DNA from: Pempheris klunzingeri
Taxonomy: Eukaryota > Chordata > Actinopteri > Acropomatiformes > Pempheridae
Direction of reading: 5' to 3'
DNA length: 64,000 bases
Assembly: GCF_042242105.1 (NCBI RefSeq)
Contig: NC_092020.1
Span: 16,212,788-16,276,787 of the forward strand
Positions 1-64,000 of this stretch are shown here, piece by piece. A program made the position numbers and the translations under genes. Position 1 is the first letter of the stretch. Each line of letters begins with the position of its first letter. The notes under the pieces were generated by a model. That model was not told the DNA's origin. It was given only the letters and a program-made list of their open reading frames with translations, and searched no databases.

Positions 1-1938
1 TCCTGAAAGCACTGTCGCTGTGACTGGGAGCTCTGTTTCAGCACCCCTGGAGCTTCAACAAACCCCATGGGAGCGTCGGTCGCACGGCCTCCCAAATTCC
101 ACAGGTACACAGAGAGCATGAGTGTGGGATGAAAGACCGCCTGGGGATCAAGGTCAGGCAGCAGGGGACGAGGTGAACGCCACCGCCATCGTGCCCCAAC
201 AGTCATTTGCCTGCCAGCTATGAACATACAGGCGTTGGTCTTCACTTCTGTCTGTCATGGCTCTTGGCACAGATGATAATTAGAATACAGTAATGCCAGA
301 AACAAGACCTTTCTTGCTTGGGTGTTGCTGCAGGCTACCGATGAAAGTGCTAAATGCCTGATATGATGAAAATTATAAACAGTTATGATCACAGAAGGAA
401 AAACACTAATTCATCATGTTGATTCATTGAATGTTAAATGTTTATGCCATTTAAGAGCTAAACTGAAAATGTTGCAGACAGCCAAAATGAAATTATATGA
501 CAGTAAAACACCTTTAAACATGCAATCACAGGTTTATACTTATTAAAAAAAAACATGTTTTCAGTGTTCTTGCAGCCTTGAATTTACAAGTTGGCTGAAA
601 AGTTTGGTCAAGGTAATCCAGTGTCATAAAACTTAGTAAATGAACTTACAATTGGTTCAGTCAGCAAGTGTCTATAGACCAGCTGACTGGTGCTGAAAGT
701 TTGCATTCAGTTTGCTGACTGACAGTTAATTTGTTCTCCAGTTTGAAACTTAGCTCAGTCGTTTAACCTTAACAAATGTCAAAAATATTTGCTTTAAAGG
801 TTAAATTTGCTAACTACTTTGGTGTTTTTCGCCTCTCATTCAGAATGAGACCTCTTTGGTCTCTGTGATAACTTGTGAGTGGCATTTGTTATTACTTTTA
901 ATAATTTCAAAGAAACACAAAAAACACCCTGTATAAGACCTGCTGGAGCTAAAATATATCAAAACTAATGAAAATCTGAGCAAGAATCTGTTTTAATGTG
1001 CAATCTTTCTATTCCTCTTCTATAGAGTCTATAGAGACTATAATACAACACTACACAACAAAATAAAACAATAGAGATAAACAGTCATCAGCCCACAGCC
1101 ATCATAAAACATCCACAGCACAACACTAAAAATCATTTAGACTCCGTGGCTGCAGTGTTTCTAGGGAGCAGATCCAAAAAGAAAGAAGGTCTCTGACCGA
1201 AAGCCTGCACATTAAAAAATAATTCTTGCACAGTTTTAAATTTGTAGATGCTTTTTTCAGTCAGTTTGATCTTATTGGTAAAATAAATAGTTGATTGACA
1301 GAAAAAAGAATTTCTGTCAATGTAATAACATTACAGCCAGGAGTTGTCTACTACTTCAATCCACTAGCAATGATGCCTTGCATAGAGGGGAGAACAGAAC
1401 TCCTTCATTTCATTCCTTAAATGCCCTTTAACTTTTCAGATCATGCATCATATAGTAACTTTTTTTAAAATAAAATATATACATTGGCTAGACGTCCTAT
1501 ATACATTACATTAGTTTCATTTTATTTCAATGTTAAAATGCCTACATGTATTGCCCCTGCCAGATAAATTAAGAAATATAAAATACTGATAACTTTAATG
1601 AAATATCTTTTCAGAGTCCATCTGTGGAACTGAAATACTGGATCCCAAAACCAGTTCAGTGGTTTTGGGCTACAATAAACACTCATATTCCCCAGAGGAT
1701 GACCTTTGGCCACCCCTTAGACTTCTACTCCAGCATTTGATCATTTGATCAGCATATTTTTCTTCATGATCAAATACCTGAAAAGCTAATGACATAAAAC
1801 GTAAAACCTGCTGTAAAGTGTGAGGATAAGCATTGGTTGAGCTGGCAGCCCCACACCAGCTGACTGTCCCCCCTCTGCGGGAGGAGGCGGGGCGCTAGGA
1901 CCGTGAGGCAGGACGCTTCAGGGAGAGTAAACACTTCT
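1..1938. other. Intergenic DNA upstream of prss23
   Basis: No gene is recognised here. The sequence is AT-rich apart from the first ~240 bases. It holds a short hairpin (1294-1304 pairing with 1311-1321) and GC-rich sequence from about 1850 that probably begins the prss23 promoter. The 63-codon reading frame at 1522-1713 on the minus strand resembles nothing and looks like chance. Confidence 0.6.
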
Positions 1939-1939
1939 T

Positions 1940-2220
1940 TTCAGACTTTTATTTGTGGCTCTCAGACTGAGCTGGGCAGGTTTCTGCTGTGGGACTGACG
2001 GCGCGGAGCGTCTCAGTCAGCATCTGTCTCTTTATTTCTGCGCGCCGTGGAGGAGCGAGCGAGCGACATTTGGGCTCTGGAGGACGAGAGGAGGCAGAGA
2101 CAACCTGTCCGTCAGCGGAGAGGATGAGGAAAAGCTTGGGAATGACCCTGAGGGACTCGTCTGATGGGGAGGAAAACTTGACTGGCATGTAAACACAGAC
2201 CATCGATCTCTAATCGGGAG
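1940..2220 (+). other. prss23: prss23 noncoding first exon (candidate)
   Basis: This GC-rich stretch ends in a good donor (GGGAG then GTAATT at 2221). It lies 1.6-1.7 kb upstream of the single coding exon. Vertebrate PRSS23 genes typically have an untranslated first exon followed by one coding exon, which fits. The 5' end is a guess from base composition. Short frames inside it do not join to the protease. Confidence 0.5.
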
Positions 2221-3906
2221 GTAATTTGTACAGTTTAGTGGTTTGATTGATTGAATTCTCATTTTTAGTCATCCCACTAGAGGCAGACCCCCACTGTGGC
2301 ATATTGGGGTCTTTGCATGAATAAAGGGAGAGCTTTTCACAGTCTGGTGATAATATGGAGTTTCTGGATGATGTTTCAGCCCTTTATTTGTCCTCTTTCA
2401 GTCTGTTTCCATGCTGTTTCTGGTCCTAAACATTCCTTTAAACACCTCTCCAGCTACTTGTGATTCTTCATTGTGTGACACATGTTAGAGGGAGCTGGAC
2501 TTCATTTGACTCTGCTGCATGTATATCACACAAGATTAGATCACATCTGGGTGCTGAACAGGGAGCTTTAGACCCACACTGGAGTGTTTTGGATCCCTGC
2601 ATGAGGTATTCGTCCACTGAAGGAGAAAAAAGTTTTATATTTTCCTTTTTATCTGCAACACAGTGACTATGAAGGTGTATTGGCACTAGCTTCTGTTACT
2701 GAGGCAGCCCAAGACTCAATTCTCTCCCACCATCTAGCCTCTAGTTATATGTTGACACTGTTTCCATCAGAATGAGCCTCTTAAAACCCTAAAAATTGCT
2801 GCAGAGTTTGGTTTAGAGCTTTGAAATTTCATCTTAAAGAGTCAGACAATGCGTTTCAGCACTGAAACAGGCTCTGCAAACACAGCTATTTCATGGATTT
2901 ACATCACCCTTACCACATCTGTTTTACCACAACTTGGTTAATACACTTCTCCACCAGCAGCCAATTTACCACTTAAGATCCTCTGTGACTGTCTGCCACA
3001 GCTGTCATGTATCTGACACGTCAAAGTGGAGAGACATTTGTACTTTCCCCGCTTACAGGAGCTGCTTTTGTAACCATGCCTCCTCTGGAGCAGCACATAG
3101 GTGTGTGGACAGGCCCCACCCTGCCTTTTGTTGGGGATAATGCTCTTTTTTCTTTAGCTGCTGTGCCTCAACTTGTTTCTTTTTCACTTTTCACACACCT
3201 GCCCTCTTCATGCCATGAGTGCCTCAGGGTCCACAGCCTTTAAAGGGGATCAAGTATCTCCTTGTCCCCTCTAATCTGTCCTGAGAAGTAGTTAATGTTT
3301 GATGGGGAAAAAAAACTTCTCTTGATTGGAGGGTTTTTACTGTAACCTCTTGTTCACCTCGTCAGTCTAACATGAAGCAGAGTTTCTGTCCTGATCCTAT
3401 TTAGGAATATGTTTTGTTTTTAATGATGTCTTTTTTTCCCTTTTTTGACCAGCACAGCTTCACTCTGGCCTCTCAACCATGTCTGCTGCCACTGTGTTTC
3501 CCCTTTAATCGACCCTTTTCTTTTCCTCTTTAGGAATTCGTCTGTGAGGTTTGGACCCAGCAGACATTAAAATGCTGGTTTGTTTCCATCAGGCTGAAAT
3601 CCTATTTTCCTGGTAATCTATATTGTAGGAACAAGAGGTCCATTGTTGCCTCGCCACACCAGATGAATCTCAGGCCTGCGTTGCAGCATTGGACTTTGCA
3701 CGCTGACCTCACTTGCATTAGGAGCTATGATTTATAATCAAAGACAAACTGAGGGAGATTTAAGGGGGATTAGTTCCTGTTTGAGGTTGTAGTTGTTTTC
3801 CAGACAAACATGCAGGAATTCAGCCACTTTAGGATAACTTCAGCTGGTTTTTTTCACTCCAGGTGCGTGATTACTTTGTGTTGCTGCAGTGTTTTCCGTC
3901 ACCGTC

Positions 3907-5046
3907 ATGACGCCACGTGACAGCTCCCACCTGACTCACCTGCTGCTGCTCCTCCAGCTCCTCCTCCCACTCGCCCTGTGCCTCCTGCAGCCTCCCCACG
4001 TCCCCACGCTGGTCCCTCACGCGCCGACGCCTCTCATCCGCTCCCGCTTCAGCGCGCGGACCCAGCTGGACTTCACCACGCGCTGCAACTCCAGCTGCTT
4101 CCACAGAGGAGAGCACGAGGCCCTCAGGGAGCAGCTCACGCAGAAGCTGGCCTTTGAGACGCTGTACGCGGACGGATCCCGCACTCTCACCACCGTGGAC
4201 GTGGAGGGTGATGATGAGGAGGGGGGTGTCCCTGCTCACCCGTCACCGTGGAGAGGTGCGGGAGCCAGGATCAGGCACAAGCGCGTGAGGCGGCAGATCT
4301 ACGGAGCAGACGGACGATTTAACATCCAAGGCGACCACTTCCTGCTGGATTACCCTTTCTCCACGGCCGTGCGCATCTCCACCGGCTGCACCGGGGTTCT
4401 CGTGTCTCAGCTGCACGTCCTCACAGCTGCCCACTGCGTGCATGATGGGAAGGATTATGTCAAGGGGGCGCGGAAGCTCAGGGTGGGCTTCCTGATCCCC
4501 CCGTCCATCAACGGCACCAAATCCGGCCTCACTTCTGGCAAGAAGCCTCTGGTCCGCTGGGTGAGGGTGAAACGCACACGCGTGCCAAAGGGCTGGATCC
4601 AGGGCCCGCAGGAGGCCAGCATGGACTTTGATTACGCCCTGCTGGAGCTGCGCTGGCCTCACCGACGCCCCTTCATGCGCCTCTCCGTGGCTCCCTCCTC
4701 CGATGACCTGGCGGGGAACCGCATCCACTTCTCCGGGTTTGACAGCGACAGATCCGGGGAGCTGGTGTACAGGTTTTGTCCCGTGGAGGAGGAGTCCAGC
4801 GACCTGATATACCAGCACTGTGATGCGCGGCCCGGAGCCAGCGGCTCGGGAGTGTATGGGAGAGTTTGGGACAACAGTTTGGAGCGCTGGGAGCGGAAGG
4901 TCATCGGCATCTTCTCCGGACACCAGTGGCTGGAGATAGATGGGGAGAACCGGGACTACAACGTGGCCGTGCGCATCACCCCTCTGAAGTTTGCGCAGAT
5001 CTGTTATTGGGTGCATGGGAACCGACTGGACTGTGTCCAGGACTGA
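3907..5046 (+). CDS. prss23: Serine protease 23-like, secreted
   Basis: Secreted trypsin-fold protease of the PRSS23/PRSS35 family. The 379-residue protein (human PRSS23 is about 383) is encoded in one exon. I chose the ATG at 3907 because the upstream in-frame codon at 3889 is GTG, directly after a probable acceptor (TTGCTGCAG). A leucine-rich signal peptide spans about residues 10-27. A basic RVRR site (126-129) followed by QIYG marks the usual pro-region cleavage before the catalytic domain. The triad is visible as His176 in LTAAHC, Asp242 in DYALLEL and Ser312 in PGASGSG; the GASGS context instead of GDSGG is normal for this family. Conserved stretches include YVKGARKLRVGF, VYRFC and IIGIFSGHQW-like KVIGIFSGHQW. 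An acidic insert (DDEEGG, about 102-107) lies in the pro-region. The physiological substrate is not evident from sequence. It is convergent with cfl1. Confidence 0.92.
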   Translation: MTPRDSSHLTHLLLLLQLLLPLALCLLQPPHVPTLVPHAPTPLIRSRFSARTQLDFTTRCNSSCFHRGEHEALREQLTQKLAFETLYADGSRTLTTVDVEGDDEEGGVPAHPSPWRGAGARIRHKRVRRQIYGADGRFNIQGDHFLLDYPFSTAVRISTGCTGVLVSQLHVLTAAHCVHDGKDYVKGARKLRVGFLIPPSINGTKSGLTSGKKPLVRWVRVKRTRVPKGWIQGPQEASMDFDYALLELRWPHRRPFMRLSVAPSSDDLAGNRIHFSGFDSDRSGELVYRFCPVEEESSDLIYQHCDARPGASGSGVYGRVWDNSLERWERKVIGIFSGHQWLEIDGENRDYNVAVRITPLKFAQICYWVHGNRLDCVQD

Positions 5047-5614
5047 GCATGAGAAATACAAGGGAGCACAAAGTGATAAAAAAAAAACACAGGGTGAAAT
5101 GTTGTATTTCCCCTAAAGAAAAAAAAGAAAAGAAACAGGATTAAAAACCCATTTAAGAATAACAACCTCCAATAGATCCATTCACTCACTTTAGGATCCA
5201 GTTCCCCCTCAGTGAGTTATTTCTCCCTGTAACCTCTGGGCCTATTAAACTAATCCGCCTGTGAGATCATCACCACGGCATCTTTTAATATGTTTTTGCC
5301 CACAGCCTGAGGAACAGCAGTCAGCATTTCCACAGTATTAACACAAGCCACTTTTTTACAAGAGGGGTAAAAACACTTTTCCTCCTGTGTGTCAGTAGCT
5401 CCAGATGATTTTCCTACTGAGGGTGACGGTCATCTATTGACATCTTGTCTTTTCTTATTTCTCACTCTCTCCTCTGGTTTTAGGGAAATGGTTTTATAGT
5501 TGTTTTTTTTTAGCTCTTCCAGGGTTTTTGGACACTTTTCGGCCTAACAACAGTGTGTTCCGGACAGACAGAGTGTTAACTTTATTTTTTTTGGAGAAAT
5601 TCTTGATATATTTT

Positions 5615-5620
5615 AATAAA
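5615..5620 (+). terminator. prss23: prss23 polyadenylation signal
   Basis: AATAAA lies 570 bases after the stop codon, followed by GT-rich sequence (cagtgtgtcagtag). It is the best candidate for the prss23 mRNA end. Confidence 0.6.
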
Positions 5621-5718
5621 CAGAGATTTATAACAGTGTGTCAGTAGTCTTGACTTGGTTTTCAGGAGTGGTGTCGGGGCGCCACCCTGTGGTGGGGACA
5701 GGTACGGCAGCAGCAGAG

Positions 5719-5960
5719 ATTAGAGATGAATTAATCTGCAAAAGTTTATTTTCTCCAAGGAAAAATGGCAGAAGTATTTGGTTACAAATTTCTCAGCTGT
5801 AAATGCTTTTAACCTTTCATGATCATAAACTGAATGTTTGTTTTAGACTATTAGTATGACAAAAGTTTAAATGTAAATTTAGGATTGTGATGGCACTTTA
5901 ATATATTTGTAATTTTATAAACTAAACAATTAGCTGATAATATAAATAGTTGCAGCCCTA
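5719..5960 (-). mobile_element. MITE-like repeat ending in GGGCTGCAAC, copy 1
   Basis: On the minus strand the element begins TAGGGCTGCAAC, and GATTAATC-like stretches lie near the ends. The same signature occurs at 21379, 25812 and 43286 and in a fragment near 58548. It matches from memory a repeat scattered through percomorph genomes. The copy is diverged, so old. The transposon superfamily cannot be assigned from sequence alone. Confidence 0.6.
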
Positions 5961-6138
5961 ATTTTACTGGGTGATTATTCTTGATCTCAAATCATTTGTG
6001 GAGTAAGGTTTAAACATAATTTGACTTTACAATCTACCACAACGGTGATGGTTTAGAAGATACAACTCAGTTTGTTGTATTGTTTTTACTAAACAAAAAA
6101 AAAAAAAAAAGAGGGAACAAGTCAGTAGTTTAGTGCTT

Positions 6139-6144
6139 TTTATT
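6139..6144 (-). terminator. cfl1: cfl1 polyadenylation signal
   Basis: TTTATT on the plus strand is AATAAA for the minus-strand cofilin transcript. It gives a 3' UTR of about 0.85 kb, ending about 500 bases from the convergent prss23 signal. Confidence 0.55.
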
Positions 6145-6977
6145 AGAGATAAGGAGGCGATACAAAACATCCACCATTCAATATTCAGGCTTAACTCCAA
6201 CCGCTGGTCTTTCATATACACATCGCTCCCCATCAGACCTTTGAACACCAAAGTTTTTAAGAGGATCCTGGTTTTAACAAGTACAAGGAATGTTGTCTTT
6301 TTACTACATCAAATGCAATGGTTTTCTGACCCAGAACTGGAAATAAAAAGGAATCACTCAAGTTTTGGAATTTGCATGTTCAAAAAGAAAAAACAATTGA
6401 ATAACAAAACAAAAAAAGAAAAAAATATATATATTTAAACCGTGTTCCCCCAGAGAAGGTTTTGATGTGCAATCAAGAGTGAATTAGTTCATACTACACC
6501 TAGTCTCAACTACACACACTTACAAAACTTAACTTGAAGTTTGGCAAAAAAAAATGTAGTTGGAACGATTACTGATTTGATGGTTGGAAAACTAAAGGTT
6601 GTCATCTGTCCCTTTCTCTGCAGTCATTCAAATGGAACCCGGAAAGAACAAAACCCCATCCTTAAACATGAATATGTGTATTTAAGTTTCAACATCACCG
6701 TCATCCTTCCTCAGTTGTATCTTAATTTTTTTCCCCTAGTTCGTGTTTTGTTCATAATCTTTATGTTGCGTGAATTGGAATGACAGTCTGTATTTGTGGA
6801 ATTTATTTTTCACTTGACCCCAAACCCACCCACAATATCCCACCCTAAGAGTCCCGCAAATGGTGCTGGTTTCTGCTTTTGCCCTTCACCAAACCACACT
6901 GGAATGAACAGCTAAACCCAACAGATGTGTCTGAAAGGCCTCGAACGAGGCCAGAGTGGGAGGGGGGGGGGCAATAT

Positions 6978-9900
6978 TTATATAGGGGATCCTTCCAGGC
7001 TGACTACTGACGAGCCGCCAAGTTTTTCTGCCAGGGTGTGCCGGTCTTTGAGGTCTTCCAAACCGTTCACCTGCCACTCATGCTTAATACCTGAAATTAA
7101 AAAGACAAAAACAAAATAAACACAACAGAATTACAGAGAAATACAAAGAAATAAATCTCACTGTATCACCACATTAAAAAAAGGTTTGGGTCCCTAAAGC
7201 TTTAAAAAAAAGCCTGTCCCTGTAGTGGGATTGCCTAGTAAATGTCTATTGACCAAACTGTTTAATGAGTGGGGCGATGTAATAAATGGGTAAAATCCTG
7301 TGAGAAACTATATGGATTAGCTTATCCAGCAAATATACCTGACAAAGGTTCTTCAGAGAGATGCAAAATAAAAAAAAATTAAATATTGTAAAAAGCCTTG
7401 CTCATTGGTTAGTAAGATTGCCCAGAATAGCTCAGAGGAGAGACTATTTCACTTCATCAAAATGGGCAAGTACCTGAATGTGAAGTGGCCACTGCTAACA
7501 GGTTAACTAGTAGTGAGAGGTCTGTCTGAAAACATGTAGTAAAGATACACATGATGGAGGCAGAACCAGTGACCTGTCCACTCCAGGGTCTTTTGCAATG
7601 ACACGTTCAAAACGTCATGAGATTAGTAAGGGATAATGCCTAATGATGGGAAAAGAAGGCGGCGTGAAGAAGGAACCATCTGACACGCAGCAGTCCATTA
7701 ATTCCTGATTATGGACACCTCAAAGGGCACCCGTGTACAGTTGTTATGTTTGTGAAAATCTGATAGCTAGCTACTCGTCATTAAACAAACGACAGGCCAT
7801 GTGTAACGTCACTGTCGGCTGCAGCCTGAAGCTGCCAGTTGAATGAGAGACGACCATTTATGCTGACATCATCCTACAGGATTGTTGCCCTGGTCTTTGC
7901 AGAGTTTTTAAAGATTGCCAACAAAAACCCCAGATCACAGGCTCACTCCCATGATCAGAGAGCAGCTTGTGTGTAACCGTCTCCATCCTGTGGCGTGAGA
8001 GGACCTGAGGGACCACACTCACTGTTCGCTTGTTGACGTGTTCAATACATTGTAAACAGAGGCTTTGACTGCCTCCCTGTTGCTATGGTTACTCATTTAC
8101 TGTAGCGTGCGCATTAATTGAGAATAGTTTTGCTGGAAATACTTGGTAGGTGTCCTTGCCGATCAGAATCATGTATTCAAGATAATGACATTTAAAACAG
8201 AAGTAAAAAAAGAAATCAAATTAAATCAATATTGAGAGGACTCAAACTGGCTCCACTGACCAGTGATGTCACCCAATATTAATGAACTACAGACACAGAA
8301 GACCACTACTACCACTGTGTCAGTAGACTTAAGAGGGCTACCTTTGGGTATAAGAGGAGATGGTTACTCTTTAAAAAAAAAAAAAAAAAAATGTATTAGA
8401 CTAAGGATGGCTAGTTTATGCTTAAGTTCCTGTTTGTATATTGTTAGACTTTTAAGCAGTATGAATGTTTTTGCCCACATTGGGGCAGCGGAACAAGCAG
8501 CATTTATATCAAACAATTTACACACCCAGCAGACATAAAGCAACATTAACATGTAACCGTATGTCTGACAAATTAAATCTAATATTCACTCAGTTTTGTT
8601 CTCCAACAAATCCAGAGGGAAAAATCTAGTTAAATATGTGGCGACACTGTGCGCTTACCACCTAGACGCCGACTTTGTCTACCTTTTGAGCAGGTTGTGT
8701 GCAGTTATTTTCCCCACTGAAAACAATTTGCCTATTGCTGCCAAAAATAATCAAAACTGCTGTGAGAAGGAACCAAAGTCATGGCTGCTAAACAATGAAC
8801 TCAAAGAGATCAGGTGATAATTCTGGGTGGCGGTCATTTTGTGCTTTCATCACAAAATATTGATTAGTGCAGGTTTAATTTTAGGTATGTTCAGGTGGAG
8901 TTTATTCAAAGCAACAGGTTTCTTTCTTCAGCTTTGTGATTCTCAAACTGCTTTTCCATCAACAAAACTACAATATAAACTGCTATTTACCTTCGAATTT
9001 CCTCTTGATAGCATCTTTTGAGCTGGCATAGATCATCTTGCTCTTCAAGGGGGCACTATCTGGGGCCCTGTGAGTAAGGGGGAAAAAAAATTATTAAAGC
9101 CACGTGCTGTCTTAATGATGGTTATAAACTCTTCAATGCCAGCTCTCACCAGAAGATAAAGACCAGATCCTCCTTCTTCGTTTCTTTGGTCTCATAGGTG
9201 GCGTCATACAGGGCGTAGCGGCAGTCATCTGGCGGCAGCATCTTCACAAAGTGCTGATATGGGTCCTGGACGGTGGTTCCCAAGTCACCCAGCAGGATCT
9301 CTTTGCCATCATCCAGAACAATGTTCTTGAGGTCCTTGCTCAGGCAGAACAGAATGGCCTTCTTCCTCTTCCTCTTCTCATCCTCATTCGCCTGAGCCTT
9401 GCGCACCTTCATGTCATTGAAGACTGCGATAACTTCATCTGTGACTTTCACACCGGAGGCCTGTGGAGAGAACAATCTGTTAACTCGGCGTTTGATGTTT
9501 TCACAGTTTAACATGGCAGCTGCTATTACTTCAGGGTTTTTCTGAAACTGATCATGCTAACGACCGACTATGTTGGTTTTATTTTATTTATGATACAATC
9601 TTTTTATTCACCTTGGATCGATTCAGGAGATCACTACGATGTAAACAAGACATTTTAAATGGGCTTTATTGTTTACTCATAAATGTCAAACTCACCGTTT
9701 CAAGCTTTTCAAATGTGAATATTTGTCTTTTGATTTTTTAAAACGAAATGTTTTGAACTGCTGGCCGGCCAAACCAAGCAGTTTTAATATCTCAACTTGG
9801 GACATTGTGACACAATGACCAAAAAAAATAAGTACAAGTGACAACTAACTGAGAATGAAAGTAAGTCTTAGTTGCAGCCACAGCGCTAGTTTTGCCTGAA

Positions 9901-12541
9901 CAAGTCAGAGGAAGTGCCTGAGACAGCAGCATGTGACTAACACACACACACACACTCCTTACAAGACATGGATAAAGACTTCTGAAATGCAAAAAGGTGC
10001 GGCAAGGACAACGCGTCAGCCATGATGGTAGAAGAGTTAAGTTGTCAAATTGCGCAATCGTCAGCAAAGATCAAATGAGGGCCCAAATGAAATCAAACCT
10101 GATGAGTCGGTCTGTACAGCCTTTTTAAATACATTTACTATGTATAAAGTCAGACGGTGAGAACGCTGAAGACCAGAAATAAAATTGTGTGGCCACACTG
10201 CTTGTCCAAAGTCCACCTCGAATATAGCTATAAAACATTACATAAGTTCCTTATGTGAGCAGAGGGAACAGCCATGTGTCTCTACCATAAAGATCACCAT
10301 GTGGGTGAGGGTGTGGTCAGGAATTAAGCATTTCAGTACACAGCTTAGTCACAGACAATGGGGCTTCTGTAGAAATATAGAATACAAGTCACATCGCAGA
10401 GTTACAGCTGCTCCATAAACTCACTCAATCAGGTCTTCTGACTCTGTTTAAGGCACCCCATCAGAAAAAAATGCAGTCTCAGGAGAAGATGAAGAAAACT
10501 GCTATCTACCAGCAATGTGTCAATGGAAATAACAGACAATGAAACAGGAAATAATGGGGCAGGAAAGACAGAAGAAAGGATCCCAACTGCAAAGCTACAA
10601 GCAGGCACTGTGTGTTTGCTCAGGGTGTAAAAGAGACCTGTGAGATAAGTGAGATTTGGTGTAATCATTAACCAGCAAACAACCGTACTCACTTCCTTAA
10701 AACTGCACTCATCAATAAAATAACTGTACTGATTTTTTTTCATTGCAGTTGTAGCAAAGTCTGTACCAAAGACTAGAGATATTTATACTTTCTTTACATG
10801 CAACACGAGTCAGCACATGACACTCGTCTCACTGCATTCTTTCTCTATGATGATGCCAAGAAATAATTTATGACACAAGCATGACTTACATCTGTACAGT
10901 CAATAAAGACCTCTTTGTGTCTACTTCTTCCTCCCCACTGACTTGATTTGGCCTAATTTGCCATGATATTGTTTATATCCTGTTTATTTTTTTTGTTGTA
11001 GCAGCGAGCTAAAATCACCATGGTGATCACCAGACTCTTAACTTATCTAATCTTAAGCAGGGAGACAAGGTTCAAGTGACTCCATGCAAATCTAGCCACA
11101 GACCCAAGAATTCCTTTACACACCAGTATCACATTGACCAGTTTGACTCCCAAACACTGGCCTAATGGGTTCATAGTCACACTGGTATTAAAGAAATATA
11201 TGCAAAAAAGGGGACTGTGTGCAGCTGGCAGATTTAGTTGGTGGCAGGTTGTCATCGTTGCAGGCTCAGCAACAAAAGGCAATACACAAAATAGCTGGAT
11301 GTTAAAAAAAACAACCTATATATATATATATATATATATATATTTAAATGCGCGTGTTGCACAAAAAAAAGGATATTCTGTGGTATCTGGCATCTCTATG
11401 TGTGGATGAATGAAGGAATTTGTTAATTAATCCCTGTTGGTTTGCTATAGTAATCTGATGGCGTGACTGGCATGCCGTGTATAAACGGCCTTATAAATTA
11501 GATGCGCAACCAAAAAAAGATGCGCAGTACCGACCGTGAAGATCCAGAGGAAGCGGCCCGTTAGCTGCAGCTAGCAGACACAATACTACCAAACTAGCGT
11601 TACATAATGGTGACAATTCCGTCAAATATTAACTACATCCTAATGGATACATGGCAGCGTTCACACACGGCTAGTGGCAGTAAATTTAATCTAATTTCTG
11701 AATCGTTGTAATTCGCCACCGAAGAAAATGGTCTTTGCACCAAATTCAGGGTGGGGCCATGAATGCAGCACACGCACATGTGAGAGCTAGCTTGCTATAT
11801 AAGGCAAAGCTCGGCTCACAGGCACCGACCGATACGCAATTCACACATTTAGTGTCAAACCGAAACCCCGTCACAAGCCAACTAATTGTCTATGTTGCAT
11901 CACCGTGGGCGGAAAGTGACCTTGTTTGGAGCACGTAGTCCACCAGCGTCTAAAACGCCTTTAGCCAGTTCGCCGTGTACAGACAAAGAACCAGAAAATC
12001 TCGGCTAGCGCCGGCCATAATGGATGTCATTTTGTGGCTCGGCTAACGCTAGCCAGAGCTCGGCTAACAATACACAGTTAGCTGGTTAGTTAGCCCCGAG
12101 GCGCTGCTGCACCTGTCGGCGCAGCGCCGTCATTATGTGCGGTATCACCGTGCGGGTGAAGTACCGGCAACTCGATGCGGTGAGAGCGAAGGAGCAGCGA
12201 CGGAGAGAAGACAGACACAGACCGGAGCCTGGCAGCTCTTTGTCGGCGTCTGGAGGAAGGAAATGGCGCCAGTGTTCTGGGCCTCTCACTCGTTTTTCGC
12301 GTCTCTTTTCTCGGTCTCAGATGAACTACGGCGCTGAAAATGTGCTGAATGTAAAAAGCGGCGGTCTGAGGAAACAGCCATTAGCCGTACAGCCTCCAGG
12401 ACCGACACCACCGACTCTAGCAGCGGCTCCTGCGGCACAAACCCCGTTTGACGCTAAAACCAGCACAGTCATCCCCAAACCAGCGCAAACACAGCACATC
12501 CACACTAGACCGACGAAAAGACACGGAGGGAGACCTACCAT
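6978..12541 (-). CDS. cfl1: Cofilin 1, actin-severing protein
   Basis: Four coding exons: 12541-12539 (ATG only), 9460-9150, 9067-8991 and 7090-6978. They give a 167-residue ADF/cofilin protein (chicken and mammalian cofilins are 165-166). The split right after the ATG, followed by 311- and 77-base exons, is the usual cofilin gene structure. Cofilin binds ADP-actin and severs and depolymerises filaments. Visible landmarks are Ser3 (LIMK site) in MASGV, the basic KRKRKK nuclear signal at 30-35, the actin-binding helix segment [18 protein letters not shown], and the C-terminal [15 protein letters not shown]. The start ATG sits in a strong GCCATGG context next to donor GTAGGT. CFL1 rather than CFL2 is supported by the 11q13-type neighbours; sequence alone is less decisive. 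CArG boxes lie about 1.0-1.1 kb upstream. Confidence 0.94.
11317..11343. repeat. (TA)n microsatellite in cfl1 intron 1
   Basis: An uninterrupted TA dinucleotide run of about 27 bases. The intron (12538-9461) also carries a short CA run near 9940-9954. Confidence 0.95.
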
Positions 12542-12700
12542 GGCTGTAGCTCTGAGCGGGTCAGTGTCTGGGTGCAGGCTGAATGGACCAGGGTGATGAA
12601 TCGTCAGTCTCGCTCACACACTGGATACTCTACGTGACCGCGCCTATATGCGCGACCCCGGCTATGAGCGAAGTGCACGAGCAGGAGCGCGCATGTGTCA
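12539..12700 (-). promoter_or_regulatory. cfl1: cfl1 first exon and proximal CpG-rich promoter
   Basis: CpG-rich sequence surrounds the ATG exon (12539-12541) and continues into intron 1 down to about 11.5 kb. No TATA box is evident just upstream of the ATG. The transcription start is probably between 12.58 and 12.7 kb, but I cannot place it more exactly. Confidence 0.5.
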
Positions 12701-13439
12701 GCCATGACAGCCCGGCTGTGTTATTCTGGTGTTTACTATTGATCCGTGTGTTTAATCACCAGTGATCACACACAGAGAGCATTATCTGGTACCATCTAAT
12801 TATTTAATATCTTCTGCTGTGCATCTCATGTGTGCACATTAAACAGGATGCGCAATAAAATTATTTTAACACAACGGTCAACGCTTTAATGGCATCTGTT
12901 TGAGGGGAAACAACATTTTTACCTCTTAATTTGTCTAATATATATATGTATATTAAAATATTTTCATCGTTGGCACCTTTTATTAATAAACTATGTCTCC
13001 TTTGGCGGCCACCATGCATGAACAAACCAAACATACCGAACAGGAAGCAGAGAGCATTATGGGAATATGTGTTTGTGTAGTATTTGAATAAACCTACAAA
13101 TCCCCAGGTAGTATCAGATGTGCACGATTATAGTAGTATTCAATAGTGCTCCAGTAGTGCCTGATTTACAGCTGAATTAAGGAGATTATGATCAAACCCG
13201 CTGATCAGACCACACGTTTCAGACTGCGGATGCTCTACAGCTATACCTTTATTTTGTTGCTGTTATTATAACCTGTTAATAAAAAACAAAAGATACACAT
13301 GCAGGCTCTGCTTGAAGCCAGCGCAGTGTCGGTTTCAAGGACGTGGACGCTATTAATTATTACACTAATGGCGGGATAGGTGATGAATAAATAATGCTGC
13401 TGCTGTGCTGCTGTTTTAGCCGACATTCAGCAGCCAGCC

Positions 13440-13765
13440 AGGAGCAAAGCGGCTGTCAGGGTGGGAGGAAGTCCTCCGCCGTCCCTCCCCCTCTCTCCCC
13501 TCCTCTCTCCCCTCCCCTCCGTGCGGTTTTTGTGGGACTCACTTCCTTATTTGGAAGTGAACGGTGAGCGGCGGCGGCCGGTGCACGCGCCTCGCTCACA
13601 GCGCGAGGAGGGTCGGGCCGCGACGCTGATCACCATATAAGGAAACAAGGGACACGAAACTCGCTGTAGCAGATTTTTGTACGCGGCATCTCTGAGAGGG
13701 GAGAGAGAGGCAGACTCTCACAGTGGGTCAGTGTGAGGATGAAGGGCAGCGGGAGGATATGAGGG
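13440..13765. promoter_or_regulatory. CpG-rich element with two SRF CArG boxes
   Basis: A GC- and CpG-rich block contains two perfect CC(A/T)6GG boxes: CCTTATTTGG at 13545-13554 and CCATATAAGG at 13633-13642. The first is the centre of a 22-bp palindrome (13539-13560), with ETS-type TTCC and GGAA sequences on both sides, as in a serum response element. The block lies about 1.0-1.1 kb 5' of the cfl1 start codon. CFL1 is an established SRF target, so it is most likely a cfl1 enhancer or alternative promoter. A TATAAG on the plus strand could also start an unknown transcript. Confidence 0.6.
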
Positions 13766-13778
13766 ACCGGGCTGACAC

Positions 13779-13841
13779 ATCATCATCGTCATCATCATAA
13801 TTTCACCGGACATGACAATAATAACAATAATAATAATAATA
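13779..13841. repeat. Trinucleotide repeats (CAT)n and (AAT)n
   Basis: Two adjoining imperfect trinucleotide runs: CAT/CGT units at about 13779-13799 and AAT units at about 13817-13841. Confidence 0.85.
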
Positions 13842-14331
13842 GGGGCATGTGAGTTGAAGCGTCACAGCTCTGTGCTTGTAAACACAGACCCTTTAAACTA
13901 TGACCCACATTCATTATGTGGTGAAACAACCAGTAAAAACAACACAAATTCATATTAAGAACACATGATCTCATGTGCTGCCAACAGTCTCAAGTCCACC
14001 ATTCAGAATGATATGGTAGCTTTTTATGACACTCACAGAACTCACTCTTCCTGCTGTAAATACTATGAATTGTTATTGCTCATCCTGTGGCCTTACACCT
14101 TGCATTACACAGCGTGCTGTGGTTCTTTGTTTATATCTCTTACCTTTGCTTTAGCTCTTTGGTGTCAAGGACCACCATATTGGTACACAGCATGCTGTAG
14201 CTCGTATTTGTTGAGTTGTAGTCTCAGGTCTATACTGTGATCTGGCACATTAGCAGTGAAGAGTGTGGAAACTATTACTAGAAATCATTGAGCAAAGTTC
14301 TTGTTAATTAGATAAAAGTGAAATTCTCTTT

Positions 14332-14399
14332 TTCTGGGGACCCCCTGGAATCCCTCATGGACCTTTTGGGATCTCCAGACCACAGGTTGAGAACCACTG
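14332..14399 (-). mobile_element. hAT-like transposon end
   Basis: Read from the minus strand the element starts CAGTGGTTCTCAACCTGTGG. This is the terminal inverted repeat style of nonautonomous hAT (Charlie-like) elements. I find no matching left end nearby, so only one end is supported. The next eight bases would be a target-site duplication if the copy were complete. Confidence 0.55.
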
Positions 14400-14549
14400 T
14401 TTTATATATATCATAGTTAGATGAGTGCACATGGCTTCGGTAGCCTACATATTACATCACATACTGTATAATGATTTATTGTTTCTACTTACCGTACCAT
14501 GTTCCATATTGATTTATTGCTCATTCTATAGTCATCAATATCAATCAAT

Positions 14550-14652
14550 ATCTATAATATCTATTTGCACTTTGATACTGTTTACATTAACTGGTTAGAT
14601 GCTGAACTGCATTTTGTTATTTTGCTACATTCTGTGTACAATGACAATGAAA
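14550..14652 (+). mobile_element. LINE-type 3' tail fragment
   Basis: The sequence contains TATTTGCACTTTGATACTG, then GCTGAACTGCATTTTGTT, and ends GTACAATGACAATGAAATC. This is the shape of a repeated fish non-LTR retrotransposon tail as I recall it. It is a short, diverged, dead fragment with no coding part. Confidence 0.45.
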
Positions 14653-14911
14653 TCAAATCTGCAAAAACAGACATATGTAGCGGTTTGGTGGATTATGACT
14701 GAAGGTGGACGATAATACTCAGAGGTTTTGTCCACTATTTTGTCACATAGTAAGTGTCTGATGTGTTTGGTAAGAGCCCTAAAAACATCCCATTTCCCTT
14801 TTTTCAGTTTTGCACACCCTCCATGCACGCATTCATGCCTGGTGCCGCTTTTTAAAAATAAAAACAGTTGAAGAAAGAGATTAGAAAGCGCATTAACAGT
14901 TTCAGGCTCTT

Positions 14912-14917
14912 TTTATT
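14912..14917 (-). terminator. atl3: Possible atl3 polyadenylation signal
   Basis: TTTATT on the plus strand reads AATAAA for the minus-strand atl3 transcript. It would give a 3' UTR of about 1.6 kb. No other feature fixes the end, so this is tentative. Confidence 0.35.
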
Positions 14918-16525
14918 CTTTATAAAACAGCATTTCTCAAATCAAGGCCACCATAGCCCTGCAGGAGATGATTACATTAGCTGTTACTACAGTATTGCAT
15001 GCATTTATTCACTATTGGAATGAGCTGTGTGCAAACAGCACCAAAGAGGAGGGCGAGTGCAATAGTAAGTGCTTGTACAACATCTTGAATTTTCCTCCTC
15101 TTGTGTAAAGGAACAGACGTGGAATGTGCAAAACGATGGTTAGAAATCATGGATTGAGAAAGTCTTTCATGCAGCACATTTCCACATTACGGTTTTGGCC
15201 TTGTATTCTTATGACTATAAACCTGCAGTATCACTGAGAGACTAAAGCAGTGTTAATCAACGTTCTGTGACCACTCTCTGTATCTGATCACATGAGACGT
15301 GTGTTTAGCTGTTCAAGTGCACAATCACTTCGGACTACAGTCTAAACTAAAACCTAATAAATCCACTGTGCAGTCCCACCTTTTTAATTCCCTGTATGAC
15401 TGATGTTCGACCAACGGCTGATTGGTCAAATGGCTGCAGGACACAGGACAGCCACTCAAATCCATTTTCTGTTGGTTTCTACTGCTCATTACTCATGTTT
15501 TGTTGGTTTATTTAAACGTCCTGTTCATTATTTGTGTGTGACTCTCCTGTTTACACTGCAGATAATATTTTAGCTTATTTACTGAGGTTTGAAGTGATAA
15601 GAGTACACGGCCACAGTAAAACTGAAATATTTAAAGCTAAATCTTTGGCTGACTGGTCGTAGTTTTATCATGTTGGACGCTCAACACCTTTGAGTATTCC
15701 TATGATCTCTTCTCTTTGGAGTTGGAAACTTTTGCAGAACATAAGGTCTTATCTACAGTCTAGAGTCTAGTATATAGTATCAAAATCTACAAAGTTTGAA
15801 CATATTTCCATCAAGGAATAAACGGCAAAGCACTTGAAACAAATGAGATTCAACTGAACTCCCATTATGTGCAACTTTCAAAACCTACTGTGCTATATAA
15901 AAGTGCATATCCTCTTCTCCTGCCAAAGTATTGACTGCTCACCCTTCTAGGAAGGCTAGTTTATATCAAATATGAAGCAGGTCGACAAAAACAACGGAAT
16001 GTTTTTAAGGCCACAAAGTAAAAAAAATATAGCCACAAAGAAATATGTATAAATGTAGAAGCTTTAAAGCCAGCATTTGTTTTTTTTTTTAAAGGTAGTT
16101 ATCTAAAGATATGCTGCCGAAGCTCTGTTTTGAAAAAGCACCCTGACTTCTCCTGTTACATGCATTCAGCTGAGATAGAACATCTAAGTGTCTTATAGGT
16201 TTGAAGGTAAACATCGACTTGTCTCTTAAGACCAATTGTAAACTTGTAAAATCATGGCAGTGTCAATTAAAGACATGAAGTATCAATAAGAGGGATTGTT
16301 TGATAGTTTTAACTCCAGTTATCTACCACTTTACGCCAGCCCAGACGTTAACAGGCAGAGTGATGTGCATAATAAAGATGCTGGTGAATTGGCATCATGT
16401 TTTTACCGTGTGCCAATGTGGTTTAGCTGCATGTTTGTTCCAATGGGTGGCATGATAAGGCTTTAGTGCTGAATGTGTGCTCGTGTTGTTGCATTGAATC
16501 GAGATTATGAAGGGTCAGAGGTCCT

Positions 16526-19500
16526 CTAACTAGATTTCTTCTGGCCACCGGTGCTTGTGCCTCTCGACTTGTTCAACACCGCCGTGGTCTGAAAAACAGA
16601 CAGAAAGGGAAGACAGTTAATGTGGCTGCATACTGTATCAAGAGTTTCTCTCAACATATGCTGACTTCTGTTTTTTTGACTTCCGTTTTAAGTTGTGGCT
16701 TAGTCGTTGAAACTGCTCAGCCTCATTTTTACTGCTGTGAGGAAGAGGGGGTTGAGTAGGAGGCGTCAACTTGACAAAAAACTGTGTGGTCAAAGTGAAA
16801 CGGAAGTTAGAGCAACTTCAGTTCCTGTACTTTGACGCGTTTCTGTGTCAAACCGATGAATGACTTTTTAAAACATTTTCTAAGAGAAATCAAGTAGAAA
16901 GGCAGCGCTAACGGGACAGAGCAGTTCGCTTGCAAGGCCGCATGGTTAACCTGTGATTTTTAGCAGCCACACGACCAAAGGCCGTCTCTGATGAAAAGAC
17001 TTGATTTGCTCTCAGAAGGTCAGAAATGACCCAACCTAAGCCAGGGGAAGTGCCTGGCTATAACAGCTTTTGCTTGTTGGTAAACTTTGCCCTGCTGGCC
17101 AAACACACTCTCATACTGTCAACCAATGAAATAACAGCAGAATAAGGAGACAGATAAGGGCCGTCCACACCAAGAAGGATAACCACAACGCTAACGATGT
17201 CAGCATCCACTGTGTCATCGTTATAGTTGTGGTGTGGAGTCTTAACTGTTGTTCTCATATACAGTTTTTGAATATCTCACAGTACATGCTTTTATAAACT
17301 ATCACTAACCTGGAACTTGTTAATGCCATTTTTGTTACCAGTTTCTGGCAGGTGAGTCAAAAACTGGATTACTACTAATTTCTCTTCTCTTTAGATTGCT
17401 GGATGCCATTGATGTTGGGAACGTCAATAGCTCCCTCTAGTGACTTTATGGGTACATGCACTGACAAAAAAGGCTACAATGACATTATTAGGAGCCTGTC
17501 AAACCATGTAGACAGACATGAGTTACTGTCCGCTGCCTTCTGGCCCAATAGTCTCACCTGCTCTAGGACGACACCTGCCGCCTGGTCGATGGCTCCTCCG
17601 ACAGTCCGGTACCGACCGGAGTAGCGGATGAAGGCCCACGCTAGCATGGACATCATGACCACACCCAGAGTGCAGTCACACACCAGGGCGAAGGTAGCCA
17701 GGCCAATGAAGAGCAACACTCCTGACAGCACGTAGAGGAAGCACACCAGGACAAACAGCACCGCGGGTGTCCGGAAGGCGCTGAAGAGATTTTTTGACTT
17801 TTACAGCAAAGAGAAAAAAATAAATGAATATTCAATGTCATAACCACAACACATGCAACAACAACAACAATATAAATAATATGGTATTATTGTTTCATCA
17901 AGTAGAAAAACTGTTTTGTTACCTCATTGTGCTTACTGAACGACTGCCACATTTCCTCCAGCTCCTTTTCCAGTTGTGCTTGGTAACGGTCACAAAACTC
18001 CTGTCCGCCCATCTTCTTGGTCGAGGAGAAGGTGTGAAGAGCCTCTCGGAAATAAAAGTGATGCTTTTCCTCCAGAGAGGCAGGAGCCACATAGGGTAAG
18101 TCTCCCCCACAAACCTGAGAGAGGAAAACAGAGAGAAAAGAGACTCAAGACATAAGGTTTGTAGTCAGGATCACATGATCATTACCAGCCATTACTTGTT
18201 AGAATACAACAGGCTTATACATCCTTCCTCTGCTGATCAAATGGGAAACAAATACAGTCATTCTCTCACATGTAAGTGAACCCACCTTCTCCATGTTCTT
18301 GTAATACTGATCTTTGGCTGATGCCACGGCTGCCAGGTTATTGGCCTCTGCTGTTGCCTGTGAGACAAACAGGGGTACGTTAAATGCAGGGTTCCTACAT
18401 CTTTTCCAAGGTCAACTTCAAGCACTCTCAACGTGCATTTTCTCATTTTAGTACAAAATCAAGTATTTTCAACGATTTTCAGCACCCTGTAAAGGTATTG
18501 GTGTCTAGACAAAAAGGACAGAATTAATTAACTAACACATACCATGAGCATCGTCTTTGGCTGTGGCAAGTCCTCTCCTTGGTAAATCTTGATGTAAGCC
18601 TGGTGAGACAAAAATCGCAACTTTAGATGGTTTGAGTTTAGCAGGAAAACTCAGATGGAAAAGGTGTTACCTTAAAGAACTCGAGCAGGCCGCGGCAGGT
18701 GACCTTGTTTCCATTTATTTCTTTCTCGGCCAGACGGTCAGGATGCAGCAGTTTGGGAATGAGGCTCTGCAGCTGCTCTCTGAACTCTGGGGCCACATCT
18801 GACAACGTAAACACACCCAAACTCAGGACAGCACTCAGGATATTCAGCATTCTGCTAAATAAAAAACCTTAAAACAAACTACAATAGTCTGGAAAACAGT
18901 GGTTCATACCAGAAAGTTGTCCCTGAAAAGCAGGGCTGGTAGCAACTTCCAACCCAGGGTGAGGTAACAAGAAGCAGGAGATTTGGGTGAAGCATGAATG
19001 GATGTGCTCCCTCACTGTTTGCAGCTCCTCATGTTGGGCCTCCTTAACCTTTAAATACCAATGTAACAGAGCGGTGAAATCCCAAACTCAGTATCTAAGA
19101 TCAGCCACGTGTCTTTATTATATTCTGACAAATCAACAAGCAAGAATTGGCACCTGTAACCGTTTATCCAGGAACTCTTTTCCTCCTTTGAACCCGTAGG
19201 TATACTCATAGGGAAAGCTCCAGTCCCTGATTAGGAACATCAGAGACTGTGGGAGGAAAAATACACATTGAATGCATCCAACAATCGAAAGAAGCAATCA
19301 GATGTATCAGATGCAACGATGCATCAAATCTTGTGGTCTCTCTTACCTGAAAGGGCTTCAGAAAGATCTCATCCATGGCAAGACGGCCGTACTCAGTGAA
19401 CAGCTGTGAGGAGGAGGCAGCCATGACTCAAAATTAACACTGAGAGATCTGGAGAGCACCTAATGTTGGTGAATCTAAGACCCGTGTAATTAATATCCTT

Positions 19501-21308
19501 TGGCTTTAACAATAAATAAGACTAAATCTTACAGTCTTGATCATTTTGAAACATGCTTCACTGACCACATCAGAGCATCATCAGGCTGACTCTTACTCAT
19601 GTAAACAGACCTGTAGCTGCTGCAGATCGTCCTCCTGTATGTTCTGTGACAGATTGTAGATCTATAAAAGAGAAACCATGTCAGCATACAATGCGAGGAT
19701 CATTACAGAAAACTAAATCAGTGATAATCAGAGGAGATCAGTCACCTGTATTGAGCTGGTCATGGTGCTGAGGGCAAAGATGGTGGCACAGTCCTTCACT
19801 GTGGACTGATTATCAAAGGCTCCCTGAGTGTCCATCAGCACCACTGCCACCTACGGGAGCACAGAGAAAAAAACACAGTGCATGATATATAAGAAAGGAT
19901 ACTCTTATAAAGTTGTTTTGAATATGTCCATCAAATTATAAACAAATAATATAGCAGTATAAAAGGGTCATCACACATGCAACCATCTGCATTAATGTGA
20001 GATGTTGAGTAAAGTACAGGACACATTATGACCCGTACAAAGGTATAGGTGTATTTCTCCAACTGTAATGTTCCTCTGTGGAGTGATATATAGTTTTCTA
20101 TTGCTTTATATATACAATATATATAACTAAAAGACTAAAAAAGAGAGTGTGTAGTTACACAGATGCATGAAGTCGATATAAGAACAATATGAGATGAATT
20201 TTAAACAAAAATCAGATAGTGATGAAAGTGAAAAAAATACCTTTCATAGAAAATATTTTTAATTATAAACTACTAAGGTCTAAACACTTTGTTTTATTTT
20301 AATTTGTCCGTAACATGTAAACATCCCCCAACATACAGGCATACATACGGTGCATAAACGAACAAATATATTGCTGAGGTACCTCTGTCCCATCGCTCTT
20401 CTGGACAGGGAAAACTTCACTCCACAGCTGGATGCCTGTTGTCTCTGGTTCTGAACCTCCTCTCCAGGAAAATCCAGTCAGAGGCTCATCATCTTGACCC
20501 AGCCAGTTTTCATCACCCTGCAGAAAGACAAATTACACTTTCAGGATCAGTCAGGGGCAGACTGAGGCTTCTCTGCATAACTTAAAACACAAAAAAAGTA
20601 CTAAGTGGGGTGTGAACTCCATCAGGTCATAATTATCTCCACAGTTAACTATTCTTTTGAGTGCAGTGAGTAGCCTGTGGTGGCACTACAGCACATGTGA
20701 TGGAGTTATTCAAATAGAGACTTAACAATGAGCACAGCAAATGTAATACCAAGCATTATTTTAGCCTACAATATATGTGAAGACAAGCAAGCTGAACTCC
20801 ACTCCTTAACAGATTTTATGACTAAATTCACAAGAATCTTTGTTCAGCAAACGAGTTAGTTCACATGTTACAGCAGGGACGGGCATTACTGTAGCATGAC
20901 TGCATAAAGGTTTTCATTCCACCCACAGACTGTTAGTGATTTTCCAGATTATCATACCGTCAGCATCACTTGGGTGTAACCTCCCTGCTGCATAGCACTC
21001 ATTAGTTAACATGACAATATTTCAGCATCAAATAAATCACCTGTAGAGAAGTGATCTTGACTCCTGAATACTGTTGACAGATATGAGACACTGAAAGATC
21101 TCACCTCTCTGTACATGTAACGAAGCATGAAATCAAGCAGGAAGCTCTTGCCCTTCCTGAAGGCTCCGGCCACTGACAGGACAACCACATGTTTGTCTCG
21201 GACCTCAGGAGCCAACAGAACCCGAGCCAAAGCCTCCGTGTCCAAGGCAAAGGAGTGATTCTCCTTACACACTGTGACGATCTGAACTGGGCCTGGTTCA
21301 CTCCCCAT
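16526..21308 (-). CDS. atl3: Atlastin-3, ER membrane-fusion GTPase
   Basis: Thirteen coding exons: 21308-21105 (exon begins 21325), 20517-20383, 19850-19746, 19661-19611, 19403-19347, 19246-19154, 19048-18910, 18798-18671, 18599-18543, 18357-18286, 18114-17923, 17797-17558 and 16588-16526. They encode 511 residues (human ATL3 is 541). Atlastins are dynamin-like GTPases that tether and fuse ER tubules. Visible are the P-loop GAFRKGKS (48-55), DTQG (119-122), the guanine-specific RD in [11 protein letters not shown] (190-191), a helical middle domain, and two hydrophobic segments in the 80-residue penultimate exon. [20 protein letters not shown] and [14 protein letters not shown] mark it as ATL3 rather than ATL1/2. 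The first ATG lies in the second exon; the frame upstream runs to a stop with no other ATG, so the protein lacks the human N-terminal extension. The tail is short and basic (GGQKKSS). Confidence 0.95.
18380..18490 (+). repeat. Interspersed fish repeat fragment in atl3 intron
   Basis: The stretch beginning GCAGGGTTCCTACATC and containing TTCAAGCACT and CAGCACCCTGTAAAGG resembles an interspersed repeat common in teleost introns. Only a fragment is present and the class is unknown to me. Confidence 0.45.
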
Positions 21309-21378
21309 CCTTAAGGTACTGGTCCCTGTGAATACCAGAGACAAAAACATCAGGTTCATATTAGCACTGGAACAACTG

Positions 21379-21635
21379 TAGGGCTGCAACCGATAACTGT
21401 TCTTATTATGGATTAATCTGAATGTCTATAATTTGTCACAAAAAGTGAAAAATGATAAGGTGATAACTGACGGTTCAAACCCTCAAACAACTATCAGTAT
21501 AAAATGAAAGAAAGCATAGAAAAGCAGCAAACAATCACATTTACGAAACTGTGAATCTTTTCTTGATTAATTACTTTAACAATTAAATCAATAAGAAAAA
21601 AAGTTGGTTATTAATTTTCTGATTGAATCAGCACA
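21379..21635 (+). mobile_element. MITE-like repeat GGGCTGCAAC, copy 2
   Basis: It starts TAGGGCTGCAACCGATAAC, and TTGATTAATTACTTTAAC-type sequence lies near the right end. It sits in atl3 intron 1, just upstream of the first coding exon. It is a plus-orientation, diverged copy of the family also seen at 5719-5960. Confidence 0.6.
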
Positions 21636-22385
21636 ATGTTATTTCTCTGCTTAGTCTGCAGAACATATTTAAAAAATATTTTTTACAATATCTTTATTTA
21701 CAGAGCACAATCATGAAACATTTGGTGGTTACAATTTTTTTTGTTTTTATGCTGGCTGGGCACAAGCAATTCTACAGAATTGTTTAGGCTGGTGGAACTT
21801 GTAATAGACATTTCAATAGTGTTATTAATTAATGAACTAATAAACAATATTATTCTGAGCAACTGTGGCATGTGAAATGTTCAGTAAATATCAAATATTT
21901 AAAAAATAAATTGGCCACAAGAAAAAAAGGACAAACAAAATAATCACTACATTAATCAATAATGACACTGGGCATTAGACGTAGGCCTAAAGGACAGATT
22001 TCTTAAAAATCGCTCTGCTGAAAAAGCTTTCCACCCTCACAAAGCTATGAGATGTGAGTGATAATCACTCTGAAAGCTGTTTACTTATTAAATACCATTA
22101 TGCCTGTACTGAAAAAAGGGGGGTGGGGGTGAATTAGCCATGCACTGATCCTCCCTTCAGACACAATATTTGGCTCTGTGTAAAGCCAACTGTGGGATGC
22201 TCTTGTGGGTGTCATGCTGCTTCGCCTCCAGCTAGAGGATTCAGCATGCTCTCCAACACACTGTTCAACTTGGCTGCTTCAATGGGCCTCATTGTTGCTG
22301 CTTTGTGTGGAGGATGTCCTCTCCCATGATGAGTCAGACAGGGAGGTGCTTTCATGACAGGTTATCTGTGGTTATAATACCCAAA

Positions 22386-22409
22386 GCTCTCTCTCTCTCT
22401 CTCTCTCTC
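22386..22409. repeat. (CT)n microsatellite
   Basis: A CT dinucleotide run of about 24 bases in atl3 intron 1, followed closely by a run of A. Confidence 0.95.
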
Positions 22410-22962
22410 CTTTAGTCCAAAAAAAAAAAACACCTCCAAAGGTGTGGCGTTCAGTTGCAGCATGCCAGGCATTTCTGACCTGTGAGTGTGTGAGACCGAG
22501 TTGCTGCAGTGAAGCAAATAAACCTGCAGCTGTGGGACCAAACCATTTTTTACTCTGGCTGCGCTTTGTTATGAGCAAATGAGCATGTGATAAACTAAAC
22601 TGTACAGTCTCTTCTCTGTAATTAATAACGTGGTTTCATGTTAGCAAGTGCCACTTATCGTTGTTGTCTACGCTGACAGTAAAGCTAAGCTAAGATCTCT
22701 AAAGTTAACATGAATATATTTGAGGCTCAACAGCTAAATAAAGCCCATAACTATTAACAGACTATCAAACTAGCTAACAGCCTGTATGCCCGCATGTCCT
22801 CAAACAAAAACAGTAAAAAGCTGGCGAGCATCTGCTGCTAGCCGTTACAGGAGACGACAGTTCAGATTATCTTTGAACCAATCTTTTAAGATGTTTAGCT
22901 CGGATTAGCTTGAAACTATCGTATCTCCTTGCATTAGCTTCTGCTTCGTGGCGTAAAGTTAC

Positions 22963-23090
22963 CTGTGTTGTCTTCAAACAGCTTCAACACAATCTCATTA
23001 GAGTCGAGAGAAGTCTCAAACGTGACTTTTCTTTACACTGGCATGAAAACAAATATGAGAATTTTTTTCCACCACGAAACTCGCACACTT
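22963..23090 (-). other. atl3: atl3 noncoding first exon
   Basis: A donor (ACAACACAG then GTAACT at 22962-22961) ends an exon whose reading frame would continue into the first coding exon but has no ATG after an in-frame stop. It is therefore 5' UTR. The 5' edge is estimated. Confidence 0.55.
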
Positions 23091-23104
23091 CCGTCTCTTG
23101 TATG

Positions 23105-23224
23105 CGCAATGTTGCATGGGAAGTGTAGTTTTTGTGCAATTTCCTGCTTGTACATTAGTCTGTGTACGAACTACCTTACCCGATATGCCAAACATGTCTC
23201 ATAACTACGGGAAATGTAGTTTTT
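23105..23224 (-). promoter_or_regulatory. atl3: atl3 promoter with two ZNF143-like motifs
   Basis: Read on the minus strand, ACTACACTTCCCATGCAAC (within 23106-23130) and ACTACATTTCCCGTAG (within 23203-23222) both resemble the ZNF143/THAP11 promoter element ACTACAATTCCCAGCATGC. They lie about 100 bases apart just upstream of the inferred first exon. This is the usual position for such motifs in housekeeping promoters. Confidence 0.55.
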
Positions 23225-23249
23225 AATGTGAAGTTACGAATACGGAACT

Positions 23250-23575
23250 ACTGGATAAGTGATGGGCGTTTTGGTTTACACAAATCACATCGAGAGCTTT
23301 CAGGGATGAAAATGATACTGTAGCTTAGCAACAGGTTCTTGTTTGAGGACATAGCTTGTAAATGTTTGGCAGACAGTATTTGGTGGAGTGAGCTGTGTTG
23401 TTGTGCCATCTAATGGTAATTAGTATAAACAGCATCAACACCCGTACGTGAAGAAAACACCCAAACATTTCTACAGTTATATTTATGGTAACAAACTGCA
23501 ATCCAGTCAAAGGGAAACTGGTAATGCTACCTGAACATTAAAAACGAGGCCATTTTAACTCATAAAAACGGGATG
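23250..23575. other. Gap between atl3 promoter and forkhead gene 3' end
   Basis: AT-rich sequence with no gene or repeat that I recognise. Confidence 0.5.
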
Positions 23576-23581
23576 ACAGAT

Positions 23582-23587
23582 TTTAAT
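23582..23587 (-). terminator. Possible forkhead gene polyadenylation signal
   Basis: TTTAAT on the plus strand gives ATTAAA for the minus-strand forkhead transcript, about 1.2 kb past its stop codon. Tentative, because no stronger AATAAA was found closer. Confidence 0.3.
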
Positions 23588-23896
23588 TGTTAGATTACAA
23601 AATCTTTTGAAAATACATACAATTTACAAACAAGAAATTCAGTGCACCCTGAAATGTCAAATGGTTTAAATGGCAGTGAGTTCATCTTTATCATTTTAAC
23701 TCCAAATAAACTTACAATCAAACTACTCCTGATTGAAGGCAGCTTAATCTTAGCTTAGTTTACAAGATCATTTTTAAGTTGTTCACAGAAAAATGAAACG
23801 CATTCAAGGATTCAGTAACATGATATCATGCACATAAAATCAACCCTAGCAAACATGATCTGAAGAATGACGATGGGTGTAAGGTAGTTAACTAGA

Positions 23897-23920
23897 AATT
23901 ACAATAATATTATTGTAATT
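23897..23920. repeat. 24-bp perfect AT-rich palindrome
   Basis: AATTACAATAAT is followed directly by its exact reverse complement. It lies within the inferred 3' UTR of the forkhead gene. Confidence 0.9.
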
Positions 23921-24798
23921 GAGCAGTGCTTTCCCACTTTTTGAGTACAATCTACAAATGCAGCTACATTATAAATGAGTGTTATACTCAGCAATGATTT
24001 TCAAAATATGCTACAGTAGCAGTGTTGAGGGGCAAGATATCAGACCTTAGTTTGTTTGGATTTTTTTTCCTTATAAAGTAACCTAAATGAAAATCTGCTC
24101 ATAAAGACAACATGGTCACCACTTTGAAGAACTGGTTGATAAGACATATCAATATTGAAATGATTGATATTGGTGGTTGTGAGTTGTCAGTGTGCTGCTC
24201 AGTGTACTCCTCCAAAGAGCTATTTTTGTACATTTGTGCAGGTGTCAACATTAAATACATTTTCTTTAACCTGGGAAATATCCTGATTGAGAAACATTAT
24301 TTCTACTTGAATCAGAAGTGGTCCTTACATACCTGAGAATGAACTTAATGTGTTAAAAAACTCACAATACAAACTTATTGTATTAAAGACCTCACTCTAT
24401 TAATACTTCCCTCTCATTCTTAAAATGCCAGAGTATAATTTAGTCCATATTCTTCAGTTAACATGCCACTCTCAAGCCTTTGTCCATGTCACTGTATGGT
24501 ACAGTGGTAACTTCAGCTTCTGCATTGAAAGTGTCTGAATACATGTGAAGTAATGGGGTCCATAGTCTTGTTAGTCCGTCAAAAAGTTGATCTATATTCT
24601 TACCTAACTACAAAACAAAACCTTAGCATCAGGGCAGTGTCAACGTTTCACGAGGAAGCAGCAGATTTGCCAACATTATCACTTAAGACTTAAAAACATA
24701 AATCCCCATCTATGTTGGTTTGTTGCAGTATTTTTTCTTACAATGGACGTGGACATGGAAGTGTTGCATCAGTTGTGACTGTTAAATGAGATATAATA

Positions 24799-27475
24799 TT
24801 AATATCCGCCACCTGCTAGGTCCAGCAGGGAGCCAGCAGCCTCCTGGGCCTCGGCATCCAGCTGAAGGATCTCCACGGTCTCCAGGTCGAGCTCGGTGTC
24901 ACCAGGCAACACCAGGTACTGGTACTGGTTGGACTGGTAGTAGTGTAGCTCGATGTACCCGCTATCTGATAGGGGGTCCTTCTCCATCTCCCCGCTGACC
25001 TCCTCCTGCTGGTACTCGACCGACTCCATGGTGACGAGCTCCTCATGATCCGGGGTCAAAGGGCACGATGGGTTTTCAGAGAATGTCGGGTTATCATTGG
25101 TTAAGATTTGGGATGAGGCCGTGGAGAGGAGGAGGGTGTGGGTAAGGGGATCTGCATGAGAGAAAAAAACAATAACAGTAGGAAATGACAGATCAGACAG
25201 CAAGACAAAAATATGAATAAGATGTCGTCACGCACGCTGGTTGAACCACTTGACAGATTCTTCAGTGAGCATGTGAGGCCCATATAGTGCATAGGCTTGG
25301 AAATAAAACGAGGGGACATAAAGGAGACTAAGCTAGGCTATTGCTGTGTTGCCACGGTAATAGAAGGTTGTTGCCATGACAACAGAACACAAACACAGGA
25401 ACAATGTCGGATGCTGAGAAAGCTGTAGAGCCGCAGAAAAGCCGCAGGTAATAAAAGTGTCACAGAGGGCTGTTACATGAGTCTGTTATGAGCCTCATCA
25501 TCATTGTCATCATCATCATCATCATCACTGACCTGAGATATCCAAAGAGTCACACACTGGAGGCACCCCAAATTCAGCTCCCTCCAACCTGCAAGAAGGA
25601 AAAATGTTTTATATGTTTTTTTTGCTTGTTTAAAATACATCTCAGTATGAGAGTGTAATTAAAATGTAAAATTATTCAGAGAAACCTCAAACACTACAGG
25701 CAAATTATATTTTACTGCTCTGCTTGGAAAACGGTCCAGAGAAAATGCTGAATTATCAAAAAAAAAACACAACACAGGAATACCCAGGATGCTCACTGGA
25801 GGAATATAATGTAGGGCTGCAACTAATTATTACTTTTGTTCCTATTTTACAATGAATTAATCAATCAGTTTATCTATTAAAAACAGAAAATAGAGAGGGA
25901 TGCCCATTACAATTTGCAAGTTGTTTTATCCACCCAATAGTCTAAAATCCCAAGATATTTATATTAAATCTATTCTGTGAAAAGAAACAAATTCCCACAT
26001 TTTAAAAGCTGGTGCCAGCAAAAGCTTGGCTTTTTTTCCACAAGTGACATCAAAACCAGTCAAATAATTATCTGTAAATTGATTAATCGACTAATTGGAT
26101 CACCACTAATACCAATTATTGACTTTTTGTCTATTATGTGACAGATAAAAGATTTTACAGCATCTTGGCAATCATTAGAAATGGTATCTACTCCACTTGA
26201 TAATCAATTAATTTAATCATCAAGTTAATCCAGGGAACCAAACATTCGTCAGTTCCATCTTCACAGATATAAAGAGCTGTGCTTTTATTTTTTTAATACT
26301 GTATAATAATCAACTGACCACTTTTATAACCACAATTGAACACATAGCTAAATAAGCAATTTTTAACTCTGAATTCATGCAGTAAAAGATTATTTTTAAA
26401 AAAATGTTGCACATACATGAACTGTTTGATTGTACTCACAGTGCAGGCTTGTTAATCAGATTGCTGTTGGTGCTGTGATAACTGTGGGTCTTCCTCAGCA
26501 CCTCAAGGAGTGCCGGCCGGTACTCTGGACACACACACCACAGCGATCCCTTCCCCACTGACTGGAGCAAACATACAAAAACCTCATTGTTAGTCTGAGG
26601 CAACACGAACACATTAGACTGTAAAACAACTGTAACAGTTGTGGAGGACATTATAATAGTTTCCCTATATGGCAGTGTAATTGCTGACTTGACTACAGAG
26701 CAGCACATCTGGATTCAGTGTGCTGTTAAAGGACATTTCAGTGGGATGGATGCTTGAACCTCTGTCCTGTAATATAAGCACGTCTTTGCCCACAACACGA
26801 CGAAGCTGCTCTTAATGTGGAAAGCCTGAGTCATGTCCCCACCTGGCTCTTGTCCCTCTGAATGCGACGGAAGCTCTTGCTCAGGGACAGGTTGTGTCTA
26901 ACAGAGTTCCTCCAGCCTCCAGAGGCTGTCCTGTAGTAGGGGAAATTGTTCACAATCCATTCGTAGATGTCCTTCACTGGAAGCCTCTTGTCAGGTGAAT
27001 CTTCTATTGCCATGAAAATCAGACTACTGAAGGAGTATGGGGGTTTGGACGAGGCTGGAGGAAGAGGCTGGGTGGGTGCGGAGGACTCTAGCTGAGGCAG
27101 TGGTGTCATTTTGGGAAGGGGCTGCAGTGGTAGCAGGTTGCCTCTCTGATGCAGCCAGCTGAGGCAGGTCAGGTCATCTTGGTCGGATATATTTGCCGGA
27201 CTGAGGCGATGTTTGTTTTGTCCTTCAAGGCACTGAGACGCTGTGCAGTGCAAAAGAGGGGAGGAAGAGTGGAAGGAGTCTGCTGTGGCCGGAGAAAGTG
27301 AGGTAGGGGACGGGGGGAAAGAAATAGGTGAAAGTGGTAGGGAGGTGTGACCACTTAAGCAGGTCTGCTGCGGCGAGGAGGAGAAAGGCTGGGACCCTCC
27401 GAAAATGGTAGGACATGTTGACGAAGGTGGCAGTGTGTGAGAGCTACTCTCCATCTCTCTCCCAGGAGGAAACAT
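24799..27475 (-). CDS. Forkhead factor of FOXN2/FOXN3 type
   Basis: Four coding exons: 27475-26843 (exon begins 27502), 26561-26440, 25588-25533 and 25151-24799. They give 387 residues; FOXN2 and FOXN3 are about 430 and 490. An in-frame stop lies just before the ATG. The forkhead domain spans about 144-240: KPPYSFSSLIFMAIEDSP, RLPVKDIYEWI, WRNSVRHNLSLSKSF and, across the intron, GKGSLWCVCPEYR. Upstream, DLTCLSWLHQRGNLL (101-115) matches the FOXN3 element ELTNLNWLHESKNLL. Near the C-terminus, DSGYIELHY and EAAGSLLDLAG match FOXN3 DSGYASQ and EAAGSLLHLAG. It is therefore a nuclear DNA-binding regulator of this subfamily, not FOXN1/4 or FOXR. The N-terminus is Ser/Pro-rich and the linker after the forkhead is much shorter than in FOXN3. 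Its neighbours suggest a third paralog (see findings), so I give no symbol. Confidence 0.9.
25498..25528. repeat. (CAT)n microsatellite next to a splice donor
   Basis: On the minus strand this is a (ATG)n run beginning a few bases after the GTCAGT donor of the third coding exon of the forkhead gene. Confidence 0.9.
25812..26112 (+). mobile_element. MITE-like repeat GGGCTGCAAC, copy 3
   Basis: It starts TAGGGCTGCAACTAATTATT and ends near AAATTGATTAATCGACTAAT. It lies in a forkhead gene intron, in plus orientation. The near-complete length suggests about 300 bp for the family. Confidence 0.65.
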
Positions 27476-28273
27476 CCGGGGTCACTCAGCTGTACCACTG
27501 CTGAAAGACATGACAGGAGTCAGTCAAAGTTACAGCTGATTAATGCACAGCAGGATTAAAAGCGAGCATAAGTCAAGTTTTATTTATACAGCGTGCATTC
27601 ACAATACAATAACAATATGTGCAGCATACAACACCCTGAGGAAAACTACCAAAAACACTCTTCAGGGCAGACAGAAATGATAGTGAAATAACACAGCAAC
27701 TTTGTGTATTTTCTGTTAATTGTTTTTAAAGGAGTATTAAACCTAACTACCAAGCAAAGACAATAGCTCAAACATGCTGGCTAACCAGACTCAAGAGTTT
27801 TAGACTAAAAGAGTTGATGGCAAATGCTGCAGAAAAGAGAAAACTGCACAGCTGGATTAAATGTTAGCTCTCCGTTCCCCTCTGGCGAGCATCCACCACA
27901 CGTCCAAAGTCCACCGTGTGTCCGCTCTTACAGTACCATCTCCCGTGTTAACACACACTAAAGGTGGCCGGTGGACAGGTGCAGGGGTCTCACAAAGTCA
28001 TTGTTCTCTTAGCTTTACATACAGAAGGTGAGCCGGCATCGATTAAATGCCTTTAACTAACTAATCATGGACTTATTGCGTGTAAAAATGAATTCATACC
28101 GCTCTGAAAGTTTGCATGAAATGCCACATGGCTCTCCAACGCAGTTCAGCGGGCAAATGGCGGAACAATATAAAGTTTCATTTAGTCAAGAAAGCCGCCT
28201 TTTCCTCTCACAGGTAACCCACTCGGTGTTATTAGCCAGCGCTGCAGGAGCATAACATTGACCAGCTACTCAC

Positions 28274-28410
28274 CAAGCAACCGAAACCCCTCTACTGGCA
28301 GGACTCAGAGCTGCTCAAATGTCCGAGAGCACGTCGTTGAGAAGTTAAAGGTGAGTTTGTGGTGTTGAAAACTGCAGCCGGACTGAACAGCTCTCCCTCC
28401 GCGGTGTGTT
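28274..28410 (-). other. Forkhead gene noncoding first exon (candidate)
   Basis: A consensus donor (GCTTG then GTGAGTA, exon end at 28274) lies 0.8 kb upstream of the acceptor at 27503 (TTTCAG), with CpG-rich sequence above it (28.3-28.5 kb). The 5' limit is estimated. Confidence 0.45.
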
Positions 28411-28419
28411 GCCGTCCGA

Positions 28420-29590
28420 CGTCTCCATGGAAACCAAAAGGACGCTTTGCAGGGTGCGCGCTCCCAGGCGCGCTCCCGACCGTACAGCCCCACAGTGAGC
28501 TATTAAAGAGACCAGGGTGGGACACTGACACACCACCATTGCCCCACACTATTAGAATAGTGGGTGACACTTTTCAAATTTTAGCATGACCACAGTGTAA
28601 ACATGCAGTAACAACTTAAGGTCCTGCTTTTAAAATGTACTGAATTAAAGGTCTGTAGGGAGCAACACATGTGACAGTCTAACATTGTTTAAGAGTTTGA
28701 ATTTGTTCTCAAAACTCACCAGCTCAGACTGACCTGCTCAATCCGTACAGTGTTTTTATTCCCCCTACACCTGCCTGCATACATGTCTCTTGTTATGGTT
28801 TGCTTATGCTGGTGTTTTCATCATGTTTGCCTGCATTTATCTGAGAGTATTTTACACATTATATGGTGTCCTAGTATCAACAATATTAATTACTGTTATT
28901 ATTATCATCAACAAAATGTATCAAAAGTAGTCATTCAGCATAGTGACTTGTGTTGTTTTGTATTATGGTATTGGTTTATTTTTATCATTACTGATGCATT
29001 AATGTCTAAGCAGCATTTAAATGTGCTTTAAACATTTAATATGCTAATTTGTGTGTAAAATCTGAATCTGCAAAGTAACTAGTTACTGTAAAATCTAAAA
29101 CAAACTGAAAAGAACAATTTTTCTCTTAAATCAAGTTGATGTATAAATTGTCACAAAATAGCAATAATGTTGTAAAGTACGAGCTCAAAATTGCTTTTAT
29201 TGTTGAGTTAATGGACTATATTTGAGTATAATTCTACTTTTGCAGGTAGTCTACTGAGGGCAATTTCAGCTCTAGTAATGCTTTGTGTTTTATGAGCTTA
29301 CATACTATAGTGGATTTAAAATGACATCTAACCAAGGACGGCATTTTCTGTAAATATATTGGGGTAAAAGTGACACAATGTCCCTCTGAAATGTCATGTA
29401 GTAAACATAAATTCCCAGAAAATTGACTTTAAATTAAATACTTTAAAATTCGAACTAAATGGATTTCAGTTACTTTGTCAATGAAATCTTCACATTAATC
29501 TGTATTTTTCCGAAGGAAACAGATCAGATACACCAGATAAAGAAGAACTAACTCTTTGCATAAAAAAAAAAAGTCTCAGAAACTGTTAAA
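28420..29590. other. Intergenic DNA between the forkhead gene and yif1a
   Basis: AT-rich, with no gene or named repeat that I can support. The short frames at 28750-29031 look like chance. Confidence 0.55.
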
Positions 29591-29614
29591 ATTGAATACA
29601 CAAAGCTAAATATA

Positions 29615-29620
29615 TTTATT
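29615..29620 (-). terminator. yif1a: yif1a polyadenylation signal
   Basis: TTTATT on the plus strand is AATAAA for yif1a, about 570 bases past its stop codon. The 3' UTR carries a short GT run at 29745-29760. Confidence 0.5.
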
Positions 29621-30188
29621 TTTTTTCTACAAAAATCCAAACATTGTCATGCTTTGTCTAATGTAGATAAATAAAATCCAGGAATCACAAGAGAAATTGA
29701 GCTAATGCAGTAACATTACCACTCCAGAAAAGTGGCAAGCAAATCGTGTGTGTGTGTGTGATGTGTGTTTCCTGTGTGTGCATGTGTGCGCTCTGTGGCG
29801 TAAATACTGGAAACCATGTCAGGGACATTATATAAAGAGAAACTTGAACTGAATCTGAGTTATGATTAAACAAATCGCCCAACAAAAGCCCTTCGTTTTC
29901 AAAGTTAAGTGGGCAAAAATAAGCATCTGTCAGTGTTACTGTACACTCATGGCGGACAACAACAGTCTTCCAGTGAGACGTTTTCTGTGTCACACATTGT
30001 GGTTAAATCAATGAAACCATGACATTGCGAACAAGTCCATTTGACAAGCTCAACGCACGCTGCAGTTCAACATCGTCTACATATGTTTTGAGTTTAGTGA
30101 CAAAAGAGCGTACAAAGGCAGGTGTACAAACACTCAACAACCACGTTTTCTGGGCCCAACGCACTTGGACTTGAGGTCATTAAATGCG

Positions 30189-33100
30189 TCACCTGATCAA
30201 GTGAGAGGTTAACCAATATATGATGACTGGCTGAAAGACTGCAGTGGCCACAGTGATATAAAGACGGAACTGAGGTTTGGCACTTGATCCAGTTCCCATC
30301 GAGTCCGAGGAGAGAGAGGGCAGGATCTTCATTTTCAGAGACCGAACCTGTGAGGACGGCACAGAAATGACATGCAAGTTACAAAGCTGACTTCATTAAA
30401 GGAAAAGTTCAACATTCACTTTCTTGCCAAAAGTCAGATGATAATATTGATCATGACCTCTTCTCATGACTGTGTGGTAAATATAAAGCTACAGCAAGCA
30501 GCTAGTTAGCTTAGCACAAGGACTGAAAACAGGGAGGAAAGCTAGCTTTGTTGTGTCCAAATAAAATCATCTACCAGCAACTAAAGCTCACTAATTCACA
30601 CTGTAGCTCCTTTAATCAATCCGTACAAGTGAAGAGCAAAAACACAGTGTGGTTTTACCGGGTTATGTCTCTTGTCTATTTTTTGGCCAGGATCAATAAC
30701 TTCCTAGTGTCTATGCTGGTTGCCTGGCACTGTTACCTTGACAACAATGACTTGCTAGCTGCTGACGCTAACTGTTTCCTCCTGTTTCTAGTATTGTGAT
30801 CAACTAAGCTTCATATTTACTGTACAGACATGAGAGTGGTAATGATCTACTAATTCTTGTCAAGAAATAAACAAGCAAATAAACATATTTCTCAAATATT
30901 AAGTTATTCCTTTAAAAATATTTTTAAAAAATAGAGCTAAAGATTGATAGATTAGATAAAGGATTAAATATATCATCAATGCAATGAAAAACATTTAAAG
31001 CAGTTAAGTCCTGCCTTTGTCTATTTTTCACCACATGTACCATAAAGTGGTCATTGTTCAGGTATTTTAGTATCTAAGCTCTGATGCATTTCGTTGTTTC
31101 ACAAGACATCAACACAGTGTATTTATCCCACCTAATGGCTACACTGGAAAGTTTAAACCTGAGTGTTTACACACCTTGATATATTTTATACAGTTATGTA
31201 TTTCATTGCATTTGCTGCCCTCTTTTCTTTGTGTATTGTTTCTTCATTATTATTATTATTTTACATGATCTTTTTGATCCCCCCTCAAAAGAAATAAGTA
31301 AATACATGACCTACTTATGGTATACAGTAATTAGTTTTAATTACATAGGCAATCAGCATATGTATATGCCACACAGAGGAAACACAATACTGCTGTGGAT
31401 AGGAAATTCATAGTTTTGAGGTTATAATTATGCTTGTGTGGTATTAAATTATACAAAAGTATATTACAGTTATGCCAGATAGTATGTTGACTATTTGTGT
31501 GCAAACTTCAGAACTGTGCTCTACCCAGATTGTTCCAAGCACACAATTTTGTTTATACACAGGCTTTGCTCAAGAATTAACTAAATTAAATGTCCAGTTT
31601 GTAGTAGAGCAATAATCTAATTTTCTGACTTGGTTTGAGATAAAATTTTCCAAAGTGATTTGGATTCCTGTTTCAGAAAAAACCTTTTCAAATACGTCAG
31701 ATTTATAAATGTAGTGGATAATGTCAATATGGACTCAAAATACTTACAATGAAGAACATAAGGGCACAAGAGGACCAGGCGAGGGCCACATAATAACCAT
31801 CACTGCCAAACACTAAGCCGCACAACAAGGTGAAGATCATCCTAGAGGAGAGCCATGAAATAATATCATTATGTCTTCAACTACCTCAACATGAATTTTT
31901 ATTACATCTAAAAATGCCTTATTCACAAAGGTGCCTTTTAACATCTCTGATTTAGCAGTTAATAGGTTAATATAACAGTTGATGTACACAATACTGAAGC
32001 TTTGGTCTAAAAATCATCATCAAATCAATTCGCTTTGTCAGTAAAATAGAATCATATGCATGTGAAGAATAACATGACATTTACCCAACATATTTATATC
32101 CGCTGTAGGCGATGAGATCAAAGGTTGAGAGGTCGCTGTGTACAGTCAGCAGATACAAACTCAACAACATCACCAAGACCTCGATGATGATCCACACGAG
32201 GGCAGTGCTGGCACACAGACCGAGAACCTCTGGGCTGAACCTTCACACAAAGACAATACACCCCTCTTATTTAACTTCTTTGATACGAACATATTTACTG
32301 TGAGTCATAAAATGAATTAGATAAAGACGAATTACTCACCTTTTCTGAATTCCGAGAGCCATTCCAGCAAGTAAAATGTAGGTAATGAAAGCCATAGCTA
32401 CAAGACAAAAAGTACACTTAACACACAGAGTCATTCCAAAATGCTCTGCTATTGACAACTTTGTATATATAGAAAACTTACTTGGTATGTAAAGATCAGG
32501 TGCATTCACATCCTGTCTTGGAGTCAGTGGAGTGTCCCGATGGTAACGGACTTCCCAATCCTGCAGAGACCAGACACACACAGTGTGAATCATCCTGCAG
32601 GATCTAAGACTGTTACATATAAATGATCTTCTTTTTTCATATATTTTCATATAGTGATTTTTCACAAAATCACTATATGAATGTTTATTTTAACATGATA
32701 ACTCAATGATAAATTAGAGGTAACATTGGTAGATTATCCATTACAAATAAGAGTGGAGTAAATACAGAATTTAATATTACTTTAGGTCTTTTTAGCAGAT
32801 TTGTTGACAATAATCACCATACTCCTATAGCTATAAAGCTATAAAGTACTCTATGCAGACTCATAGACTCAATGAAACCTGCATTCTTTCTAATGGCGAC
32901 AGCCAAAATGCCAAACTTAAGGCTTCAAAACGTTAAAACCAATGTGTGTAAATACTATGCGACCCTAGTCGTGTAAGGATTGTTTGCACTGTGTAGTTTG
33001 TATATTATCAGGGAACAGAATGTTTGGAGTGGTGACTTAACCTACAATCTGAATAAGTTAGTGCGTGGGAATTAACTGAGCTCAATGTGCTTTTATATCC

Positions 33101-35269
33101 ACACTGGCAGTCACAGCATTATGATGTCCATAAATACAGCTGGAGTGGTGATTAACTGGCTGATTACCTTGTTTGCATGGTTTCAGTGTGATAAGTTGTT
33201 GAAAATATGATACCAGAGAAAATAATCATGCATTCTTTCTTTTTTGGGTCGTCACGTACGTTGATGTGGGACAAAGTCTGATGGGATGAATGGCTCTGAT
33301 TACCTGATGCGTATAAGGGAACATGAGGATCATAAGTTTCTTCAATACATATCTGGTGTCCACGGCAAAGAAGTATTTCAGCTTGTTCACAGACATGAAT
33401 CTGCTGATCTGAAAGGCAAAGGAAGTGCAAACATTAATTTGACAGATGAGGAGTGACAGTTTGCCAAAGTTAACAAATACAGCTGAGTCATAGTCATTTT
33501 TAAAGAAGGCTGTGTCTGCCCTCAGGATTGTGCATCACTTTGGCTTAAAATCCAGTCTACGTATTTTAACCACCTATGTACCAAAGTTGCCAATCCAGTA
33601 GGACAACATAAGTTTTATTTATGTGCCATTTAAAAGTAATACAATTACTTCAATTGTTCTCCCTTTTTTCCTGGGTGAGGAAATTTCCCAACTGTCATTC
33701 TATAAGTGGACCAGAAAATGGTTTGCTTGACTGAAAGCCTGTTCCCTCGAAATGATTGTCTGTAAGTTTCAACTGTGAAAAGGTTCTGGATGTGGCTAAT
33801 ATCAGACAAAGGAGCATTGAAGAGTAGCTGAAGAGCAAAGTGTATCAGACTGGGCCTGGAGTGACCATGTTAATGAAGTGGAGTTGTTCTCTAAGTTGAA
33901 AATGGTGAACTTGTTTGACGCAGGAGTCACTTTTGGGACAAAAATATCACATAATTTAAGAGTTGAGCTGTGTTTACATCTGTATGCTTGGTCATACAGC
34001 TACAGAGAAACTTTAAATCTGTGTTTACAACAGTCAATTTGTGATTTAATCACTTTGCAGGTATAATGTAGTGCCAATTGCACAATCAAGGACTTGAACT
34101 TGTTTATAGGTTACTGGGTTAACCTCATCTTGCATACAGCACCATACATCACATCTGAAGACTGTGAATGACCTGCTTTTCCTCACCTCTTTGTTTACCA
34201 TATCCTTTCCTTGGTTGGCTAATGAGGAGCCATACATCATTGCAGCATTGGCCATTGGGTCTGTAAACAGGTTGTCCATACCAGCACCTCCGTGCATGTC
34301 ATTTGAGGGCCCTGCCAAATTGTAGCTCGGAGTGTAGTATGCTTGACTGTTCACTGCTGGTGCTGCAGAGCTGGTGTCGTCAAACAGGACAGAGTCTGCT
34401 GTGGGGTTAGCGGCACGAGCTCTTGGCTTAGCTGTGGAAAAGGTGGATGCAACAAAGTGAATGAAGTGCATTTGAATTTCTATTCAAAAATTCATGGAGG
34501 TACTGGCTTATTATCCACAACATCAAATGTAGACATACATACAAACATACTGAAATCCACCATAACTGGTTAATATGTTAATCCTTAAGTCTTTCACTAA
34601 GCAAGAGAGAAACAATGTGAGAGAAACAATGTTTTGTGAAGATAACATGAGGAGTTAAATACTGTTGTGTTGCTGAGCTTTTGTAAGAAATTTAATACAT
34701 TTCACTACAGTCATTGCAAAAGGCCTTAATCCATTGTTTAAATTACTATCAGAATCAGAACCAGAATCACTTTAAGAATCCCCAGGGGGAAATTGCTTTT
34801 TGTTACACACAGCTCCAAAAGAATAACAATAAGAATAAGAATACACTTCAATATGAGCGACTCTCAAAGTCTTGTCATCGTGCCTTACCTTCATAAGATA
34901 AGGCATGATTACAAGTAGTACACTGTTCAAAACGTTCAACAGAGGTGTAGATTCAACTTCATGGACATTTTGGAGGTTGCAGTTTGTGATGCAGTTGAAG
35001 TGTATTACATTATACTGACAGGTATTTCTAATATCTTTATCCACCTCACGTGTACCAATTAGCATAGACAGTATAACCTTCATGCAGCTATGATTTAATC
35101 AAGTATTCATGTGACAGCACCACTTGAGCCCTGTGTGTCTTGCATTTGTAAGAAAACAGGAAATTGGCACTATGGGTGGATATTAAGCAATTTTTTTTGC
35201 AACCCTGGTAACTGATAATGATTCACATTTCCACTTACTTGCTCGGTACCCATGATGTGGCAAGTCCAT
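30189..35269 (-). CDS. yif1a: YIF1A, ER-Golgi transport membrane protein
   Basis: Eight coding exons: 35269-35239, 34431-34187, 33408-33304, 32560-32482, 32397-32340, 32240-32085, 31841-31748 and 30347-30189. They encode 308 residues (human YIF1A is 293). YIF1 proteins partner YIPF/Yip1 proteins in the early secretory pathway. Landmarks: a soluble N-terminus with LFDDTSS and [35 protein letters not shown] with [27 protein letters not shown] (first membrane span); [46 protein letters not shown]; and the final span [14 protein letters not shown]. About five membrane segments are expected. The FQPxIIYWLT ending and FPYTHQ favour YIF1A over YIF1B, as do the neighbours. All splice phases join correctly. 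Confidence 0.95.
30396..30915. mobile_element. MITE-like element, both ends present
   Basis: The left end TTAAAGGAAAAGTTCAA is mirrored at the right end by TTAAGTTATTCCTTTAA. This gives an inverted terminal repeat of about 17 bp with a few mismatches around a 520-bp element in the last yif1a intron. Internal sequence (TTAGCTTAGCACAAGGACTG, AAGCTCACTAATTCACAC) matches a repeat I know from other percomorph genomes. There is no coding capacity. A TTAA end resembles piggyBac-type insertion, but this is not proven. Confidence 0.6.
32646..32681. repeat. Perfect 16-bp-stem hairpin in yif1a intron
   Basis: TTCATATAGTGATTTT (32646-32661) is followed by a 4-base loop and its exact reverse complement (32666-32681). 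Confidence 0.9.
34748..34860 (+). repeat. Interspersed fish repeat fragment
   Basis: ATCAGAATCAG, CCCCAGGGGGAAATTGC and TTGTTACACACAGCTCC match the tail of a repeat common in teleost introns, possibly of LINE origin. Only a fragment is present, in yif1a intron 1. Confidence 0.45.
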
Positions 35270-35702
35270 TGTGACGGTCGCTGACGTTAGCTTAAAGTAA
35301 AAACAATGACGTTAGCCAACTTAGATTTCATCTTATTAATCGCTTCGTTACGCGAAACCACCTTATCCAGGGGGCTAAATAAAGCTTAGTGACGTTTCGC
35401 TACTGCAAACACTGACAGCATTACATTACGTGATAACAGTAAGCCGCTAACTTGCAACATTTTTATGCTAATACTTGCTAGCTACCCAGCTAGCTAGCTA
35501 ACCTGGCTACGTATGAACGTATTTAACAGTAACCACTGCTGCTGCTAGTTACGGTAATATCATCATATTTTCAACTAATACGCGATGGAGCCGCACATGT
35601 GAGACATATATAGTCAACAGTAGCTTCTCAGGTGTCCACACAACTTGTCTGAAAGATAACGTAATGACTATAAAGTGAATAACGAGCATTTAGAGTACTT
35701 AC

Positions 35703-35790
35703 CTACACGGCTAACGCTGCTAGCTAGCTACGTGGCTGCCAGACTGCTCGGGCTGATCCCACCCATCCACCGCGGTTGGTTGACTGCAGG
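35703..35790 (-). other. yif1a: yif1a noncoding first exon and promoter
   Basis: A strong donor (CGTGTAG then GTAAGTAC) ends at 35703. It can splice to an acceptor at 35291 (TTTAAG), 21 bases before the ATG. The 5' end is estimated within the GC-rich stretch to about 35790. Confidence 0.5.
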
Positions 35791-35799
35791 CTGCCTGCG

Positions 35800-38700
35800 T
35801 GGCACAAAACTGTCTAAGTACAAAGCATCAAAGTACACAAATGTGCCAGTACACGCCGCTAAGAGGTTAAGCTAGTACATCTTTACTGTTTTCTCTCCGT
35901 GCTTCACTGTTTTGTGGGGAAAGGTCGGTGGGTGATATTAAAACTTTGAGGAGCTTCAATCTAAATACATCTCTGATCAGAAAATAACACGAGATATTTT
36001 AACACCAGCATGCACAAGACACAAGTTCCCTCAATTTATCAGATATATTCAAACAAAACATATTAGCATATTGCATATTAAACTTAAAGTTTACTTTGAC
36101 AGCAGAATACTTTTCACTTCATTGTGAACATGATAAGAAACGTGATACCATCAATAATTAAAGGCTAATGTATTGCTACACCAGTTACAACATGGCTATA
36201 CTTATTGCATGAAGTCAAGCCAGTTTTATTTATTTTTCTTTATTTATTTAACCGTAGAAAAGTAGTTCATCATGTGCATGTACTAGCACTGAGTTCAAAT
36301 CCAACTTTGAGGTTGTCTACTTTCATTTTACTTTCACTCTGCTTTCATTTAATTTTACTTTGAATTTGTATTTACATTTTTTTTTACCAACTTCATACTT
36401 GTTCTCCACCACATTTTAGGGTTATCGTACTTTTAACCAGATGTCACTGAAGTTACTTCTTTGCAGATTAAGTTTTCATATCTAAAACATATAATAGGTT
36501 GATAAAGCTTTAAAGTACTAAACAGTAATCTATATAATAAAGTTAGATTTATTACCATCTGAACCACTGCTGCTACTTTCTCTTTTGCTACGTTTGGCTG
36601 CAAATATTTAAACAATTTGACTTCTACGTGGACTACTACCTTGATTTATAGGTACAGTTAAGGATCTATGCTTTTACCACCTCTATTTATTGAAGCCATC
36701 ATTAATTGACATCATGAGTGACAGATATGACGTATGCATGATGTCAACAGCACCTCAACAAAACCTGACCTGGACAATCAGATCTGTCTGTACAGACATG
36801 TTCAAAACTGCTCTGCACATTCACAGTAAGATAGTGTACCCATGGTACTAAAGCATGGATTTACAAGACATGAATTACAACACCCACTAAACCAAATAAA
36901 TTCAAGTGTATGCAGCATCAGGGTGCTGTTACGCTCTGTGAAGAATGTGTGTGTGGGACATGTGTGTAGGGTGAGTGTGTGGGTGGGTGTGGATGAGTTA
37001 TGTGGATACATGTGGAGAAATTTAGGGTGAGTAAATGGCAAAGGAATCTAAAATTCCCTCACCCACTCCAGAAAATGGCAACTTTTGGAGGGAAACTGTG
37101 GAGTAAAAAGAGAAACCTTAACAACAACTTACTCACACTCTCATGGGTGAATATACATAAACTTACAAACAAATCTTTTTCTTTTAAATGGATCAAATCT
37201 CATGGCCGTGTGAGTTGAGCGGACCTCTGTTGGCCAAATAAAAGATAAAAGAAATAGTCAATAATGGAATGAAGGTGTGTAATCTGAAAAAAAAGGTATC
37301 CAACATGTTGTGACATGTCCCTATTAGACACATTGCAAGTGTGTCATCACTGCATTCCTGAAACTTTAGTCATCTGACGTTCACCTTTCCCCTATACTCC
37401 CTTCATATGATACCATCCTGCATGTGTGTCCTCCTTATAATAGGGTGTAATGTTTTTAAAATCTGAAATCTGAGACACAGCAGTAGAATTGGCAGATGAG
37501 TAACAGGTATAAGCCTTGTTAAATGTCATGCCCCCGGCAGTTTCAGTTTTTGTTCACAGTCTGTAATTTCATTCATAAGTTATGAAATGACTGAAGTCCA
37601 CAATTCACTGCCTCAATCATAGATAACCACCTTTAATCTGCACTGCTTTTTCTCTTTTTCTCCCAAAAAGAGATTTTTTTTAAAGGACTAGAAACAGCAT
37701 TTGCATTTAGCTTTAGCAAATCTTGTTTTTTAAGACAATCCTTATTCCCAAGAAAAAAAATTAATAGTAATGCGAGACATTGGTGCAGCAGTCAGCAGCC
37801 AGGAGAAATCAGCCCTTTGCCGGGAACTGTGTCCTTAGGGACTGCAAGGTCAGCAGCTGCTGTGACAGACTCAGCTTACCGAATCTACAATGTGCGTTTT
37901 TTGAATCTGTACTTGGTACTATATTGTGCTTGCAAGTAGAAAACAGTCGTTGAGATAATCGAGCAGCTTTGTTGTAATTGACTGACTCATCTCCACAGGC
38001 ATGCATGCACATCGATGTGGTTTGTGAAGTGAGAGTGACTGCCAAAAACCTCAGCACAATTAAGCACATGCACCCATTTTTGCCCACACTATACTACTTC
38101 TACTACAATCTACTTCATAACCGATCCTGTAGTACATAGACACAACCTTGAAGTTCATTCATATTCAAGATATGAGTATTATAGTATTATTAGAGAGGCA
38201 TGCTTTGTTTTCCTGCTTTTTTTTTCATCATATGACTTTTAACTATTATTACACCAGAAGAAATGTTGGAATTTACTCTTGTCATTTAAAAGTATTTCTA
38301 CTTTTGGAGTACATTTTAAAGTCCATAATTTTACATTACTTAAATAAATAATAACGTATTAGTAAGGTTGTATTCTTTTAACAGCAGTTAAAATTACACA
38401 AAATAACTAAATGCAAATGCTGAAAGTATTTGTAAGAGCTGAGATTGATCTGAAAACTATGATTTTTAAGTTACCTTGACAAAAAATGTTATAAAATATA
38501 TCAACTTAGATTAAGTTAATTAGTTAAATTAAGTTATATCATGAACTCCTGTATGATGTTTTACAGTGTGAATTTAAAGTTATTAGCTTTGACATAATAC
38601 TAAGGAGAACTCTTTTGACAGCAGCTAAAATGACATTTATCACTAAATACAAGTGTTGAAAACTTTGCAGAAGCATTAGGAAAAAGAACTTTGCATAATA

Positions 38701-38940
38701 AATAAAGTTAAAAGTAATCAAATTTTAACAGTGATACATTCTGTCCACTCAGGTTTAACAAAGTAGCCTCTAATTTGTTTACATTGTGGCAATCACATAC
38801 TAATAGTGTCCTTATCTCTTTTAACTATAGAAAATCTTAAAATAAGAGCAAAGTGCACTTCACACATATAAATATCAACTTTGTCCAAGTAGATTTTTAC
38901 TCTACAGATGCAACCTTAGCGTAAACAAGCCATCATGTAG
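35800..38940. other. yif1a/fosl1 intergenic DNA
   Basis: A 3-kb AT-rich interval between divergent genes. It holds a repeat fragment (36395-36560), a GT-rich patch near 36940-36990 and no gene that I can support. Confidence 0.6.
36395..36560 (-). mobile_element. Fragment of the CAGTGGTGGAAGAAGTA repeat
   Basis: TTCTCCACCACATTTTAGG, ACTTCTTTGCAGATTAAG and AACATATAATAGG match a percomorph repeat whose other end begins CAGTGGTGGAAGAAGTA. A second copy is at 59747. The fragment is diverged and noncoding. Confidence 0.5.
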
Positions 38941-39089
38941 GTGACAGCACTTCCACTGGAGGAGGAAACTGTCACAGGTTTAACCGCTGCATCAGAAAAG
39001 TCAGAAAAATCACAGAGCAGGAAACCTTCACGTATCGACCATGAGGTGAGGCGTCGGTGTCTGTCTGAGGGATCCCGGGTGTTTCTCTC

Positions 39090-39240
39090 AGGAGGAAACT
39101 CTCACCATATATGGTCAATGACGTCAGGACACGTGGTCAGGTTCGTGAGAGATTCCAGACAACACTATTTCCCGTAAGTGCGGAGGGGCGTGAACCTATA
39201 TTGAACCGCTTTAAGAGTTTACAACCTCACAATCATTCCC
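39090..39240 (+). promoter_or_regulatory. fosl1: fosl1 promoter: SRE, CRE and E-box
   Basis: CCATATATGG (39105-39114) is a perfect SRF CArG box with an ETS-like GGAGGAAACT just upstream. TGACGTCA (39119-39126) is a full palindromic CRE five bases further. CACGTG (39130-39135) follows. A weak TATA-like CCTATATTG near 39196 suggests transcription from about 39225. This mirrors the SRE plus CRE arrangement of the c-fos promoter and fits an immediate-early gene. Confidence 0.75.
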
Positions 39241-39508
39241 GGAGTCTGGTGTCTGGATGTATGAGTAAAGACGAGAGGATGTGCTGAAAGTTGTTTTCGG
39301 ACGTTTTAAGGCGATTTGGGAAAAAAAGCGAGAGTATATGTCCTTTCTTTTCCCCCTTGAAGATACACCCGTTTGGACTCTACCGATTTACCGCAATAAG
39401 GTGGGTTTACCCCAAGTTTGAACTGACACACACGAGACTCAATAGTAATTCAGTGTCAGCTGAAGGCGCCATCTGGACCCGATTTTCTTTTTTATTTAAA
39501 CCGAAAGG

Positions 39509-42088
39509 ATGTATCGAAACTTTGGGGGTCAAGGAAGAGGCAGTCCAGCGTACACAGCCGGCAGCTCAGGGTCAAACTCTGTTTCCCTGGGAAGCAGCAG
39601 CACTTCAACCACACAACAGGAGCAGGTAGGTGTCGGTGAACCAGGCAACAGGTTATCACACACAGTTAGGGGTCATACAGCATGTCAACTAAGCTAGAAA
39701 AGTAAAATGTAACATTTGTGCAGTTAAGCAAGTTGTTATACTCTATGTGTATGTAATAAAAAGTCAAACTAGATATATGTATATATAATGATCATGATAT
39801 GTTTTACTTTAATTACTTTGTATTTAGGCCCTAGACACCATTTATTTTGTTATTGATCATCATCTGTCTACACTTGTCCACTAACTCCAACCACCTTCTC
39901 TTTTTCATCAATTTTTCCAGAAATTTACAATGGCTGGCAGCAGTCACTTTGTGCCAAGCCTCAATGCCATCACAACCAACCAGGACCTTCAGTGGTTGGT
40001 CCAGCCCTCCCTCATGCCCTCGCCGGGCCCCTCACGATCTCCAGTACCTCCTTACCCATCCCTCTCAGGGGCAAGGCCGCTGGGCCCACCACCTTCCCAC
40101 TCCCAGCTTTACAGATCAGGGGTCATAAGAGCAGCTGCAAATCCCACTACTTCAACCAGGCGCAGGAACGATGAACATGTAAGAAAGTAGTCCTTAAATA
40201 ATGTAAACTTTGTTTAAGATACATAGTGCGAAAAAGACATATGTTGAAGAGAGTCTGATATTTGTGGATTTGTTGCATTTCTTCTGTTTAAAAACTCAGT
40301 GTTGTCAACTTGAGGTAAAACGGAGCTCTATTGGGATTTGTATTTTTCCTAGAGGGGTTGCAGATAGCAAGGTGTGGACTGCAACTCAATCATTTCTGTG
40401 AAACTAGTGTGTAATATCCTGTAGTGTACTATGACACAACTCTAGTATTTCCTTTAGACTTACACAAATTGCTCCATTTAGAGGCAGGACAAGGATAAGA
40501 AAAGATTATTTAGACATGCTATTTCACACGTCATTTAAATACGTTTTCAGTTCTTAGGTAGTTTAAAAAAGGAAAACTTGCTACTCAGAGGCAAACACAC
40601 ACTGTTTATGTTCTTTGGTGTTTACTTTTAGTCAATGTTGACTCAGTGAAATGATCATCTTTGACACACTGTTTGCAAAGATCTGCTTTTTGTTAGCAGA
40701 CCAATGTTACATGTCAATACTAGATAGCGTGGATGTTAAAGTGACCCAATTCCACGCAACTTTAACCTTAAATGCCATCATCAAGCTCGCCACCATCATT
40801 TGTTTCATCAGGAACACGTTGGCACACATCCCCGTCAGTTTTGTTCTTGGAGTTGTAATTTCATGGTACAGGAAGTGGATTGTCATGTGACTCACAGGGG
40901 CAAGTCATTTTCTATGACTCACACCTGAGTCACTACTGGGGTCTGAGCTGACTCATCACCCCGAAAGGGCGGGAAACATTGGATGAACATCAATTATTCA
41001 GTAGGGCGCTGGATGAAGTCAGAGTCAGTGTGTTACAAAGGCACAAAAGCTCAGACTTCTCAAAATCATTCACCCGCCATGATTGTGATGACTCAGTGCA
41101 CACACATGGTGGTAGTGTTTCTCCTGTCTCATGTTGCCTGTGCTGGACTCCCAACATGTCTCCTTATACATTTGAAATTTTGAATGTTGCTTTTTGCCCA
41201 AAGCAACAAGGTTTCACAATCCAACTTGACACGTGAAAGAGTTTGACTCACTGTGTATGGTTAACCTATTTCATGTGTTTAATCTTTTTTTCTTCTGTGT
41301 CTCAGTTGTTGTCCCAGGAAGAGATGGAGAGACGCAGAGTAAGAAGGGAGAGGAATAAACTGGCGGCAGCAAAATGTCGCAATCGCCGTCGGGAGCTGAC
41401 AGACACACTTCAAAATGTGAGTGAACATTGTACAAAAGTCACAGCATCAATGCAAAGCGCTGGTCTCAATCAGGCATGAGAGGATTTACAAATATATATA
41501 TCTGTCTTTCTCTGCTTGTCCCTGGTGTAGGAGACTGACCAGCTGGAGGATGAAAAGTCACGTTTACAGAAGGAAATAGCTGAACTACAAAAGGAAAAGG
41601 ACAAGCTTGAGCTGGTCCTGGAGGCTCACCGTCCCATTTGTAAAATAGAGGACTCTGATTCGGATTCTGACCCAAATCCATCAATTTCCTCTTTGGGAGG
41701 CATCAAAATGGAGCCAGAAGACTCTGGGACACCTGGACGCTCAACCAAACTGCCGACAAAGATGGAGAAGCCCAAACCAAAGATAACCATCCCCAGCAAG
41801 CCCGTGGCCGCGGCTGCCTCTGCTATTGTCACTGAATCAGAGTCGCTCCACACCCCAGTTCTCACATCTACTCCCTCTCTAACGCCCTTCACAGCTGGTA
41901 TGGTCTTCACCTATCCCTCTGCCCCGTTAGACGCCAGCTCCTCGGTCACGTCTCACGCCGCGTCACAGCAGGGAAATGCCCCACAGCCTTATGCCCCACA
42001 GCCCTGTGGGATAGCTCATCGACGCAGCAGCAGCAGTGGTGACCAGTCCGATCACTCCCTGCACTCCCCGACCATCCTCACTCTGTGA
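39509..42088 (+). CDS. fosl1: Fos-like 1 (Fra-1), AP-1 bZIP factor
   Basis: Four exons, 39509-39625, 39921-40178, 41306-41416 and 41531-42088, encode 347 residues. The four-exon layout, with the basic region in exon 3 and the zipper running into exon 4, is that of FOS family genes. The basic region [20 protein letters not shown] (134-153) is essentially invariant in Fos proteins. The heptad leucines are L160, L167, L174, L181 and L188. IKMEPED is a sumoylation-type site. The C-terminus [12 protein letters not shown] matches the FOSL1/FOSL2 ending. Fra-1 dimerises with Jun proteins on AP-1 sites. The short length and the ccdc85b-fibp-efemp2 neighbours favour FOSL1 over FOSL2. Short upstream frames at 39257 and 39261 would lie in the 5' UTR. 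A 3' UTR rich in ATTTA-like sequence precedes the poly(A) signal. Confidence 0.93.
40639..41250. promoter_or_regulatory. fosl1: Cluster of seven AP-1 sites in fosl1 intron 2
   Basis: Perfect TGACTCA or TGAGTCA heptamers lie at 40639, 40888, 40915, 40926, 40949, 41089 and 41244 (start positions). Four of them fall within 68 bases (40888-40955). Mammalian fosl1 is known to be autoregulated by intronic AP-1 sites, so this is very likely an enhancer bound by Fos/Jun. Confidence 0.75.
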
Positions 42089-42756
42089 TGGACGGCCCCG
42101 TCATCCTGGCAAAACACTAATGTTCATTTCCATGCAGTCATAGTGTGAATGAAACCAGATGGATCTCTAGGAAAGAGATGAAAATGATGACTGTGATGAC
42201 CATTTCTAAATGAGCTGCTTCATTTAATCTATTTAGAAAGTTGATCCTGTGCTTAGATGATTAGGGGCATTATCAGGATATGAATGTTACACTCTTACAA
42301 GTTTTGATATAAATATAAAGTCTTTATATTTCTAATTATAAAAGCATGTTTGGGGTTTATTATGAAAACACTGCATGTAGAATATATATTATCTAAAGAA
42401 TTATACAAGCATTATAGACATAACTGATAACTACATCTATTAATATCTTTATAGTCATTATGATTTGTCACACTGTTACATTGTGTTATGTAACACTTTA
42501 TGAACGTCCTCAAGAAGGGAAATAGAATACTTACAAATTGCTGGTCCTTATTTTTGTATGAAACTTTTAAGAATCCTAATATCTTCTATGCAAATTATTG
42601 ACCACTAAGGCTGGGCCGTAGGAGTTGATACAGATTATATAATCATGTATTTATTTTTGAGAGTGTAATATATTTTTGGTAATGTTTTCTCTAACTAATG
42701 AATGGTGGGCAGTGCCTTACTTTTATCTTTTGTCAAAACTGCACTACTTGTCAGAC

Positions 42757-42762
42757 AATAAA
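42757..42762 (+). terminator. fosl1: fosl1 polyadenylation signal
   Basis: AATAAA lies about 670 bases after the stop codon, followed by a GT-rich tract (gtggaagttgtggtggtg). Confidence 0.75.
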
Positions 42763-43007
42763 GAACAACAATTCATAACTGCGTGGAAGTTGTGGTGGTG
42801 TAATATCATTGTTATTATTGGTAACAAACAGACAACAGAAGGATTAGATGATTAGACCGAAATACAATTAAAAAACAATGATTTATCCGATTCAACTGAG
42901 AATGAATCATTTAAATGATGCAACACATCACTTTAAAATGTTGTAAAGTGAACACTGAAGCAACAGAATAACTCAAACTAGAAGATATACTGTAGGAATT
43001 AGATGAG

Positions 43008-43286
43008 TATTCGATTAATTGATTAGTCAATCAATAGAAGATTAATCTGCAACTATTTTGCGTTTAATCAAGCAAAAAAGAGAAGTGAGTATGCATACTG
43101 GTTGCAGCTTCTCCAATTTTCTGCGTGTATGTGTTTTTAAACTGAATATCTTTGTGTTTAGAAGAAAAACAAGCAATTTGACGCTTTGACTCTGGGAAAT
43201 TATGATGGGCATATTTAATTTTTTTGGACATGCTATTGATTATATGATTAATCAAAATAATGAAAACAATCATAAACTGCAGCCCT
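43008..43286 (-). mobile_element. MITE-like repeat GGGCTGCAAC, copy 4
   Basis: Plus-strand left end CGATTAATTGATTAGTCAATC, right end CATAAACTGCAGCCCT. It is a minus-orientation, near-complete and diverged copy. Confidence 0.6.
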
Positions 43287-44159
43287 TTTACTGACACTCA
43301 CTAAAATAGTTTGATGGCTGCAAGATACATTGACACGCTCTAATGACGGCTCCATGCTCCTCAACTGTGAACATTGTGTTCTCCGTCGCTCCATTTCCAA
43401 AAAAATGAAGCGAATCTCATGCTAATACATACATGGCTCAGAGGGCCTTGAACTGCTCTGCTGAAATGGGGTTAGAGAGAGAAATAGTGATGGAACCAGG
43501 AGTCTGATTGAGAGCTAGAGAGCATGAAAAAAAAAAATCAGTGTGCTGCTGTCAAAGGGCGTCTGTGCATCACTAAGTGGGTAAAAGCATTACTGCCCTC
43601 TTCAGCTCTCCAGACTGTGCAAATAGGGATCCAAAAATAAAACTGATGAACATCCATAAAGTCAGTCTGTATGACAAGAAGGGAGCATCAATCATGCACA
43701 GTCGGTTCAGACACGAAGGTGAAAACAGCAAGTGCAGAAATCAATCCTTCATTCTGTGTTGTGTGAATGTAAATGCTTGTTTCTGCAAAGTCAAACACAC
43801 AAAGAAAGGTCAGAACGGCACAAAGTGTCATACCCACTGTATTTAAAGCTCTTCAATGCACTACGAGCATAGCCCACCAATAAACAGCTGACGACAAAAT
43901 AAATCTTTTCTAATCCATGAGCATTATCTATGATTTAAACTGAAATCGGTTAGTAACGCTAGTTAATACAGATAAATCAAGATAAAGAAGGGTCAAAGTT
44001 AAGATTATCCCTAATGTTACAGGGTTAAATACAAAGCATGAGTTACAGAAGACAAGCTGACCACCGCCAACTTAAACAAACTCTGTGATACGCTAATTGA
44101 ACACTAACAACAACAATGTAATAAAAAATGTAATACAAGTGAACTGAAACAGCTTGGTT

Positions 44160-44190
44160 TGAATAGAATAGAATCGAATAGAATAGAAAT
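44160..44190. repeat. (GAATA)n simple repeat
   Basis: Imperfect GAATA pentamers, a pattern often left at fish retroelement tails. Confidence 0.8.
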
Positions 44191-45108
44191 CATTCAAACT
44201 TGTAGACCTTCCAGTTTGATACAAAGAGTTTCCAGTTGGATTAAAAAAAGGTGACAGAACTTATTCAATTCAGCTCTGAGTGAGGTCCAAGGACATCTAT
44301 GTCGTCTGATCCAAACCCCTAACTAGTGTGCTGGCTCTGCCCAGGCTCTAGCACATGTACTCTACATAATGCACAGCGGCCCCACCCACAGTTAACCTGA
44401 AGGGCCTTCACATCAGACTGGTTAACAGGCCTGTACAAATGGTGACAATCATCATGCACACATGGCACTCCAATCCTGTCCTGAGGGAGAGAGTGCATAA
44501 AATATTACACATTATTGGGTGTCTAGCAAAAGCAAATATCAAATAGTTCCATATTTTCTTTTATCACAACTCGTCTATCTCAGTGCTATTGGATTTCAGT
44601 GGACTAAATATGGCTCAAAACTGGATTGAAATGAATCTTTAGATCTGTGATACAAAGATCCATGATAACGCTGTCCAGTGCAATAGGAAAAAGGCTTCTA
44701 CCAGTGTAGGCTAGTCCAGTGCATGAGATAAATTTATATGTGTGACCCACTTTTTTGGTCCCATTTTTTTTTTTCAATAACAGACCACTGAAAAAAGGAG
44801 CATTTCCCCAAAACAGAAGAATTAGAAAAAACACTGTAAAATTAAGATACATTATCATCTGGCAAACATCTATTAAGTGTCTTTGTAAAGTCCTGAAAAT
44901 GTCTCTAGTGGGAGAATCTTTGTCCTAGTGGCAAAAAAACCTAGTGGCACACACATCTTTGCAGCATTCAGAAAGCCCTAATGCTTTTGCACCAATTTGA
45001 TTTGTACTGTCCGACAAAGCTTCTGAGTCTCTGTCAATCACATCACCCCTTCTCTGCATGTTCCTTCTTTGAGCCGGAGGAGCCCTGACTGCTGACAAAA
45101 AGCTGCGA

Positions 45109-45711
45109 TCAGTCGTCAGGTGAGCACACCAGGTGAAGCTGGTCTGGGCTTCCCACGCTGCCTGTGCTTGAGCTGCCGTCCCCCAGGTCCCGGGCCACCA
45201 TGCAGGGCAGGTTGAGCTCGGTGGACCCTCCGGGGCTGGAGTCACTCCTGCTGACACACTCCTCCTCCAGGACCAGACACAGCTCTTTCAGGTCCAAATT
45301 CTCCTTCACCAGCCCGTCCTGCATGCGCTCCAGGTCGGCGAGCTTTTTCAAGTAGCCGCCCAGGTCCTCCCGCATCACTTTGGCTGCGTGATGCCCGAAC
45401 AGCTGCCATTCCCTGGCCAGCTTCTTCACTTTGAGCCGGTCGTCGTCCAGGAAGCAGCACAGGTCCCGCAGCTCCACGTTTTCCTCCTGCAGGCGCTGAT
45501 TGATGACTTTCAGTTCCCTGATTTCAAGGAGGTGTCCCTGCAGCTGTTTATTTACCTCTTTTATCAGCCGTCCTCGCTGGATGAGAGCTGATATTTTATC
45601 CGACTCCTCTTTACGCAGCCGGCTCACCAGCTCCTCTTTGGAGCACGCCAGCAAATCCTCGTCAGACATCTTTGACAGCTCTCTATTTATTATCTCGCCG
45701 TCGCTACCCAT
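45109..45711 (-). CDS. ccdc85b: Coiled-coil protein CCDC85B (DIPA family)
   Basis: An intronless 200-residue frame (human CCDC85B, also single-exon, is 202). The family core is visible: MSDEDLLACSKEELVSRLR, then a long coiled coil with QGHLLEIRELKVINQRLQEE, LRDLCCFLDDDRLKVKKLA, REWQLFGHHAAKVMREDLGG and LKELCLVLEEEC. A Ser/Gly-rich tail (SSPGGS, GSSSTGSVGSPDQ) follows. CCDC85B is described as an adaptor and transcriptional corepressor that binds partners through its coiled coil; nothing in this sequence adds to that. CCDC85A and CCDC85C are longer and multi-exon, so length and neighbours support B. It is convergent with fosl1. Confidence 0.95.
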   Translation of the reverse strand: MGSDGEIINRELSKMSDEDLLACSKEELVSRLRKEESDKISALIQRGRLIKEVNKQLQGHLLEIRELKVINQRLQEENVELRDLCCFLDDDRLKVKKLAREWQLFGHHAAKVMREDLGGYLKKLADLERMQDGLVKENLDLKELCLVLEEECVSRSDSSPGGSTELNLPCMVARDLGDGSSSTGSVGSPDQLHLVCSPDD

Positions 45712-46560
45712 TTTCTATTAAAAACCTACACCTAGAGGGTACCTGAGAGTATATTAAAAGCGCTGAGATGTAGCTGGATGCTCAACACATCACATCCTCG
45801 TCTTCATCTGCATCCAGCGTGTTCCAGATGTCATGTGTGCGATCACGACAGCACCGGAGGCCAAATCATAGCAGAAACATGTGATATCTTTAATTAGATG
45901 GCTTTCTTCGAGGCGCTGTGACTTCAGTGTTATTTTGTGCCGAACCCAGTGGCTGATCTCCGTGGGCAATGTCTTAATGAGGTCGTGTATGAAAATGCAC
46001 CGCAACCCCCCGTTAATGTCAGTCTGTCATCCTCTCAACAGCAGGCTGTGCTCCCCAAAGGCCTCCAAGACTACAACTGTCCTTATTTTACCTTCTCTCG
46101 CACTATTTTGAAGGCAACAGCCGCCCCGTGGGCTCTTCTGGACTGGACGTACCGAGGCCTGGTCGATCCACGGAGGCTTAATCCAGCAGCCTCGGATGCA
46201 CACCCTGCAGATGTGGTGATTTTTACATCGCTGGCATCGTCTCATCAGGCTCGCCTCGGCTGAATGAACTCCGGTGGCTGGAGGATGAGTCCGTACGGTA
46301 CAGCAGCTTTTCTGTCTTCCCTTTTCCCAAAAAAACGATTCACTCTTTTGAGACAAAAACAAAATGAATCACAATCCAAGCACGTCTTCTATCCGCACAC
46401 AATAAATGCATCATCTGTGCTCATCCTCCGGGGCTGGACTCTTACCACAACAATGTCCGCCTCCGCCACTTTCACGGCTGTGACTCCGTTAAGCAGCGAG
46501 CTGCGCGTCAAGCTGTTGCAGTACCGGAAGTCGGTCTTTACGGCCTTCAAAATAAAAGCG
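45712..46560 (-). promoter_or_regulatory. ccdc85b: ccdc85b upstream GC-rich region
   Basis: Moderately CpG-rich sequence extends about 0.8 kb upstream of the ATG. An ETS-type CCGGAAG lies at 46524. The ccdc85b start site is probably within the first 200 bases. The far part could be a separate promoter, but no transcript can be supported. Confidence 0.35.
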
Positions 46561-49500
46561 CCGTTTCGTGACATTATGATGAAAGGAGTGAGGAGGTATT
46601 GCTACATTTGTTTTGAGGAATACAATATCGGTTTCTTTCTTATTGCAATGTTTACCTCCACTGATGGCGAGTTACTCTTGTTTCAATGCCATCATGTTCC
46701 TCGGCAACTTTGGTTTTATTTTGAGTGATTTTCCCGGAAGTTTTAGTGTTGATGTAGACTTCTGCTTTGATATGTTGGTTAGATAGTGTTCAGAAATATG
46801 TGTGGTTTCCTCTGAGGTGTCCAGTGTTTCCTGGCGTATCACACTAATGGTATGGGTGTAAAATGGCCAAATAGAATCAGCGATCCAGCTGAAGTGACTC
46901 TGGCCATCTCAGCTACACTGAGAAACACCAAGATGTGAGGATGAAGAGCTGCTCCATGTGCTCTCTCGGGATCTTGTGCGCCCCCATTTGGATTCAAAAA
47001 CATATTTTTACCTCTATCATGCTCTGAAACCAAAACAACATGGATAAGCACAATTTATAAAGGAAATGAGTAGGAAAGACACGCGTGAACCCACTTCAAT
47101 AACCTCGTCCTCACAAATAACCCCCCCCCCACACACACACACACCCACCCAAACCCCCACCCCTTTATAAAACAGGAGAGACACGTCAGTAGGCCCTACA
47201 CGCCACCTCTGATAGACATGTACAGTACAATGTAGTTGCAGCCCATCACGACTGATTCCTGGTTGTACTCATTTCTTTTCAGGACTCTGTCGGAAAGTGT
47301 GACTGCAGGCTTTTTTCCATGGGTTTATGCTGAGGCATTCAGCCACATCCTTCCGCCCTCTGTCCCACCTCCATTGTTTCACTGAGGCCATAACAATGTA
47401 GGGTGTTAACCGTGCAAGGGGGAACTGGGGGTGGAATCAGGGTGTCATGTGAGGTTAGAAATGAGAGTGTTGATGTGCGGCGAGAGATCCGACAAAAAGA
47501 CACGTTGACTGAGTCGTTTTCCCTTATGTTGTGATTTTGAAGGACACATTCAGAAACACAGAAAAGGGAGGGCGAGGAGAGGGATTTGCAGGGATTTATT
47601 TAGATTAATCGCCAGAGGAAAAGAGAGCAGATTGTGTACACGCAGCAAGCAAAGCACACAGGGGGGCCGGTGCTCACACAGAGGCCTATCTCTGATCTGA
47701 CACATAAAATAACCCCGAGTACAAATAAAAGGGCAGAAATCAACAATGGGCTACTGCATGGCAGACAAATGCGAGGTTGTAATTTGAATCTTCACATAAT
47801 TCCATTGTCGTTTGATTTTCGTCTGGCTATTCATGACGTTCTCACTTCATGGCATGTTTGTGTTGAGTGACAGCACTTGGGACTATACTGTAAAGTGATA
47901 TAGCTCTGGATGTAGTCATCTATTGGGTTTAGGCTACAATCCGCTCCTTGGATGTTGAAGTCATCGTCCAAGTAGGCTACCCAGGTCGTAGGAAGCAGGC
48001 CAAATGGTCATATTGTTTTTGCCAAAACTTTACTTTAAGGTTCACAGTCAACCCTGACCAGGCTGTAAGGTGGGTCGGCATGCTGCAAGCCACCCCCAAT
48101 ATTATGCCTGGGTTTAGAAATGGGGGCAGCACAAAGAATGTATATTATAAAGCATGACAACCTGAGGTAAACCTATATAGCCCACATCAGTTCACCAAAT
48201 GAAACTGGTTTTCATGCTTTCGATAATAATGGTATTCAAATAAAGTACTGGACTGTTTGTGCACTATCTCTAATTAGAATCAATATAATTTAATTGATAG
48301 AAACCCAAAGAACACTGACCATTACTGCTTTATCTTAGATTGTTCAACTGTTAAATTTGTCTGCACTGCGATTTTGTCTATATATCTATATCTATATATC
48401 TGTGTGTGTGTGTTTGCTGGTCAGAAAAAACAGTGAATTAGAAATAAATGGCTTTTTGGTGTTATTGTTATTGTAATACAATTTTGGTGCGTTATTATTG
48501 TCGCCATTGTGTCAGATTGTAGCCACAAAGGTTGGGAGTCGTCTGCCTTGGCTCTGCTGTAACCATGGACATGGCTATGACTGTAGCTGTAGCTGGAACA
48601 GGCTGAATAACAACAGTGGCGCACACATGCAATCATTGTCGCTGCATTGTTACGATAACAGTGTACAGTGTCACAGTGTAGCGAACAGGAGGCAACAAGA
48701 AGCGCAGAAGGAACGCAGATAGATAAAAATGTGGAAGCCGACTACTAATGAGAAGCTCTGTCAGGGGAGGAGCTGCTAACACACGGATGCACCGATGCAG
48801 AGCAAAAATTTGTCGTATGATTGTTCCAGAATAAAAGCATTTGTAGGACATATAATCCTACAAAACAAAAAATCAACAGGCATTCTGAGCAGTGTGGTAA
48901 TAATATTTAAAATGTGACCATTGATGTAGGTTTTGGGTTACTACACACACTGTATCTTTTTACTACTGAGATGGAACTGCACAAAATATACTGTATTTAA
49001 GAACATCCTCCTCCATAGGCTTTAATGTAAAATCTCAGTACCAAACAACAATAAAAAAATCACCTGAATGAAATTACTTTAAAAAATGACCATGTCAAGC
49101 AGATATACATCCACTCTAATTGACCTAAAAAGCGCAAGACACACCTAAAAGATGTTTTTGATCCACTCTCTGGTGTATGTAAACATCAGCCTGATGGACA
49201 CTTGACTTTACCTTACTGAAGCTCCAGGTTAGTAAATTACCCGGTCAGTGTAGCCTGAACTTCAACCACTAATTAACTGCTAGTGGCCTATAAACAACAC
49301 GGGTCCAACTAAAAGCTCCTCTTTAACGGGTTTTTAATTTCTATTTGCTTATTTCACACATTGGCAGATAAGCGGCACAGTAGCGCTGTAGCATTAGCAT
49401 GTAGCTTGGAGCCATAAAACCCTTCTGTCAGGATCGTTTCAGCTGTCACGGACTCTGTCACCGTCTAACTGGGACAGAGGATTGTTTTCCTTAAAAAAGT

Positions 49501-49640
49501 GGCGTGGTGATGACACATATTACCGATCTGATCTACACCTGTTCAGAACTGTTGCTCTCTTCATGACACACGTTACTTCCGCATTACACAACAGAAGTCT
49601 CTGCGAGTGTCGCTACTCTCTGTCAAAGGCGCTGGTTAAG
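46561..49640. other. ccdc85b/fibp intergenic DNA
   Basis: No gene is recognised. It contains a C-run followed by a CA run (about 47120-47145), an imperfect TATC/GT tract near 48378-48415 and otherwise unremarkable AT-rich sequence. Confidence 0.55.
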
Positions 49641-49650
49641 AGGAGTACAA

Positions 49651-49750
49651 GAGATTAGTCTGCTACCAAACTTTTCACTCAGTGCTGCGATCCTTAAATA
49701 TGTAATTAACTATTGTACTTAGCAAGTCATCCTTATCAGGTACTAAGCAT
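49651..49750 (+). repeat. Diverged direct repeat, copy A
   Basis: GAGATTAGTCTGCTACC through TATGTAATTAACTATTGTAC matches copy B at 50177-50276 with many substitutions. Confidence 0.7.
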
Positions 49751-49770
49751 TGGTGGCTAAGGGAAAGAAA

Positions 49771-49866
49771 GAAACACTCTGATTGGCTGAAAGAAAGGAC
49801 CTCTCTGATTAGTCAAAAGAAAGGAGATCTCTGATTGGCTGAAATAATGAAGTACTCTAATTGGCC
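49771..49866 (+). repeat. 26-bp tandem repeat x4 with inverted CCAAT boxes
   Basis: The core CTCTGATTGGCTGAAAGAAA recurs with exact 26-base spacing: GATTGG at 49781, GATTAG at 49807, GATTGG at 49833, AATTGG at 49859. Three of the four units keep ATTGG, the reverse complement of CCAAT (NF-Y site). It lies about 0.85 kb upstream of the inferred fibp start. Confidence 0.85.
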
Positions 49867-50176
49867 ATTTTAGTTGTCAACATTAAAGCTCTATAGACAC
49901 AATCCAAAGTTTCACTGTCTTTATTTACAGTACATACATGGAAACTACATGACTATGACTATAATTGCTGTGGGCTTCTGACAAGTCAAAAATAAAGGAG
50001 AAGTCTCTAAACACAACATCAACTATTTCCCTGCACTAAAGCAAAAAAGGTAATATTGTTGCAAGTTGTGTGTCTGTAGTGTTTTACTCTGACAATAAGT
50101 GATGCTTATTAAACATTAATCTAGACTTCATGTTCCACGTATCATGTACATCGACATATAGCCTGGACGAAGACAA

Positions 50177-50276
50177 GAGATTAGTCTTCAGCTAAACTTT
50201 GCCCTCAGTGCTGTAATCAAAAAATACATAATTAACTATTGTACATGGCAAGACATCTTTATTTGGCACCAAGCAC
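50177..50276 (+). repeat. Diverged direct repeat, copy B
   Basis: Second copy of the about 100-bp unit at 49651-49750, 526 bases away. Possibly remains of an older duplication or of two transposon ends. Confidence 0.7.
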
Positions 50277-50639
50277 TTTTCATCATGAGCACTGACAGAC
50301 GTGAGATCAGTGCTGCATCACACAGATAATACACAAACAACCTGAGAATAGGAGGTCTTCTTGAGACAGCTGTGGCAGGTGTAAGCAACAGTTTGGCAAT
50401 TACAGAATATACAAACCAGCCTTGTTCAATTTTTTTCAATGAAGTCCAACTCAATTGATTGTTCCAGTCACAGCAGAAACCACTATTTAATAAATATTGA
50501 TGATGATGTTTTCTAACCTAAATGAAATTTGAATGAATTTGATTTGAGTCATGTAAGATCTTACCCAGCGGCTATAAAGTAGCAAATAAAATAGCGAAGT
50601 GAAGCACCTGAGCTATTGATGGTCGTCGTTACCTGTACT

Positions 50640-51068
50640 TGAGTACTGCATGATGCTTGGAGCAGCATTTCCTGTGACGTGACCAAACCGGAAGAAGCTG
50701 CTGCATGACTGCTGTTGTTGACACTGCGCACCCATAGTAATACAGCGACGCAACTATTTTAGCACATGTTCGTGTTTTAAATAACCTCCACCAGTTACCT
50801 GATTATACCGTCATGTTAATTTCATTGTTAATCTGCCGTTTTGCTGTCGGGTTGTCAGTTTAGTCTCCTCTGGCGCTGCTAACATCGTGACGTTAGCTAG
50901 CACAGCAGGCTAAGCTGCTAGGCAGGCTTTAATAGAGGATGTTCGCTAATTAGGACGCCATGGAAAGAAGAAATAAATTCAACCAGTAGAATTTAACGGT
51001 ATACTCTGCATGCTAGCTTGTATTGTAGCCCAGTGCTTGAAACTGATTGGGACTACGCTCAAAACAAG
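50640..51068 (+). promoter_or_regulatory. fibp: fibp promoter and noncoding first exon
   Basis: TGACGTGA and the ETS-type CCGGAAG (50691) mark a probable TATA-less promoter. A noncoding exon ends at 51068 (AAACAAG then GTACTG). The acceptor for the next exon directly abuts the ATG at 51189 (CACGTAG then ATG). Confidence 0.55.
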
Positions 51069-51188
51069 GTACTGTGTCGCCCTGTTGGTTTTGTTAGGCT
51101 CTTTCAGTGATCAACTAATCTGATTTAAGACGAACGCATGTTATACATCTCATTACCCACTTGCGTTTACTTCTTTGCCTCCACGTAG

Positions 51189-54100
51189 ATGGCAGTAGAG
51201 CTGGATGTGTTCGTGGGTAACACCACTATCATGGATGAGGAGGTTTACCAGCTCTGGTTGGATGGATACACAGGTATGGGTCACACCATAGATGTATGGA
51301 TCTCTGGGTCATAGAGTACTCCAGGTGTATATACAGATGAGTAGAGCTGCTTTTACAGATTCCTTGTTTGTCAAGAGATGTTTTGCAAAGATGCACACAA
51401 TCTGGGCCCCAGAGGGGAGGAGATTGTTTAAAAACATAATTTAATGCAGTGGTCTGACTTATCCAACAGTTAATGATGCAGTGAAGGTACGGATGGAGGG
51501 AGGGGTGATGGAGGAGTGTGAGACGAGTGCAGATGTTCTGCTGAGTGACACCATGGACCAGTACAGGACTTTCCAGATGTGTGAGCGTCTGCTGCACAGC
51601 CCGTCCAAACTAGCCAACCAGCTGCTGTTCCAGATCCCACCTCATCGACAAGCCATCCTCATAGAGAGGTGCAGTAATGGTGCTCTCTGTAATTCTCCTT
51701 CAATTATCTGATGTGTTTCCAGTGGCTGATTTAAATGTATGTCATACATGTCTCGTTTAATTAAGGATTTATGGATTTTTCTATCCTTGGAATATATCTA
51801 GTCCTTCAACTAGGTTATTCTCCTCTTAAGGGAGATGTTACCTTGGCATATGTTTGTTAGTAAACCCCATTACTTTATTCTTATTTCTTGACGTAGTAAA
51901 TGATAATATATTCTTAATAAGTTTCACTTTTCTGTTTCCCTGTTTAGATATTACGCCTTTGATGATTCATTTGTCCGTGAAGTTTTGGGAAAGAAACTCT
52001 CCAAAGGAACCAAGAAAGACTTGGATGATATCAGTGCCAAGACAAGTGTGACACTGAAGAGCTGCAGACGGCAGGTAAGTGCACTTGGAACATCTGTGTT
52101 AACGTTAAATCGCCCAAACTAAAGGGTAACACACACACACACACACACACACACAGATCTTCAGGGGCAAAGCTGGCTAATCTCATTTCACCAGTTTATT
52201 CCGCTCTGATGAAGGCCACTAGGTTGAAATGCTAGCATGTTTGTTGACAGGGCCAGAATAATTTGGTGAAACTGAAATTAGTCAACTTTGTCCTATTCAA
52301 TGTCGGTAAGTGCCTCTTTTCTAAGATCTAACTGTTCATCCTTATTATCAGTTTTAAAATGGTCACTGCTTTATCAGTGGAGCCTCATGCAGTTTTAAAA
52401 GATCCTGCTCTGTTTTGTTGTGAACTGCTGAGATTTGATCCTGCTCCTAAAATCTGGCTTTTAGTTTTATATTGGTATTGCATGTGATGTCTTGATCAAC
52501 AAACTAACTACACTGTAGTTGGTTTCTATTTGTATGAGTTTTAGTGACAAGCTGAATTTCTGACATTTAACATTTTCAATTGACACCTTTTATTGTCTAA
52601 TATATTGTCTAGCAGTGAGTTCAGGTTATTGGTTGTGCTGAGGCAGCTGGATGTCTGTAGAGCAAGTACGCATGCTGGTTTTACACACGTCACATTGTTG
52701 TAATTTTAGTAAAACTCCTGCGCAATTCGTTTAATTCCAGTTTGACAACTTCAAACGTGTTTTCAAAGTTGTGGAAGAGCTGAAGGGACCCCTGGTGGAG
52801 AACATACGTCAGCATTTTCTTCTCTCTGACAAGCTTGCAAGGTAATCAATAAGAAGAACAAAGCACAAGCCCACCTGCCTCAGGTTTATTTCCCAAAGCA
52901 TTGGTATTGCTTCAAATTTGTTTTATTTCGTGATGAATTACTACATGGGTTTGCATTGTTGGCTAAGTCTAACAAAACAGCACCTGAAAAGGCATGACGT
53001 ATTCAGGATATTCAAACTAGTTTTATGATAGTCTAAGTCTCCCTCTTTTGTTTTTTTGTGTGTTAGCTCCTATAATGCTGTCTCTGTTTGTTTCAGGGAT
53101 TATGCTGCCATTGTTTTCTTTGCCAACAATCGCTTTGAGACAGGGAAAAGAAAGCTACAATATCTCACTTTCCAGGACTTTGCTTTCTGTGCTGGGCAGC
53201 TTATCAACAACTGGACTGTTGGGGCTGTTGGTGAGCCATTTTCACTTGTTTGTTTTGGCCGTTTGCTGACATTTTTATCTGAAATGTGAGGGGTACATAT
53301 AACATTTTTAATCAGTTACATAATAGATATATTATTCAGCTGGAACTATCTGAACTAGGCCAACAGAGTGATAACGCTTTTGTAGAAACTCCAAGAAGAA
53401 CAAAAGTACAAAAAAAACCAATTGGAACTTGACACAAAATATTAAAATGACTTAAAAAATGTCTGGCATAAGAAGAAGAGGTATGCTGTCTACGTTGGTT
53501 ATAATGAATAAGGAGCATTTAGAGTGGCGCCTCCTTCAGTGAGACTCACTGACCACCAGAGGTCCTTCAGGTTTTGCAGATCCTCTTTAGAATGAAGATT
53601 TGAAATTTGTAAGTTGCCAATTGGCCAGTTATAACTGAAAGATGTCATTTGGGTCGGGCTGAATTTGAGTAATAGCACTCTAATTGAATGATTATAAGAA
53701 AAAGCACAACAAGCGATAATAGTAATTAGAAAAGACATCCTTTAAACAGATTTGACCGTGTTTGACTTGGGTTTCCTTTGTAGATAACATGGTGGAAGAC
53801 ATGGATGTGGATCTCGACAAAGAGTTTTTACAAGAGCTGAAAGAATTGAAGATTTTAATCACTGACAAAGATCTTCTGGATCAGCACAAAAGGTAACACA
53901 TGTGCAGAAAAATCTACACATTTGTGCTGATTACTGACAAACATACTGACTTTTAATTATAATTTTATCCACACCCTGTCATTAACAACTTCTCTCCCAT
54001 TCTTTTCCCTCTCTTTAGTCTGGTCTGTACAGCCCTCAGAGGAAAAACTAAAGGTTTTAATGAGATGGAGGCTAATTTCAAGGTGAGAAACATCACACCA

Positions 54101-55125
54101 TCATACTATCCTGAATTTACTTGATCTGTAACATCTGTGATGAAAGGGAATAACAGTTTTTGAATGTTATTCTTTTTTTCCTCTAATAGAATCTTTCCAG
54201 AGGCCTTGTCAACATCGCCGCCAAGTTAACAAACACAAAAGATGTTAGAGATTTCTTCATCGACCTTGTGGAGAAGGTGTGTACTACAAAATATAGTTTC
54301 TTTTTTCCAACTGTTTCAAGCAAAGGCAGATCATTCAACCCTTTTTTCTGAGGCAGGGTCCACTTTTAAAGTCTGTCTTTGAGGCCGTGTGATGTAACGT
54401 CTCTTCCCCTCCTTTTTCTCCCCCAGTTTATTGAGCCGTGTCGTTCCGACCGATGGACAGCTGCAGACATGAGACTCTACCTCACTCACTACACCAACTC
54501 TGCACACATACTCGACACATTCAAGTGAGTTAATGTGCTTTTATTCTGTAAAGTTTAGGTAGAGTAGAGCCTGTCACCAATCCTGCCGGGGTTATCAGTT
54601 CCCATGGGGGCTACCCATGCTAAAAATACAGTCAGGGTTTTGTAGAGGACTTTGATAAAACTAACTGATAATAACACTTGGGCAGTCATTAAACTCTGCG
54701 CAAGGATAAAGCTGTATGTTAAAATCCTCTCTAATATTGACGTCTCTGTTCTACCAGTGGGTGTCACCCTATCTCGCCCTGATTTCTTAAACTGTAGTTA
54801 CCTTGTTTCTCATGCAAACACTCTGGAATGTAGTTAAGGGTTTACACAGCCCTGCACCACTACATGCTTAACAAAGAGATATTCATAAAAAGAAACATCC
54901 CCCCCCTCCATTTACACAGAGTGGACAAAGATTGCCTCATTTACGCTCCTCACTCAGATTTCACAATTACAGTTTGTCATGAGACTTATACTACCTCCTT
55001 GCTCCATTTACTTACACTTTGCTCTCTTTCTGTCTGTTTGTTTTGTGCCCCTCAGACATCAGGTTGTGTGGGAAAGATACATGGGCGTCATCAAAAGCTG
55101 TATCTTCAAAATGTATCACGACTGA
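51189..55125 (+). CDS. fibp: FGF1 intracellular-binding protein
   Basis: Ten coding exons: 51189-51273, 51470-51668, 51948-52074, 52741-52841, 53097-53230, 53784-53892, 54019-54082, 54190-54276, 54427-54524 and 55056-55125. They encode 357 residues, the length of the shorter human isoform. FIBP binds intracellular acidic FGF and is needed for normal growth control; no catalytic motif is expected. It aligns from memory along its whole length with human [122 protein letters not shown] and RYMG with the ending KMYHD. All phases close. It is head-to-tail with efemp2; cathepsin W, which lies between them in mammals, is not present. Confidence 0.97.
52129..52156. repeat. (AC)n microsatellite
   Basis: A 28-base AC run 54 bases after the fibp exon that ends at 52074. 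Confidence 0.95.
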
Positions 55126-55336
55126 AGGTTTTTCTTCGCCCCACTCCCCGCTCTTCCCTCGGTTTGTTTTCTCTCTGTTCCCCCCGCTGAAGTCGTTATG
55201 CTAGCCCCTCAGTTTGTGCTTGTTCGGCTTTGTTTTGTCAGCTATGATGAATTCTGCTTCTCAATCCCAATTATCGCTCTCAGCTTCTTTGTCCAAAGCC
55301 CTAGTGTCTCCGCAGTGTCTGTAAAATTGGTTTGTA

Positions 55337-55342
55337 AATAAA
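55337..55342 (+). terminator. fibp: fibp polyadenylation signal
   Basis: AATAAA about 210 bases after the stop codon. Confidence 0.75.
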
Positions 55343-55379
55343 ATTTTACATATTTACATGAAAATGTCATTCTGTTTTA

Positions 55380-56700
55380 TGTTTTATCTGCTGTGTTATT
55401 TGGAAGAGATGTTATCATTAACCCATCCCAGGGACAAGATTTATTGATCTTGTGAGTTTCGGATGGAGATTAGAGATAAAGAGAGAGACGATATAAATCA
55501 CCAAAGCAGATTTGTAAAGATGTTAAATATGACCAGTAGATTACATATGATGTGAAGTGAGGCCTCAGCCAGCGTGTGGGATGCCTGTGTGTGGTCATGG
55601 GAATAAGGGACCAACTGGGGGGTTATCAGTGTGATTTTTAACAACATTCCCTGTAATGGCAGCTGCCATCTCTGCCACCACCCAGAAGGACAGGGCAGAT
55701 AAACATTCTGAGGCTAAGAAGCAAACACAGGAGAAAAATACAGTAATCACTCCCATAATTTAAAAAATAGAACTATCGCACTCTCTAAAAATATCTATGT
55801 CTATTTAAGAATATTGGGTCTTAAACTTTAATGCAGGTAATAATTTCGTAATGGGTGTTACATTTCTGAACGTATCTTGGAATGAATCCTGCAATTGTAG
55901 TAATGTGCTTGCTGCGCATTTAATTTTGAAGAGGCTTTTATTTTGTGGGTGACCGTAAACTTTGACTTTTGTAGTTGAGTCAGACTAATGAAGTGTAATG
56001 TGGGTTAAGCAACATCTTAACCAGTTTGCAACATAACAGACTGCAAATTTTGCAAGAAAAAAATACTGCCAAAAGTGATTCCACTTGCTGTAATGGATTA
56101 GTCATGTGCAAATGTGGAACAGCAAAGTTGGTTCGTTGGTCAAGAATAATTATAGTAGTTTATTTTCAGTATTTCATCCCAGAAAGCGCCACCACTTTAT
56201 TCTGCAAAATAAGCTGACACATTTTCCGAATAGGTCTCCACACTCTCTCTCTCTCTCTGTCTTCTACTCTCTAATTTTTGTCCACATTCCATTAACTTTT
56301 CTCTCCCCCGCTATAAATATCCTGCATGTCAGATTGGACGAGAGCAAGGGCTTTAGTCGCTTTATGGAGGAAAAAAGGAAAAGATGTGGGAGGCAAGTAT
56401 AGATAGATGGGGGGTAAATGGGAAAAGGGAGGGAGAAAAGGGTGGGAGAGCTTGGGGCTTTTGTGGGGGTTTAGTTTAAATGAAACCAGGTGTGTTGTGG
56501 GACCAGTGAGAGGGGGCATTTTGTAAGAAGATGGGGGGGCAAGTGTGTGAATCTGTGAGTTGTTGTTCCGCCTGCGATTTGGACGGATTTGGAATTTTGG
56601 TATTTGGCCCGCAGACCAGGAATTCGCATCCTGGGGGGGTCGGGGAGAGGGGGTTTTGAGAGTGGAGGATGGCAGTGCAGGGGGCCGGGGGGGTAAGAAT
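55380..56700. other. fibp/efemp2 intergenic DNA
   Basis: No gene is recognised. Purine/pyrimidine-biased tracts (CT-rich, then G-rich) dominate 56.2-56.8 kb. A TATAAATA at about 56312 could be a promoter element for efemp2. Confidence 0.5.
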
Positions 56701-56739
56701 GGGCTGTCCCTCTCTCCTCCCTCTCTCTCTCTCTCCTCT

Positions 56740-56952
56740 CTGTCTCTCGCTCGCTCTCTCTCTCCCTCCCTTTGCATGTGTTCAGCTGCTCCAGCTGTCG
56801 GTCTCCCCACTCACTCTCTCAGGGTCATACAGGCAGGAGTTTAAGGGACCACTTCTGTACGCCAGCTCAGCCGGGACGACTGCAGCCAGCAGAAGGACAC
56901 ATTGGTCAGAAGGAGACAGACAGACAAAAGACCCATCCGAAAAGATTCATCT
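56740..56952 (+). other. efemp2: Candidate efemp2 noncoding first exon
   Basis: A consensus donor (GATTCATCT then GTGAGT) at 56953 ends GC-rich sequence without a usable long frame. The position, about 5 kb upstream of the first recognisable coding exon, is plausible for a first exon. Nothing else proves the link. Confidence 0.3.
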
Positions 56953-58307
56953 GTGAGTTTTCCTGTGTTTGTTTAAGGTCTAATAACCACGGTAAAAGAG
57001 ATTTGTGTCAAATAGAGAACGGGTTGGTGACTTATCATGTTTACGAGACTTTTAGGGAGAAGAAACAGAGGTGAGATGTGCCTCTTACCCACTTTTCTGG
57101 TACAGGCCATACACGTCACAGTTGCACCACTGCTCTGCTCTCTCCTCTGCTCTGCTCTCCCAGCTACACTTGGCTCCTTACAAGAGCCAAGATAACGTGG
57201 CCTACAGTCTGTGTAGTTTGCTTCTTGGCTCTGTGTTTCTCAGACTGTAATAGGAGGGTAGACAGGAAGAGAGGCAATGAGTCACAGGGCATGTATTATT
57301 GAACAGTATGTTGCAAAATTCTTCCACCTTCAACAACATTTAAAGTCAGTGTCACATTCTCAGTTTGGTCGCTTGGGAGGAGAGAGAAAAAACAACAAGT
57401 TCTAACTTGAATTTCTGAGAGAAAGAGAAAAGTAAAGAGAACTGCAGCTCCTGAACAAGAGAAACAGGTGCCAGCTATGGGAACACATACACGTAAACCA
57501 CGCTTGGAAAATGGATCACACACACTCTAGGCTGCTGCCTTACTAATATTTGACAGTGTATTTTATCACTGTTTATACAGTATACTCCTAATAGCCAGCA
57601 TGTGACAGTTCCACCCTCACCATAATTACTCAGGTGGGATTATAAAGGTGACAGGAAGGAGCTCTGTTCCCCTGAGTGCGACCCATCATCTCCTGCCACA
57701 ATGCATGCATACACTAATACATCACAGCCTTTAAACAGCCTTTACGCTGGGAGACAGAGCAGTATCACCACTGGGAGAACAGAGCAGCTCAGGAGGGACT
57801 TACAGTTACACTGTGTGAACTTCTCCTACAGGCCACAATCCATTATTGGCTGTGGTGTTTCCCAGAACAGGAGTTAAGTCTGTGTGAGAGATGGTGACCC
57901 CCTGGTTGTGGATTTGCAGGTTCACTGCCACAATGGTAACAAAGCGCAGCTTGAGCGCGCTGGGCCACCGTGTTCTCAGGCTGCTCCACGCACAACCGAG
58001 CAGAACAACACAAACCTAGCCATGTATACACTACAACACATGACCATTCTGCAGTTTACAGAATACAGTGTGTGTGTGTGTGTGTGGTCCAAGTGTGTGT
58101 CCCCATGTGGTCACTTTTATAACATTTTGCTTGCTGAATTGTGCTGACTGTGTGATTCTAAAAATGGGTCAGCCTGCTGTTACTGAAGCCAACACAAGCC
58201 TAATCATATTAGATTATAATTATTTTATCATGAGAGGTGTCAATACTGTACTTAACAGGCGTTGAAGCAGTAACATCTTGAGTTTTCAACTAGAGCAACA
58301 TAATAGG

Positions 58308-58484
58308 AGTACGTGACCTCTCTGAATTGGATCGGTGACCACTTACAACCAGCGAGAATGTGACCCAAAACCACCCAAAAACAAACTGACCATTGGTCCG
58401 GGGTCCAGTCAGTCACTGGCTACTGAATGTGGGCAGCAGGGATGCATGGGTGTTGCCTGCTGCCGCTGGAGATCAAGTGGCGGT
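58308..58484 (+). repeat. Left arm of perfect 177-bp inverted repeat
   Basis: Reading base by base, this arm is identical to the reverse complement of 59013-59189. It starts AGTACGTGACCTCTCTG and ends ATCAAGTGGCGGT. Flanking bases on both sides diverge at once. No target-site duplication is visible outside the arms. Confidence 0.95.
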
Positions 58485-58547
58485 ATTCATTGTTTTGTTT
58501 AGTAGATATCAACAGTCAGTAGTAAAAATGCTCATACCAAGTTCTTT

Positions 58548-58730
58548 TGACCCGAGATGATGTCTTCAGAGGTCTTGTTTTGTCTAAAACCAAAAGAGAT
58601 TTCATTTGCTATCATACATGATAAGGAAAAGCAGCAAATCCTTATAATTTGAGAAGCTGGAACCAACAATGGCATTTTTGATTGATAAATTACAGAAATG
58701 AGTAATCAAAATACTTGCCGCTTATTTGTC
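58548..58730 (+). mobile_element. MITE-like repeat fragment inside the inverted-repeat spacer
   Basis: TTGACCCGAGATGATGTC, TCTTGTTTTGTCTAAAACC, TTTGAGAAGCTGGAACC and AATCAAAATACTTGCCGC match the interior and right end of the GGGCTGCAAC family. The left third of the element is absent. Confidence 0.5.
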
Positions 58731-59012
58731 ATGAGAGGTTGTTTTACAGTCAACCTGTTTCTCTACGTCACTGGTAGTCAAAACCCAGACAATGAATTTC
58801 TGCACTCTGGCCACATCCTCTGACATCCTCCTACACAACGAGGAGAGATGAGGGGTTAGGGGATCAGTGGCTGGAGGTTTGGCACCAGCTATCCTCTTGT
58901 GTGAACCATGGGGGGTTTCCCAGAACCTGATACTCTGGGAACCACTGCCGTGGCAGGGCATCCCAGCTGGGAACTGGCGCCCACATCCTTGCCACGGGCA
59001 TTCCAGAGGTCC

Positions 59013-59189
59013 ACCGCCACTTGATCTCCAGCGGCAGCAGGCAACACCCATGCATCCCTGCTGCCCACATTCAGTAGCCAGTGACTGACTGGACCCCGGA
59101 CCAATGGTCAGTTTGTTTTTGGGTGGTTTTGGGTCACATTCTCGCTGGTTGTAAGTGGTCACCGATCCAATTCAGAGAGGTCACGTACT
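59013..59189 (-). repeat. Right arm of perfect 177-bp inverted repeat
   Basis: Exact reverse complement of 58308-58484. A 528-base spacer separates the arms. The sequence continues GC-rich on the spacer side (58840-59012) with no break in composition, so this arm looks like the original site and the left arm like the copy. Confidence 0.95.
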
Positions 59190-59746
59190 GCGGCTTTCTG
59201 ATTGCACTGTGGTATGTGTTACCGTCTGTGCTTACAGGGTGAAGATGTCTTTTGCTGCTTCTCACCATGCAAAGGTCATGAATGGCCTGTGATGTCATCC
59301 GTTGAGTATTTGAGGTTGTCCGCATTACCCTTTGGCCCTCTGTTTGTCTCATCATGCAATACAACAATAAGCAATGACTGTAAATGTGGCCTGTGGAGTT
59401 TACATCAGAGCGTGTGTCTATGCACGTAGACAGGCAGTGATTATAACTTTCCTGTCATGTATTTTAACTGGAGCTCACTGACATTGCAAACAGCACTTGC
59501 TCAGAATTTTTTTGAATTCCTTGAACTGGCCTGTTTTTTTTTCTACGTTTTTGGTCTGCGGGCGCTGGAATAAGTGATTTGTTTATGTTTAGGGTCAGCT
59601 ATAGCCTCTCTCCAGGAACATTAACTGAACGATAGCTGTGTCTCTGCTGGGAGAAAAGCCCAGTCCTTTGGCATGCTCACCAAACATAATTCACTATAAA
59701 TTTACATCAGAAATCATTGCACTGTACAGACCATTGTAGAAAAGGC

Positions 59747-59970
59747 CAGTGGTGGAAGAAGTACTTAAAGTCTGCAAAGTAAAAGATCCACTCCTGTCCA
59801 GGTTACAGCTTGTCACTGGTGACCTCTTAAGTCCAACCTGTGCCCATCTAATCAGCCATGTGATTGAAACCACCTGTGTGGGCGTTAATCCACAATAATT
59901 TGAATGTTCAATCAATTTAAGTCATCGGATAAATGTAGTGGAGCACAAAGTAAAATATGTCCAAAAGCTA
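59747..59970 (+). mobile_element. CAGTGGTGGAAGAAGTA repeat
   Basis: It begins CAGTGGTGGAAGAAGTACTT and contains TCTGCAAAGTAAAAG and GGATAAATGTAGTGGAGC. It is a diverged copy of a percomorph interspersed repeat; the first bases have the CAGTGG form of hAT termini. A second fragment is at 36395. Confidence 0.5.
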
Positions 59971-60315
59971 ACTAGCTGTTAGTATGTTATGCTAACTAGC
60001 ATGGTAGTTGGGTCAAAAATGCTGTGTACTGTCTGGTGGCTCAGACAGTACATTGGTTAGCTTAGCACTGAGTTAGCATGCTAGCAAGCTTTGTGGGCTG
60101 GCAAGTTTAACAGGTTGCTTGGTTCATTTAGTAGACATGCTAGTTAGCCATGGTAGCATGCTAGTCAGCCTAAGGTGATGTAGTACCTAAGAGTGTGTGT
60201 GCCTTACTGCTTGCTAAGATGATTATTTGGGTGCTGCTTGGTGGGTTGAGCAACATGCTAACTACCTTGACATGGTGTAGTTTGTTAGCATGCTGTTAGC
60301 TGTTGGTATAATAGA
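59965..60315. repeat. GCTAGC/TTAGCATGC-rich degenerate repeat
   Basis: Many short words of the type TTAGCATGCTAG, GCTAACTAGC and ATGCTAACTA occur in about 350 bases, with no fixed period. Confidence 0.65.
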
Positions 60316-60427
60316 CAAAAATGAATATAACCTGCTACAGGTGTGTTGAGTCTTGTGGGTAGAGGTAAAGTGGGGCAACGGAAAACACTGAGCATGGATC
60401 TGTAGACTTCGCTGCACTCTTACACAC

Positions 60428-60449
60428 TAGTAGTAGTAGTAGTAGTAGT
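60428..60449. repeat. (AGT)n microsatellite
   Basis: Seven AGT units in tandem. Confidence 0.95.
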
Positions 60450-61638
60450 TTTGGTATAACTTATTTGGTAAGAAAGGTCAAGGGGCCAGTGGAACCAGTG
60501 GCACAGGGATGCTGGGTGGACAGCTGTGTGGCCAGTGGCTTTCAGATGAAGATGAGGGCCAGCAGCTGTAGCTCAACCTGAGCAGATATAATGTAGATAT
60601 CAGGCTGGATTCCGCTGCCGAGTATCAGCCCTCTGCTTCAGTGACAGGAGGAGTGAAACGCAGCTTCAAAGTAAGTTGTGTCATGGCTAGAGCATCGCGT
60701 TGCCTGTCATGGGGCCCTAGTAAGTTTTTGACAGCACAGCCTGGTACCCACTGCAGAGCCAAGTGATGCTCGCCAAACCGCTGGCACATTTTATTGTATA
60801 CTAATAATTCAATGAAATGTAGTTGAGTATAAAGTAAGACAAAGTGGAAATGCTACAATTAATGAATTAAACAAATAAATAGAGCAACAATACAATTTAC
60901 ACTCTCATGAGGTACTTGAATAGATTTATTTTCCATGACTGTCAAAGACATATGCCCTCTTACATTACAGAGACACAACACTGTCAAATTTATCTCAGAA
61001 ATTAAAGCAGCTGAACAGGAGATGCTGTTGTAAAATATGTGAGTAAGAGCCAGGATTCATGTGCTCCCACTAACGCTGCTCTGATGCACAGTAAACCGAA
61101 CCTCTGGAGGCAGCACTCAGCGAAACTTATCATTCCAGTGAGTTGTAGTCTGCCAGTCTGCAGACACAGAGGGCTTTCTGTGAGCAGCTAATATGAAAGT
61201 ATTTCTGTGTTGTTGACTTTGTTATTTTCAGCAGAAGGATTGAGTACGTCACAATGTTTATGTTTTTACCTGGCAAAGTGATTCATTCAATTTATTCCTG
61301 CTGCGATCAAGGGGGAACTGTTTGCTTGACAAACAGTGAATCAGGTCCAAGAAGCTAACTGTTTGTGTTGTGACTGACTACTTAAAAATTGGCTCCAGCG
61401 CTTTAGCTCCGAGTTGATTTATCCATTTCATCAGTGGGAACAGCTTATAGAACCAGAGTGTTTTTTTTTTAGACTGAATCGAACCATTTTGTGACTTCTA
61501 CGTTTCTAATGTTGCCTTTTTTTTTATGTCTTTCCCCCTGTTTCTCTTTGAAATACAGATACCACTTCTTGGCTGCGCTGCACATCACAAAGTCAGCTGC
61601 CTCTCTCATCTTTAAAGCAGAGCTACCTGTCTGATAGC

Positions 61639-61668
61639 TGTGTGTGTGTGTGTGTGTGTGTGCGTGTG
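61639..61668. repeat. (GT)n microsatellite
   Basis: A GT run upstream of the first recognisable efemp2 coding exon. Confidence 0.9.
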
Positions 61669-61798
61669 TCTTGGTGTGTTTGTGTGCATGTTATATGTGT
61701 GTTCCTGCCCCGTCGCCTACAAATTAGTGCATTAGTATGCAGGGTGCTTGTGTGTCAATCTTGTGCGTGTGCATATGTGTGTCTGTGCTCCTCCGCAG

Positions 61799-62940
61799 TG
61801 CTATTTCACAGCCACCTACAGAAAGTGACACCTACACGGTAAGGATGGATGAATCTCTCTCTCTCTCCTCTTTTTCCTTGCATCTTCTCTTCTTCTTTTC
61901 CACTTATAAAATATCACACATATAAATAAATATCACACCTGTCAATTGATATTAATGTTTTTGTGTTCAAATGCTGGCTTCAAATCTTTGCTCCATTTAT
62001 TTCCTCATCCTCTTTGTGTTTAATATTCCACAGCAGTTTCCCCTTTTTATATTTAAGTCATAGCTGGGGGTTATTTTTGTTTTAATTCCATGTTTCTTTA
62101 GGCCTCACTTTTTCTTTCCATGAAGCTCACAGCAGTGTATTTCTTCCAGAACGATAATGACCCTTTTTCCAAAGAGCAGTCTTAAGTTCTTTGTTTTTAA
62201 GTGACATTTGGCTTAAGAGAAGAAGTTTAAAATGTCACAAATCCTTTAACAGCAGCAGACGTCTTGTCTTTCTTGCCCAGCACTCCTACATGACTCCAGA
62301 GGAAACAAGTTTCTCTGTCCTCTGTGTCTTTTTTGCATCCCACTACTGGGGATTTATTATGCATTATGAATTTATTATGCAACTACTTGGCTCAGAGCGC
62401 CTGTTCACATCTTCCTTTCTGTCATTTTCTCACACTCTCTTTCTCTCTCTCTGCTGATCTTTGTAGGAATGCACAGATGGGTACCATTGGGACCCTCAGA
62501 CTGAGCACTGCAAAGGTAAAGCTCTCTTCACCTGCATTTATTCCACCTCACCACCTAATTATTATGTAACAGTAACAGCTTTGATCATCCTGTTGCTCTT
62601 CACATCCTGTCATATCCTTTTCATTCGGTATGGTTAGTACCTTAAGTTCTGTCTCTGCGTCTCCCATCAGACATAAATGAGTGTGAGACCATTCCAGATG
62701 CCTGCAAAGGGGAAATGAAGTGCTTCAACCACTATGGAGGGTACCTGTGCCTTCCCCGCTCTGCGTCAGTCATCCCGGCCCCAGAGCCCGCCATCACGCC
62801 TACAGAGACCCTTAACCCCTGCCCTCTGGGCTACGAGGCGCAGGGAGACAGCTGTGTGGGTGGGTGTCTGGTTTGTAGGTTTGTAGGTTTGGGGGTTGGA
62901 GGTGGACAGGTGGCCACAGGATGAGTGATCATTAAGCGTC

Positions 62941-62975
<35 letters not shown>

Positions 62976-63750
62976 TTGTGTAAATTTATTGTCTGGGGCC
63001 ACAGAATGTGAGGGACAGGTGGCTGTAGCAGGTGCTGGCACTGGAGGCAGCATGTTGGTGCAATTTGTGTGGGTGTGAGTGAGTATGAGTCCACGGGGGG
63101 CAGACAGACAGTGTAGGAATTTGGAAGATTTCACGCGAGAACAGCTGCTGTGTTTTAAGAACCAGGCTTGCAGCAGGAAACCTCCTTGGAGAGGTGCTCA
63201 TGTGGCCCGCATGAGACAGCAAACATGATTCAACATGATGTTATATTTTCAGCTGTTGGGTGCAAATGAGGGGAACAGTCGCTATCGTCTGCCCTCCAAC
63301 AGCCACGCTGTATCTTCCTGTCACACTGAATGATGCTGCGTTTGCTCACACGTATTTTTTGTGTGTGTGTCCTTGTTTTGCTTCACCCACAAACACAGAC
63401 ATCGATGAGTGTGAGCGAGACGAACACGACTGTCAGCCCAGCCAGCAGTGTATCAACTCACTGGGTGCCTTCACCTGTCAGTGTCCAGATGGTTACCGCA
63501 AGGTTGGCACAGAGTGCATTGGTGAGATAATCAGAATTTATCCTTGAACTAGTGCAGCTAAGCAGGCTTAAATATGGCAACTCAGAAAAAGTATTATGAA
63601 TATCTCTCTTCTGACTCTATTTCTCTCTCTCAGACATCGATGAGTGCAGGTACAGGTACTGCCAACATCGCTGTGTCAATGTCCCTGGTTCCTTCTCTTG
63701 TCAGTGTGAACCTGGTTTCCAGCTGGCAGGAAATAACAGGTCTTGCATCG
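61799..63750 (+). CDS. efemp2: EFEMP2 (fibulin-4), 5' half, partial
   Basis: Five exons are visible: 61799-61838, 62467-62515, 62671-62859, 63399-63521 and 63634-63750. The gene continues past the right edge. Fibulin-4 is a secreted matrix glycoprotein needed for elastic fibre assembly and lysyl oxidase recruitment. The fragment reads [20 protein letters not shown], then [18 protein letters not shown] with [16 protein letters not shown], a Pro-rich insert ([16 protein letters not shown]), then two calcium-binding EGF modules: [18 protein letters not shown] and [15 protein letters not shown] with [22 protein letters not shown] is almost invariant in EFEMP2. The D-(I/V)-D-E-C starts and introns of identical phase before each module are typical. 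The signal-peptide exon is not identified; the first exon here opens with the last base of a split codon. Confidence 0.94.
62943..62974. repeat. (GT)n microsatellite
   Basis: A 32-base GT run in the efemp2 intron after the exon ending at 62859. Confidence 0.95.
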
Positions 63751-64000
63751 GTGAGTGACGCCTTCTGCAACTGATTACAAGACTGAGCTGTCACAGCCAC
63801 TCTCTGAAATCAGGCAAAAGGTCTGCACACTGTACTGATACCTTCCAATCAATTTCAGTCCCACAGAGACTCACTCAGCTTTGTCAAATGTCTTCAAGCC
63901 TTTGTGGTTTCAAACCATTTCTGTTAAAGGGTCTTGAAAGAGAACAACAAAAACTGAGTGACTTTGCTTCATCACTTGTGGTTTGATCACTTTTAATGTG
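63751..64000 (+). other. efemp2: efemp2 intron, cut by window edge
   Basis: Begins with donor GTGAGTGAC. No further exon is seen before the edge. Confidence 0.7.

Follow-up and report, generated by a model that had tools for sequence, protein, structure and literature searches.

The window, a 64,000-nucleotide stretch of chromosome C9 of Pempheris klunzingeri (chromosomes are written here as C plus number), contains an intact forkhead coding gene on the minus strand at 27475-24799, surrounded by genes of several other families (Table 1). The forkhead gene is real. Its model, predicted from the sequence, has four exons and encodes 387 amino acids (1,164 nt with the stop codon); all three introns have GT/AG borders, and an in-frame stop lies three codons upstream of the first ATG. 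Forkhead was the sole Pfam domain found in the protein (residues 143-226; 110.5 bits, cut-off 27). The nearest solved structure among 46 PDB matches was that of human FOXN3, at 149.3 bits, with the next at 89.4 bits. Three motifs stand out, LSWLHQ at residues 105-110, CVCPEYR at 220-226 (as the initial annotation had read it) and EAAGSLL at 374-380. A stretch 5' of the gene, at window positions 28400-28500, looks GC-rich by eye and could be a promoter.

Table 1. Features recognised in the window, with positions counted from its first nucleotide.
Feature	Position	Strand	Basis or remark
Trypsin-domain ORF, prss23-like	3871..5046	+	Domain match
Cofilin gene exon	9146..9556	-	Domain match
Atlastin gene (atl3 position)	17477..21425	-	Bounds follow the recognised exon frames, not the gene ends
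Forkhead gene exon 4	24799..25151	-	Acidic C-terminus ending in EAAGSLLDLAGGGY, then stop
Forkhead gene exon 3	25533..25588	-	56 nt; end phase 1; based on GT/AG borders and frame only
Forkhead gene exon 2	26440..26561	-	SVGKGSLWCVCPEYR, wing 2; end phase 2
Forkhead gene exon 1	26843..27475	-	Ser/Pro-rich N-terminus, LTCLSWLHQ motif, about the first 69 forkhead-domain residues; end phase 0
Probable 5' UTR part of exon 1	27476..27500	-	3' of candidate acceptor ctttcag; predicted by eye
YIF1 gene	32336..34483	-	One exon above the Pfam cut-off, one below
Fos-family gene (fosl1 position)	39885..42088	+	Fos-type bZIP match
CCDC85 gene (ccdc85b position)	45109..45714	-	Domain match
Calcium-binding EGF (EGF_CA) exons (efemp2 position)	62646..63547	+	Domain match

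We take the neighbours to be atl3, cfl1, fosl1, ccdc85b, efemp2, prss23 and yif1a, paralog-level names that are assumed or carried over from the initial annotation. The YIF1 gene, with the forkhead gene on one side and the Fos gene on the other, was absent from the initial list. When searched alone against Pfam, the last exon of the Fos-family gene gave no bZIP match. The C-terminal exon of the atlastin gene (17474-17800) scored just over the Pfam Oleosin cut-off (25.2 versus 25), which is probably a hydrophobic-hairpin look-alike. Approximately 33 kb before window position 1, at C9:16179318-16180325, there are split forkhead exon matches that are presumably FOXO. These FOXO-like exons, and the presence of snx12 and slc7a3 within the salmon interval described below, suggest that genes of Xq13 type, among which we count FOXO4, adjoin the 11q13-type block in teleosts.

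The same neighbour set occurs in Salmo salar around LOC106604710, 'forkhead box protein N2-like' (alias foxn3), at chr5:32325001-32475000 in Table 3 of PMC7147387. That interval of the table lists serine protease 23-like, cofilin-2-like, atlastin-3-like, YIF1A-like, fos-related antigen 1-like, CCDC85B-like, FIBP-like and EFEMP2, and further ubl3, snx12 and slc7a3 (PMC7147387). When the salmon genes are ranked by LOC number, the seven from serine protease 23-like to CCDC85B-like, the forkhead gene included, and EFEMP2 follow the order of the window, provided that these numbers run along the chromosome. The salmon gene is represented here by one line of a sweep table, so that the two loci are compared by gene content rather than by sequence. 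The initial annotation had named atl3, cfl1, fosl1, ccdc85b and efemp2 as neighbours; all of these families were found in the window, and the paralog names agree with the salmon table. If the salmon and window genes are orthologs, the gene predates the split of the salmon and P. klunzingeri lineages.

On its sequence characters, the window gene is a member of the FOXN2/3 subfamily, as initially proposed from the forkhead domain, LSWLHQ and EAAGSLL. Across 94 forkhead-domain columns it is 66% identical to fish FOXN3 (foxn3 on C18), 67% to human FOXN3 and 63% to fish foxn2 (on C12), versus 44-47% to three FOXN1/4 rows. The window gene, foxn2 and foxn3 share a phase 0 intron inside the domain, before GKGSLW (exon 1|2), and a phase 2 intron at exon 2|3; the phase 1 intron at exon 3|4 is matched in foxn2, giving three shared positions and phases with foxn2 and two with foxn3. 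The two FOXN1/4 genes that were read have the GW.NSVRHNLSL core in common with the window gene but split the domain after FPYFK, a position at which the window gene has no intron. Upstream of the domain, an acidic and LSWLHE-type motif aligns with the same-genome foxn2 and foxn3, as does the EAAGSLL-LAG ending. These shared introns and motifs place the gene in the FOXN2/3 subfamily, and the introns held in common rule out a processed copy (retrocopy).

Resemblances to the two known members are mixed. Like FOXN3, the window protein has a similar wing-1 region (DKSQS / DRSQS); it differs in its acidic C-terminus, in lacking the KKRR cluster and basic tail, and in the block where its gene lies. 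With FOXN2 it shares CV.PEYRP, whereas its exon 4 is unsplit (split in the fish foxn2 model) and its block is again a different one.

In a seven-row forkhead tree without an invertebrate root, FOXN2/3 including the window gene was separated from FOXN1/4 with support of 100/100. The window gene was placed with FOXN3 at 89/87; its position relative to human and fish FOXN3, which distinguishes a sister of all FOXN3 from a gene inside teleost foxn3, had support of 39/0. Joining FOXN2 and FOXN3 to the exclusion of the window gene was 3.16 log units worse and was not rejected (p-AU 0.088), nor was a grouping of the window gene with foxn2 (p-AU 0.182). The end branch of the window gene is long (0.52), and long-branch effects are therefore possible. 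Site by site, 17 positions separate both FOXN3s from foxn2, and the window gene agrees with FOXN3 at 9, with foxn2 at 3 and with neither at 5; its FOXN3-like states may be ancestral. Fish and human FOXN3 differ at 8 of the 94 domain sites, where the window gene has the fish state once, the human state twice and neither at 5.

The gene has also changed at 17 of the 94 domain sites, all of them common to both FOXN3s and foxn2, and this, with the long branch, is what a gene decaying towards a pseudogene might look like. We give that reading almost no credence: the frame is open across four exons, splice sites are intact, the NSVRHNLSL core is retained, and the gene is annotated in the salmon table.

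Genome searches recovered three FOXN2/3-type genes, foxn3 (C18), foxn2 (C12) and the window gene (C9). A genome-wide scan with a forkhead profile yielded 89 matches at exon level. With the window protein as query there were 54 matches, three of them to its own exons, followed by foxn3 on C18 (66%) and foxn2 on C12 (61%), with the rest at 55% or below. All 7 matches to the C-terminal half of foxn2 were on C12, C18 and C9. Neither foxn2 nor foxn3 turned up a second time in these searches of an assembly that may be incomplete. Pattern searches for stray relatives returned 10 matches in viral and 114 in prokaryote contigs, none of them confirmed. At C20:14661344-14661550, a 67-aa frame containing an in-frame TAA gave a 101-bit forkhead match, which marks either the edge of an exon or a broken copy.

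The families surrounding the window gene recur on a limited set of chromosomes. CCDC85 had 7 genome matches (C18, C9, C12 and C3, plus a partial one on C13 that exceeds the cut-off at 36 bits), atlastin 4 (C9, C3, C13, C12), FOS-type bZIP 16 (C9, C4, C13, C18 and one weak match on C21) and reticulon 7 (C13, C12, C3, C4, C14, C23), with 2 of the 6 reticulon chromosomes (C14 and C23) lying outside the blocks. Two or more of the four families occur on six chromosomes, C3, C4, C9, C12, C13 and C18, a count that left out the partial CCDC85 match on C13 and the weak FOS match on C21. With 24 chromosomes of equal size assumed, the three FOXN2/3 genes would all land on this set of six with a chance of approximately 0.016, a weak figure when taken alone; the weight of the block evidence lies more in the place of the window gene between atlastin and YIF1/FOS/CCDC85. 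C12 and C3 have CCDC85, atlastin and reticulon in common, and C13 and C18 have FOS genes in common. C4 was considered as the teleost-duplication (3R) sister of C9 for its FOS gene, which is flanked by calpain and DUF5577 genes. Taking DUF5577 to be C19orf47 and the C4 FOS gene to be FOSB, C4 reads as 19q13-like and was rejected in that role for this reason. We thus read C18/C13, C12/C3, C4 and C9 as ohnologous blocks, C9 being 11q13-like. The block names are assigned from assumed human positions, except that of FOXN3. In the available text of PMC6555274, FOXN3 is placed at human 14q31.3-q32.11.

By this assignment, which depends on those assumed human positions, the C9 block is not the 3R partner of the foxn2 (C12) or foxn3 (C18) block. 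A teleost foxn3 duplicate would be expected on C13 and a foxn2 duplicate on C3, and the genome searches found neither there. It is this that makes an early-vertebrate (2R) ohnolog the best reading. The tree's lean to FOXN3 (89/87), the 39/0 support for separation from fish foxn3, the 9 of 17 FOXN3-like sites and the lack of any other foxn3 duplicate in the genome searches could also be accommodated by a fast-evolving foxn3 duplicate of 3R or later origin that moved into the C9 block. This is unlikely, given that the foxn3 block pairs with C13 rather than C9 and that a relocated copy must have hit the gap from atlastin to YIF1 inside an ohnologous block. By rough arithmetic, the approximately 30 kb from atlastin to CCDC85 make up about 5e-5 of the genome and a 2-Mb block 0.3%. 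Moreover, the fish state is shared at just 1 of the 8 sites that differ between fish and human FOXN3. A relocated teleost foxn2 duplicate is very improbable. The 'N2-like' name in the salmon table, the p-AU of 0.182 and the shared CV.PEYRP speak for it, but the foxn2 block pairs with C3, and the foxn2 state is missing at 14 of the 17 sites that separate FOXN3 from foxn2.

The window gene is therefore likely to be a third member of the FOXN2/3 subfamily that arose as an ohnolog in the early vertebrate (2R) duplications. A paralog from the vertebrate duplications had been proposed initially, and this origin agrees with the FOXN2/3 membership, a block apart from C12/C3 and C18/C13, the finding of no further FOXN2/3-type locus and the same neighbourhood in salmon. 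Inside FOXN2/3, the tree leans to FOXN3 (89/87), with 39/0 for the place of the gene against human and fish FOXN3. The gene would have persisted in the 11q13-type block in salmon and P. klunzingeri at least, and is probably missing from mammals, with humans appearing to have lost it; no FOXN2/3 gene is known at human 11q13.

Proteins of the FOXN2/3 group are bispecific for FKH and FHL sites, according to the available text of PMC7062188. There, a glycine at the FOXN1-314 position is described as apparently required, and perhaps insufficient, for FHL binding, and FOXN3 Lys138 and the LIQALK helix are mentioned (PMC7062188). The window protein retains this Gly before the helix-3 Trp (GGWRNSVRHN; domain column 45 corresponds to FOXN1 Gly314), the Lys (column 26, FOXN3 Lys138) and an Asn (column 48), and the helix-3 core NSVRHNLSL is kept. 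The residue following GW is Arg, versus Lys in FOXN1-3, and the counterpart of LIQALK is LLEVLR, without a proline. With the Gly, Lys and Asn retained, recognition of FKH and FHL sites would be expected to be kept.

The C-terminus has diverged more visibly. The description of the gene as short holds for its tail, with 117 aa from the matching intron versus 164 aa from ESDID in the fish foxn2 model. These last 117 aa contain 1 K/R versus 24 D/E, as compared with 25/26 in the 164 aa of the foxn2 model and 23/25 in a 175-aa part of the foxn3 last exon, so that a strongly acidic C-terminus stands against two approximately neutral ones. Neither the KKRR or KRPRR cluster that precedes EAAGSLL in foxn2 and foxn3 nor the basic tail that follows it was present in the window protein. 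The FOXN3 C-terminus is described as a repressor that binds SKIP (PMC6555274, available text). Judged from residue composition, the shortened acidic end without basic cluster and tail would probably give the window protein an output and nuclear import unlike those of the FOXN3 repressor.

The fullest scenario, a third FOXN2/3-class gene of the vertebrate ancestor that survived in ray-finned fishes, was lost in mammals and is now an acidic-tailed regulator with the same bispecific recognition, is tentative and, as a whole, rather doubtful. If it were true, an acidic-tailed regulator derived from a FOXN3-like repressor could oppose foxn2 and foxn3 at shared sites, and the vertebrate ancestral forkhead set would gain an extra member. 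An additional paralog may then buffer or oppose knockouts of foxn2 or foxn3 in fish, and a third gene could account for ambiguous 'N2-like' and 'N3-like' names in fish.

The gene is already in databases under a generic name, as the salmon 'forkhead box protein N2-like' entry illustrates. Genes named 'forkhead box protein N3-like' appear for ayu (PMC11764881) and salmon chr 9 (PMC7648306), in passages that make no tie to this block. Searches of open-licence literature found no paper describing a third FOXN2/3 paralog. We also considered Xenopus 'FoxN6' as a possible relative of the window gene. One fish study reports, in its available text, six foxn/foxr members (foxn1-4, foxr1 and foxr2) and gives FoxN6 as an old human and mouse name of FOXR2 (PMC6109588).
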